The translations under genes and the position numbers were made by a program. Below are positions 1 through 64,000 of a stretch of 64,000 nucleotides of DNA, piece after piece. Every line of letters starts with the position of its first letter. Within the stretch, counting starts at the first letter, position 1. The stretch comes from Sipunculus nudus (Eukaryota > Annelida > Sipuncula > Golfingiida > Sipunculidae): positions 21,923,867 to 21,987,866 of the forward strand of contig CM049308.1 in NCBI GenBank assembly GCA_026874595.1. Reading direction: 5' to 3'. The notes beneath the pieces were generated by a model. The model was not told where the DNA came from and ran no database searches. It saw only the letters and a program-made list of their open reading frames with translations.

Positions 1-162
1 ACAACTCTTGCAGTATCTCGTAAAATATCTCGTGAATAGAGATATTTCGAGATTTCATTCATCTTGCGCCAAAGGCCACATTATTGCAGGAATCTTTTTG
101 AAACTGACATATCATAAGTCCTACACTAGTATCTCGAAATTGTTTTTTCATTTTTTTAATAT

Positions 163-183
163 GGCTGCTAAGGGGCGCTGCAC
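163..183 (+). promoter_or_regulatory. CTCF-like motif, array copy 1
   Basis: GGCTGCTAAGGGGCGCTGC resembles the animal CTCF core CCASYAGRKGGCRS, but it is the weakest of the three array copies (one core change). Binding is not shown by sequence. Confidence 0.3.
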
Positions 184-494
184 ACGACCCTCACAGATAT
201 ATCATTACATTGGCCATATCTCTAAAACCCAAAGCCTCAATTACATAAACTATAGCTTATTTTTTCCCTCTGAGTCTTCTCCATAAACTGATAATGTCAT
301 CTGGTCTCAATGTTGTGTCACTTTGTCATTGTGTCCGTCTGTTTGTCAGTTGTCCTCAAATTTGCCTGCTTGCTGGTTCTTGCGTCTCACATATAGCATT
401 CTACAGGCCACAGTTTTTAAAGAATCATTTGAAAACTGATGCATATTATGTTTCACAGAAATATCTCTGAACATTTTTTCTATTTTCCGGATAT

Positions 495-515
495 GGCCGC
501 TAGGTGGCGCTGCAC
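495..515 (+). promoter_or_regulatory. CTCF-like motif, array copy 2
   Basis: GGCCGCTAGGTGGCGCTGC fits the CTCF core consensus at nearly all informative positions, in the same orientation as the copies on either side and one repeat period (332 bp) from the first. Confidence 0.4.
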
Positions 516-825
516 ATAACCCTCACACACATATCATTATATTGACCATATCTCTAAAACCCAAAGGCACAATTACAGAAACTATGGCTTATTTTCTTTC
601 CCTGAGTCTTCTCCATGACCTAGTAATGTCATCTGGTCTCAATCTTGTGTCACTTTGTCAGTGTGTCTGTTTGTCAGTTGTCCTAAAATCCGCCTACTTG
701 CTGGTTCTTGCGTCTCATATATAGCATTCTAAAGGCCACAGTTTTTTTTCAGGAATCCTTTTAAAACTGGTACATCTTATGTGTTACACTAATATCTCAA
801 AACAGATTTTTCATTTTCCGGATAT

Positions 826-846
826 AGCCACTAGGGGGCGCTGCAC
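826..846 (+). promoter_or_regulatory. CTCF-like motif, array copy 3
   Basis: AGCCACTAGGGGGCGCTGC is essentially the textbook CTCF core. It lies 331 bp after copy 2, same orientation. Function is inferred only from the motif. Confidence 0.45.
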
Positions 847-1205
847 TTTCACCTCCCCAACATATCATATTTTGGCTATCTCTCCAAAATTATAAACCTT
901 ACCTACATAAACTATCGCTAATTTTGCTCTTCTTCACCTTCGGCGCTTTTGTCTGTAATCTGTTATCACAGATGTGTCAGTATGTCTGTCTGTTCGTCTT
1001 TTGTTGTCAGTTTTGTCTGCTTCCTCGTTGCTTTGTCTGATATGTCATTTTACAGGCCACAACTTCTCAGCAAACGCTGAGGGTCATTCAAATAATAGAA
1101 AACCCACAATATGTTCTGTCTGTCCGTCTGTCTGTCATTTCAACTTCCGGCAAGCGCTCGACCTCTGGTCGTCTAGTTTTATTCTTGGACATGCAGCATT
1201 TTAGA

Positions 1206-2040
1206 TTTTGTATTGAACCACCAGGGTTACAATGATTAAAGTGTACATTTAATTGTGTCCACAAAGTGGTGTATTGCTGTGAAAGTGTGGATGTTCATGA
1301 GATAAGTAATTCCTTTTTTCAGAAGAGTAAAAACTTCACCAGGTGTGAAATTGACTATTAATTCCAGTAATTAATTAAAACTGGGATAGTAATTAGCACA
1401 TTGATATTGTTTGTCCCTCATTCAACCAACAGTGTGTATACTTTATTTGAAAAGATGTTTTATTTTATCAAATTTACTTTTATTTTATTTTGGTGAATAA
1501 AATTAAGCATGTCCTGAAAACTCCAATGTGCAAAACTTTTTAATAGTGATTCAAGGAATATTCTTGTAGATGCCATGTTGTGGCATTATTTTCTTTTAAA
1601 ATCAGTTTAAACATTTATGATTTAAAAATAATTAAATAAATGTGTATGCATAATATGACCCAATGTTTTTTACTCTGTATATATAATGATTGCAACTTTT
1701 GCAACAATTCTAATATTTTAACTTATATTTTCAGGTTTTTTAATTAAAAAATTATAAACCTGTAAATAAAAAAATGATTCAGATAAAAACTTCTTAATGG
1801 AAAAAGTGGATCTGCTTAAAGAAATAGGATTATATATAAACTTAAATGCATTATTCTCTTGAAAGTGAAATAAAGGTATTTGTCCATTCTGTCCACTTGC
1901 CTGTCCATCTGTAAATTTTCATATGCAACACAGTATCTCAAAACTTTTACTGTTTTTCTTCATGACAGTCTTGTCAGAGTATTAGTTTGCAATCATATAT
2001 TTAGAACTTTACTATAACCAAGTAGGAGGGCCCCTTTCCT
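1206..2040. other. AT-rich DNA without recognisable features
   Basis: No conserved coding segment, RNA gene or clear repeat is visible; short open frames only. Confidence 0.6.
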
Positions 2041-2741
2041 TTTAGCTTTTCATATTCTTATATAAATGAAAAAACATTACAATAGAATATTTCTACATCC
2101 ACCTTCATGCTGCCCTCACTTTTCCCTTCTCCGAACCCCATCCCAAAGTCAGCCTCAGTAAGCAAGAACAAGATGAATCAGATATATTCATACTAAAATA
2201 TTTTGTATAACTATTCGTCCATAGGTACCTATGTACATGCCAGAAATTATGTTAATATTGTGTAATATGTAGACATAGTGGGCATCACAATAATGTACCT
2301 TGTCAAGACTAAAGAGATATTGTGTCATACAGTCACATATTCATAAATCACTTCATCAGCATAGTTAATCATAACATCATATCTGTCAAATTGAACACTT
2401 GCAGACTACCATACACTTTAGATCCTTCAACAAATAGCCTTGTCATCGTTCTACTACTGCTTATTACTGCTGTCATTGCATTCATATTTGCTCAAATATA
2501 TCACAATTTTCAACCCCTCCTAAATAAATAAAAAATAAACCACTTTATTTGACTCTATTAATCCATCAGTCAGGTAATTTCATTTATCATTTACTCACAT
2601 ATTACATTACATTCCTTTATAATAGCCCAACATGTACATGATATTCATAAGCTTTATCGACTCAATATTATTACAGTCGAGAAAAATTTATAGTCCAGTC
2701 ACGATCAGCTGAGCGACGTGACCCATGGGTCCCTTGTTTCC
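2041..2741 (+). mobile_element. Family A element, 3' portion (copy 1)
   Basis: Shares most of its length with 3251-3946 (CTTCTCCGAACCCCAT, AACAAGATGAATCAGATATA, ATGCCAGAAATTATGT and more, in the same order). It ends in the family A terminus: TCAGCTGAGC (2705-2714), then the palindrome GACCCATGGGTC and CCTTGTTT. No family A 5' end is seen, so it is 5'-truncated. Confidence 0.7.
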
Positions 2742-2940
2742 TGTAAGCACTGATTAATTAAATTTCATAACCTGTACGTATATGCAAGGGTATTGTAACT
2801 CCCACCATCCCCTTCCCCCACCCCACTTAAGTCCTTGCTCCTTGGCACTGTGAACAATAGTTCTATTGCTATAGCATAAAATTGAATAATTTGAAGAAAT
2901 ATATACAGAGAGATTGAGGCGTTGTAACTCCCATCATAAC

Positions 2941-2960
2941 CCCCCCCCCCCCCCCCCCCC
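2941..2960. repeat. Homopolymer run of 20 C
   Basis: Uninterrupted C20 on the plus strand (G20 on minus). Length is prone to sequencing error. Similar C or G runs occur near 19226, 22607, 23721, 31190, 49745 and 56817. Confidence 0.9.
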
Positions 2961-3250
2961 ATCAAGTCCTACCGCCAGTGGAATGAGGACTTTATAGCAA
3001 CTGTATACAAATCATGAAATGGAAAACAAAGTTTATTAAAAAAATATGATCTCATTAGAAAAATGTGTCAAATGTTGAACTGTCAACAGCCTGTCAGAAA
3101 GGTATCCAATGGAAACGCATGGTCAGATCTTAAAATATTATTTGCAACAATTTCTTCAATCATAATTCATATCAACCAACCATGGCCTAGATTACCTCTT
3201 ACTCTCAGACTTTATCTACATTTCATAATATTTTAGATTTTAACCTTCCA

Positions 3251-3946
3251 GGTGTTTAAGTACTGTTGAATGCTCCGTCCCTCTCTCTCTATCTCATTTT
3301 CTCTCTACATCCAACCCTCCTTGTTGCCGTCACTGTTTCCTTCTCCGAACCCCATTCCAATGTCAGCCTCAGTAAACGAGAACAAGATGAATCAGATATA
3401 TTCATATTTTTATATATTGTATAACTATTTGTTACCTATGTACATGCCAGAAATTATGTCAAAATGTGTAATATGTAGACGTGGTGGGCATCAATCTAAT
3501 GTACCTTGTCAAGACCTAAGATATATAATGTCATATAGTCACAATTCATAAATCCCCTCTTCAGCATAGTTAATCATAACTTTATATCTGTCAAATTGAA
3601 ATCTTGCAGACTTCCATACACTATAGATCCTTCAACAAATAGCCTTATCATCATTCCACCACTGCTTAGTGTACTGTCATTGCATTCATATTTGCTCAAA
3701 TATATCCCTATTTTCAACAGGTCCCAAATAAATAAAAAATAAACCACTATATTTACTCCATATTAATCCATCAGTCAGCTTATTTCATTCATCATTTACT
3801 CACATATTACATTATATTCCTTTATAATAGCCTAACATGTCCGTGATATTCATAAGGTTTGTCGACTAAATATAGTATCTCAATGGTGATACATTTATAG
3901 TCCAATCACGATCAGCTGAGCGCCGTGACCCATGGGTCCCTTGTTT
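3251..3946 (+). mobile_element. Family A element, 3' portion (copy 2)
   Basis: Diverged second copy of the 2041-2741 repeat, ending with TCAGCTGAGC (3912-3921), GACCCATGGGTC and CCTTGTTTT. It is separated from copy 1 by about 500 bp that include a run of 20 C (2941-2960). Confidence 0.7.
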
Positions 3947-4099
3947 TTGCTATGTAATCAGAAACAAAGAACTTTTTTTCCCCCAAATTGAAAGTTGTTG
4001 GTGCCGTTTGATATTTGTAAAATTTACACTTACAATTATGATGTGTACAATCAGTGTATAAAACTGGAAAAGCCAAGGTCGAATACACAAATTTTCCAG

Positions 4100-4830
4100 G
4101 ACTTTTTTTTTTTTTTTTTAACAAAGTTTTATTCAACAAAAATAATTACAAAGCTTTTCAGGTCTGTACAAAGCTATGATATGACGTACATAAATTAATC
4201 ATTAACCACCTCTACAATTTCCTTCAATACACATCTCCAAACAATATAAAATAATATAAAAAAATTCCACATTAACATGTCGAATTCTGTTTCATTATAA
4301 TAAACATTGTAATATCGACCACTTTTCCATAAAATTAGACACATTCCCCTTATTTTTTGCAATAATATATTCTATCTTCATATAATGTTTCAAATAATAC
4401 TTGAACGCTCCAATATTTAATTCTTCCTGCTTACATCTACATCTATAGATGTATCTTTTTCCCAATGTGAGTAGATAATTTTTCCAATCGTCACCATTTA
4501 AGTCTCCTAAGAATACTGTTTTCTTATCAATGTGAAAGTGATCAAATTTCAACTTATTTTGACTCCATTTTTCCATAGATATCCAAAATGTTTTTATTAT
4601 GTTACATTCCCAGAACAGGTGAGGTATATCCTCAGTGGCGAATTTGCAGAATGAACATTTATTATCTTCTTTTAACTTCCATTTTTCCAACCAATAATTA
4701 GTAACAAGAACATTCTGTAAAAATCTAAATTGAAAATTCTGAGTTTTCACATCTGTAAATACCTGTTTTGGTAGTAAGTGTACAGACCACCAGTCACAAT
4801 GGTCAATATTCAAATATTTATTAATCTGTG
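4100..4830 (-). pseudogene. LINE fragment: 3' end of a reverse-transcriptase ORF with a zf-RVT-like zinc finger
   Basis: The minus strand is open from 4813 to 4295 (172 residues). It contains C-S-F-C followed by H-L-F-W-E-C, a Cx2C...HxxxxC pattern typical of the zinc-finger region after the reverse transcriptase in non-LTR retrotransposons, surrounded by aromatic and Lys-rich sequence. No RT catalytic domain remains, so it is a 5'-truncated copy. A T-run at 4105-4122 (an A-run on the element strand) may mark its 3' tail. Independent of CRNKL1. Confidence 0.6.
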
Positions 4831-5723
4831 GTGGCTTTAAAGTGTTTGAGCATGTACAACTGTCATGCAGATAAGAGCACTAATCTGCAAGACCACCTGC
4901 TTAATGTGACAATTTTCTAAAGATAGAATCTAAACAAATTGACTACTACCTGTGGACGAACAAGCAACAATAGTTTGATAACAGCATTGTAAATGGTGGT
5001 AATTGCACTTTGCAATATTTTATGCTGTTAGGGTTCCCACCATGAGTTGCATAGAATGGCTGTATCATCACCCTGGGCCACCATGTTTGAATATTGCACA
5101 GACAATTTAATTAATCATATGCTTTGGATTCTTGTTTGAAATCATGAATATAGGCTCTATTGGTTAAGTTTCACACCACATAGGGTACAGCCCGGAGCCA
5201 CACAATGCGGCTGCCTTGGACAAAAGACAAATGTTACGAAGTACCCGTTTCATTTAAACAGGTTATCTGTATTATGTGTGATTGCATCCATTTTACATTT
5301 AATCAGTTTGTGATTAAATATTGTATATAGTTCATCCTGGTGGTTTCATAAGCCAACACTGTCATACCATAACAAACACACCATTTCCTTTCAGCGAAAA
5401 AAAACCCAAAAAAATAACAAAACCTGAATATTTGTTTCGGGCATTTTTTCATTGAAAACGCCTAAAAGATTTATCTTTTTGTTTTAATTTTTTTCTCAAG
5501 CCAAACTTAGCAGCACATAATCCGCTCACTTCAGGTTGATGTAATATCGGTGGCGCTTCCAGATAAAATCGCCTCAGCTTGATCTTAACTGGGCTGTCGG
5601 TGGCACAAAATGGCGGTGGCACCAGGCTCTAACATAAAGAACACTTCAAGATTACATTTTCATGTGAATACTTATCATTTTGATGAATCAGGAATAAACT
5701 TGTGAATTTCTGTTTTAAAACAG
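4831..5723 (+). other. Region upstream of the first visible CRNKL1 exon
   Basis: It should contain, or lead to, the CRNKL1 promoter and first exon, but no segment encoding the expected short basic N-terminus can be recognised. An ATGGCGGTGG start-like context at 5610 stays open for 27 codons beyond the ATG but has no family sequence. Confidence 0.4.
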
Positions 5724-5813
5724 GTGAAGAACAAGATGCCAGCTCCAGTCCAGATCACAGCAGAACAGCTTCTCAGGGAAGCAAAGGAGAGGGAGCTCGA
5801 GCTGTCAGAACCG
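5724..5813 (+). CDS. CRNKL1: CRNKL1 visible exon 1 (residues 1-30 of the readable protein)
   Basis: Acceptor ttttaaaacag at 5723 and donor gtgagt at 5814, both phase 0. It encodes [15 protein letters not shown] followed by [15 protein letters not shown], the conserved N-terminal block that precedes the HAT repeats. An in-frame ATG lies at 5736. Because the conserved VKNK comes before it, I treat this as an internal exon with a small upstream coding exon not recognised. Confidence 0.93.
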
Positions 5814-8800
5814 GTGAGTTAATCGTATTTCTTTCAATATTAATTGCATAATGGCCTCTTGTCAGTATTGTTCAAACAATGAAACAGTAAAACTTTATAG
5901 TGTCATAGTCAAAGTGACTTAATTAAATATAGCTTTGAATTGGCAGAGGTTCGACACTAGCAGGTTTATTTTTTGTTGTTCTTGTGTTGTCAACTTAATT
6001 ACATAGTGTTGTGACTGACGATCGATTATAAATGATGATCGGTCTGCTGATGCAGACGATCTGATGATCAATCTTGTATTGCCATCTAATCGATTACAGA
6101 GTTTTTCACAAAGGTTAAGCTTTATCATGCTGGAAGGTACACTTTTCATCAAATTTATGTGAAAAAAATTAGAACAGTATGTGTTTACTAATAGATTCAC
6201 ACCCTAAGTTTAAAATGTAGGCTATAGGCCAAAAAAATAAAAAGGTATGGTTCTCAGGCACTTTTTTTCTGAAATCAGTGCGGATGGGCAGTATTTTATT
6301 TTTGATCTTTTTTGGTATGTTTTGATAAAAATGTCATATGATCAGGGGAAAGTATAAAAATAACAAATTTGTTTGCTAAACAGGTGAAAGCACTACATAT
6401 ATTGTATTATTTATCTTCTTGAAAGATTAAAATAAAAATAAAAATGTTTGATGCTGGGGATTTAAATTGACGTGGGTGGTGCCTGAGAACCATACCTTTT
6501 ATTTTTTTAAGCCATAGAGTTATAACATATATTAGCTTTGATGTAGGCCTCTATCAATAGAGCCCTGGGTTTTCTGTTTAAACAGAAAAACGGAATTAAG
6601 GTTCAAAAACAGAATTATTTTAAATGCGTGGAATACGGCGATAAATCAGATTTAGAGCAGATTTCAACTGCCAATAAAGAAATTCTCAGCCAATATCTGG
6701 TAAAAAAAAAATCTTTAAAACTGCGCCAGCCATCTACATAACAAGCAGATATCAGCAGACCTTGCTTGTGTGCCAAGATTATTGAAAGTTGTAGTTAAAC
6801 ACTTTATGAATTTATGATATTAAATGATAGCTGAAGATTGACTTGATAAGATTGGAAATTTTTGGTTGAAACATATGTTGTGAATGTCTGCATTGTATTT
6901 TTACATGATACCCAATCTCTCCTTTGTTTTAGCCGCCGAAACAAAAAATCTCAGATGAAGATGAGCTCGCTGCTTACAGGCTTAGGAAAAGAAAGGTACT
7001 TTTGTTCAGTGTTAGACCCTAATTCATTCCAACTTCAATTGTGTTTTTATGAATATTGCATTTTTCTGCAAGAGCCATATTTCATAAAAAAGTATTCATA
7101 AGGTATGCATGATCTGTATTAGCTATTGAAGACTTTCATTGCTAAAGTGTAAAGCATAACAATTTAACAAAATTTTTTAATGTAAAGAATTTTATACATT
7201 TATTTTAATAATACCTTGATGAAAATAAGTATTGTAGTGGGACAGTGAGCATTTGATTACCTGCACTTGTTAGTGGTATCATTCTGGTCTCAAATTGATG
7301 TAACTTTAACGTGCTAGAAATCACCTTAATAAAATTATTATTGTTTGTAGATGTTTGAAGATAATATAAGGAAAAACCGGTCAGTAATGACAAACTGGAT
7401 CAAGTATGCTCAGTGGGAGGAGAGCCAGAAAGAGATACAGAGGTAAACAAACAAACAGGTGTCGAACCATAACCTCCTGGGCTGAGGTACTAATCAGTCC
7501 CAGAAAGTGTTATATTGTTGATACCATAGAAGCAGCAGCCAAGATGGTAATCTTAAGCCAGACAATCTAATATTGAATAATGTTACCTAACATTACATAA
7601 AAGTGTTACCCCATGGCCTTTTTTGGACATTTAACCTATAATATTTCTGGAGAAGTATAGCTTATTTTATTTCTTGGAGAAAGAGAAAAAAATGAGCAAG
7701 AGAAGAAAAAAAGAGAGAAAGAAAAGTAGAGAGAGAGGTAGAATCAGAGAGTTTCTCTCTTGTCTCTTAAAGTTTGTTTTTTCACATAACTAAACACTGA
7801 ATTATACTAATTATGGATATTTTTATGTACAGCCATTTACTTGTTTGTGACACTTTCGTCCTCTCGACCGCTACTGCTCAGTGGTAGATGGTATTTCTGC
7901 ACAGTGAGCAGATTGTGGAATTTGGGCAGGTTGTGTTGTCCGTCATAATTAGCACACCTGATACTTCTTTTCGGATGTGAATGGCCTCAAGGCGAGCAGT
8001 AGCAGTCCCACAGTCTGATGAAGTCCACTGACATGATTGGACAAAACTGTCAGAAACAAGTAAATAAGTAACTGTGTATAAGAATATTCATAGTATATAA
8101 TATACTACACTAGCCTTGTGTGATTTTAAGAGATAAACACTGAATAGTATTTGAAGATTATTGTCAGAGTTTGCTGACTGGTAGCAAGAATCAGATGATT
8201 TAGAATTTATAGATACCTGCATATTGCAGTACCCAAACTGTCTTATTTCACTTGAGTTCGGTAGTGCTGTGTCATATTTTATACAGTAAAACCTCAAAAT
8301 ATTGACCACAAATGAGACGCAGATAAAGTGGTTATATTTTTTTAAAGTGGTCTTCTAAGGGAGGTCGATAAAAAGCAAAAGAGAATCGGCACTGTTACAA
8401 GTAGTCGTTATTTTGGGATGGTCACCAAATTGAGCTGGTTGTAAGGGGAGGTTTTCCTGTAGTAATATCTGAAAAAGGTGCAGTGTATTGGTACAGCACA
8501 GATTCTACTTCTGTTATTTGCAGAGCCAGATCAGTGTGGGAGCGAGCACTTGACGTGGACCACAGAAACATCACTGTGTGGCTGAAATATGCAGAAATGG
8601 AAATGAAGTAAGTTTAAACTATAGATAAACCATTTGTTACCCATGAAAATAGACCTGCTAGGCCATAAGTAATAGTATTCCCACTTAAATATGTAAAAGG
8701 GATTGTTATCCAGTGCCTAGATGGATGTCATTGAGGCATTAGTTGCTCAAACTAACGGCCTTTGCACTAAATGGGATCAGTCCCTGGTATTTGCATATTA

Positions 8801-11800
8801 GTATGTCACAAGGTTTTTGTAGGACCTGGCAGATTATTCCCAGTGGAATATTAATATGTCACACTTTAGGTCAAGAATGGTGATAATTGAAGGACCCAAG
8901 ATTTATCTGGGATAGACCCCAATATTACTGACATCACAGGAAAACATCCTCAGTTCAGCTAGGTGGCAACAGGTGGTGCTAACTATCACATGACTGTACA
9001 TTATACCAGTCGATATGCCTACAGCATTGTGTTGGTATGATGAGTTCTATAGTTTTCTTTCATCTTGCAGCAAGCTGTGTAACTAATTCATTATCCAAAA
9101 AGTGTTATTTAAAGCATATTGACTGGGCAACCCTGTGTACAGAATAATTCAATTTTTTTTACAATATTGCAAGAGTGGCATTGAGTAAAAGATAACTTAA
9201 CAAGTAGTTCTTTTTAGTTTAATGGCTATGTAGGTTATGAGTATGTTACAATCTGCCTATGAAATAAATCATTTGTCATAATGTTTAACAGATTTCAAGC
9301 ATCTTCGTATGGATGTTCAGATATTGCACTAATATCTAATAAATCATAACTATTGACTTGTGTAAACATTTTGATTATTTCCACATTTGAGGTTTTCTTT
9401 CTGGAGTGATTTATGGACTAGAGCCCATGGTCAGGCATCACTTTATTATTTTAAAAGAATTGTGATATATTTCTCACCAGGAACCGGCAAATTAATCATG
9501 CAAGGAACATATGGGACAGAGCAGTGACCATCTTGCCTAGGGCCAACCAGTTCTGGTACAAATATACATACATGGAGGAGATGCTAAACAACATAGCAGG
9601 TATGGCCTGTACTAGACTATAGTCCATCTCATCCCCTCTTATCTACTTTTTTTGCTATGAAAATTTTTTATTAGTTATATTTCAAGGGATGCAATTATAG
9701 TGGGGAGTAGAGGATTATAGGACCTTATTTTCAACAAGGTAAATAAATACCTACCTTACACAGTATTTCAGAAAAAGAATTATATGAAAATATGAGAAAT
9801 CAGTCTACATTTTACAACATATCAGACCCATTTATGGCGGTCAAGGTCATTGGTCACATGCAAAAACAGCCTCAACTGACAGCTGCTGATTGGATGATCT
9901 CATGTAAACACTCTAAAAAATATTACCAGCTAAAACAAAGATGGCTAGGGACACATCATATCTGCCAGATCATGGTGTAAAACCTAAAATTTATTTAAAC
10001 ACAAACGGGGAATTTTCAGTAAAACATTTAATTGCCATATTAGGTTGTCACTTCGATATGTTGTTTTCTTGGAAAATATTGAAAAATATTAACTTTTAAG
10101 AACATCATCAACAAAACATAAGTGGACAGCAGGTGGTGAAACGGACTATAGCTGCACCTTTAGTTAGTTCTATGTGGACCTTTAGTCCATTCCATCGGCA
10201 GATGTAGTGAGTTCCATCTGCAGATGTCAGTTCCAAGTGTTCCAGAAGTTGCCTATTTGAAATAGAATGATTCGTTCTTTTCCAGTATTATCACATTGGA
10301 AAAAAAATCCACAGGTGAGTTTTATGTCCTTGGGCCCTTGTGTAATATTATTTTTATGCCCCCGCCACAAAGTGGCCAGGGCATATAGTTTTACCCATGT
10401 CCGTCATTCCAAAATCAAACAGTTGTACAGACTTTTTTTCGCAATGCCTGCAGATATTGGCCTGATTTTTGGTGTGTAAGCAGATAATGACCAGTTACAG
10501 AACAAGTTCGCGTTTCGTCAAGGTTGACCTTTTTTTGACCGTTTTATGGCTCCTAAACTTTAAAAATTTCATGAAAAATAGAAATTTTCATGACAAATAC
10601 ACATGTACGGACTTTTTTTCGCAATGCCTGCAGATATTGGCCTGATTTTAGGTGTGTGGGCAGATAATGACCAGTTACAGATTGAGTTCGCGTTTCATCC
10701 CAGTTGACCTACTTTTGATTTTTTTTTACGGCTCCTAAACATAGAAAATTTCAAGAAAAATTTAAATTTTCATGACAAATGTACATGTACAGCTGTTTTA
10801 GCCCTCAGCTCATAGGCTGATTGGCTATTGTCATCACCCAAGCTGTCCATCTGTCTGTCCGTCTGTCTGTCTGTCCGGAGTCTGTCCATCCTGCGTCTGT
10901 TAACTTTTACCTTGTGAGCAGGATATATATATCTCTAAAAGGATTCACCGCTGCAATTTTATTTCATCAGTGAATATGTATATCGATAAAATCTCGGTCA
11001 AGTTCGAAGATGGGTGACCTTGACCCATTTTTCTACATTTTAGAGCTGATTATACAAAAACACTCAAAAGCTTATATCTCAGGAACCATATGGTGGATTG
11101 TTATGAAACATGGTACATACCTCTCCAATTTAAATTTATAACTGATTATCAGCTTTTGCTAATATCCTAGTTTCGCAATGCAGTGCTTACAGATACTGGC
11201 CTAATGTTTGGTCTGTGGGCGCAGAATGACCACTTACAGATCAAGTTCGCGTTTCGTCCCAGTTGACCTATTTTTGACCATATGACAGATCCTGAACATA
11301 GAAAATTTCATGAAAGACAGAAATATTTATGAAAAATGCACATGTATGGACTTTTTTTCACAATGCCTGCAGATACTGGCCTGATTTTAGGTGTGTTACT
11401 TAATAATGACCCGTTACAGATCGTGTTTGCATTTTGCCCTTGTTGAACTACTTTTGACCATATGACTACTCCTGAACTTAAAAAATTTTACAAAATTTAA
11501 CAAATGTTTCTAATTTGCCCCAGGCGGGGGCATTTGTGTCGTTCTGACACATCTAGTTTTAGACAGTCACCATATCGGCAAATATATGATTAATTAATTA
11601 AAAAAACTGCTCTCCAGATATCTTGAGGACATGTAAATGGTCTTAGAGGAATACAGTTCCTGCTTTACCTCATGATGTGTGAATATATTATGTCTTGTAT
11701 TAATTACAGGTGGACGTCAGGTGTTTGAGCGATGGATGGAATGGGAACCAGAAGAACAAGCATGGCACTCATATATCAACTTTGAGTTGCGCTACAAAGA

Positions 11801-14800
11801 GCTTGATAGGGCCAGGGCAATATATGAACGATATATCCTTTTTGTCATCATGCTCAAAATACCAGCATCTCCTAATACAGTCACATATTCATGTCATATT
11901 AAGAACCAAATTTTTATCCAATCTTATCTGCTGTAATAGTTTGCTAGAACAATTATGAAAGACTCAAAAGATCATTCAGATGAAACTTATTTAAAAGGAG
12001 ATACCTTGCTTATTTTGCATTTATATCTTGCGGAGATATTTCCTTACACTTATGTATCATATACAAAATTTATACCTCTAATATAACTCTTCACGATTTT
12101 CACATTCCTGGTGTGGGTGGTGGAGGGGGGGGATGACAGGTGTTTAAAATGGGTTAATTGTCCTTTGTCTATTGCTCATTTAGTAATTCTATAGGTAAAT
12201 TTGCCAACTGCAGACAACAGCTGTCTAATGTATTAAGTGTCATTGGATCATGTATTTCCTTAACAGTTCCTACTTGTCATTGTTCATCCAGAAATTAAGA
12301 ACTGGATCAAATATGCCAAATTTGAGGAGAAACATCATTACATTAACAGCAGCAGAAGGATCTATGAGCGGGCAGTCGAGTACTTCGGAGATGACAACAT
12401 CAGTGAAACCCTGCTGGTTGCATTTGCCAAATTCGAAGAAAATCAGAAAGAGGTACGAGCAGGGTTTATTGTGGATACTAGGGTTGTCACAATATACCAG
12501 TCCACTTATACATCCCAGTGAAGTCATACACTGTATTGATAACACCAGATGTTCTTATATTAATACATTAATGATACATGGTAAAACCCTGTCCTGTTGA
12601 GCTCGCTTAAATAAAAAAAAAACACTTGTGTTGAAGTTTCATGCTCAAAGTAAAATGTTACATTATTACTATATCAAACCTGCTTTTGTCAAAACCTCAA
12701 ATACGCCAAAGCTTGATTGTAAATCCCTTCAACTTCAGCACAACAAGGTTTAATGGTCCTAAAGTCAACTAGCGCAGGCATCTGATAGGCTGAAGTCTTC
12801 TCATCATCAGGCCTGAAAATATTTGATTGATAAAGAGAAATAAAAGACAACAAAAACTAAACAAAAGGTTGAATGCTAAGGATCAAATATTTTTCTTCCT
12901 GATTTTTAGCTCAGCTGACTATAAGTCATCTGAGCTATAGTCGTGGTCCATTGTCCGTCCGTCCGTCCGTCCATCCGTCTGTCGTGCCATCCATCTGTCC
13001 GTAGATGTGGCACGTTTTGAAACCGCAAGACCTAGGAATCCTAAATTTTGGCATAATGTTAGATGTCCCCAAGATCTCCTACCAAGCTGAAAACTGGGTC
13101 TGTGCGACTTCGTTCCTTTGAGAAATTAAGGAAAACCTCAATTTTTTATTATAAACCTATTTTCACACTTCAGGACTGCCTAATATCAAAACTGCTCATC
13201 TGTTTTTCCTCATATTTACCATAAATATTCCCCTATATATTTTCTATGTACATGCCAGAAATTATTTCTGTATTATATAATTTAAAAAAGTTATGGGCCC
13301 AAACATAATGCATTTTGTAAAAAATCAGGAAAGATATTTGATCACTCAACACAAAACATGTTAAAGCTATGGACCTTTTTTTCCAGTAATATAACTTTAA
13401 TTAATCAAAATTAAATTGTATACCCAAAATTAGATCAAAATCTTTTAAATTTTTTGAAATATTAACAAAAATAAAAAATTGGTACCTTAAATTTTTCCCA
13501 ACTTTGACCATGGCACGTTTTTTTCCTGTAAGTACTGTGGATTTAATTTTCACAGCATGTTTTTGTTAGCATTTTGTATGTTAACACCAACAATTTGAAA
13601 CCAGTTGATGATAAACTGTAGATTTTATTCAAGTTTTCAAGCACTATGTAACATATTGTTTACATCAAGCTAGTGTTATGCAGTTTGCTAGAGCTCAGCT
13701 CCTTTACTTCAGCTCTCAGTTCCTAAAATTTGGCATACAATTAGATGTCTCCAAAATCCCCTTCCATGCCAAGAATTTGGTCACTAGGACTTAATACCTT
13801 CGAGATATTAATGAAAAACTTCATTTTTCCATTAAAAACCCATTGTTACACTTCAAGACTGCCTAATATCAAAACCACTGATCTGTCTTTAATCATATAT
13901 AGTATACATATTTTTCTATACATTCTCTATACACATGCCAGAAATGATGTCAGTATTGCGTAATTGTTTTAAGTTATGGGCCAAAACATAATGCACTTTG
14001 TAAAAAATCAAGAAATATATTTACTCCCTTAACAAGAGGATTGCTGAAGCTAGAGATTTTTTGTCAGGGATGTAACATTATTTAATCAAGATTCAATTGA
14101 ATACCCAAAATTAGTTCTGAATTTTTCAAATTTTATAAGTTATTAGTATAAATATAAAATTAGTACCTTAAATTTTGCCAAACTTTGACTTTGGCACATT
14201 TGTTTCCTGTGAGCACTGTTGATATAATTTTTATATCATGCACACATAAGGATTTCAGCTTTTTAGTTTAGAAAGCTGAAAGAAATTGGCCAAAAATTGT
14301 AGCTTTTATTAATGTTTTTATGAGACCATGTCAGACCTTAGCTCTCCCCATCCCCTCTTGAGTCACCTGTATGTTGACCTTGTTGACCTTTCATCAAATT
14401 ATGCACGCTTGACGCGAGGCATACACTGGGGCAGCCAGGCAGCTTATGGCCAGCCACAGTTGATCCAGGTGTCCAACCCAATTCAACTAGTAGTTGTCAC
14501 TAACAACATAACAATAAACAATAAATGAATAAATTTTTATTGGTTTTTAATATCAAATTAAAGAAATATAGAAGAGGAATTTGTTAGTTGATAATAACAG
14601 GAAATTAACTTGCAGTGACTGATGATATAAGAATCCTGTGTCGATTGATAGAATATCACGTATTCCAAATAACACCATGCAGTCACCTATGGTATTTTTC
14701 AGTTCAATTTTAATGATAAAAAAATAAATCATATTATTCATTACTAATCATTAGGGATCATATGAAGGAAATTAATGACAGACAAAGATGCAGTTGATAA

Positions 14801-17800
14801 TATTAATCTAGATTCCTGCTGTGTCTAGTGTGTACATTGATGTGAAATTAGTCCAAAATGATTTTTTTACAGTTATTTTTTAATATAAATAAAAGCCATA
14901 AAACCAGTTACTTATGATTATTATTCAAATGTGTGAATTTTGTATATTCTGGATTCTCAACATCATTGTTTGGTAAAAACTGAATAAATACCAGACATGG
15001 TGCGAATACTTTGTTATTGTATTTAAATACGAATATGATTATGTACTCCATTATAAAATTTCTTGCATAAAGAATGGGAATTCAGGTAAAAATGAAAGTA
15101 TATGAATACTCGTGCAAATACTTTCAAAATTTATTCATGAATGCATTCATGAATATATTCTTTAATATTATTTTAATAATCATTTCAGTTATATTTCATT
15201 TTAGAAAATCATATGATTCTCTTATTATTTTTAATTAAAATTATATTTGGGACAATATTTGTAATTTTTTTTAATAAATAGTTAAACTCTTATATTATAT
15301 GTTCTGCTTATAAGTTATATGGCCAAGTCAAAATCTGTGTGACAATAGTACTCCATTTGTTAATAAAATAAATGAAATCAATCCTCTTCCCTGTCTCCAA
15401 AGGAACTATCAAAATCATACATAAGCTAAACACCCACAACTCATAATACAGCTTATATTTATTACCACACAAAACCAGCATGTGCCTCATTTCTAAATCA
15501 TATTTTTTTATCATATATAACAGCTGAGCGCCGTGACCCATGGGTCCCTTGTTTTATGAGATGCCATCTGTGTAAAAAATGATATTGCTTTTCTCCATAT
15601 CAATCAGTGGAAACAGTCACAAGAAGGGGAGGATAAGTATAATGATTATATTCAAGATTATTATAATGTAGACTTTTTTTGATGTTCAGATTTTCAAAAG
15701 GTTGAGAATTATGACCGATTAAGCAAAATTCCAATAAATTCAATTTAATGAAAGTAAATGAAAAATGGTCAATATAACGGATTAATTGACAAAACACTAT
15801 TGTTTATACTCTTTTTATTTTCCTATAATTACAGCATGACAGAGCTCGAGTAATCTACAAATATGCCCTCGACCACCTGCCTAAGGACAGCTGTCAGGAA
15901 ATTTATAAGCAGTACACGATGCATGAGAAACGCTACGGTTCACGTGCTGCTATAGAAGATGTCATCGTCAGCAAGAGAAAGTTCCAGTATGAAGAGGTAA
16001 GAACTCAAAAACGCCATTCATCTATTTGCCCATGTCCCCAATAATATTCCTATGTTATAGTTTGAGAGTCATGTGTCAATATGCAGTTTGAGAGTCACAA
16101 TACTACACGCGCAAGTCCTTACTGAAGTTGCAATGTCCTTTGGAGCCATAGGATTTCTGTTGGGTTTAATCTTAAACTGGAGCTTTGGAGTCGAATAGTA
16201 ACACTATTTTTATTTTTCAATATGATAACCTATACATTCGATCATACAAAAAAATTATTGTTATGAGGATTTGCTTTTCCTGTATTACAGATTTGCCACT
16301 CCTGTTTTTCTTTGGTCCAATTTTTTTTTTTTTTGCAAATGAAGACCAGGTCCTAGTACTATGGCAATAATTCCTTAAAGGGACCCATTCACCTATCTGA
16401 GTTTTATAAACTAAAGGTAATCCCTTCAAGCTATTTTAAAAATGGGCTCAAAAAAGTGGATATCACATCATATAGGCTGTTTGTTTTGTTTATATAAATG
16501 TGTTTATAATATGTGGGGGCCCACCAAAGTAATAAAAACAAATTAAACAAGGGCATCTGGGGGCAAGTCAGATAAGCCAGAGCTTTGCAAATGGCCGTTA
16601 GCAGGGCACAAATCGTAACTGCTGGTCCTAGAAACTTCTAAGTTAACATCCAAGGAGGTCAATAAAAAATCTCCTTGGAAACCTGAAATTAGTGACCTAT
16701 ATCCTCCGAACTATAGGGCTTGAAAGTACCACCCAGAATTATCAAAAATATAATACAAAATCTCCAATATCTTGATAATTAATGCATGGATTGTCATGAA
16801 TCTTGCCTTGAATATTGACCATGACTAGTTTTGTCAGTTCCCCAAAAGTGGTGGTGCCACCTGTATTTTTTTGCCACTTTAACGAATATTTTTCTATTTT
16901 TTTTACTATAAAATGACAACAATCATGTCAGTTTCTCAGCTGTAATTACATCTAGTGTCCCAAAACCTGGTGTGTTTATTGATCACAAAGTGGATGCCAT
17001 ATAGTAATCACCCTGTCTGTCTGTCTGTTGGTCTGTCTGTCTGTCCATCCGTCCATCCACACAAATTTGTTTCCAGATGATAACTCCAGGTTGTATTGAC
17101 ACATGGATTTCAAACTTGACTTACTTATGGCCCACCTCTAAAGCAAGAACATATATGATTTTGGGGTCACAAGGTCAAAGGTCAAGGTCACAGGACTCAT
17201 TTCTTTAAAAAGAATGCATATGCATTTGAAGGCAAACTTTTCATTGCAAATAGGGAAAGATTCTGTTCAGTTTTTTGGGGTCATGAGGTCAAAGGTCAAG
17301 GTCACAGTATCCACTTATTTAGAAAGATTGTGGATGCATTTTAAGCCAATCTTTTCATCCCAAACCTTTGATCTTGCACATATAGCTGAGCTGCCAATAG
17401 GGGAAGAACCTGATTGATGTGGGGATCACAAGGTCAAAGGTCATGGTCACAGGGGCCCTTCTGACACATATTTGTTTCTGGATGATAACTCCAGTTTCAA
17501 TTGACATATTGGTTTCAATTTTGACTTATATATGACCCACCAATAATGTTAGAACCCTTTTGATTTTGGGGTCATAAGGTCAAAGGTCAAGATCACAGGA
17601 CCCACTTCTTTAAAAAAGATTGTTGATGTATTTTTAGCTCAGCTGACTGAAAGTCATCTGAGCTATAGCGATCACTCTTTGTCCGTCGTCCGTCTGTCCG
17701 TCTGTCCGTCTGTCTGTCTGTCCATCTGTCCGTCCGTTAACCAGGCACAAATCGTAACCGCTGGACCTAGAACCTTGTAACTTGGGATTCTGAGAGGTCC

Positions 17801-20800
17801 ATAAAAAATCTCCTTGGAAACCAGAAATTAGGTCTCTGTTACCCATATCCTTCGAGCTATGTGGCCCCAAAGTACCCCCCAGAAAAGTCAAAAATTTCAT
17901 ACAAAAACTTCAATATCTCATTAACTACTTGACTGATGGTAATGATTTTTGGCATACATATTGATCATGAGATGTTACATCACTTCCTGCAGACTGGTGG
18001 CGCCACCTGTATTTTTCGATTTTTTACGAATTTTTTTCTCTATTTTTGAGACCTTTAAAAATGTGAACATCTGTTAACAAGGCACAAATCATAAAGACTG
18101 GACTTAGAATCTTAATTCTTGACACACTGAGAGGTCCATGAAAAATCTCCTTGGAAACCAGAAATTAGGTCTCTGTTACCCATATCCTTCGAGCTATGGG
18201 GCCCAAAAGTACCCCCCAGAATAGTAAAAAATTTCATACAAAAACTTCAATATTTCAATAACTACATCACTGATGGTCTTCATTTTTGGCATACATATTG
18301 ATCATGAGATGTTCGATCAGTTCCTGCAGACTGGTGGCGCCACCTGTTCTGTTTGATTTTTTACGATTTTTTCCTCTATTTTTGAGACCTTTGAGGATGC
18401 TGTCATCTGTTAGCGTGGCACAAATGGTAACGACTGGACATAGAATCTTCATTTTCGACACACTGAGAGACCTATGAAAAGTCTCCATGGAAACCAGAAA
18501 TTAGGTCTCTGTTACCCATATCCTTCGAGCTATGGGGCCCAAAATTACCCCCCAGAATAGTCAAAAATTTCATACAAAAACTTCAATATCTCATTAACTA
18601 CATCACTGATGGTCATGATTTTCGACTTACATATTGATCATGAGATGTTTCATCAGTTTGTGCAGACTGGTGGCGCCACCTATATTTTTCAATGTTCACG
18701 AATTGTTTTCTCCATTTTTGAGACCTTTAAGGATGTAGTTATCTGTCAACAGGGTACAAATCGTAACGACTGGACCTAGAATCTTCGTTCTTGACACACA
18801 GGGAGACCCATGATAAGTCTCCATGGAAACCTGAAATTTGGTCTCTGTTACCCATATCCTTTGAGCTATGGCACTCCAAAGTACAGCTCAGAATAATGGA
18901 AAATTTGATTCAAAAGCTAAAGTATCTGAACAACTAATGCAGAGATAACCATAATTGTTTGCATGGATATTGATCATGGAGTGTTTCATAAGTTTCTGCA
19001 GACTGGTGGCATCACCTGTATTTGTTCGGTTTTTTTTACGAAATTTTTCTGTATTTTTGAGACCTTTAAAGATATGAACATCTGTTAACAGGGCACAAAT
19101 CATAAAAACTGGACCAAGAATCTTCATTCTTGACACACAGGGAGACCCATGAAAAGTCTCCATGGAAACTTGAAATTAGGTCTCTGTTACCCATATTCTT
19201 TAAGCTGTATCTGTCCAAAATACCCCCCCCCCCCCCCCCCCCCAGAATAATGGAAAATTTGATACAAAAACTGCAGTATTTCAATAACTACAACACTGAT
19301 GGTCATGATTTTCGGCATACATATTGATCATGAGCTGTTCCATCAGTTTCTGCAGACTGGGTGTGCCACCTCTATTTTTTTTCAAATTTTTACGAATTTT
19401 TTTCTTTTTTTTTGAGACCTTTAAAGATGTGGTTATCTGTCAACAGGGTACAAATCGCAACAACTGGACCTAGAATCTTCATTCTTGTCATGCAAGGAGG
19501 CCCATGAAAGGTGCCTGTGGAAACTTGAAATTAGGTCTCTGTTACCCATATCCTTCAAGCTATAGGACTCCGAAGTATCCCTCAGAATAATGGACAATTT
19601 GATACAAAAACTGAAGTATCTGAACAACTAATGCAGAGATCACCATGATTTTTTGCATGTATATTGACCATTAAGTGTTTTTATTAGTTTCTGCAGACTG
19701 GTGGAGCCACCTGTATTTTTGTATCCGCCAAAACGAAGTTTTGTGGATACTATGTTTTTGACCGAGTTCCTCCACCGTGGCGGCATTCGTTTCCAGAGAG
19801 CTCCTCGGAGACTAATGGACTGATTTTTCCCAAACTTACACCTATTATCGGGTCACATGTGAACTGGTGCCTAACCAATATGCGTTGACCTCTGACCTTT
19901 CCTCTCTATCCAGTGTCCATTTGTGGGTCTGTTTCCACTCATAAACCCTCATATCTTGGGAACCGTTTGACCGATCAGGAAATAAAATTGATACAAATGT
20001 AGCCCTTGGATTGCTTTATAACATACACAAAAAATGGTGGCGCCAACTGTAACCATGTTTGCACAGTGTCCATCTGTTCATCTGCCTTGGGTTAAAATCA
20101 CTCATATCTCTGCAGTGAATTGACTAATTCACCTGAAATTCGTCATGCGTATACATCCAGGATAGCTTTCTTGATTTTATGACAGGTGGCGCCACCTACG
20201 TTCACGTTCACGCTGATGACATCCAAGCTTATATCTTGGGAACCTTTTGACCGATCAGGAAATAAAATTTATACAAATGTAGCCCTTTGATAGCTCTGTA
20301 ACATACACAAAAAATGGTGGCGCCACCTGTAACAATGTTTGCACAGCGTCTGTCTGTTAGTCTGCCGTGGCCTAAAATCACTCATTTCTCTGTAGTGGTT
20401 CGACATAACTGCCTAAAATTTTGCAGGTTTATACATCGTGGACAGCTTTCTTGATTTTATGACAGGTGGCGCCACCTACATTCTAGTTAACGCTGCACAC
20501 ATCCAAGCTCATATCTCAGGAACCATTTGACCGATTGGGCCAAAATTGTGCATGTGTTTAGATCTCACATAGGTCTTTATCATACACAAAACTGGAGGGG
20601 TTACCTGCAAAGATTTTTGCACAGTGTTTGTCTGTTTGTCTGCCATGGGCAAAAATCGCTCATATACATGTAGTGGTTTGACTTTTCTGCCTAAAATTTT
20701 GCAGGTGTATACAACTTGGACAGCTTTCTGGATTTGTGGTAGGTGGCACAACCTACATACACATTTAGGCTGCAGACATCCATGCTAATATGCAACATAC

Positions 20801-23800
20801 CTCACTCTATTTCCCCTTGCCACTCAATCCATGCCTCACTATCCGATTTTGGCAGATACATGTAGTCACTTGTCGGTTACCTGTATTCTAGTTTTAAAAG
20901 TTTACACATTTTTCTCTATTTTTGAGATATATAAATACAGACTAAATCTTGGCCTGTTGGTTAATCTGTTTGATGCTTCAGTTGAATGGGTATATACTAC
21001 CATTCTGATGATAAAATTTCCTTTTGCGAATCTCTTCCCAGTCAGCTGAGCGTCATGACCCATGGGTCACTTGTTATCCAAACTTTCTGCCCAAAACCTT
21101 CTATCTTCCAGATGTTGCTCACCTGCCAATAGTGGAAGTGACTTATGGATTTTGGGGTCACAAGGTCAAGATCATGTGGGCCATCTATCCACTTATTAGT
21201 TTCCAGATGATAACACCAGTTTGTTTTTAAATATTGGTTTCAAACTTGACTTATATATGGCCCACCACTTAAGTAAGAACTGTTGATTCTGGGGTCATGA
21301 GATCAAAGGTCAAGGTCACAGGACCCACCACTTTAGAAAGACTGTGGATGCATTTTAAGCCAAACTTTTCATCTTAATCCTTCCATCATCAATATGTGGT
21401 GCACATGCCAATAGGGGAAGTTTCCTTTTGATTTTTGAGTCACAAGGTTAAGGGCACAGGCCATATCCATTCACAAATTAGTTAATGGATGATAACTTCA
21501 TTTTGGGTGGACAGGTTGGCTTCAAACTGATCACAGGACCAATATTTTGGAAAACCTCATAAACATATATCCTTATAGACAAATGCAGCTGAGTGTTGAG
21601 ACCCATGGGTCCCTAGTTAAAAACCCATCTCTGACGGGATGTATTATGGTATACCCACAATCCCTCCATCCATTAATTTTGAGTGTCGCCACGTAAACTT
21701 AATCACCATAACTACTTACCAATAGATTATTTGCCCAAGTTCCATTATGGGCAAAATCAACACATATTTAATACTTAAGTTCAGAGGTCACTAGGCTGCT
21801 TTGTGGTGTTGCCGTATAACTTGCGGGGAATTAAATGGATTTTGATAAAACTCAACAGAAACATTAATCAGTGTTATATCTTGCCTAAGTTCGATTTCCA
21901 GCAAAATCCACACATATTTAATGAGGTCAGAGTCCTACTGACTTTGGTGGCACAACAGTGACTAATCTTATGGATTTTGATGACCCTAAATATTTAAATT
22001 TACCAATAGAGTTTCTCACCTGCATGACATTCCTAGCAAAATTTGCACATATGAATTGAGGTCAGAGGTCACAAGATACACAACAGGTGTATTATGCACT
22101 ATATGTGGTGCTCTTGTTGAGATTTGGATTGGATCCTTGTATGTAATCACATATCACTTTATGATATTTTTCACAAAGCATTTATTAAATTTCTGGAAAG
22201 TGTAATGCTAATTCTTGTATAATTATGCCAATCCTGATCACCTAGAACTGAAATGAATATGTGTCATGAATGGTAAAAATTACATTCCTATGGAGTTAAA
22301 TGTTGTTCAAAAAATTTAGTGACATATGTACTTATATATGCTAACTTTTGTAAGTGTTGTTATTAACCAAATTAATGAACTAGCCTTCTTTTTTTTGTTC
22401 AGCTGACTGTAAGTCATCTGAGCCATAGCGATCACTCTTTGTCTGTTGTCCGTCCAGCCATCTGTCCATTAACAGGGCACAAATCTTAACTGCTGGACCT
22501 GGAATCTTCTAACTTTACATCCGGAGAGGTCCATGAAAAGTCTCCTTAGAAACGTGGAATTAGTTCTCTGTTACCCATATTCTTCAAGCTATGGGGCTCT
22601 GAAGTACCCCCCCCCCCCCCAGAATAATGAAAAATTTGATACAAAAGCTCAAGTATCTGAACAACTAATCCATTGATCACAATGATTCTTTGAATGTATA
22701 TTTATCATGGAGTGTTTCATCAGTTTTTGCAAACTGGTGGTGCCACCTGTATTCTTTCAATTTTTTACAATTTTTTTTCTCTATTTTTGCGACTGTTAAA
22801 GATAGGGTCATCTGTTAACAGGGCACATTGTTACCGCTGGATCTAGCATCTTATAACTTAACATCCAGGGAGGTCTGTGAAAAATATCTGTGGAAACTTG
22901 AAACTAGGTCTCTGTTACCCATATTCTTTGGGCTATTGGGCTTATAAACACCCCCCATCAAAATTAAAAATTTGATACCAAAGCAGGGCACAAATCATAA
23001 CCATTGGACCTGGAATTTTCTAACTTTAAATCCAGTGAGGTCCATGCAAAGTCTCCTTGGAAACAGGAAATTAGGTCTCTGTTACCCATATTTTCTGAGC
23101 TATGGGGCTTATAAGCACCCCTCAGAATAACTGAAAATTTGATACCAAAGTAGAGCACAAATCATAACCATTTGGCCCAGAAAGCTCTTACATGACATCC
23201 TGAAAGTTCCTCAAATGTTCTCCCCAGAAACCTGAAATTCGGTCACTGTGACCTATATTCTCAGAGTTTTGGGGTATGTTTAATCATCCCAGAAATAATG
23301 CAATATACACACAGATTCCTTAGGAAAGGCTGGTTGGATTGTCATCAATTTTGTTGTGCTTATGGGTCTTGATGAGCTTAAGCTAACATGCATGAACAAT
23401 GATGCCACCTACAATATCTTAATTATTTGCCAGTGCAAGGATATTTTGTTAACATGTCAGTCAGTTGAGCCTCATGACCCATGGGTCACTTGTTTGGTGG
23501 AGGTGACCGCCCCCATTTTGTAATGCTCTCTTATCTAATTCTTATTCTAAGTATGTACATCTGCAGAGCTCCATTTCGGTTTGGGACTTTGTTACAGGGC
23601 CGTAGCACTCGCTTCCTGTCATATAATTTGTGTATCCTGATGTCACCCAAGCCTGTTGTCCACAACACCTGCAGGTCATGGAAATGTAATCATCCCAATT
23701 GCTGGGTTATACCCTGAGGACCCCCCCCCCCCCACAAAAGACGCACTAATTTGTGAGTGATAAAGGCTATTGGGCACAGCCTTCCAATTAGCTTGCTGAG

Positions 23801-26800
23801 CACTTGCCCCGATTGGGGACAGTCCATGAAAATCTCAGAGCCTCCACTGAGATTTGAACTCACGACCTCCCGGCTTTGATTCCTGTACCTTACCCCTGAG
23901 CCACAGAATCCAGATCCTGTCTTTAACCATCATGTGTGTTGCCAGATAACAGTGGTTAATTTCTGTTTTTCAGGAAGTGAAAGCCAACCCACAGAACTAC
24001 GATGCCTGGTTTGATTATCTGCGTCTGCTGGAGAGTGATGGTGACCCAGAACAAGTACGAGAAGTTTATGAAAGAGCAATTGCAAATGTACCACCTTCAA
24101 AGGTAAGTAATTGATATGTTTTAATACTTTCTCATTTTATGGAAGCTTATAATATAGTAGATTTTTGCTGTACCTCATTTCTGTCCAGCTGTTTCTCGTG
24201 CTGCCTAGTAATTTTAAAGGACAGGTTATTGCAGTTGGTAATTTCAGAACCTGAGCATAATCAGTTTTATTGGTAATTTCACAATCTAGGGATAATCAAT
24301 CATTAATTTTGTTTTAAGTCATGATAAAATTATGAAAAAATCATTCAGATATGATATTCTGGAAATGTAGGAACCCTGTAGAATTTACTTAAAAAGTTTG
24401 AAGTTTTTATCTTCTTGTAATGTAAGACACCTCTTTCACTTATCATGTACAGTAGAACCTGTCTGAAAGACTATCTGTCGAATAAGACCACCTGTGAATC
24501 AAGACCACTCTTGGCCAGTCCCACAGGTGGTCTTACTGCACAGGTTTACTGTTTATACACAACTTTATGCTTGTAGGAAAAGAGACACTGGCGACGGTAC
24601 ATCTATTTATGGATTAACTACGCTTTATACGAGGAGCTGGAGATGGAGGACTATGAGAGAACGCGTCAGGTGTACCAAGTCTGTCTAGAACTGATTCCAC
24701 ACAAAAAATTTACATTTGCTAAGATGTGGTTACTCTATGCTCAGTTTGAGATTCGACAGAAAAATTTGCAAAAAGCTCGTAAAATTTTGGTAAGTTATCA
24801 TCTTCATTAATTATTCACATGAATTCTTGTGAAAATTAATATTTAAAAAATTATGACTGGTTTACTTTATCTCAGCTGATATCTCTGATTGCTTCAATTT
24901 TTAAATAGTTGGCCTTAGGTTTTCTCAGATTTAAATAAATTGGCCTTTTCCTGTTTAAACTTCTCATCTGTGTCATCATTTTCAGGGTACTGCTATTGGA
25001 AAATGTCCCAAGGATAAACTCTTCAGGGGTTATATTGACCTAGAGTTACAGCTGAGGGAATTCGACCGATGTCGGATATTGTATGAAAAGTTTCTTGAAT
25101 TTACACCAGAAAACTGTACAACCTGGATGAAGGTAGGCTTTGTTCTTCTCTCCTCTATTTCATTAAATCCACAAAGAAGATGAAGAAACAAGTAGGACAC
25201 ACTCAGATCAGGCTTGGCAAATAACTCTTTTTAAAAAGAGTTACACTTCTTTTAAGATTTGCTAATAATTATGCCAATTACTCTTTTTCACTCTTTTTTT
25301 TTACCAGCACTTTTTTCCTCTGTTTTTCAGTAAAAATTTTGAGATTTTTAATACATCTTTTGTGTCATAACAGTTAAATTAGTACAAGATGGGACACCTT
25401 TTTTGGTAATTTTTTGTTGGCAAATGTCAAGCATGTAGACAAGTCTATGGAGCACATCTTTCTTCAGTTTGTCATAAAAAATGAGAATTATTGCTGATTG
25501 TACTCTTTTTTTTTTTTCTCTTTAACTTCAAAGAAAACTATTCTTTTTTTTAGAGCACTTACTCTTCATTACATTCATTCACATTTAGCGGGCCTGAAGA
25601 TAATTTCAAGCAGGATACTCATCAGATACACTCATACCAGTACTTGATTATCTGTCACATTTGACAGTCTTTTCCTACATTCATGTGAAAATCTGAACAC
25701 GTAGAACTAGAAAAGCGCTTAGAAAGCACAGACCTCAATCAAGGCAGCTCATCACCCAAATATGGTATTTTCAGAAGTGCAGCATTTTTCCTTTAAAAAA
25801 TTCCTGGGTCCACCCCCCCAAATTTAATTAATTCTTCCTTGTATCATTGCTGAGCTATCCTGAAAATTTGATCAAAATCCTTTAATGACTTTTTGAGTAA
25901 TGTCGCTGACAGACACACAAACAAACAGACAAATGTATTTTCTTACTAACAGCCATAAGTTTCACAAGTATTCTGTCATGGTGACATGAACAAGAAAGAC
26001 TTCCAAATATAGAATTAAATATGATATAAATTTGTCTTCCTTAATGTAGGAAAATACTTTATTAACCCTGGAACCTCAAAGGAACTGTTACCATTTATAT
26101 TACATCTACAGTATATCATGCATGTTTTCAAAATGAAAATAATTTTGATCTTGCAGCTTTATATTATGTATCAGGGAATAATATAATTATAGAAAAATCA
26201 TTAGTGATCATAGCAGATCAGTGTTGAAAAATGATTGGCGGTTTATGCTTCCGAGTGGCAGTTTGTCATTGACTTTTATTTTAGCATGTAAAATGTTATG
26301 ACTGGCTATTTAGATCTGGAGTATAATAAAGTTCCTTGAATCATAACAAGTGAGTAGAACCAATATTTTGCAAAAACTTCATAAAAAAAACTATAAATAA
26401 ATAATTGTCAAAATCATATCAGACTAGTCATCATAGCAATACAGTACAGTGGTAGGCAGCAAGGTGCTAAAAATAATATATCAGTTCAGGATCCCTTCTG
26501 TTCAATTAGTCCTATAGTCTGGACTTTCTTAATTATGATGGCTTCCTCAAGTGTTCCTTTTCTTTGATGGACCTGCCTCCTTATTTGAATATTTATTAGC
26601 AGTCATAGCGAATCAAAACGAGCAAACTATTAGCACCTGGCCTGAATTGACACACTGCAAACTCGGACTCACAAAGTATGACTCTGTTGTTTAGGGATTG
26701 TCAAAATCTGACACCTACAGTGCACCAAGGCTTCTAAATACACCAGCAGAGTAGGTATAAATGTAGTGAAGAGGACAGTGTAGTCCGTTCAAGTGTGGTG

Positions 26801-29800
26801 GATAAGAATTGTTTAAAGGCAAATTACATAAACATCGGTGTCTAGTGGTAAGGGTTTTAAGGAATAAGTAATATTTTGTAAGCATGCACATGTGAAATGT
26901 AAACAAAAGGTGTTTCCTTGAAATTAAACCTGTTTTGATTTTAAAGTTTGACAGTTGAGACAAGTAGTCCCGGGTGTCACCACAGTGCTCAAACACAAGA
27001 GATTTGTTTTGAGTAGAAACAACCTCTGGTGGAAGGGTGCTGAATCGATTATCAAACTATTCCCTGCCTGTCATTTTTAATGATAAATTTAAACTTCAGT
27101 ATTCTGAGCTTGAAACCATCCTGGGAGATCTGGACAGAGCACGATCGATATTTGAACTTGCCATCAATCAGCCCCGACTGGACATGCCGGAGGTCCTGTG
27201 GAAAGCTTACATTGATTTTGAGATTGAGCAGGGAGAGTACCAAAACACACGCAACTTATACAGACGACTTCTACAGCGCACACAACATGTAAAGGTAAGA
27301 GTTATCTTATTTTATTTGTAGTTTCATGGCATTATTTTACCTTGTACCTTAGAAAGGCAAATAAATCTTACATTAAGAATTTCTGTTACTGTAACCATCA
27401 GTCATGAATGTGACCTTTAACCCTAAACTTGTGATAAATGAAGGTTTGCATCCAAAACATCTTTCATCACTTTCCATTACTTTCACCCAGACAAATAAGA
27501 ACATTAGTGTTGTATTAATAAACTGTTAATTATTTATTACGCAAGAAACACTAAGAGAGGGATAACATATACTGCCAGCTGATTTGGGGTTTCTGCTGTA
27601 TGTTTATACTTACAAAATATTCCTGTACCTTTTTTGAAAGCTTAAGTTAAACAATATCCCTCATTTTCTGAAATCATCAGATATTCATAGTTATTTAACA
27701 AAACAGTATTATAAAGTGTTAGAGTATTTTGGTATAATTTTGTTGGTCTTTGTGATCCTCCTAGGAAACAAAATTTGTGGCATGGGTAAAATTTCTCATA
27801 GTGAACTGTACCACATCAGTAAAGTTTATTATTAAAAATTATTCAGTGAGAACATAGAAAATCCTTAGTGATGAATCAGAATAAATAATTTATTTTAACT
27901 TATTTAAAGCCGATTAATTAATGCAGCCACAGCACTTGACAGGATGGCACTTGACAGTGTGGCACCCTCACCCTGTGAGAAATTATGTGCAGCACAGAAA
28001 CACTGCATATGTTAGTTGAATTATAGTATTTTAAAAAGGATGGCACCCATCTAAAAATAGAGTTATTTATAAAAAAAATTAACTTTGACCAGGTATGGCT
28101 GAGCTATGCCCAGTTTGAACTGACAACTCAAGAGGATGATTGCTTTGATAATGCCAGAGAAGTCTACAGGCAGGCTAACAGAGCTCTGAAGAAAACAGAC
28201 CAAAAGGAGGAACGACTTATGTTACTCGAGGCCTGGAAAGAATTTGAGGTAATTTATATTATAACTGACAGTAACACTGAATCTTTGCCATGCAATTCCT
28301 CTGTGGCCAAGCCTTGCAAATGCTGTTTCATTCATAGTCTAAATGTGAGGTTTGTCTTTCACATTTCTTTATTACAAACATAAATCTTTTACCAAATATA
28401 GTCATCATTTATTAAATGTTTGCTGGGCTCCCCTCTTAAAGCTCCTGATAGTGCCATGAGTCATCCTGAGTAGAGTAATTCCCCCCTATAAAATCCTGAG
28501 GAATTTGACATTATTAGGGAAATTTGATGAAGGGTCAGTGTAACTTTACTCATGGAAAACCTACCAAACAAATCAGACGAAAGTCATACAGATCATTTTC
28601 AACACCAGATCAGTAATGTGCTAGTTATCTTTGTTGTAAAAGGATTTACCTGTTGGTATTGTGTACCTGAGCTGTAAAATATCAGGAATTGATCCTCATA
28701 TAACTATCAGTTTACAAATGGACAGTCTCACCTGTTTATGTATGTGGTTTGAGGCTCTGATAAATTGCTGGTAAGGGAAAAGATGATTGCAATGAGTGTT
28801 GGTAGACAGTCAGGGTTCGTACACTTATCACGAGAAAAATTTCAAGCACTTTTCAAGGACCTGAAAAGTATTTTCAAGGACATCAAAATTTATGGACGGT
28901 CAGTGCACCTTCACCCATGCATGTTGCCGACATCGAAAGGCTTGTAACACAAAATGCAAAATAATATTTATAATGAGATGGACCATATAGTGTGATAAAA
29001 AGGCTAGTAAATGTAGGTAAGTAATAGTTATAAGGAAATGACTCAGAAAAGTAACAAATTTAACCGAAATCTACACTAACAGCAATTGAAGCGCTTGTGG
29101 TATAACCAGTCGCGGTTTAATACACAGCGGCCCATTGTTTTAACTTTACATTCAAAATGATCACTCATCTTTGGCATGACCTTGACAGATTTAACTAATC
29201 TGATAACTAGGGTCTAAAACCTTTAATATCTTGAATAGGGATCTCTGATTTGCCGACTAGCTCAAACTTAAGCAAATTATATGCCTTGGCAGAAGAGGTG
29301 CCGAAAAACTCTGACAGTTCGGCGATCGTGGGGGATATTCACTCAAGTTTTCAACGGCAAAAAAAAAATCAATAAAAGCCTCTAATATGTTACCCTTATA
29401 CGATATTTAGGTCTAGTATTATCAAATTATTCAAAACAATACTAGTCAAACTTTGTATCAGCACGTTAAATATGACGTCCTTGGCGTGCACAAGGTTTCT
29501 GCCGTTTAACGCCAAGTCACAGGCCACACGTGTCAACAAATGGCCATGCAACACCTGTGAAGGTCATAATCTAACGATCACAGACGCAACCAGATTTCTA
29601 TTCAAACCTGTCCAACATTTGATTAAAACTAAAAATGTGAAATCTTATTTTAAAAAAAACTCTTATTGGCGAGTTTTATGCAATCGTTATGCAGGGCATG
29701 GAGTAGTCCATCTCTTGACCCTTGTGTCCTATGTTAGACCTGATGGACGGACACGTAGGCATGGAGGGGGCCGATGCTGGAAGTTGTATATGTCGTTGAT

Positions 29801-31476
29801 CATTCTTTAAACTGCCAGTGTACTACGCTTACAAACGGCTATCACATCGCAACAAAAATGTGATTTCCCCCATGGATCCCAGCATTTTACAAACTGACGC
29901 CAAAGTATGTGAATATATGTCAGTACCTGCCAAACACCTTAACTATTTCGGACAAACAGTATTTATCCTTAATTGGATTGACCACGCGTGTAAACTGTAT
30001 TTTGCTGATCAGTGGTCTTATGGAGCTAACAAATGACGATCACAGCGCGTACACTTGGAATGTGCAGGTACCAAGATAAAAAAAACACAACCCTTGGATA
30101 AACTGAAAAACCTTTAACCAAAACAAAGTCGAATCGGGTTCGTTGGGGAAATATGACCCCTCTGATATAATTATTATCACCGAGTTACCAATATAAAACG
30201 TAAAGTTAACTTGATTTAAACAACATATTCTACTGAGCGAATTAGTTTTATATTATTATTATCCCTCAGATTCGAATTTTTACCATCTTGTATTTTTCAC
30301 ACATTTTATTCCCCTGGTTTGTTCCCTGATAATTATTTCCTTTGGACAGATCTTCTCAATAGTTATATTAATAATCTCTGTAGTATTACATTTAAATTTA
30401 AATTATAAATCTTGCGAAAATACTTACATGAACTCGCCTAGCGTGTATTGAGTTTTCAATTAAAGAGCTTTTAATACGTACCTCGGGGGAAATCTCCACG
30501 ATCTTTCCAGTAAAGCAGCTCACTTTCTATTTGATAATAAACATGGTTATTACCCTCGTATGTCAACTTGTTACATCGTCACTTTCACTGCCCAGTCTCA
30601 TTCATCCACGATTGGGTTAATTCTATTTCATACATTTGATTGACGTAGAGATGCCAGAAAGTCGATATTAAAATACCAGGTATGCATACACACAAAATAC
30701 ACCAAACTCTTTCCCAAAATTTTATTTTTCAAGCACTTTTCCAAACCACTCTCTCTTTTTAAGCACTTTTCAAGCCCTTGAAATTGAAATGACTAAATTC
30801 TAGCATTTTTCAAGGTTTTCAAGGTGCGTACGAACCCTGACAGTGTTTTTCTTGCATATGTTTTATAGTAGGAACATGGGGGAGGGGGAAGAGTTTGTCG
30901 TTTATATAAAGAATCCATTAATAAGACCAGAAGTTGTACTTTCACAATCATAGAAGTTGTAATTTAAGATAATTAGTTATGATGTCTGAGGAGAGGACAA
31001 ATCTGAATGAAGACTGTTGTTGTTCTCTGTAGAAGGAACATGGGGACGATAACAAACAGGCAGAGGTACAGAAACTGATGCCCAACAGAGTCAAGAAGAG
31101 GAGGAAAGTACAGACAGAGGATGGGGTAAGTTACACACTCTGAAGGATATCCAGGAGCGTCAATATAGGGGGATGGGGGGTATATATATCCCCCCCCCAC
31201 TTTTTGGCATGGGGGATGGTCGATGTAATCATTCCCTTAACTATTCAGAGAATTTAATATTTATATATTGCAAATGAAATCTATTAATAAATAGAATTAT
31301 AGACTTTGGTTCCATTTATGGGTTTACTATGAAATGTTATATGTAAACCTGGTTTAGAATTAACTTATTATACTGGAAACATAAAAACTTATTTTCCAAA
31401 CCTTTATACATAATTGTCATTTATTTGAAATGGGATTAAGTATAATTATTTAATATGTGTCCTACAGATGCTAAAA

Positions 31477-31537
<61 letters not shown>

Positions 31538-33733
31538 TGTGTGTATGTTTGTGTGATGGTGTGTGTGGGAGTCATCCCTTCCATCCTGGAAGATAAATTT
31601 ACGCCACTGCAGGGATAATAGTTATCTAAAGCCTGTTTTTTGCTGTGAAACTTTTTCTCACTAATATTAGTTACATTTTAGGGGGAAAATGATAGTGATG
31701 GGGGAGATAAAAGGGCATAACTTTCCACAAGGTGAATAAATACCTACCTTGCACCTTATTTAAGAAACAGAATTATTAAAAAATATGAGAAATCAGTCTT
31801 TATTTTATAACATATCAGACCCACTTATGGAGGTCAAGGTCATTGGTCACATGCAACAGTAGCCTCAGTTGACAGCTGCTGATTAGATGATGTCATGTAA
31901 ACACTAATAATATAACCACCTAAAACAAACATGGCTACTTATGCAGGGATCTCTCAGATCATTATGAAGAGACCAAAGCATTGCTAAACATAAACTGGAG
32001 TTTTTTTGTAAAATTCTTAATTGCCATATTAGGCTGTTACCTCCATATTCTAGGAAATTATTTAAAAATATATACTTTTAAGAAAATTATCCAAAGAAAA
32101 GTGGACAAAGGTTGGTAGAACGGAGTTTAGAAAAGTTCTTGATTAGTTGTTGATCCATGAAAATCCTTATATCTTCCCAATTCTTGCTGTACTTAAAACT
32201 GGGTAAATTGGTATCACAGTTGTTATAAACTAAAAATTTAATGACCCTTTGACTTGCCCGTTCAGAGATGTCTGCAACATCCCCAGAAATGTAATCCTGG
32301 AAATAGCCACCAGGTGTCAGTATATGACAGTCAGAATAACAGATTTCAGCTGATAACAGCTGATAGACAAATATGGACTTGCTATCTTCTTTTCCTAAAA
32401 AAGTTTGTGGAAAAGAATTTTTTCCTGCAAACTACACTGAAGCATTTGGTGTATTAGTGAATAATTCATCGATATATAATAATATTATCTGATATTGTTT
32501 TTGTCTTTAATGATTCACCAGTGCACTGGTACATTGCTTTACAAAGTCATATCATATTTTTATCCATAGTGGTCCCTCAGTGATATTTGATTATCTGATG
32601 AAAAACGATGTCCAACATTCAAAAAGTCCTTCAGTGCCATATAAGGCATATAAGATAAAATGTCTTTCACATGAATGATGCTGAACAGCATATGATCATT
32701 TAATCATTTGAGATCAATTATTATTAATGGTTTGGGAATAAATTTTAGAAGAGTATGCTTATTTACATTTCTGTGAACAGTGAAAAAGTCTGATGTGGAA
32801 TCTTAAATTATTATTAATAATTTATACATGTAGCATATTTTGATCATATTATTGCATTAAGTAATGTAATGACAGATAATGTATCATTAACAACCTAGTT
32901 ATTGTAGTGCAAACAGTGCCCTGTTTAACCTGTGATCCTGATATAAGAATGTGCCTGTTGTGCAACAGTTTATTATGTGCTTGTAATGTGTTTACATTAT
33001 ATTTTCTAAAGCTTTTATATTGTTGTATTTGCAAGTATATTTTTATGAATTAATTATATAGGTATTGAACAGTTACATTTTCTTATGTGCATAAAAGATG
33101 TTTATATTGTTTAAAGTATAAATCATTTGTTATGTTACATGTTAATATGTGCTTATATGTGCATACAATCAGATACTCCATTTTTGGGCACTTATAGGTA
33201 AACAGATAAGACAGGATGCCTAGTGGAACACTAGATTAAGTGCATATTATAACACAATGTTTAAACATGCTCTGAGATACAGCAAAGGTCCACAAATAGT
33301 GACTCACAACGGGCACTTAACTGTCTTTATTTAAGCACAATGTGTCAAACTTATAATAACCATATATATGCAGTAACAATACTGTCTGTCTAACCACCAG
33401 GTGGCGCCCTTGTCATGCAAAGCCATATAATTATAACTGTCAAAGTATTTGTCACATTACCTTTAATAGTATGCCTAAATGTGTTTATTATATCAAAAAT
33501 GAAAGCACAGTAATATTTATGATGTTAAAATACAATTTATGATGTACTGATACTGATGTAATTTACATTTACAGACTGATGCAGGCTGGGAGGAGTATTA
33601 TGACTACATCTTTCCTGATGACGAGACAGCTCAACCAAATCTCAAGCTCCTGGCCATGGCCAAGAAATGGAAGGCCCAGCAACCAGAGGAGGATGAAGAC
33701 AAAGATGTAGACACACAGGAGCAGGAGGCATGA
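5724..33733 (+). CDS. CRNKL1: CRNKL1 / crooked neck-like 1, pre-mRNA splicing HAT-repeat protein (15 visible coding exons; first exon not found)
   Basis: Seen: fifteen exons (5724-5813, 6933-6995, 7351-7442, 8524-8607, 9481-9599, 11710-11832, 12274-12452, 15835-15996, 23974-24102, 24577-24789, 24986-25132, 27100-27294, 28093-28248, 31033-31125, 33575-33733) total 2004 nt and join in one frame to 667 residues and TGA. The protein is a chain of HAT repeats (W..Y...E / R.(I/V)(Y/W)ERA motifs), a basic patch VKKRRKVQ near residue 605, the family tail block [10 protein letters not shown] and an acidic C-terminus. Known: Crn/Clf1/Syf3 is a scaffold of the NineTeen complex needed for spliceosome activation; metazoan members are about 690 aa, so only roughly 15-20 N-terminal residues are missing. 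The family's usual lead-in to V-K-N-K is not readable upstream. ATG 5736 lies in-frame in the first visible exon but would drop conserved VKNK. Introns are 196 bp to 8 kb and rich in mobile elements. Identity is certain at family level. Confidence 0.96.
6227..6513. mobile_element. MITE-like element with terminal inverted repeats of about 35 bp
   Basis: The left end GGCCAAAAAAATAAAAAGGT continues into ATGGTTCTCAGGCAC (to 6261). The right end (6479-6513) is its reverse complement with few changes (GTGCCTGAGAACCATACCTT, then TTATTTTTTTAAGCC). About 287 bp, no coding potential, inside a CRNKL1 intron. Confidence 0.8.
6933..6995 (+). CDS. CRNKL1: CRNKL1 visible exon 2 (residues 31-51)
   Basis: Acceptor ttgttttag at 6932 and donor gtactt at 6996, phase 0 on both sides. 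Encodes [20 protein letters not shown] and K, matching the family's proline-rich linker followed by (D/E)EL..Y(K/R)LRKRK just before the first HAT repeat. At 63 nt it is the shortest visible exon. Confidence 0.94.
7351..7442 (+). CDS. CRNKL1: CRNKL1 visible exon 3 (first HAT repeat)
   Basis: Acceptor tttgtag at 7350 and donor gtaaac at 7443; it ends two bases into an Arg codon completed by the next exon. Encodes [20 protein letters not shown] followed by [19 protein letters not shown] and [11 protein letters not shown] are signature sequences of Crooked neck proteins and form the start of HAT repeat 1. Confidence 0.95.
7835..8065. mobile_element. Fold-back MITE, 231 bp
   Basis: Left end ATTTACTTGTTTGTGACACT (then TTCGTCC) and the right end read on the minus strand, ATTTACTTGTTTCTGACAGT (then TTTGTCC), match at 24 of 27 positions. 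A second inverted pair (GACCGCTACTGCTC / GAGCAGTAGCAGTC) lies inside. In a CRNKL1 intron. Confidence 0.8.
8284..8459. mobile_element. TA-flanked MITE (CAGTAAAACCTC ends)
   Basis: CAGTAAAACCTC at 8284-8295 and GAGGTTTTCCTG at 8448-8459 are inverted repeats with one mismatch, each bounded by TA. TA duplication with CAGTA-type ends is typical of Tc1/mariner/pogo-superfamily MITEs. It ends 64 bp before CRNKL1 exon 8524-8607. Confidence 0.75.
8524..8607 (+). CDS. CRNKL1: CRNKL1 visible exon 4 (HAT repeats 1-2)
   Basis: Acceptor ttatttgcag at 8523 and donor gtaagt at 8608; the Lys codon is split 2+1 with the next exon. Encodes [20 protein letters not shown] then LKYAEMEM. Two HAT helices are visible: R-A-R-S-V-W-E-R-A and the W-L-K-Y-A-E-M-E pair. 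The intron before it carries two fold-back elements. Confidence 0.95.
9481..9599 (+). CDS. CRNKL1: CRNKL1 visible exon 5 (HAT repeats 2-3)
   Basis: Acceptor ttctcaccag at 9480 and donor gtatgg at 9600; the Gly codon is split 1+2. Encodes [20 protein letters not shown], then [27 protein letters not shown] and [12 protein letters not shown] are near-invariant in the family and span HAT repeats 2 and 3. Confidence 0.95.
9732..10145 (+). repeat. Interspersed repeat of about 400 bp, copy 1
   Basis: Shares a long collinear series of blocks with 31731-32119: AAATACCTACCTT, ATATGAGAAATCAGTCT, AACATATCAGACCCA, GGTCAAGGTCATTGGTCACA, GACAGCTGCTGATT, TTAATTGCCATATTAGG. Ends not resolved; no protein. Class unknown. 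Confidence 0.75.
10357..11560 (+). mobile_element. Family B Helentron-like element (complete, with a nested insertion)
   Basis: Begins TGCCCCCGCC (10357-10366), overlapping the hairpin GCCAC-AAA-GTGGC, then a GTCCGTC stretch. The core repeats a unit of about 180 bp (CGCAATGCCTGCAGATA-TTGG...CAGTTACAGA...GTTGACC). It ends with GGCGGGGGCA (11523-11532), the exact reverse complement of the 5' end, then hairpin TGTGTC-GTTCT-GACACA and TCTAG followed by TTTT. No coding capacity. The layout matches non-autonomous Helitron2/Helentron elements. In the CRNKL1 intron before exon 11710. Confidence 0.65.
10799..11170 (+). mobile_element. Family F element nested inside the family B element
   Basis: Begins AGCCCTCAGCTCATAGGCTG after TTTT, runs into a (GTCTGTCC)n stretch at about 10846-10880, and ends ATATCCTAG directly before TTTCGCAATGC. 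It interrupts a family B unit whose intact form reads ...CTTTTTTTCGCAATGC, so it sits exactly in the T-tract. Confidence 0.6.
11710..11832 (+). CDS. CRNKL1: CRNKL1 visible exon 6 (HAT repeats 3-4), ending at a U12-type AT-AC donor
   Basis: Acceptor ttaattacag at 11709. Encodes [20 protein letters not shown], then [20 protein letters not shown], and ends with one base (T) of a Phe codon. There is no good GT donor near the end of homology. The sequence straight after 11832 is ATATCCTTTTT, the textbook U12-type AT donor. Splicing at 11832/12274 gives ERF-VIVHPE, the family sequence. Reading past 11832 gives YILFVIML, which is not family sequence. Confidence 0.93.
11833..12273 (+). other. U12-type AT-AC intron of CRNKL1
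   Basis: Seen: the 5' end is ATATCCTTTTT (11833-11843), a full match to the U12 donor consensus RTATCCTT. Near the 3' end TTCCTTAAC (12256-12264) is a full match to the U12 branch-point consensus, and the intron ends ...TCCTAC with AC at 12272-12273. The branch A at 12263 lies about 10 nt from the 3' splice site, in the narrow range used by the minor spliceosome. Joining 11832 to 12274 preserves frame and restores the residues expected between IYER and HPEIKNW. Known: such introns are removed by the U11/U12-U4atac/U6atac spliceosome. A GT-AG alternative (donor GTCATC at 11844, acceptor AG at 12266) is in frame but adds six residues foreign to the family and has a very poor donor. Confidence 0.9.
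12274..12452 (+). CDS. CRNKL1: CRNKL1 visible exon 7 (HAT repeats 4-5)
   Basis: Begins after the AC of the U12-type intron and supplies TT to complete Phe; donor gtacga at 12453, phase 0. Encodes [20 protein letters not shown], then [20 protein letters not shown] and [19 protein letters not shown]. The [11 protein letters not shown] and [11 protein letters not shown] blocks are typical of the family. The stretch ISETLL is a local variation on the usual E-x-L. Confidence 0.95.
12908..15555 (+). mobile_element. Family A element, full length, in a CRNKL1 intron
   Basis: 5' end AGCTCAGCTGACTATAAGTC then ATCTGAGCT (12908-12936, imperfect palindrome) and a GTCCGTCC microsatellite. The core holds two diverged tandem copies about 690 bp apart (TTCAGGACTGCCTAATATCA near 13170 and its counterpart near 13855; also TTTCCTGTRAGYACTG at about 13520 and 14207). 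3' end CAGCTGAGCG (15521-15530), GACCCATGGGTC, CCTTGTTTT. No protein encoded. Confidence 0.7.
15835..15996 (+). CDS. CRNKL1: CRNKL1 visible exon 8 (HAT repeats 6-7)
   Basis: Acceptor taattacag at 15834 and donor gtaaga at 15997, phase 0 on both sides. Encodes [20 protein letters not shown], then [20 protein letters not shown] and [14 protein letters not shown]. The block (I)EDVIVSKR(K/R)FQYEE is a hallmark of Crooked neck. Flanked by a 3.4-kb and an 8-kb intron, both full of repeats. Confidence 0.95.
17636..21075 (+). mobile_element. Family A element (inner), nested in the 16595-21610 copy
   Basis: 5' end AGCTCAGCTGACTGAAAGTC then ATCTGAGCT (17636-17664; arms match at 12 of 13), followed by GTCCGTCTGTCC repeats. 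The core is about six tandem units of about 335-340 bp, marked by GGTGGCGCCACCTGT-like sequence near 17996, 18333, 18670, 19005, 19360 and 19700. 3' end TCAGCTGAGCG (21042-21052), GACCCATGGGTC, ACTTGTT. It is itself split by a family C element. Confidence 0.72.
19721..20895 (+). mobile_element. Family C element nested inside the inner family A element
   Basis: Begins GTATCCGCCAAAAC-GAA-GTTTTGTGGATAC (19721-19750), a near-perfect hairpin. The core has three tandem units of about 280 bp (TCATATCTTGGGAACC near 19950, 20230, 20513) with GGTGGCGCCACCTAC. Near the end TTTTGGCAGATAC (about 20846-20858) mirrors the 5' start, and it ends TTCTAG + TTTT at 20887-20895. The host array resumes in the middle of a unit. 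Confidence 0.65.
21616..22140 (+). repeat. Unclassified tandem module (TTTAAT / GAGGTCAGAGGTCAC units)
   Basis: Three diverged units of about 130-165 bp share GCC(C/T)AAGTTC.ATT.....GCAAAATC.ACACATAT.TAAT and AGGTCAGAGGTCAC. It directly follows the family A end and starts near GACGGGATGTATTATGG. Class not determined. Confidence 0.45.
22397..23495 (+). mobile_element. Family A element, short full-length copy (about 1.1 kb)
   Basis: 5' end GTTCAGCTGACTGTAAGTCA then TCTGAGCCATAG after an eight-T run, followed by GTCTGTTGTCCGTCC. The core is about three 340-bp-type units, one containing a C-run near 22607-22620. 3' end TCAGTTGAGCC (23461-23471), GACCCATGGGTC, ACTTGTTT. The smallest complete copy in the window. 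Confidence 0.7.
23725..23920 (-). mobile_element. tRNA-derived SINE (minus strand)
   Basis: On the minus strand TGGCTCAGGGGTAAGG (box A) is followed after about 30 bp by GGTCGTGAGTTCAAATCTCA (box B), then a non-tRNA body with GAGGCTCTGAGATTTTC and GGAAGGCTGTGCCCAATAGC. The same body occurs at 55640-55800. It ends about 50 bp before CRNKL1 exon 23974-24102. Confidence 0.7.
23974..24102 (+). CDS. CRNKL1: CRNKL1 visible exon 9 (HAT repeat 8)
   Basis: Acceptor ctgtttttcag at 23973 and donor gtaagt at 24103, phase 0. Encodes [20 protein letters not shown], then [20 protein letters not shown] and [14 protein letters not shown] and [14 protein letters not shown] are conserved. It follows the longest intron (15997-23973). 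Confidence 0.95.
24450..24551. mobile_element. Small fold-back element next to CRNKL1 exon 10
   Basis: CAGTAGAACCTGTC at 24450 and GCACAGGTTTACTG ending at 24551 are inverted repeats with a one-base indel. The interior also folds (AAGACCACCTGTG / CACAGGTGGTCTT). It resembles the ends of the TA-flanked MITE at 8284-8459, but the right flank is not TA. Confidence 0.6.
24577..24789 (+). CDS. CRNKL1: CRNKL1 visible exon 10 (HAT repeats 9-10)
   Basis: Acceptor tgcttgtag at 24576 and donor gtaagt at 24790, phase 0. The largest visible exon. It encodes [20 protein letters not shown], then the [20 protein letters not shown] segment and [20 protein letters not shown] followed by [19 protein letters not shown] and [13 protein letters not shown] are near-invariant family blocks. 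A short fold-back element ends only about 25 nt upstream of this exon. Confidence 0.95.
24986..25132 (+). CDS. CRNKL1: CRNKL1 visible exon 11 (HAT repeats 10-11)
   Basis: Acceptor cattttcag at 24985 and donor gtaggc at 25133, phase 0; the preceding intron is only 196 nt. Encodes [20 protein letters not shown], then [20 protein letters not shown] and PENCTTWMK. The blocks IGKCPK(D/N)KLF and [18 protein letters not shown] are diagnostic. Confidence 0.95.
25690..25950 (+). repeat. Probable interspersed repeat (AAGCGCTTAGAAAGCACAGA type)
   Basis: Contains AGACCTCAATCAAGGCAGCT, TTCCTGGGTCCACCCC and ATGTCGCTGACAGACACACA followed by a CAAACAAACAGACAAA tail. The tail of simple CAAA/CAGA repeats and the lack of coding potential suggest an old interspersed repeat. 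No second copy is visible here. Confidence 0.35.
27100..27294 (+). CDS. CRNKL1: CRNKL1 visible exon 12 (HAT repeats 12-13)
   Basis: Acceptor aaacttcag at 27099 and donor gtaaga at 27295, phase 0. Encodes [20 protein letters not shown], then [40 protein letters not shown] and [14 protein letters not shown](I/L)DRAR and [19 protein letters not shown] are strongly conserved. An open frame continues upstream without homology (from ATG 27037); the acceptor at 27099 is preferred because it joins exactly to ...TTWMK. Confidence 0.95.
28093..28248 (+). CDS. CRNKL1: CRNKL1 visible exon 13 (HAT repeat 14)
   Basis: Acceptor ctttgaccag at 28092 and donor gtaatt at 28249, phase 0. Encodes [20 protein letters not shown], then [20 protein letters not shown] and [14 protein letters not shown](I/L)S(Y/F)AQFE and [12 protein letters not shown] match the family. 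The acidic TTQEDDCFD insert falls where family members are variable. Confidence 0.94.
28811..30839. mobile_element. DNA transposon, non-autonomous, about 2.0 kb, in a CRNKL1 intron
   Basis: CAGGGTTCGTAC at 28811-28822 and GTACGAACCCTG at 30828-30839 are exact inverted ends. Subterminal TTCAAGCACTTTTCAAGG blocks on the left are mirrored by CTTGAAAA-type blocks on the right. A 5-bp direct repeat ACAGT flanks both sides (28806-28810 and 30840-30844). The interior has a different base composition and no recognisable transposase; the longest open frame (29472-29810) matches nothing I know. A hAT-like origin is possible but unproven. Confidence 0.72.
31033..31125 (+). CDS. CRNKL1: CRNKL1 visible exon 14 (basic C-terminal segment)
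   Basis: Acceptor tctctgtag at 31032 and donor gtaagt at 31126, phase 0. Encodes [20 protein letters not shown], then [11 protein letters not shown]. The block (V)(D/Q)[13 protein letters not shown](D/E)DG is conserved and contains a run of basic residues compatible with nuclear localisation. The preceding intron carries a 2-kb DNA transposon. Confidence 0.94.
31480..31534. repeat. (AT)n microsatellite in a CRNKL1 intron
   Basis: About 27 uninterrupted AT units followed by a TG-rich stretch. Confidence 0.95.
31731..32119 (+). repeat. Interspersed repeat of about 400 bp, copy 2
   Basis: Diverged direct copy of 9732-10145 in another CRNKL1 intron; same order of blocks, with small indels throughout. 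Confidence 0.75.
32460..33370. other. AT-rich intron sequence, no feature seen
   Basis: The part of the last CRNKL1 intron between the 31731-32119 repeat and the CTCF-like motif. No element ends or coding homology visible. Confidence 0.5.
33393..33410 (+). promoter_or_regulatory. CTCF-like motif in the last CRNKL1 intron
   Basis: ACCACCAGGTGGCGCCCT is a close match to the CTCF core CCACYAGRKGGCRS. It lies outside any repeat I can recognise, about 165 bp upstream of the last coding exon. Confidence 0.35.
33575..33733 (+). CDS. CRNKL1: CRNKL1 visible exon 15 (terminal, with stop)
   Basis: Acceptor catttacag at 33574; TGA at 33731-33733. Encodes [20 protein letters not shown], then [20 protein letters not shown] and an acidic end rich in E and D. 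(S/T)DAGWEEY(Y/F)DYIFP(E/D)D and [13 protein letters not shown] are the family's C-terminal signature. Read to the stop without a frameshift. Confidence 0.95.
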
Positions 33734-33734
33734 C

Positions 33735-33830
33735 ATCATCCCTACCCATAATCCTCTACATCACTTCCCATAATCCTCTGCATCACTTCCCATAATCCTC
33801 TGCATCACTGCCCATAATCCTCTGCAGCAG
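33735..33830 (+). repeat. Short tandem repeat just after the CRNKL1 stop codon
   Basis: About four copies of a roughly 24-bp unit containing CCCATAATCCTCTGCATCAC, starting two bases after the TGA. It would be transcribed in the 3' UTR. Confidence 0.8.
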
Positions 33831-34045
33831 CAGTGTGATTGTCAACATGTAAAAACATCAGTGTTTTCATGTGGTCTTCTCATAGTACCAGCATTTGTCA
33901 GAGTCAGCATCTTCACCATAGGAACTGTGTGTATCATTGAATTTATGATTCATAATACAATGCATCACAGCATTGACATTAGAGATAATAAACATCACTT
34001 ATTTAACTCTTTATCCATTAATACCAGCACTGCATGTGATGACAT

Positions 34046-34201
34046 GTCATCACATCAGCTCCATCATTCCCCACAATGCCATGGAGATTTCCTCAATTCA
34101 TCCAAATTTTCTGTAGTAAATTGTCATCACATCACCTCCATCATTCCCCACAATGCCATGGAGATTTCCTAAATTCATCCAAATTTGTCTGTAGTAAATT
34201 G
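34046..34201 (+). repeat. Tandem duplication of about 77 bp in the CRNKL1 3' flank
   Basis: Two adjacent copies (34046-34122 and 34123-34201) both begin GTCATCACATCA and run through CCACAATGCCATGGAGATTT to GTAGTAAATT with only a few differences, so the duplication looks recent. Confidence 0.85.
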
Positions 34202-35632
34202 CTAACTTTGGTGTAATTTCCCTTGCAAGGAGTGAAAACAGTTTGGTGCATTTTTTCTACATATGCCAACAGGTGGCAGCTCTTTTTGCATACAACAGTA
34301 TGATTGGGCTGTTTATTAATGGTTTCTCTGAAGATTTCCAAAAGAAGCCACCAAAGTGTATTAGGGTTTTGGCAGCTAACTGGATTGAAGTTACTAATTC
34401 CTGGCACATGCCACATTTTATGAGATGTTGAAACAGTATGGCTGGATATATATTTTTGCCTGTTTGTGCAAAATAGCAGTGAAAATGTTACATTATGTGT
34501 GTTTGGTATTTTTATACATTATCAGAGAACCTGTTCTTGACAGTATTTAACCTGAATTTCTTCTCAATATATCAGTATGGTAGTATTAAATAAATGACAA
34601 ATGTAAGCATCCAAATGCCTGATCTGTACAGAAATGATTAAGTTCTTTAGTCCAAGGCCAAGGTTCCTTGCAATTGTAGGGTTTACAGTTGTAGGGTAAA
34701 GCCATCTTGATGTGATTAAATAATTTAACTTCTCAAAGCATCACCAGATACTTTGTAAAGCATAATGCCAATGCTGCATCCTATTATCATTTGTTAACTT
34801 TTCACTTGTTCTCCAAAGATATCATCAGTTACTATTGTTTAGAGGCAGGAAGTGGCAACGGCTAAGAACAAGTGAGAGAGGACCACCCAGGAGACTCAGA
34901 GTAAACTTGTTTTCTTTGTATCCTGAGAAGTCTATCAACAGCTGTCAGTTGTTGGTCATTAAGCACTGTCATCAGCACTATCTTTACAGGAAGATGTACT
35001 GAGAGTTTGAATTTGGTCAAACATGGTGAAAGGACCAGTTGTAAATATTCATTCATATTATTTTGTAATAAAAATGTATCATTCAAATAACAGATTTTTC
35101 TACTTTATTGAAGTGTGTACTAGTGTGATCAGTGTTTGAAAAGATTACTTCATACTGAAATCTCCCAGTTTGTCTCACAAATTTATTTTTAACAGAATTT
35201 GAGTATAATAACTTATTAGTTAATTCATTCATTGCATCTCTTACATATGTTCCACTTGTGGTATACCCGTAAGTTTGACACACTGTGACATCCAGGTTTT
35301 AGAGTGTGCTCAAAATGGCAGCCTTCATGAGAGGTTTCAAGAAACTGGGAGAAACAAACTTGTTAGTGTTTTATAAGGGTGCTAGGAGGTGACACGGCAG
35401 TGCTCATAATGACAGCAACCATCCAGAATCTATCTAGGGAGAGGGTTTTGTGGTATTTTTAAGGGTTTTTTTTTTTTGGACCACACCCAAATTAAAAAAT
35501 TATAGTAGGATAGTCAGCTTTGCTAGTGTCACCCTATAATGTTGCCCCTTACAGGAAACAGACTGCCCTTACCAAGTAACAGACTAGGTTGCCTTTGGTT
35601 TAATGTGATAAAATAAAGATGGTGTGATTTTT

Positions 35633-36740
35633 AGCTCAGCTGACTTTCAGTCATGCTGGGCTATAGCGATGGGTCTTTGTCCGTCGTCCTTCTGTCTGTC
35701 TGTCCGGCCGTTAGCAGGGCACAAATCGTAACCGTAGGGGCTAGTGCCATGAACCCTATGCAGTCTTAGAGGTTCTAAAAGATCTCCTTGCAAACCTGAA
35801 ATTAGGTCACTGCGACCTATATTCTCGAAGTTATGGGGTGTGTTTGCACCCCCCAGAAATAATTCTTTTAGCCAAAATTTTCATCCCAAACCTTCCATCT
35901 TTCACATACAGCTCACCTACCAACAGGGGAAGAACCATAATTATTTTGAGGTCACAAGGTCAAAGGTCAAGGTCACAGAACCAACTTCTTTGAAAAGCCT
36001 GTGGATGCATTTTTAGCCAAACCTTTCATCCCAATTCTTTGATCTTTCACATATAGCTCACCTACTAAGTGGGAGAAGAACCCTATAGATGTTGAGGTCA
36101 TAAGGTCAAAGGTCAGGGTCACAGGATCCACTTCTTTGAAAAGGTTGTGGACACATTTCAAGCTAGACCTTTCATTCCAAACCTTTCAGCACTGATATCA
36201 CTTCTCTGCCAACAGGGGAAAAGACCTGTTGATTTTGAGGTCAAAGGTCAAGTTCACAGCACCCTCTTCTTGCGTGGAGTCATTTTCAGGCAAACTTTTC
36301 AATCTATACTTTCCATCTGTCATATATGGCTTACCTACCAAGAGGGGAAGAAGCCTATTGATATTGAGTTCCAAAGGTCAATGTCACAATATTGTTCTAA
36401 ATGCTTGTGAACATATTTCAAGTGAAACTGTTCAACCCAAACCTTCAGTCTTTCACATATGCCACATCTATGCATCACTCAATGTGATTCAAACTTCATA
36501 TTTATGGGTCCTTTTGCATGAAGAAATAACTAATTGATTTTGAGGTCAGCTGGTCAGGAGCTTAAAGGTTGCAGGTCTAAGTTATTCACTCATTGGTTGC
36601 CAAGTAATTACACCCGGCCAGATGTAATTGGTTAGTAGTTATCCATCATTTAGAAAGAATCCAGTTGATATGTGGGCAAAAGGCCAAGGTCATAGGTCAG
36701 GTCAACTTATTTTGTAGACCATCTCTATTTTTCTTGTATA
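35633..36740 (+). mobile_element. Family A element with intact 5' end, 3' end not found
   Basis: Starts AGCTCAGCTGACTTTCAGTC after ATTTTT, with GTCCGTCGTCC and one 340-bp-type unit (GCAGGGCACAAATCGTAACC). It passes into AGGTCAAAGGTCAAGGTCAC-bearing units of about 140 bp (35940-36680). The typical GACCCATGGGTC terminus is missing, so it is truncated or diverged. Confidence 0.6.
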
Positions 36741-37317
36741 TATAAGCTTGCACTCCAGCTGGTACATCTCACCGTGTGGCTGTAATTGTGAGTGACACTG
36801 GTGACATATGACTCCCTTTTGTATCAGGCTATTAAGTGATAAGGCTGAGTGATAAGTACCTCGTTACTGCATAACAAAACACTGTTGTTGGAATACTTCA
36901 GCCAGGAATTAACACTATGAGAGTATAGTGTTATGGTTTAGCTACTGATTTATTAGATGATGGGAACATTTTGCAGTTTATTTTATGGAATCATAGCAAT
37001 AAACGTAGTTTCCTAGATATCTGAATATTTTTATATAAATCACCACATGTAAAAGCAAGTGTTTGTTCTCATAATATGTGGATGTGTACTTGATTTAGGA
37101 TGGCTTTATTTTATTACAAGACTCTAAGTCATGCTTTCTGCATTTCTTTTCCATCAGGTTTTGCAGTTTACCAACCCTGCTGACCCCATTGAAAAGCAGA
37201 GTGATAATAAAAAATATTGGACCTACACTTTTACATTTGCATATCTATAAATCTGATATGAGCGCCTGAGCATGCCTTTTGAATTGTTTTGGACATTCAT
37301 TACTGTAACATCATTTG

Positions 37318-37560
37318 GAGAATTTGCCCCAAGTTTGGTCTCTTATTGGAGGATGTGTGATATCAAATGTCAGACTTGTCAGAAATCCATTTTGTCTGCC
37401 AGTTAGCCACCTTAGAAATCCTTTTTTTAGTGCAGTTTCAGTAATTTTCCTTCAATATTTGGTCCGATTTAGAGAATGGTTGTTATCTGATTTCAGACCT
37501 GTCAGAAGTCCAAAATGGCCACCAGGCAACCATCTTTGAATTCCTTTTGATCATATTATC
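37318..37560 (+). repeat. Two-unit repeat of about 120 bp
   Basis: Two diverged copies share GTGATATCAAATGTCAGACTTGTCAGAA / TTATCTGATTTCAGACCTGTCAGAA and a following GCCA(G/C).(T/C)AG(C/G)CA(C/A)C block. No coding homology. Confidence 0.4.
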
Positions 37561-38009
37561 TCAAGAACTGTTAAAGTGAAGGCAGTCGGATGTATATTAA
37601 TGTAATCTTGCAAAGGATTGGGTCAAATATTTCTTAATAAATATTATCATCATATATGAAAGTGCAGTACAGTTGGATTGTATTGAATAAAAATTCATAC
37701 AGAAGCACCTGTTTCTTAATAATTCTTGCATGGATTTCCTTGATTTTTTTGCTATATATTTTGATCTTATATTTGCCCTTTATGGTGTTCCTTTTGAGAC
37801 TGACAGGTATCAAGTAAGCTATGGGAATAGTTCTGGATACCTTAACAATCATACATTTTCCTCAGACCATCAATTCACTTTGTTTTAACCAGACATAGGT
37901 GATATATATTTCTGTTGTCGTAGAAAATTTCAACAAATTGGCAAATTGGTTCTTCAAAGTTTGACTGGAAGTTGTGAATCTCAGCCCATGATGTCGCAGG
38001 TCATGCTTG

Positions 38010-39187
38010 GCATTAAAAACATATTTTTACACTTCAGGACTGCCTAATATCAAAACCACTCATCTGTTTTTCCCTCATATTTACCATAAATATTCCTCTG
38101 TATCGTTCCTATATACATGCCAGAAATAAGGTCTGTATTATATAATTTAAAAAAGTTATTGGCTCAAACAATGCATTTTGTAAAAAATCAGAAAAGATAT
38201 TTGATCGCTTGACACAAAACATATTAAAGCTAAGGACTTTTTTCCAGTAATATAACTTTAATTAATCAAAATTAAATTGTATACCCAAAATTAGATAAAA
38301 ATATTTTAAATTTTTTAAAATAATAGCAAACATAAAAATTGGTACCTTAAATTTTGCCCAACTTTGGCCACAGCACGTTTTTTTCCTGTAAGTACTGTGG
38401 ATTTAATTTTCACAGCATGTGCACATAAGGATTTAATCTGTTAAAATCTGAAATTTGAAAATAAAAGCTGCAAAATTAGGCTAGTAATTGAATTTTTTTT
38501 GGAGGCTCTTGTTGTATTCCTTTACATTGTCAAGCAGTCCACTTTGGTGACTGTAGGTCATTCAGTGCAGCTCTCTCCACTGAGTTGAGCTTGATCAGGC
38601 TGTCTGCAGTTAATACCATACCACAGGGAGCCTTTTTCTCTGGCAACACCCCTCAACAACCCCCCAATCCCCATTCTGTTGACGGACCTGTACAATGATC
38701 TAGATGAATCTTAAAATTAACATTTTTTTCAGCAACGAGCAGTAACAACGGGGACCCCTCCCCCAACCCACCCCTTCAATACACAGGACTAATCAACAAG
38801 ATGAATGTTATAATTTTAATGTTAAATAAATTCTTTTTGATGAGACTTGGACAATTTTGATTGTTTTAAAGAAAAAAAATCAGGAATTTAATCCTAATAT
38901 TCAAATGCTTTTGAAAACTTAATTACCTTCACACATCATTTGTTTATGAAATGTTACTTTTATATAACACTTACCGTAGGCCTATTTGTTCCCTTGGTGC
39001 ATCTCTAAATGGTTTAGCTCATGTCCATTATTCTATAATTTACAGAGTTTCCTTTTAGCAGGGCCATTTTCTCATAGCTTTTCTAATGATAATATACATG
39101 AAAAACCAAAAGAAATAAAAATATTTTGCAGTTACTAATATTTTCCAAAATTCAGCTGAGCGATGTGACCCATGGGTCCCTTGTTTT
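38010..39187 (+). mobile_element. Family A element, 3' portion related to the 12908-15555 copy
   Basis: 38020-38420 closely matches the internal unit of the 12908-15555 element (CTTCAGGACTGCCTAATATC, GGTACCTTAAATTTTGCCCA, TTTCCTGTAAGTACTGTGGA). It ends TCAGCTGAGC (39152-39161), GACCCATGGGTC, CCTTGTTTT. Confidence 0.65.
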
Positions 39188-39392
39188 ATGGTGTGCTCAT
39201 CATATCAGCACTCTGGTACACATTAAAACACAAGAGAGTGGCTAAGCAACAAAGAACATTACAGAATTCAAAACCACCTACCAGATGGTTCCCAGCCTGT
39301 TTACACCTTACATGAAATAAACTGGTTGCACAAAAAAATAGAAACTCTAGTAAAAAACAAAGTCCAGTGAACAGTCTCTAGACATCCTAAAC

Positions 39393-39545
39393 TGGCACTA
39401 CTGTCCCTGACTTGTTGGAACAGTACCCTGACTGGCGGCATTGGACCCTGACTGGTGGGACAGGACTCCAACTGGTGGTACTGTACCCCAATTGGCAGAA
39501 CTTGACCCTAACTGGCGGTACTGGTCCTCGACTGGCAGCAGTGGT
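39393..39545 (+). repeat. Minisatellite of about 24 bp (ACTGGCGGTACTG type)
   Basis: About six degenerate units of the form CCTGACTGGCGG(C/T)A(C/T)TGGAC, varying at several positions. Confidence 0.65.
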
Positions 39546-40104
39546 CATTGAAGACTGAATCCCCTCTATGCCACCTATATAAATATCCTACTACCCTGAA
39601 GGCCCATCTATTTTCATAAGTCTCTGGGACATTTTTTGCCACCATGGCTTATCCATAATCATGAGTACACTGAATATCAAATAGGATGATAACAATACTC
39701 TAAAGCCATGGCAAAACTTGAAATGGAACACCAGGTGACCCTTATTGAATACCCCTATTGTCTTTTGATACAATGACTCTGGCCAGTGTGCCGACTGTCC
39801 TCTCAACAAATATAAATATACAACTAAACCAAAGAATAAAAATAAACAAAACAACAAGATTCACTTCATGACAGCTAGGATAGAGAAATAAGTAGTATTC
39901 AGTTATGAAACTGCAACTTTTTATGTTGTGTCTTTGTAAGTGACTGGTTTTAAGGCCCTCCTTGTGTGGCTTTGTTAGTTAGAGTGTCATAGTTTTGCAG
40001 GAGAGAGTCTGATGCATAATGTAATGCATATAAGGCCATCAGTATAGCTATTAAATAATTTTTCATAGCACCTGAAGTTTAACTGACCAGCCAATAGATA
40101 CGGA

Positions 40105-43100
40105 GACATGAACCCATTTTATGATACCAAGGAATGAATCCCTTTAAAATACTGAGTATGACTGACACCAGGACCTCTTTCATGGTCTTAAGAACTGAAG
40201 CCATCTACTGATACTGAGAGCTCTCAACCCGACATACTTATCCCATGAATCACTGCCGCCTCATTAGTGACATCTGTTAGCGATGACTGACACTAAGTTT
40301 TTGGATCTGTTATTTTAATAATGATCAATTAAATTTGTTATATTTGTTAAGTAATAAAAACATGTCTCAGTCTTAGAGGCAATTCTCTTCCATGCAGCTT
40401 GTTTCTTGTATCAAAAGCCACAATTCTTGATAACTTGACACATAGAGTAAATGATCATCACCCTCACTGTGCATGCTCATGGGTCTATTTTATTGTATGA
40501 AACTCCAAGAATCAAATCTATCTCCTTATACTGGGAAAAAAATCACTCCTCATAATATGTAATATAAAAATAACTTAACAGTATTACTGAACCCATGATA
40601 CTAAGAATCCTTAAAAACTAATGAACCCTTAAAACTGAACCCAACCCATGATACTGACAACTGAAACCATCTCATGTTACTGAAAACTGAACCAATCTTA
40701 TGATACTTAGAACTGAACCCATCTCATGATACTGAGACCTAAACTCATCTCATGATACTGAGACCTAAACTCATCTCCTAATACTGAGACCTGAACCCAT
40801 CTCAAGATACAGAACTGAACCCATCTCATGACACTGAGACCAGAACCCATCTCATGATACTGAGACCTAAACTCATCTCAAGATACAGAACTGAACCCAT
40901 CTCATGACACTGAGACCTGAACCAATCTCAAAATACTGAGAACTGAACCCATCTCAAGATACAGAGACCTGAACCATTCTCATGACACTAAGACCTGAAC
41001 CAATCTCAAAATACTGAGAACTGACCCCATCTCAAGATACGGAGAACAGAACCCATCTCATGACACTAAGAACTGAACCCATCTCATGATACAGAGACCT
41101 GAACCCATCTAATGATACTGAGACCTGAACCCATCTCATGATACTGAGACCTGAACCCATCTCATGATACAGAGACTTGAACCCATCTCATGATACTGAG
41201 ACCTGAACCAATCTCCTAATACTGAGAACTGAACCCATCTCATGACACTGAGACCTGAACCAATCTCAAAATACTGAGAACTGAACCCATCTCAAGATAC
41301 AGAGACCTGAACCATTCTCATGACACTAAGACCTGAACCAATCTCAAAATACTGAGAACTGACCCCATCTCAAGATACAGAGAACAGAACCCATCTCATG
41401 ACACTAAGAACTGAACCCATCTCATGATACAGAGACCTGAACCCATCTCATGATACTGAGACCTGAACCCATCTCATGATACTGAGACCTGAACCCATCT
41501 CATTATACAGAGACTTGAACCCATCTCATGATACTGAGACCTGGACCCATCTCATGATACAAAGACTTGAACCTATCCCATGATACAGAGACCTGAACCC
41601 ATCTCATGATACTGAGACCTGAACCCATCTCATGATACTGAGACCTGAACCCATCTCATGATACAGACTTGAACCCATCTCATGATACTGAGACCTGAAC
41701 CCATCTCATGATACAAAGACTTGAACCTATCCCCTGATACGGAGACCTGAACCTATCTCATGATACTGAGACTTTAACCCATCTCATGATACTGAGACCT
41801 GAACCCATCTCATAATACAAAGACTTGAACCTATCCCATGATACGGAGACTTGAACCTATCTCATGATACAGAGACTTGAACCCATCTCATGATACTGAG
41901 ACCTGAACCCATCTCATGATACAGACCTGAACCCATCTCATGATACTGAGACCTGAACCCATCTCATGATACTGAGACCTGAACCCATCTCATGATACAG
42001 AGACTTGAACCCATCTCATGATACTAAGACCTGAACCCATCTCATGATACAAAGACTTGAACCTATCCCATGATACAGAGACCTGAACCTATCTCATGAT
42101 GCTGAGACTTGAACCCATCTCATGATACTGAGACCTGAACCCATCTCATGATACAAAGATTTGAACCTATCCCATGATACGGAGACTTGAAACTATCTCA
42201 TGATTCAGAGACTTGAACCCATCTCATGATATGGAGATCTGAACCCATCTCATGATACAGAGACCTGAACCCATCTCATGATACTGAGACCTGAACCCAT
42301 CTCATGATACTGAGACCTTAACCCATCTCATGATACAGAGACTTGAACCCATCTCATGATACTGAGACCTGAACCCATCTCATGATACAAAGACTTGAAC
42401 CTATCCCATGATACGGAGACCTGAACCTATCTCATGATACAGAGACTTGAACCCATCTCATGATACAGAGACCTGAACCCATCTCATGATACAGAGACCT
42501 GAACCCATCTCATGATACAAAGACTTGAACCTATCCCATGATACGGAGACCTGAACCTATCTCATGATACAGAGACTTTAACCCATCTCATGATACTGAG
42601 ACCTGAACCCATCTCATGATACAGAGACCTGAACCCATCTCATGATACTGAGACCTGAACCCATGTCATGATACTGAGACCTGAACCCATATCATGATAC
42701 AGAGACTTGAACCCATCTCATGATACTGAGACCTGAACCCATCTCATGATACAGAGACTTGAACCCATCTCATGATACTGAGACCTGAACCCATCTCATG
42801 ATACAAAGACTTGAACCTATCCCATGATACGGAGACCTGAACCTATCTCATGACACAGAGACTTGAACCCATCTCATGATACTGAGACCTGAACCCATCT
42901 CATGATACAAAGACTTGAACCCATCTCATGATACTGAGACCTGAACCCATCTCATGATACTGAGACCTGAACCCATCTCATGATACTGAGACCTGAACCC
43001 ATATCATGATACAGAGACTTGAACCCATCTCATGATACTGAGACCTGAACCCATCTCATGATACAGAGACTTGAACCCATCTCATGATACTGAGACCTGA

Positions 43101-44405
43101 ACCCATCTCATGATACAAAGACTTGAACCCATCTCATGATACGGAGACCTGAACCCATCTCATGATACTGAGACCTGAACCCATCTCATGATACTGAGAC
43201 CTGAACCCATCTCATGATACAGAGACTTGAACCCATCTCATGATACTGAGACCTGAACCCATCTCATGATACAAAGACTTGAACCCATCTCATGATACGG
43301 AGACCTGAACCCATCTCATGATACTGAGACCTGAACCCATCTCATGATACTGAGACCTGAACCCATCTCATGATACAGAGACTTGAACCCATCTCATGAT
43401 ACTGAGACCTGAACCCATCTCATGATACAAAGACTTGAACCTATCCCATGATACGGAGACCTGAACCTATCTCATGATACAGAGACTTGAATCCATCTCA
43501 TGATACAGAGACATGAACCCATCTCATGATACTGAGACCTGAACCCATCTCATGATACAGAGACTTGAACCCATCTCATGATACAGAGAACTGAACGCAT
43601 CTCATGACACTTAGACCTGAACCCATCTCATGATACTGAGACCTGAACCCATCTCATGATACAGAGACCTGAACCCATCTCATGATACTGAGACCTGAAC
43701 CCATCTCATGATATGGAGACCTGAACCCATCTCATGATACTGAGACCTGAACCCATCTCATTATACAGAGACTTGAACCCATCTCATGATACTGAGACCT
43801 GAACCCATCTCATGATATAAAGACTTGAACCTATCCCATGATATGGAGACCTGAACCTATCTCATGATACAGAGACTTGAACCCATCTCATGATATGGAG
43901 ACCTGAACCCATCTCATGATACAGAGAACTGAACCCATCTCATGATACTGAGACCTGAACCCATCTCATGATACTGAGACTTGAACCGATCTCATGATAC
44001 TGAGACCGGAACCCATCTCATGATACTGAGACTTGAACCTATCCCATGATACAGAGACCTGAACCCATCTCATGATACTGAGACCTGAACCCATCTCATG
44101 ATACTGAGACCTGAACCCATCCCAAGATACTGAGACCTAAACCCATCTCCTTATACTGAGAACTGAACCCATCTTATGACATTGAGACCTTAACCAATCT
44201 CAAAATACTGAGAACTGACCCCATCTCATGATACAGAGACTTGAACTGATCTCATGATACTGAGACCTGTACCCATCTCATGATACAAAGACTTGAACCC
44301 ATCCCATGATACGGAGACCTGAACCCATCTCATGATACAGAGACTTGAACACATCTCATGATATGGAGACATGAACCCATCTCATGACACTAAGACCTGA
44401 ACCCA

Positions 44406-44409
<4 letters not shown>
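40105..44409 (+). repeat. 26-bp satellite array, left part
   Basis: Unit GAACCCATCTCATGATAC + TGAGACCT (26 bp, with some 24-bp variants). Copies are degenerate from 40105 to about 40800, then highly uniform to about 44100. The main variants at the TGAGACCT segment are AGAGACTT and AAAGACTT. A subtype, AAAGACTTGAACCTATCCCA, recurs at spacings close to multiples of 26 bp (for example 104, 130, 234, 286), a weak higher-order pattern. All frames are closed by TGA. Confidence 0.95.

Positions 44410-44472
<63 letters not shown>
44408..44472. repeat. (CT)n(AT)n tract at the LINE 3' end
   Basis: About 12 CT units then about 21 AT units, lying between the satellite and the AATAAAG-like 3' end of the minus-strand LINE. 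Probably the retrotransposon tail, expanded. Confidence 0.85.
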
Positions 44473-44474
<2 letters not shown>

Positions 44475-47400
44475 TTATTCTGGAAATGAAGGCCTCAGGC
44501 CCATATATCCAACATATATACATACAAAATACATAATACATAATACATGGTCACGTGAAAAAACAATAATAAATGATAAGAATAAATAATTAATAAATAA
44601 ACAATTAAATGAATACAGTTGTCAACAATACAAAGTTATCATTAATAAAATATTAACAGAAATAACTTTTTTAATAACTGAATAAATACACACTGTAATA
44701 TTATAAGGTAACTATTTGTGTTTCACAAACTGATAAAAGTTAATGGTAATTACATAGAATAAATTTCATAACAACATAAAATATGATACATGGAAAATTG
44801 TTCACTTACTAGTTTAAAGAATCATTTAGAAATGACTCTCTCTTAACAAATGCAAAATATACAAATGCTGAAAGCTTATTAATTGTGACATAATTTGTTG
44901 TGGACATTAATGAAATGAAAGACATATCTTTAAATTCAGACAGATATCTTTCTCTTTAATGAAATATATAAAGGACATTTAATGATAAAATGGAACTCAT
45001 CTTCAATATATGATTCTCCATGTTTAAGACAAAATTTACAACATCTCTCTTCCCAGGCTATTCTCTTGTGGCGACCAACTTCTACTTCTAAGCTATGTGA
45101 TGATGTTCTAAGTCTTGCTAAACTAATTCTATATCTTCTATTTGGAACTGCTGATAAATATAATTCAGTGTTTAATAAGCTTTTAAAGATAGCATATGTT
45201 TTCAATCTTCCATTATTTTCTATGTTAGCTGTCCATTCTTGTCTTTCATTATTATGCAACCTTTGTTTGAAACCTGACAGAAATATATTAATATTACCTA
45301 CATCTTGAAATATCCATGTATATCCAAATCCAAATGAAAATAATATATTTTTTACCCTTGTTGCCCACGTATACTTTCCTACTTCATCTAGCCTATGTAA
45401 TTTAGAATATAAATGCTTAGGGTATTCTTAGTAATTCTTAGTAATTTAACCCAATTAGAAATACATTTTAACATAAATCTGAATTTCAGAGAAAACCTTC
45501 CACACTCACCAAGGCTGCAGCATTTGGTGAAGAAGAGTTAATCCCAAGTACGTATTTACAAAATTTATTGTGGACCTGTTCTATTTTATCTTGTTTTTTG
45601 TAACCCCATAATTCACTGCCATATGAAAAGTACAGGTACAACCATCTTATCAAACGAAGAAAATGATTCTTTTACAGTAATATATTTATAATGAGAAATG
45701 AATTTTCTTATCATTAAAACAGTTTTATTTGCTTGGCACACAAGATGTTTTTCCATTTCTGCCCATTTCAGACAAGAAGTAAATACCCCTCCCAAATACC
45801 TATAACTATTGACTACTTCAAGCTTTCTTCCTTTATAATACCATTTTTCATATTTCTTTAACATCCCCCCATTTCTAAATACAACAACTTTAGTTTTGTC
45901 CACATTCAACTTCATTCCATAACGGTTACAAAAATATTCAAGTTTATCAATTTGATTCTGTAATCTTCCAACTGTGTCTCCAAAACAAACAATATCATCA
46001 TTGTCAAAGGTTGTGTTTCCTGGTCTAAAAATATACCTTGATTTAAATCCTGCATTATATAATACAATTCATTCATGAAGAAGGTAAATAAAAGTGGGCT
46101 TATCATACAACCCTGTCTTACTCCAATATTACATAAAAAATATTCTGAAAGCCCCTCATTTGTAATAACACATGACTGAAATTTAGCATACATTGACTTT
46201 AAAATATTTAACATTTTTCCTTGTATCCCACACTTATGAAGTACATAAAATAATGTTTTGTGTTGTAAACAATCAAAAGCTTTGGAAAAATCTATGAAAA
46301 TTGCATAAAATCTTCCTCTTTTTTCCTTGTCGGATATGTTTCAATTAAAGACATTAGAGTAAACATATAATCTGTAGTACTGTATTTCTTCTGTAACCTG
46401 CCTGTTCTTCAAGAAATATACTGTTGGCTTCAGCCTATTTAATTAATCTTTCATTAAGAATTTTTGTGAATAACTTGCTAACAGTATTTAATAGTGAGAT
46501 ACCTCTGTAATTATTTGGAACATTGGTGGAGCAAATTTTTATATAATGGAAAAATAATGGCTTTAGACCATTCTGCTGAGAATTCACCTTTAGAATAAAT
46601 AATATTAAAGAAACTTTCTAATAATGGTACTAAAAGAGTTTGGTTTTCTTTCAATAATTCAACAGTGATCCCATCTGGACCAGGAGCTTTACTACTTTTC
46701 ATACCCAATAAAGTTTTCCTTATTTCCTCTTGGTTTATATCCATATTAATATTATTTAAGAGTTCATCTGAGCTATCATCCTGAAAGTTATATTCATCAA
46801 TGTACTTGTCAAAGTCCTTATCTAAAGAAATAAAATTCTCTGTGAACAAACATTTAAAATATTTGATCCATTTATCTTGTAATGTTACTGCTTACATTCT
46901 TTCTCTTTGATACTTTAATCTTCCTAAACAAATCATTTAAAGTTCTACATTGTTGTAGATCCCTTATATAAGTGAACGATTATATTTTATCTTATGCAAT
47001 TTACTTATTTCTTTAAATTTTAATTTAGCTATTCTATATTTCACTGTTTGAGATTCTGAAATTATTCAAAGCTCTGTATTTTTCTCTCTTCATATTTGTA
47101 CATTCTTCTGTCCACCAATTCAGCTGCTTGTATATTAATTTATTTGCCTTACCACTAGTTTTCTTTTCATAAGTTTGTATTGCTATTTACTCAAATAAAT
47201 TTTGTAACAGAGAAGCACTATTTTCAATATCATTTAACATATGGTTTTGAAAAGTGTCAATTTTATTTAAAAAATATTGGTCCTGTATTGGTTGATAATT
47301 AGTGTTTTTTTCTTTTTTGATATTGGTTCCATTCTATTATATCTTCTGCTATATTGGTTTGATCTATGTAAAATTCTATTTCAAATGTTGCAGTTACTGC

Positions 47401-47972
47401 AGGAAAATGATCAGATGTGTCATTATTTAAAACCTCAAAAGATTTAAAGTTATTAAAAATCTCAGAACTTACTATAATATAATCAATAAGTGATGCCCCT
47501 TTGGATGACATATATGTCATAATCCCATCAGTATCTGGTGCAAGTCTGCCATTTAAGGTATGAACATTTAAATTTATACACATTTCTTGAAGCGAGTGCC
47601 CAAATTTGTTAATAACTTTATCTTTGGATTTTCTTTGAGAAATACAATTATCTCCAGAGTATTCATTCACTGATAAATGTTTTAAGTTGTCATTTTCTAA
47701 ATAGTCTTTTAAATTTCCCATCCTAGCATTTAGATCTCCCATAATAACAAGTCTAGTTCTCCATGTGTTTCTAACAGTTCTACTAAGATATTCTCAAGTC
47801 TTTTAATTTCATTTGCTGTGCCCAACTGGTTATATATAACTGAATATTCAGGTGCAATGTATGCAGATATAACAGCAACATTTTTATAAAGTCCTAATTC
47901 TTTGCCATTTAAGATAATAATAACTATATCAGTAAATTTTGTAATGACATGCATTATATGTTTTGTTAAAAA
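44410..47972 (-). pseudogene. Decayed LINE (EEP endonuclease-reverse transcriptase) inserted in the satellite
   Basis: Minus strand, in order: a partial endonuclease (47972-47299) with GDLNARMG, SLIDYIIVS and SDHFPA, the catalytic motifs of the apurinic-like endonuclease fold; then a reverse transcriptase (46849-45613) with KAPGPDGI, motif A FIDFSKAFD (near 46300), motif B GVRQGCMISPLLF and an altered catalytic motif reading NDD (near 45995) in place of the usual (Y/F)ADD; then a C-terminal zinc-finger-like stretch CKFCLKHGE...HFIIKCPLY (45259-44936). The endonuclease N-terminus is missing (5' truncation) and several frameshifts separate the blocks, so it is not functional. Its 3' end has AATAAAG and then an (AT)n(AG)n tail. 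Confidence 0.88.
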
Positions 47973-48905
47973 AACCCATCTCATGATACAAAGACTTGAA
48001 CCCATCCCATGATACAGAGACCTGAACCCATCTCATGATACAGAGACTTGAACCCATCTCATGATACTGACACCTGAACCCATCTCATGATACAGAGACC
48101 TGAACCCATCTCATGATACAGAGACTTGAACCCATCCCATGATACAGAGACCTGAACCCATCTCATGATACAGAGACATGAACCCATCTCATGATACTGA
48201 GACCTGAACCCATCTCATGATACAGAGACTTGAACCCATCTCATGATACAGAGACCTGAACCCATCTCATGATACAGAGACTTGAACCCATCTCATGATA
48301 CAGAGACCTGAACCCATCTCATGATACAGAGACTTGAACCCATCCCATGATACAGAGACCTGAACCCATCTCATGATAGAGAGACTTGAACCCATCTCAT
48401 GATATGGAGACCTGAACCCATCTCATGATACTGACACCTGAACCCATCTCATGATACTGAGACCTGAACCCATCTCATGTCACTGAGACCTAAGCCCATC
48501 CCATGACACTGAGACCTGAACCCATCTCATGTCACTGAGACCTAAGCCTATCCCATGACACTGAGACCTGAACCCTTCTCATGACAATGAGACCTAAGCC
48601 CATCCCATGATACTGAGACCTGAACCCATCTCATGATACTGAGACCTGAACCCATCTCATGTCACTGAGACCTAAGCCCATCCCATGACACTGAGACCTG
48701 AACCTATCTCATGTCACTGAGACCTAAGCCCATCCCATGACACTGAGACCTGAACCCTTCTCATGACAATGAGACCTAAGCCCATCTCAAGATACTGAAA
48801 CCTGAACCCATCTCATGATACTCTCATGATAACCTGAACTCGACTCATGATATTGAGACTTGAACCAATCTCAAAGTATTGAGACCTGAACCCATCTCAA
48901 AGCGA
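47973..48905 (+). repeat. 26-bp satellite array, right part
   Basis: The same unit resumes exactly at AACCCATCTC after the LINE insertion. From about 48480 a two-unit (52-bp) variant alternates GACCTAAGCCCATCCCATGA with GACCTGAACCCATCTCATGT. Units decay at the right edge by 48900. Confidence 0.95.
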
Positions 48906-49744
48906 GAATAGATGACTAAATTCACCACATGCTTAGTAAATCTTGTTTGTTTTAACATATCAAGATGAAGACTAAAATGTTAACTGGCATGTACACTCTT
49001 GGTACTAAAAGATGCCTTAAATTGTCCCCTTATCTCCTTCATATGAAAAGAATGAAGAAAGCAGTTATTATCTGGTGTTCAAATACATAAAATCTTTATG
49101 TTACAATAGCAATTGATGACCACAATTAGTGCAGTTTAAAGTGCATATATTTGGCTGCATGTGCTTCAGCACTGCTGAATCATCCATATATTCTAGCTAA
49201 TCATGTGTGTGACATCTGTTGGCTCCTGTTCAAATTTACTGGGTAACCTTTGCAATATCATTGTTTGTACCAGATACGGTTGTGAGAAGTACTGAACCCA
49301 GGGGTGGCCTCAGCTGTCCTGTCATATGGTCGAGCATGCTGCGCTGTTCACAGCCTCCTTTTTTACCTGTTTATGTCCCTGACGTAATTACCTCCATCTT
49401 GACACACTGCTGTTATAGGAGTCCTTTTAAGTTGTAAAATATATCAAATAAGGCTCAATGTTACTACTTGATACATGGGATTTGTGAAAATACTGCACAA
49501 AATATACACCTAATTTTTTTGCGGGACTCCCTGTTGATGAATAGTTTCCTTTGACGGCACAATGGGACGTAACAAGCTTTTTATGTCAAGGTCATTCATG
49601 GTTCTTTGTGCAAGGGCTGATGTTTTATGTAATATCTGCCACGATAAAAAAAACGCTCTCAGCTATAAATCACATCCTCTGTGTGTATTGCAGATGATTT
49701 CTTTAACGATTATACCGTCTGACATCCTCTTTACCTTTTTTCAA

Positions 49745-49765
49745 GGGGGGGGGGGGGGGGGGGGG
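49745..49765 (+). repeat. Homopolymer run of 21 G
   Basis: Uninterrupted G21 on the plus strand, able in principle to form a G-quadruplex; length may be a sequencing artefact. Confidence 0.85.
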
Positions 49766-50150
49766 CTGCCAACTCAATGAAGGGGTGTTGCAGAAGTACC
49801 TTGTGTGGCCAAACGTTCTTCCCAGCTGGTTAAGCATTCATCCCCACTTATAAATAGATAGATCTGTATGAATAATCAACCTAACACTGTTGGTGTACTG
49901 TAAATGTCATATTATTAAGTATGGTGTGTCTGGGATTATAACCTTTGTGGGATTGATATATTTATAGTCACTGACGACACTCCAGCATGTGTGATTACCC
50001 TTCTAGACCTAATATTAATAGTCAATATATATAGCAAGTGTAACAAACATAATTTTATAAGTGATATTTATGTAGTGATATTATGAGGGTCCAGTCCATC
50101 TGTTACTGTCATCCTGAAAGAGCCTTTAGGGCAAAGAAAAAAAGAATTAT

Positions 50151-50177
50151 AGAACCATACCTTTTATTTTTTTGGCC
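50151..50177. mobile_element. Solo terminal repeat of the 6227-6513 MITE family
   Basis: AGAACCATACC followed by TTTTATTTTTTTGGCC repeats the right end of the 6227-6513 element. No partner end was found nearby, so this is a remnant. Confidence 0.6.
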
Positions 50178-50929
50178 TTACCATACTGTATTTATTCTAA
50201 ATACTCCACCAGTAAATATAAATGAATTTAAAGTAAAATTTTAGAGGAAATATGATTAATTATTCTGAGCCAGCAACTTATGCGATGGTCAAATGATTAT
50301 GATAGAATACTTATGGTATGTATTTTCTATGTATGTATGCATTACTATCAACCCTATATATTCCCAGAATATTTAATATTAGCACTCAACATATAAAATA
50401 CAATATCACACTCAAAAATGAACTATGGCTGATGTTTATTCAGTTAAGACAAAACCATATTGATAATTTAACCAATTGCCAAATTGTTAAGATTTTCTCC
50501 ACATGATAAATATAATAATAGATATAACATTGTGGGTTATTATATGGTAAGATTGTGAAATTATTCCCTTGTATACACTGAAAATGTATTGGCTAATTTC
50601 TCACTAATTTCTTGTTCACATATACAAATTCATGGTGCTCAGTATTATTACTAATGCTGAACAAGTGTATCTTTTGAGAGTTTACAGGGCTTCCCATGTG
50701 GTGACCCCCATCTTTGTAACAGTATCTATACCTGTCACGTGCTGTCAGCATGGGACTTGACACCTGCTGCTGTGTCTGCAGGTCTGAAGTGATGTGATAA
50801 TACTATGTTGTTCTTTTGAAAAGAAACCTGCTGTCAGAGAGGACTTGCACATGTACAGCAGACATTTATCACTGGGATCTCCCTGTATTTAATCTCACTC
50901 TATTTTTTTCACACCAGCTCATTCTTTTT

Positions 50930-51660
50930 ATTTTCAGTCTTTTTCCATCATTCTCTAGAGTCTCACTCTTTCCCTCTCACTTACTCACTTCCCTCAATGT
51001 ATTTTCCTCATACTTACCCACTTTCCTCGCTCTGTCTTTCTCTCTCACTTCCCTCACTGTCTTTCTCTCTCACTTGCTCATTTCCCTCACTCTGTCTTTC
51101 TCTCTCACTTCCCTCACTGTCTTTCTCTCTCACTTGCTCATTTCCCTCACTCTGTCTTTCCCTCTCACTCCCTCACTCTGTCTTTCCCTCTCACTTGCTC
51201 ACTTCCCTCAATGTCTTTCCCTCTCACCTGCTCACTTCCCTCATTGTCTTCCCTCTCACTTGCTCACTTCCCTCACTGTCTTTCCCTCTCACTTGCTCAC
51301 TTCCCTCACTCTGTCTTTCTCTCTCACTTCCCTCACTGTCTTTCTCTCTCACTTGCTCATTTCCCTCACTCTGTCTTTCTCTCTCACTTCCCTCACTGTC
51401 TTTCTCTCTCACTTGCTCATTTCCCTCACTCTGTCTTTCCCTCTCACTCCCTCACTCTGTCTTTCCCTCTCACTTGCTCACTTCCCTCAATCTGTCTTTG
51501 TCCCTCACTTGCCCCCTTTCCTCAGCTGTCTTTCTATCACTCTCATTTGTTCACTTTCCTCACAATATTGTGTTTCCCTGTCACTTTCTTACCCCGCTGC
51601 TCTCAATCTCTCATATGTTCACTCTTTCTAGTGTCTATGTCATACCTGCTCACTTAGACA
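50930..51660 (+). repeat. CT-rich low-complexity tandem array
   Basis: Units such as CTCACTTGCTCATTTCCCTC and ACTCTGTCTTTCTCTCTCAC alternate. A block of about 140 bp is itself repeated (near 51075-51215 and 51355-51495). Long open frames exist in all three plus frames because CT-rich DNA lacks stops; they are not genes. Confidence 0.9.
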
Positions 51661-52359
51661 TTGTCTTCACTCCCATGCGGTTCTTGTTTTCTAATTGCCT
51701 GGGCTCTCCCTCATGTACCATATAGACATGACCTCCCCTTTTTTTTTTTATTCCCGCCATTGTTTAATTTGTGGTTCTCCCTTAACCCATGTTAAACTAC
51801 TGTAACTTTAATCAAAGTAAATTGTTCCCAGAATATTTGTCTCAAAAACAAATATTTTAATTATGGCAATTTATGTTACTTTTGATCCAGTTCTCAGAAA
51901 AGCTTTAAATAAACCTGGAAAATCTTATGATCAACCAAGATTCATGACCCTTGAAGCACAAAAACAATGTCCCAGAAACTGGATATCATGATAGACTGGT
52001 TTGATAAAAGGGTTATTCCAAGCTCAATGTACAAGAAGTAAAAATAAACATTTTTAAAATATTTTTAATGTAACTGCCTGTCAATAACAAGTCCAGTATA
52101 AAAATGAATAAAAACCCTGTGACTCTTAGATCAAACTGTTGCTCCTACAGGCAAAAAAGTCCAATTCAGCACTGGTCTTATTTCATGAAGCCTGGCATGC
52201 AGAGCATGAAAACATTCCAATCATTGACTGATCTACTTAGACTGGGTACAGAGTACAGTGGTGGTACTGGCTTCTGTGGTCTGGGAGAAAAAGTAGCCTA
52301 GGTACAGTATATACCAGAAACTGGTTTTAAAATAATAAAATGATTGATAAATAAAAACA

Positions 52360-54757
52360 AGGGACCCATGGGTCTCGATGCTCAGCTGCATTTGTCTACA
52401 AGGATATATGTTTATGAGGTTTTCCAAAATATTGGTCCTGTGATCAGTTTGAAGCCAACCTGTTTACCTAAACTGGAGTTATCATCCATAAACTAATTTG
52501 TGAATGGATGGGCCCTGTGACCTTAAACTTTGACCTTATGACCCCAAATCAAAAGGAAACTTCCCCTATTGGCAGGTGCACCACATGTTGATGATGGAAG
52601 GATTGAGATGAAATGTTTGGCTTAAAATGCATCCACAATCTTTCTAAAGTAGTGGGTCCTGTGACCTTGACCTCTGATCTCATGACCCCAAAATCAACAC
52701 TTCTTACTTTAGTGGTGGGCCATATATAAGTCAAGTTTGAAACCAATATCTCAAACTAAACTGGTGTTATCATCTGGAAACTAATATGTGGATTGATGGC
52801 CCTCATGACCTTGACCTTGTGACCCCAAAATCCATCAGTTACTTCCACTATTGGCAGGTAAGCAACATCTTGAAGATAGAATGTTTGGGACAGAAAGTTT
52901 GGCAAAAAATACGTCAACAATCTTTTTTAAGAAGTGGGTCCTGTGACCTTGACCTTTGGCCTTATGACCCCAAAATTGAACAGAATCTTCCTCCATTGGC
53001 AGGTTAGCAATATCTTGAAGATGGAAGGTTTGGGATGAAAAGCTTGGCTTCAAATTCATATGCATTCTTTTTTTTTAAAATGAGTCCTGTGACCATGACC
53101 TTTGACCCATTGGACCCCAAAATCCACAGGGTTCTTACTTTTGTGGTAAAATATATAAGTTTGAAACCAATATGTCAAACTAAACTGGAAATATCATCTG
53201 GACACTAATTTGTGAACAGATGGCCCCTGTGACCTTGACCTTTGACCATGTGACCCCAAATTCATTTATGCTCTCCCCATACTGGCAAGTCAGCTAAATG
53301 TGCAAAATGGAAAGTCTAGGATGAAAAGCTTGGCTTAAAATGCAGCCATAATCTTTTTAAAAAAGTGAGTCCTGTGACCTTGACCTTTGACCTCATGACC
53401 ACAAATTATATAGGTTCCTGCTTTAGTGATGGGCCATATGTAAGTCAAGTTTGAAACCAATATCTCAAACTAAACTGGTGTTATCATCTGGAAACTAATA
53501 TGTGGATTGATGGCCCCCATGACCTTGACCTTGTGACCCCAAAATCCATCAGTTACTTCCACTATTGGCAGGTAAGCAACATCTGGAAGATAGAGTGTTT
53601 GGGACAGAAAGTTTGGCAAAAAATATGTCAACAATCTTTTTTAAGAAGTGGGTCCTGTGACCTTGACCTTTGGCCTTATGACCCCAAAATTGAACAGAAT
53701 CTTCCTCCATTGGCAGGTTAGCAATATCTTGAAGATGGAAGGTTTGGGATGAAAAGCTTGGCTTCAAATTCATATGCATTCTTTTTTTTTAAAATGAGTC
53801 CTGTGACCATGACCTTTGACCCATTGGACCCCAAAATCCACAGGGTTCTTACTTTTGTGGTAAAATATATAAGTTTGAAACCAATATGTCAAACTAAACT
53901 GGAAATATCATCTGGACACTAATTTGTGAACAGATGGCCCCTGTGACCTTGACCTTTGACCATGTGACCCCAAATTCATTTATGCTCTCCCCATACTGGC
54001 AAGTCAGCTAAATGTGCAAAATGGAAAGTCTGGGATGAAAAGCTTGGCTTAAAATGCAGCCATAATCTTTTTAAAAAAGTGAGTCCTGTGACCTTGACCT
54101 TTGACCTCATGACCACAAATTATATAGGTTCCTGCTTTAGTGGTGGGCCTTATGTAAGTCAAGTTTAAAATCCATGTATCAAAACAACCTGGAGTTATCA
54201 TCTGGAAACAAATCCGTGTGGATGGACGGATGGACAGCTAGACAGACAAACAGACAGACAGACAGGGTGATAACTATATCGCATCCACTTGTGATCAATA
54301 AACACACCAGGTTTTGGGACACTAGATGTAACTAAAGCTGAGAAACTGACATGATTGTTGTCATTTTATAGTAAAAAAAATTTTTAAATATTCATTAAAA
54401 TAACAAAAAATACAGGTGGCACCACCACTTTTTTGGAACTGAAAAAACTAGTCATGGTCGATATTCAAGGCAAGATTAATGACAATCCATGCATTAATAA
54501 TCAAGATATTGGAGGTTTTGTATTATATTTTTTATTATTCGAGGGGGTACTTTCAAGCCACATAGCTCAGAGGATATAGGTCGCAGTGACCTAATTTAAG
54601 GTTTCCATGGAGATTTTTTATTGACCTCCATGGATATTCACTTAGAAGTTTCTAGGTCCAGCAGTCACAATTTGTGCCCTGCTAATGGACGGCGGGACGG
54701 ACAATGGACAAAGCGCCATTCCTATACCTCAGTTGACTTACAGTCAGCTGAGCTAAC
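52360..54757 (-). mobile_element. Family A element, full length, minus strand (2.4 kb)
   Basis: Read on the minus strand, it starts near 54757 with TTAGCTCAGCTGACTGTAAG and TCAACTGAGG, then GTCCGTCCCGCCGTCC. It has one 340-bp-type unit, a second microsatellite start (GTCTGTCTGTCTG near 54275) and AGGTCA-rich units. It ends CAGCTGAGCATCGAGACCCA / TGGGTCCCTTGTTTTT near 52355. It contains the 714-bp internal duplication. Confidence 0.72.
52731..54158 (-). repeat. Near-identical tandem duplication, 714-bp unit
   Basis: 52731-53444 and 53445-54158 are almost base-for-base the same; only a handful of changes are seen (for example CATCTTGAAGATAGAATG versus CATCTGGAAGATAGAGTG, and AATACGTC versus AATATGTC). 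The offset of 714 bp is constant across the unit. Confidence 0.88.
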
Positions 54758-55639
54758 AACTGATGATCAATTATAAATAGATTATTTTATGTACTTTTTA
54801 TATTACCTCAAAATCTGCTGTATACTTCTGCCTAAAATATTGACCCCAGTACATAGTCTAACATGTACATTGGTATTCATAATGAATTCATCAATCCATC
54901 TGCATCCAAGTTGAACCTGCCATCAGGCGATTGTTGGCTGCGCAAGGTTCTGTTTTGATGCTTGTTACTTTGTGTTCATATATCTCTGTCACGATAAGAT
55001 TCTTTGCATGAACATAATTGTTTTTCAATTGAATATGCAAAAATGCATTCAATATAATAGATTTTGAAAGAAAACGACCAATCATTGATTTAATCGTTCA
55101 ATCGTCACACCACTTGTATATAGCGCTTGACCATGGCTGGCATGGTTAGTCCTACAGGCTACTTCATTGAGAGTTTATCCTACAGATCGCCATGTAGCAC
55201 TGACATGTAATTCTTGCACTTGTTGTGGGCAGAAAGTCATTCAATTCAGTGTATATGGAAATTTAACTTTCTATATATCAAGATGCATCAATATATCGCA
55301 GAAATGTGCATCTGTGAAAGTGTTTTCACCCTTTACGTTTTGCTGTTACAACCATAAGGTACCAAAATCACAGTGGAGAAGAAGAAATATATCATGAACT
55401 TCTCAGTTAATACCCATAATTTCAGACATTCAGCAGTAATTTTTGTCCCAATGAAGCCTAAACCTCTGTATTAATGATAATATATGTAAGGGTTATTTGG
55501 TCCCTTCATGCTACACAAGGAATATGTGCCCAAAAATCTTTGGACAGATCTGTCCAAAGATCCGTAGGCTAAACTCTCAATGGAGTTGCCTGTAGCACTA
55601 TTCATGCCAATCACGGTCAAGCAGTACATATACTCTAGC

Positions 55640-55800
55640 AATGGAGCACAGGGCTGAGAGCCATTGGATCGTGAGTTCGAATCTTAGCCGAGGCAATGAG
55701 ATTTTTCAATTTCAGTCTCCACCCAGGGTGAGCACTCTGCAGCCTTAAAGGGAAGGCCGTGCCCCACAGCTGTGTTACAAATTAGCAGGATTGGGGTAAA
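55640..55800 (+). mobile_element. tRNA-derived SINE (plus strand), same family as 23725-23920
   Basis: Box B-like GATCGTGAGTTCGAATCTTA at 55668-55687, then GAGGCAATGAGATTTTTC, GTGAGCACTCTGCAGCC and GGAAGGCCGTGCCCCACAGC, collinear with the 23725-23920 copy. Box A is degenerate. Followed by a CAAATA-rich stretch (55815-55925). Confidence 0.65.
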
Positions 55801-56702
55801 ATACAGTATGCCACAAACAAATACAAATATAGATATGAAAGCTGTTCTCCTCCAAATACAAATACAAGTGGGTGAAGTTAAAAACAAATACAAATACAAA
55901 TACAGAATATCAAATACAAATACGCAAATGTAGGTTATATAGAACATTTATTAATTTCGAGCACCATAAATATTCATAATGTCCACTCGTACTGAAACTA
56001 CTTGTGTACTTTTAGAGATCAGAGTCCTTCTATATTCTACAAAGTTTGAAAAAACATTCCTGCTGCAACAGAGGAACATAAATTCCTAAAACCTACTGTC
56101 TGAAAGACATCTTTATTCTAGAAAGTCTGAATAAATTCTCTGTTGCAATGCAGGAACATAAGTTCCTCAGACCTGTTGTCTGATAGACAGCAGTGCTCTG
56201 GACGGAACACTTTGCCAGTTCTGACCCTTGCCACTGAACAACCTGGTGAGGCTGAGGCCATTAACAGTTATGGACCATGAACACAGTGACTAAGCAGTTA
56301 GTTATCGAGGCACATGCTCCAGACATAAACTGAAGTATGACTTGATTTGTTGGCATGTGAGTAATTTGTGATATAAATAATATGTACATGCAGTATGGGA
56401 TGACATCAACAGAGGCCATGTGCCAGCTAGCTGACAGATAACTCATAATAAACAACTGAATTACATGCACCATACTCCACCCTTTACTGACACCAGGCAG
56501 ATCAAAGTTCCCACCCCATATTTACCCCACCTACTTGCTATGCATTCATGAAACAGCCACAATTCTAAAGGGGAGAATCCAGAGTAGAGATTTCTGAAAT
56601 GAGGATAATGGTGTCCCATTTATAAATGAAGTGATTATACCAAGGTTATATCTATGGGTTAAATTCTGTAAAGATACATTTTATCTGGACCCATATTGTA
56701 TC

Positions 56703-56705
<3 letters not shown>

Positions 56706-56791
<86 letters not shown>
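56706..56791. repeat. (TA)n microsatellite
   Basis: More than 40 uninterrupted TA units, followed 25 bp later by a C-run. Confidence 0.95.
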
Positions 56792-56793
<2 letters not shown>

Positions 56794-56879
56794 ATATCTT
56801 ACAACCCTATGATTTCCCCCCCCCCCCCCCAGAAAAAAAAATGAAAATGATGTTCCCATGCCTATGCTGTAGATAATTA

Positions 56880-57350
56880 GGTAGATGTCCACAATGCTCT
56901 CAGTTTGAACTGTGGGACCTCCAGCTCCTGAGCTCAAGATCTCTGCCATCAGTCCACAGACCACCTCACTTTGTAACTGTTCTGTCAGAGTGCAGGAAAC
57001 CTTAATTGTGCACTGGAAGACTGTCAAGGCTGCACCTGTTGCTGTGCTGGTCTTGACCTTTACTGACGCTGCTGTCTGGAGGAAAGCACACCCTGGCCGG
57101 ATGTGGCTGGCCACAGATTAGCCAAGAATTTGACTGACTGCACCAGCACCGTTACAAATTACTTGGAAGGCCAAACATGCAGCCAGGCTATGGAGCTCAT
57201 CACTTACAGCAGACTGACAAAGTCCCAGTTGATGGCAACAGCCCTGCAATCAGTACTGTCAAGAAATCCCAAACTTCCAATCTTAAACGTACTATTTTCT
57301 GCCTTTACAGTGCCAATCCCACATGAACCACTGAACTACTGATTTCCAGT
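56880..57350. other. Unclassified, relatively GC-rich patch with overlapping open frames
   Basis: The plus strand is open at 56912-57121 and 57103-57342. The minus strand is open from 57114 to 56701, the last 90 or so bases being the TA repeat. None of the translations matches a family I recognise, and codon periodicity cannot be judged by eye. Confidence 0.25.
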
Positions 57351-57384
57351 GGTGATATAGAAATTGATTTTTTAGTGGGCTTTT

Positions 57385-59146
57385 GGACAGATGACAACTT
57401 CATTTGCAGGTCTTATAAATAGAAAAAAAATGAGTAAAAATTTGAAAAAATACAGGTAGTGCCACCAGTCTGCAGGAACTCATGAAACACTCCATGATCA
57501 ATATATATCCAAAGAACCATGGCTATCAAGGCATTAGTTATTCAGATACTGGAGCTTTTGTTTGTATCAAATGTTAAATTATTCTTGGGGGTATTTATGA
57601 GCCCTATAGCTTGGAGAATATGAATAAGAGAAACCTTATTATGTTTCCAAGGAGATTTTTTATTAGTCTCCCTGGATGTCAAGTAAGAAGATTCTAGGTT
57701 CAGCAGTTACAGTTTGTGCCATGTTAACAGATGACCACTTCATTTGAAGGTCTCATAATAAAGAAAAAATGCCTAAATAAATGAAAAAAAAATACAGGTG
57801 GCACCACCAGTTTGCAGGAACTGATGGAACACTCCATGATCAATATGCCTGCAAAGAATCATGGAGATCAATGCATTAGTTATTCAGATACTGGAGCTTT
57901 TGTATCAATTTTTTTAATTTGTCTGAGGGGTACTTATTACGAAGGATATGGGTAACAGAGACGTAATTTTTATGTTTTCACAGAGACTTTTCATGAACCT
58001 CCCTTGATGTCAAGTTAGAAGAATCTAGGTCCAGTGGTTACGATTTGTGCCCTGTTAACAGATGACAGCTTCTTTGAAGGTCTCAAAAATAAAGAAAAAA
58101 ATTGTAAAAATTGGAAAATATAGGTGGCACCACCAGTCTACAGGAAGTGTTGGAACTTCCCATGATCAATATTCATGCTAAGAATCATGGTGATCAATGC
58201 AGTGGTTATTCAGATACTTGAGCTTTTGTATCAAATTTTGCATTATTCTGGGGGGTGGGGGTACTTTGGAGCCCCATAGCTCCAAGGATATGAGTACAGA
58301 GACCTAATTTCAGGTTTTCAAGGAGATTTTTCATGGACCTCCCTGGATATTAAGTTTGAAGATTCCAGGTCCAGTGGTTACGATTTGTGCCCTGTTAACA
58401 GATGACAGTTTCATTGCAGGTCTGAAAAAAAAGAAAAAAACATTTGAAAAAAATTGGAAAAAATACAGGTGGCACCACCAGTCTTCAGGAAGTGATGGAA
58501 CATCCCATGATCAATATTCATGCAAAGAATCATGGTGATCAAGGCAGTAGTTATTCAGATACTTGAGCTTTTGTATCAAATTTTGCATTATTCTGGGGGG
58601 TGGGGGTACTTTGGAGCCCCATAGCTCGAAGGATATGGGAAACAGAGACCTAATTTCAGGTTTTCAAGGAGATTTTTCATGGACCTCCCTGGATATTAAG
58701 TTTGAAGATTCCAGGTCCAGTGGTTACGATTTGTGCCCTGTTAACAGATGACAGTTTCATTGCAGGTCTGAAAAAAAGAAAAAACAATTTTTTTAAATTG
58801 GAAAAAATACAGGTGGCACCACCAGTCTTCAGGAAGTGATGGAACATCCCATGATCAATATTCATGCAAAGAATCATGGTGATCAATGCAGTAGTTATTC
58901 AGATACTTGAGCTTTTGTATCAAATTATGCATTATTCTGGGGGGTACTTTGGAGTGCCATAGCTCAAAGGATATGGGTAACAGAGACCTAATTTCAGATT
59001 TTCAAGGAGATTTTTCATGGACCTCCCTGGATGTCAAGTGAGAAGATTCCAGGTCCAGCAGTTACGATTTGTGACCTGTTAACGGATGGCCGGACGACGG
59101 TCAAAGGGTGATCGCTATAGCTCGGATGACTTTCAGCCTGCTGAAG
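57385..59146 (-). mobile_element. Family A element, minus strand, five tandem units, 3' end missing
   Basis: The minus strand begins near 59146 (TTCAGCAGGCTGAAAGTCAT, CCGAGCTATAGCGATCACCC), then GTCGTCCGGCC and about five units of about 340 bp, marked on the plus strand by ACAGGTGGCACCACCAGT-like sequence near 57460, 57795, 58120, 58465 and 58810. No GACCCATGGGTC terminus at the left end. Confidence 0.68.
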
Positions 59147-59149
59147 AAT

Positions 59150-59547
59150 ACCTTATTTACATAAGGGTTTTCTGGGATTAACAAACCCCTCTACTGATAT
59201 GAGGCAGGGGTCAGTCTGGTCATGTTATATCAACGTGTCTGCAAATTATTTCTATACATGGATCCTTGAGTCCCTGCCTAAACCTTGTTTAGACTGCCAG
59301 GCTATTACCAATAATAACAGAGGTATTGATCTCAAAAAGCTCTGCTAAATTAATTGCATCAATTTATATCCTTTTGAAAATATTTTATACTTGCATATCC
59401 CTTATCTAGAATCTCAATATAAACAGAAAGGCTTTTATTAATGTCACCTATACCAATAAGCCTCTTCTGAATATCTTGATCTGATTAATAGTAAACATTT
59501 AGATTATTTGGAAAACGAGTCTGAAACCTTCAATTGAAAATTACTTA

Positions 59548-59610
<63 letters not shown>

Positions 59611-61840
59611 CTAAAGAATTTATCCAGCCACACACCCATGCATTCAATCAAACAAAGATAGAAAACAAGGTCTGCTGTTTATGTCAATTATTAAAATGAC
59701 TCAGCTGGCAGTGCCCAAATTAAATGTCAATCATTCCAGGCAGAAATGTAAGCAGAGTCCAAGATTGCCTGGGTGAGAATATCAATATGTACTAGTTAGT
59801 TATTATAATGCATTAAAGCTTCTCAAGGGGCACTGCCAGGTAAAATCAAACACCAAGTGATACAATTATAATTATAAACATAACACATAGTGCTGAGGGG
59901 AACCAAAAAAGGCCACCCCAGCATAAACACAAAGGCATAGAACTCAAGCATTGTATATGTAAATGTGGTGCAACATGGAGCTTAAAAAAAAGAACCATAG
60001 CTGAGGAAACATTATTTCACAACTAAAAGAAGCCAAGTTAACAAGCATACAAAAACAATTTGACAAAGGGTGGAGGATGGGGAGTGGTGGAAAAAGTAAA
60101 ATTTCTTTTGACGTGCTGTTCAGTGGCATGGCGCAAGAGAAAAGACCGATTATCCAAAGTGTAACCCAGACTACAAATTCTGCGCATGCGCAGTAGAGAA
60201 CTAACAATATGTGATAAATTGTTAACCAATCAGATTCCATTTTGTCTCCACCTTCTGTATATGATAGATCACAATATATGCAAGTTATACATGAGAAACC
60301 TTGAATGCATGTGTGGTGCTAAATAAATACTTTAATGGTCCTTCGACCCTGAAAGGTCATTTATCACATCCCTATGTATTTTTGATGTTAATGTAAATTA
60401 CAAACTCAAACAGGAGTTTATGTAGCAATTAACAGTCTGTTATTTGACTGCATGAAATAGGGTATAAAACTTATAAACTAAAAGATTACTTCATTATATT
60501 AATATATTATAGATAAGATTAAAAAATATACGGGCAGTGAATCCAGTTACCAAAATAAACGTCAAAAGAGAGCTGGTTACTGTTATTAGGAACAGTTTGG
60601 TTTATGGCAATATTAAGGACGCAGCATAAAAAATGGACTTTTTACTTTGTGGCTAATAGATTCCTGCAAGAATTAGGTTTCCTGTCAAATATGACAAATC
60701 TGTCATCCTCGGGTCCTGATAACCAATGATAAAGGACTTCATCTGTTATGAAGATTGCTATTCTATTCCCTAGTACCTCTTTACTTGGGTCTTGTCTTCA
60801 AATAAACCTTGGCTCTAAGTGCTTACTCTGAGCCCCCTCAGTGTAATAACTCAGCTATCCTGGGCAATAATCAGAGTCGCGTGGACCGACAAATCTTTCG
60901 TCTGCAGCCCTTCTTGCCAATACATCTCATTGAACTGACCCTTGAACATGAAATACCTTGTCGTATATGGAAGACGGATATTGAAAAACTGATCCTGCCA
61001 CTTTTACTGACTCAGCACAACCAATGCAATATTATGTCAGCAATATCCTCTGTACCCATTCATTTTAGATGCTAATGAGACAGGGCTGCCATGTCAGGGT
61101 TCAGTCCTGTCATTCCCTTCACTGTCAGGCTTCTTTAGCAATTTTGTGCAGTCAATATGGTAACACTGGTTTTCATACTGTAAATATATGGTAACCACAA
61201 TTTTGCTCAAATTAAAAAAAAAAACTTTTGCTTGTTTTCTTTTAAAAATGATAATATGTAAAAGTTTAACAAAATGCAAATTTGATAAATATTTCGTCTC
61301 TAATAAATTATATTGCTATAATTAAATAGCACTATCCCCTCAACCCTTTAATATATATGTTGCTCTTAGAACTCAAAGATGATGACTGATTATGGAAAAC
61401 ATAGGGTTTGGAATACTTTTGTATACTTAATATCCTTCAGCACTGAATGGTTGCATATAAATAAATTAATTAATTAAAATATTATTCATATTTATTTATA
61501 TATATTTATGAATATTTATATGTTATTAAGGAGAAATGACAATTAAATATTCACTCCTTCGTGGAAATGCAAAAATTTGAGAAAGGTCATGTCTTCCCCC
61601 TTGTTTATTTGTTTGTCAGTCTGCACCAAAAAAAACTCATAAGATATTAATACATTGCCTGAAAATTTTGTAGAAAGGTAGGTCTTGATGTTAGGAAGAG
61701 AAGAAAAAAATTATTATGCTGATCAATGTCATAGGTCTGTTCCTCGAAAGGGTGACCACTGAAATATATCAAAATTCACATAAGTTGGCTGATCAATTCT
61801 AAAAAGTAAGGCACAATGAAGGAATGAAGAATAGGTCTGT
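59150..61840. other. AT-rich DNA without recognised genes
   Basis: Contains a TA microsatellite at 59551-59610. Short open frames only; nothing with recognisable homology. Confidence 0.5.
59551..59610. repeat. (AT)n microsatellite with one interruption
   Basis: AT units broken once by ATGTAT near 59592. Confidence 0.95.
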
Positions 61841-61845
61841 CTATT

Positions 61846-63664
61846 ACAAGTGGCCCATGGGCCATGACACATAGCTGATTTGACATACAAGTGATGCAAG
61901 TATTAATTATGAATGATATGACCTGGTGAAAAATATTTGTTAAGGAACCTTGAACAATGGAAAGAATGACTTCCAGAGTGCTCAAAATAAGGCGTTTTGT
62001 CCATAGGCCTTAGAAAATAGGATACAGTGACCTTATTTAGTGTTTCTAAGAAGGTTTTACCACGAACTCCCTAGATGTTATGTTCTATGTGCAACTGCTA
62101 CAATATTTGTCCATCCAACTACTTACATGGTGCTAAATGCTCACAGAATATGGGTCACAGTGACCTTATTTAGGGTTTCTAGGAAGATTTTACAGGGCCC
62201 TCCCTGGAACTTCATTAAATTAGAAGTTTCTAGGTCAAACTGCTAACATTTGTGCCCATCTGACTTATAGGGTGCTAAAATCATGTTCTTTCACAAAGCT
62301 TACAGAATATACCAGTAGTCACAGTGACCTTATTTTGGTTGTCCAAGGAGACATTTAAATCATGTTTCTGGATCCAACATTTAAAATTATGTCCACATCT
62401 GACTTTCTGGTGCTCAAAATTAGGTTTTCTGCTCATACCTCACAGAATAAAGGGCATCATGAGCTAATCTCAGGTGTTGAAGGAGATTTGGCTGAAACAA
62501 CCTTATATTTTAAGTTAGAAGGTTCTAGGTCCAACTGTTATGATTTGTGCCCATCTGATTTTCACAGTATTAAAATCTTGTTTTTTTTTCCTATAGCTCA
62601 CAGAATTTATGTCACATTGACCTAAATTCAAGGTCGTAAGGAGACTTGCCAAGGACCTCCCTGGATTTTACAACAGAATGTTCTAGGTCCAACAGTTATG
62701 ATTTGTGCCCAAGCATTTAGGTTGTTCAAATAATGTCTTTATTCTAGAGATTGCAGAATATAGGTTGCAGTGACCTAATTTCATGTTTCCATGGACATTT
62801 TCCTCGGACCCCCAAAATTATATTAAGGGATACAATTTTTGCCCTGTCTGACTGTCTTGGTGCTCAAAATCATGTTTTCCGCCCCTGAGTCACAAAATAT
62901 AGGTCATCATGACCTAATTTCAGGTTTCCATGAAGATTTACCCAGCATCTCTCTGGATGTTTCTTTAGATGATTCTAGGCCTAACAAGTACAATTTGTGT
63001 GAATCTGACATTTAGGGTGCTCATATGACATCTTTTTCCTATAGGTTGCAGAATAGAGTGCAAGGTGACCTTATTTCATGTTTCAAAGGGCATTTCCCTA
63101 GGACCTCCCAGAATGTTACATTAGAAGATTCCAGGCCTAATGGATACAATTTGTGCTCCGTCTGACTGTCTAGGTGCTCAAATCATGTTATCCGTCTTAA
63201 GGTCTATGAATATAGGTCACAATAACCTTATTTCAAAATATCCCTGGATTTGTGTTAGAAGATTCAAGGCCTAATAGATACAATTTGTGCCCATCTGACA
63301 TTCAGGGTTTGCATATGATATATATTTTCCTAATATGTCACAGAATATAGGTAACAGTGAACTTATTTCATGTTTCCATCCCTGAAAGTTACTTTAGAAG
63401 ATTTTAGACCTAATTGTAAAAATTTATGCTCTGTCTGACTGTCTGGGTGCTCAAATCATGTTTTCGGTCCACAGATCACAGAATATAGGTCCCCATGACC
63501 TAATTTCAGGTTTCCAAGGAGATTTGCCTAGAACCTCCCTGGATGTACAGTAAGAAGTTTCTAGGTCTAACGGTTAAAATTTGTGCCTTGTTACCTGCAG
63601 GACGGATGCTGGACAAAGGGTGATCACTATAGCTCAGATGACTTACAGTCAGCTGAGCTACTAA
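61846..63664 (-). mobile_element. Family A element, full length, with a distinct core of about 145-bp units
   Basis: The minus strand starts near 63662 (TAGCTCAGCTGACTGTAAGT, CATCTGAGCTATAGTGATCA) and ends near 61846 (ATCAGCTATG...CATGGCCCATGGGCCACTTGTAA). The core is about a dozen units of about 140-150 bp with, on the plus strand, CACAGAATATAGGTCACAGTGACC, GGACCTCCCTGGATGTTA and TCTAGGTCCAACAGTTA-like blocks. This core differs from the 340-bp units of other copies, while the ends are the same. Confidence 0.7.
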
Positions 63665-63689
63665 AACCAAAGCCATACCTTGTAAATTA

Positions 63690-64000
63690 TAATCCCCTCA
63701 CAACGGAGTTGTGAAAGGGTAACGTTCGTGTGTCCATCCGTCTGTCTGTCCGAAATTGATTTTTGGATCAATTTCAAGCCAAACCTTTTGCCCAAAACCT
63801 TTCATCTCGCACATATGGCTTACCCACCCATGGATGAAGAAACCTATCGATTTTGAGGTCACAGGGTCAAAGGTCATGGCCACAGCACACACTTCTTGAA
63901 AAAGCTTGTGGATCGATTTCAAGCCAAACTGTTTTACCAGCTAAACCTTTCATCTTGCACATATATGGCTTACCCACCCATGGATGAAGAAACCTGTCGA
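63690..64000 (+). mobile_element. Family D element, 5' part, cut by the window edge
   Basis: Starts with hairpin CCCCTCACAAC-GGA-GTTGTGAAAGGG (63694-63719), then GTGTCCATCCGTCTGTCTGTCC and units of about 150 bp containing AGGTCACAGGGTCAAAGGTCA and CTTACCCACCCATGGATGAA (twice). The 3' end lies outside. Confidence 0.6.

Follow-up and report, generated by a model that had tools for sequence, protein, structure and literature searches.

Minor, or U12-type, introns are spliced by a machinery in which the U11/U12 di-snRNP recognises the donor and the branch sequence and U4atac/U6atac.U5 carries out catalysis. CTNNBL1 has a splicing role and belongs with the Prp19 complex. The human CTNNBL1 gene contains a minor intron (PMC3564746), as does the Drosophila gene for the splicing protein SF3A1 (CG16941), where the intron is of the GC-AG type and is absent in human (PMC2831892). 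A zebrafish study, in the portion accessible, lists RNA processing among the function groups of its 612 genes with U12-type introns and leaves CRNKL1 unnamed (PMC9501576). The closest described system is CRNKL1 itself, for which a study of Vero and HEK293T cells used primers described as spanning U12-type introns (PMC10098413). That source is where we find CRNKL1 linked to a U12-type intron; the available parts of PMC12256911 and PMC9895063 hold no such link, and those of PMC545797 and PMC6717393 hold no mention of the gene. CRNKL1 is also absent from the 19 U12-type introns of Drosophila melanogaster in Table 2 of PMC2831892, so the intron is not universal in animals. A survey of more than 3000 genomes holds that minor introns are mostly ancient and found in ancient genes, and it names molluscs among the protostome groups that are relatively rich in them (PMC10639083).

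Here we describe an AT-AC intron in a 64-kb stretch of genomic DNA (the window). From its letters and its predicted protein, this intron is very probably a standard U12-type AT-AC intron in an orthologue of CRNKL1, and it most likely corresponds to an old minor intron of the vertebrate gene. Other U12-type AT-AC introns of animals (for example, those in Table 2 of PMC2831892, rows 11 to 19) share these termini and the U12 signals, and they likewise come singly in genes whose introns may be numerous, but they lie in other genes. The intron described here differs from the minor introns of CTNNBL1 and SF3A1 in both gene and position, and from that of SF3A1 also in its termini.

The CRNKL1 gene in the window

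When the window was searched by tblastn with human CRNKL1 as the query, a string of exons was found on the + strand between approximately 5.7 and 33.7 kb. Joining the 15 located exons gave 667 sense codons followed by a stop, with no internal stop codons and with splice-site pairs in place at all 14 introns, and the predicted protein was identical to human CRNKL1 in 502 of 669 aligned columns, the human sequence being a hand-entered one. Compared with solved structures, the two exons that flank the AT-AC intron had CRNKL1 chains (8c6j_S and 5mqf_O) as their top matches, while SYF1 and other repeat proteins matched far more weakly, and the 101 residues obtained by joining these exons had chain 8c6j_S as their best match (E = 6.3e-78). 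By these protein comparisons, the predicted gene is the orthologue of CRNKL1 (SYF3, crooked neck), and it most likely belongs to an animal, which the original prediction guessed to be a mollusc. The 15 exons located within the window do not include the one with the start codon. Collections of viral and prokaryotic contigs yielded no further eukaryotic CRNKL1 gene with which intron positions could be compared, in line with what such collections contain.

Several repeats lie in and beyond the gene. A satellite with a unit of approximately 336 bp, present in 5.8 copies at 17736-19720, sits inside the CRNKL1 intron at 15997-23973 and carries five U12-donor-like [AG]TATCCTT motifs (at 17845, 18182, 18518, 18854, and 19548), which might act as decoys for the minor 5' splice site within the CRNKL1 pre-mRNA. 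An array with a unit of approximately 345 bp at 57387-59088 looks related to this satellite when inspected by eye, and it carries four of these motifs on the opposite strand. In the intron at 9600-11709, we saw by eye several diverged repeat copies at 10360-11560, with words similar to GACTTTTTTTCGCAATGCCTGCAGATATTGGCCTGATTTT. A 26-bp minisatellite (about CTGAACCCATCTCATGATACTGAGAC) forms two arrays that are approximately 3.6 kb apart, one of 145 copies at 40635-44409 and one of 35 copies at 47973-48899, and the - strand between them contains open reading frames that look reverse-transcriptase-like and endonuclease-like by eye. Fragments resembling a LINE-type reverse transcriptase/endonuclease, recognised by eye from translated open reading frames, lie on the - strand at 44936-47793 and 4295-4879.

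Splice signals and junction of the AT-AC intron

The intron begins with ATATCCTTTTT and ends with CTAC, as found both by direct reading and by script (Table 1). The U12 donor motif [AG]TATCCTT is present at its first base, in the form ATATCCTTT at 11833, and the branch motif TTCCTT[AG]AC is present near its 3' end as an exact TTCCTTAAC at 12256, which places the branch A 10 nt from the final base of the intron. Both signals sit at borders that were set independently by protein alignment. The upstream exon ends with GAA CGA T (GAACGAT), the last base being the first of a split codon, and the downstream exon starts with TTGTCATTGTT (in shorter form, TTGTCATTGTTCATCC at 12274); the residues joined by this splice align with human ...RTIYERFVLVHPDVKNWIKY, and the reading frame stays open. 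The original prediction had described an AT-AC intron with three U12 signals, and the letters and the motif positions bear this out, as do the scores of 13.3 bits for the donor and 13.9 bits for the branch in the matrix scan that it had proposed.

Table 1. Positions in the window of the CRNKL1 gene, the predicted minor intron and its signals, and neighbouring exons and introns
Feature	Position	Strand	Details
CRNKL1 (SYF3, crooked neck) gene	5724..33733	+	15 located exons, 14 introns, 668 codons including stop
CRNKL1 exon with EEMLNN peptide	9481-9599	+	
Upstream neighbour intron, U2-type GT-AG	9600..11709	+	sole other intron between counterparts of published primer sites
CRNKL1 exon before AT-AC intron	11710..11832	+	ends ...RAIYER + F codon base 1
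U12-type (minor) AT-AC intron	11833..12273	+	phase 1, 441 nt
U12 5' splice site ATATCCTTT	11833..11841	+	U12 donor score 13.3 bits
U12 branch-point sequence TTCCTTAAC	12256..12264	+	branch A 12263; score 13.9 bits
3' terminal dinucleotide AC	12272..12273	+	read from letters
CRNKL1 exon after AT-AC intron	12274..12452	+	ends ...ENQKE, contains YAKFEE
Last CRNKL1 intron, GT-AG	31126-33574	+	borders read by eye; scored with U2 donor matrix only

This intron stands apart from the rest of the gene. It is the only one of the 14 located introns with AT-AC termini, the remaining 13 being GT-AG, and its U2 donor score is -8.4, compared with 4.4 to 11.8 for the donors of the 13 GT-AG introns. In the 12 other introns scored with the U12 matrices (the last intron was left out), the U12 donor score did not exceed 3.0 and the highest U12 branch score was 6.3. 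Judged by their sequences, the 13 GT-AG introns located in the gene resemble substrates of the major spliceosome. All of these scores come from hand-entered U2 and U12 weight matrices that are round approximations; the exact motifs and the width of the score gaps carry the conclusions, and the decimals do not. Across the 64 kb, TTCCTTAAC has one copy on each strand, and ATATCCTTT has three copies on the + strand and one on the - strand. Two rates taken from 40 Markov-1 sequences, each of 64 kb, were multiplied to estimate the chance of a donor and a branch with at least these scores falling exactly at both borders; it is approximately 4e-9, or approximately 2e-6 when a slack of 20 x 20 nt is allowed. 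Taken together, the signals, the reading frame, and the contrast with the other introns support the U12-type reading that had originally been proposed.

We also scored, against the human protein, the in-frame and stop-free GT-AG, GC-AG, and AT-AC junction pairs near the border. Of 10 such pairs, 11833-12273 scored highest (452), and a GT-AG pair nested within it, at 11844-12266, scored second (434). The same scoring at twelve other junctions of the gene ranked a GT-AG intron first in each case. The original prediction also held that only the AT-AC splice restores the residues ERF; this is true among the four best pairs, but the F itself varies, being present in three of the four aligned relatives and replaced in chain 8xi2_J, which has ERY. 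After the AT-AC join, the spacing from ER to the next residues is the same in all four aligned relatives, and chain 8ro0_J has one additional residue slightly beyond the ER junction.

Other readings of the junction

The nested GT-AG pair raises the question of whether this locus is a twintron, in which the U12 pair and a U2 pair at 11844-12266 are both used and yield two proteins that are six residues apart. Such an arrangement has precedent, as nested U12 and U2 sites, one pair of them AT-AC, are known from prospero of Drosophila, and 18 human twintron genes are described in PMC3564746 (its Table 1 includes, among genes for splicing proteins, CTNNBL1, HNRPLL, ESRP1, and NCBP2). As in prospero, the GT-AG sites at the window junction are nested in frame with the AT-AC sites; the pair is in phase 0 and open, and the variable residue after ER is compatible with its use. 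The original prediction had called this alternative poor, in frame, and six residues longer, and we found each of these properties: in contrast to prospero, its GT donor, TTT|GTCATC, is very weak, with a score of -4.9 that lies well below those of the 13 U2 donors of the gene and that is equalled or exceeded by 2695 of the 3172 + strand GT sites in the window. In addition, the four aligned relatives show no insertion where the six added residues would fall, and nothing points to use of the GT donor. We consider a twintron at this junction very improbable. Other GT sites in the intron, at 12111 (7.9) and 12195 (5.9), have fair U2 donor scores and, from their sequences, might serve as cryptic donors.

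Two further readings have, in our estimate, next to no probability. In some sodium-channel genes it is the major spliceosome that excises AT-AC introns, and the termini alone leave the class of an intron undefined (PMC2831892). However, the U2-type AT-AC introns of sodium-channel genes all have G at +5 in that source, where the intron in the window has C within ATATCCTTT, and its branch sequence matches the U12 consensus in full. The other reading, that the exons belong to a dead or misassembled gene copy whose splice sites are meaningless, could draw on the missing start-codon exon, but it conflicts with a frame of 667 sense codons from 15 exons that is free of internal stops, joined by 14 splice-site pairs, and conserved with the human protein at the level given above. 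The reading of 11833-12273 as a standard minor intron in a CRNKL1 orthologue is the one that we carry forward.

Probable relation to the vertebrate intron and possible consequences

The original prediction had left undecided whether the vertebrate gene carries a U12 intron at this place. The primers of PMC10098413, which are labelled as exons 6-7-8, that is, three exons and two introns, translate to EEMLGN (residue 158) and YARFEE (residue 220) in the numbering of the hand-entered human sequence. Their counterparts in the window, EEMLNN and YAKFEE, have one exon between them and exactly two introns, a U2-type intron (9600-11709) and the AT-AC intron. The interval assayed in human and monkey cells, residues 158 to 225, is in the same gene and covers the position of the window intron. 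The available text of that source leaves unstated which of its two introns is the U12-type member and how it was classified, and it gives neither the termini nor the exact codon of the U12 intron, unlike the case in the window, where both can be read. Because the published primers bracket the position of the window intron, and because there are two introns in the interval in both cases, we infer that the AT-AC intron is most likely orthologous to the U12 intron of vertebrate CRNKL1, and old, its position in the vertebrate gene being presumed from this bracketing. Its phase 1 also agrees with the tendency of minor introns to avoid phase 0 that PMC7367187 and PMC10639083 report. The U12 intron of CRNKL1 is probably an ordinary, old feature of the gene.

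The minor spliceosome presumably acts on the CRNKL1 intron in this species. As in U12 splicing generally, joint recognition of ATATCCTTT and TTCCTTAAC by the U11/U12 di-snRNP would be followed by replacement of U11 by U6atac and by catalysis through U4atac/U6atac.U5, with the AC 10 nt past the branch A serving as the 3' splice site. A scan of the 64-kb window with Rfam at gathering scores returned no matches. If the intron were retained, translation would continue for 34 further residues to a stop codon at 11934, so that retained transcripts would yield no full CRNKL1 protein and slow removal of the intron could hold down CRNKL1 levels. One could then view the minor intron as a dose control, in which its slow removal ties the level of a shared splicing scaffold to the activity of the minor spliceosome. 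This view presupposes that both spliceosomes use CRNKL1, which is probable, but we consider the view itself unlikely.

Since CRNKL1 has been published as a gene with a U12-type intron in primate cells, the finding is already known in kind, and what is known of minor introns is unchanged by this case. A rare intron class was correctly recognised here from the bare letters, and the minor intron under study in primate cells gains one likely orthologue in a distant animal. If the dose-control view were true, such control would span animals as distant from each other as this species and primates.
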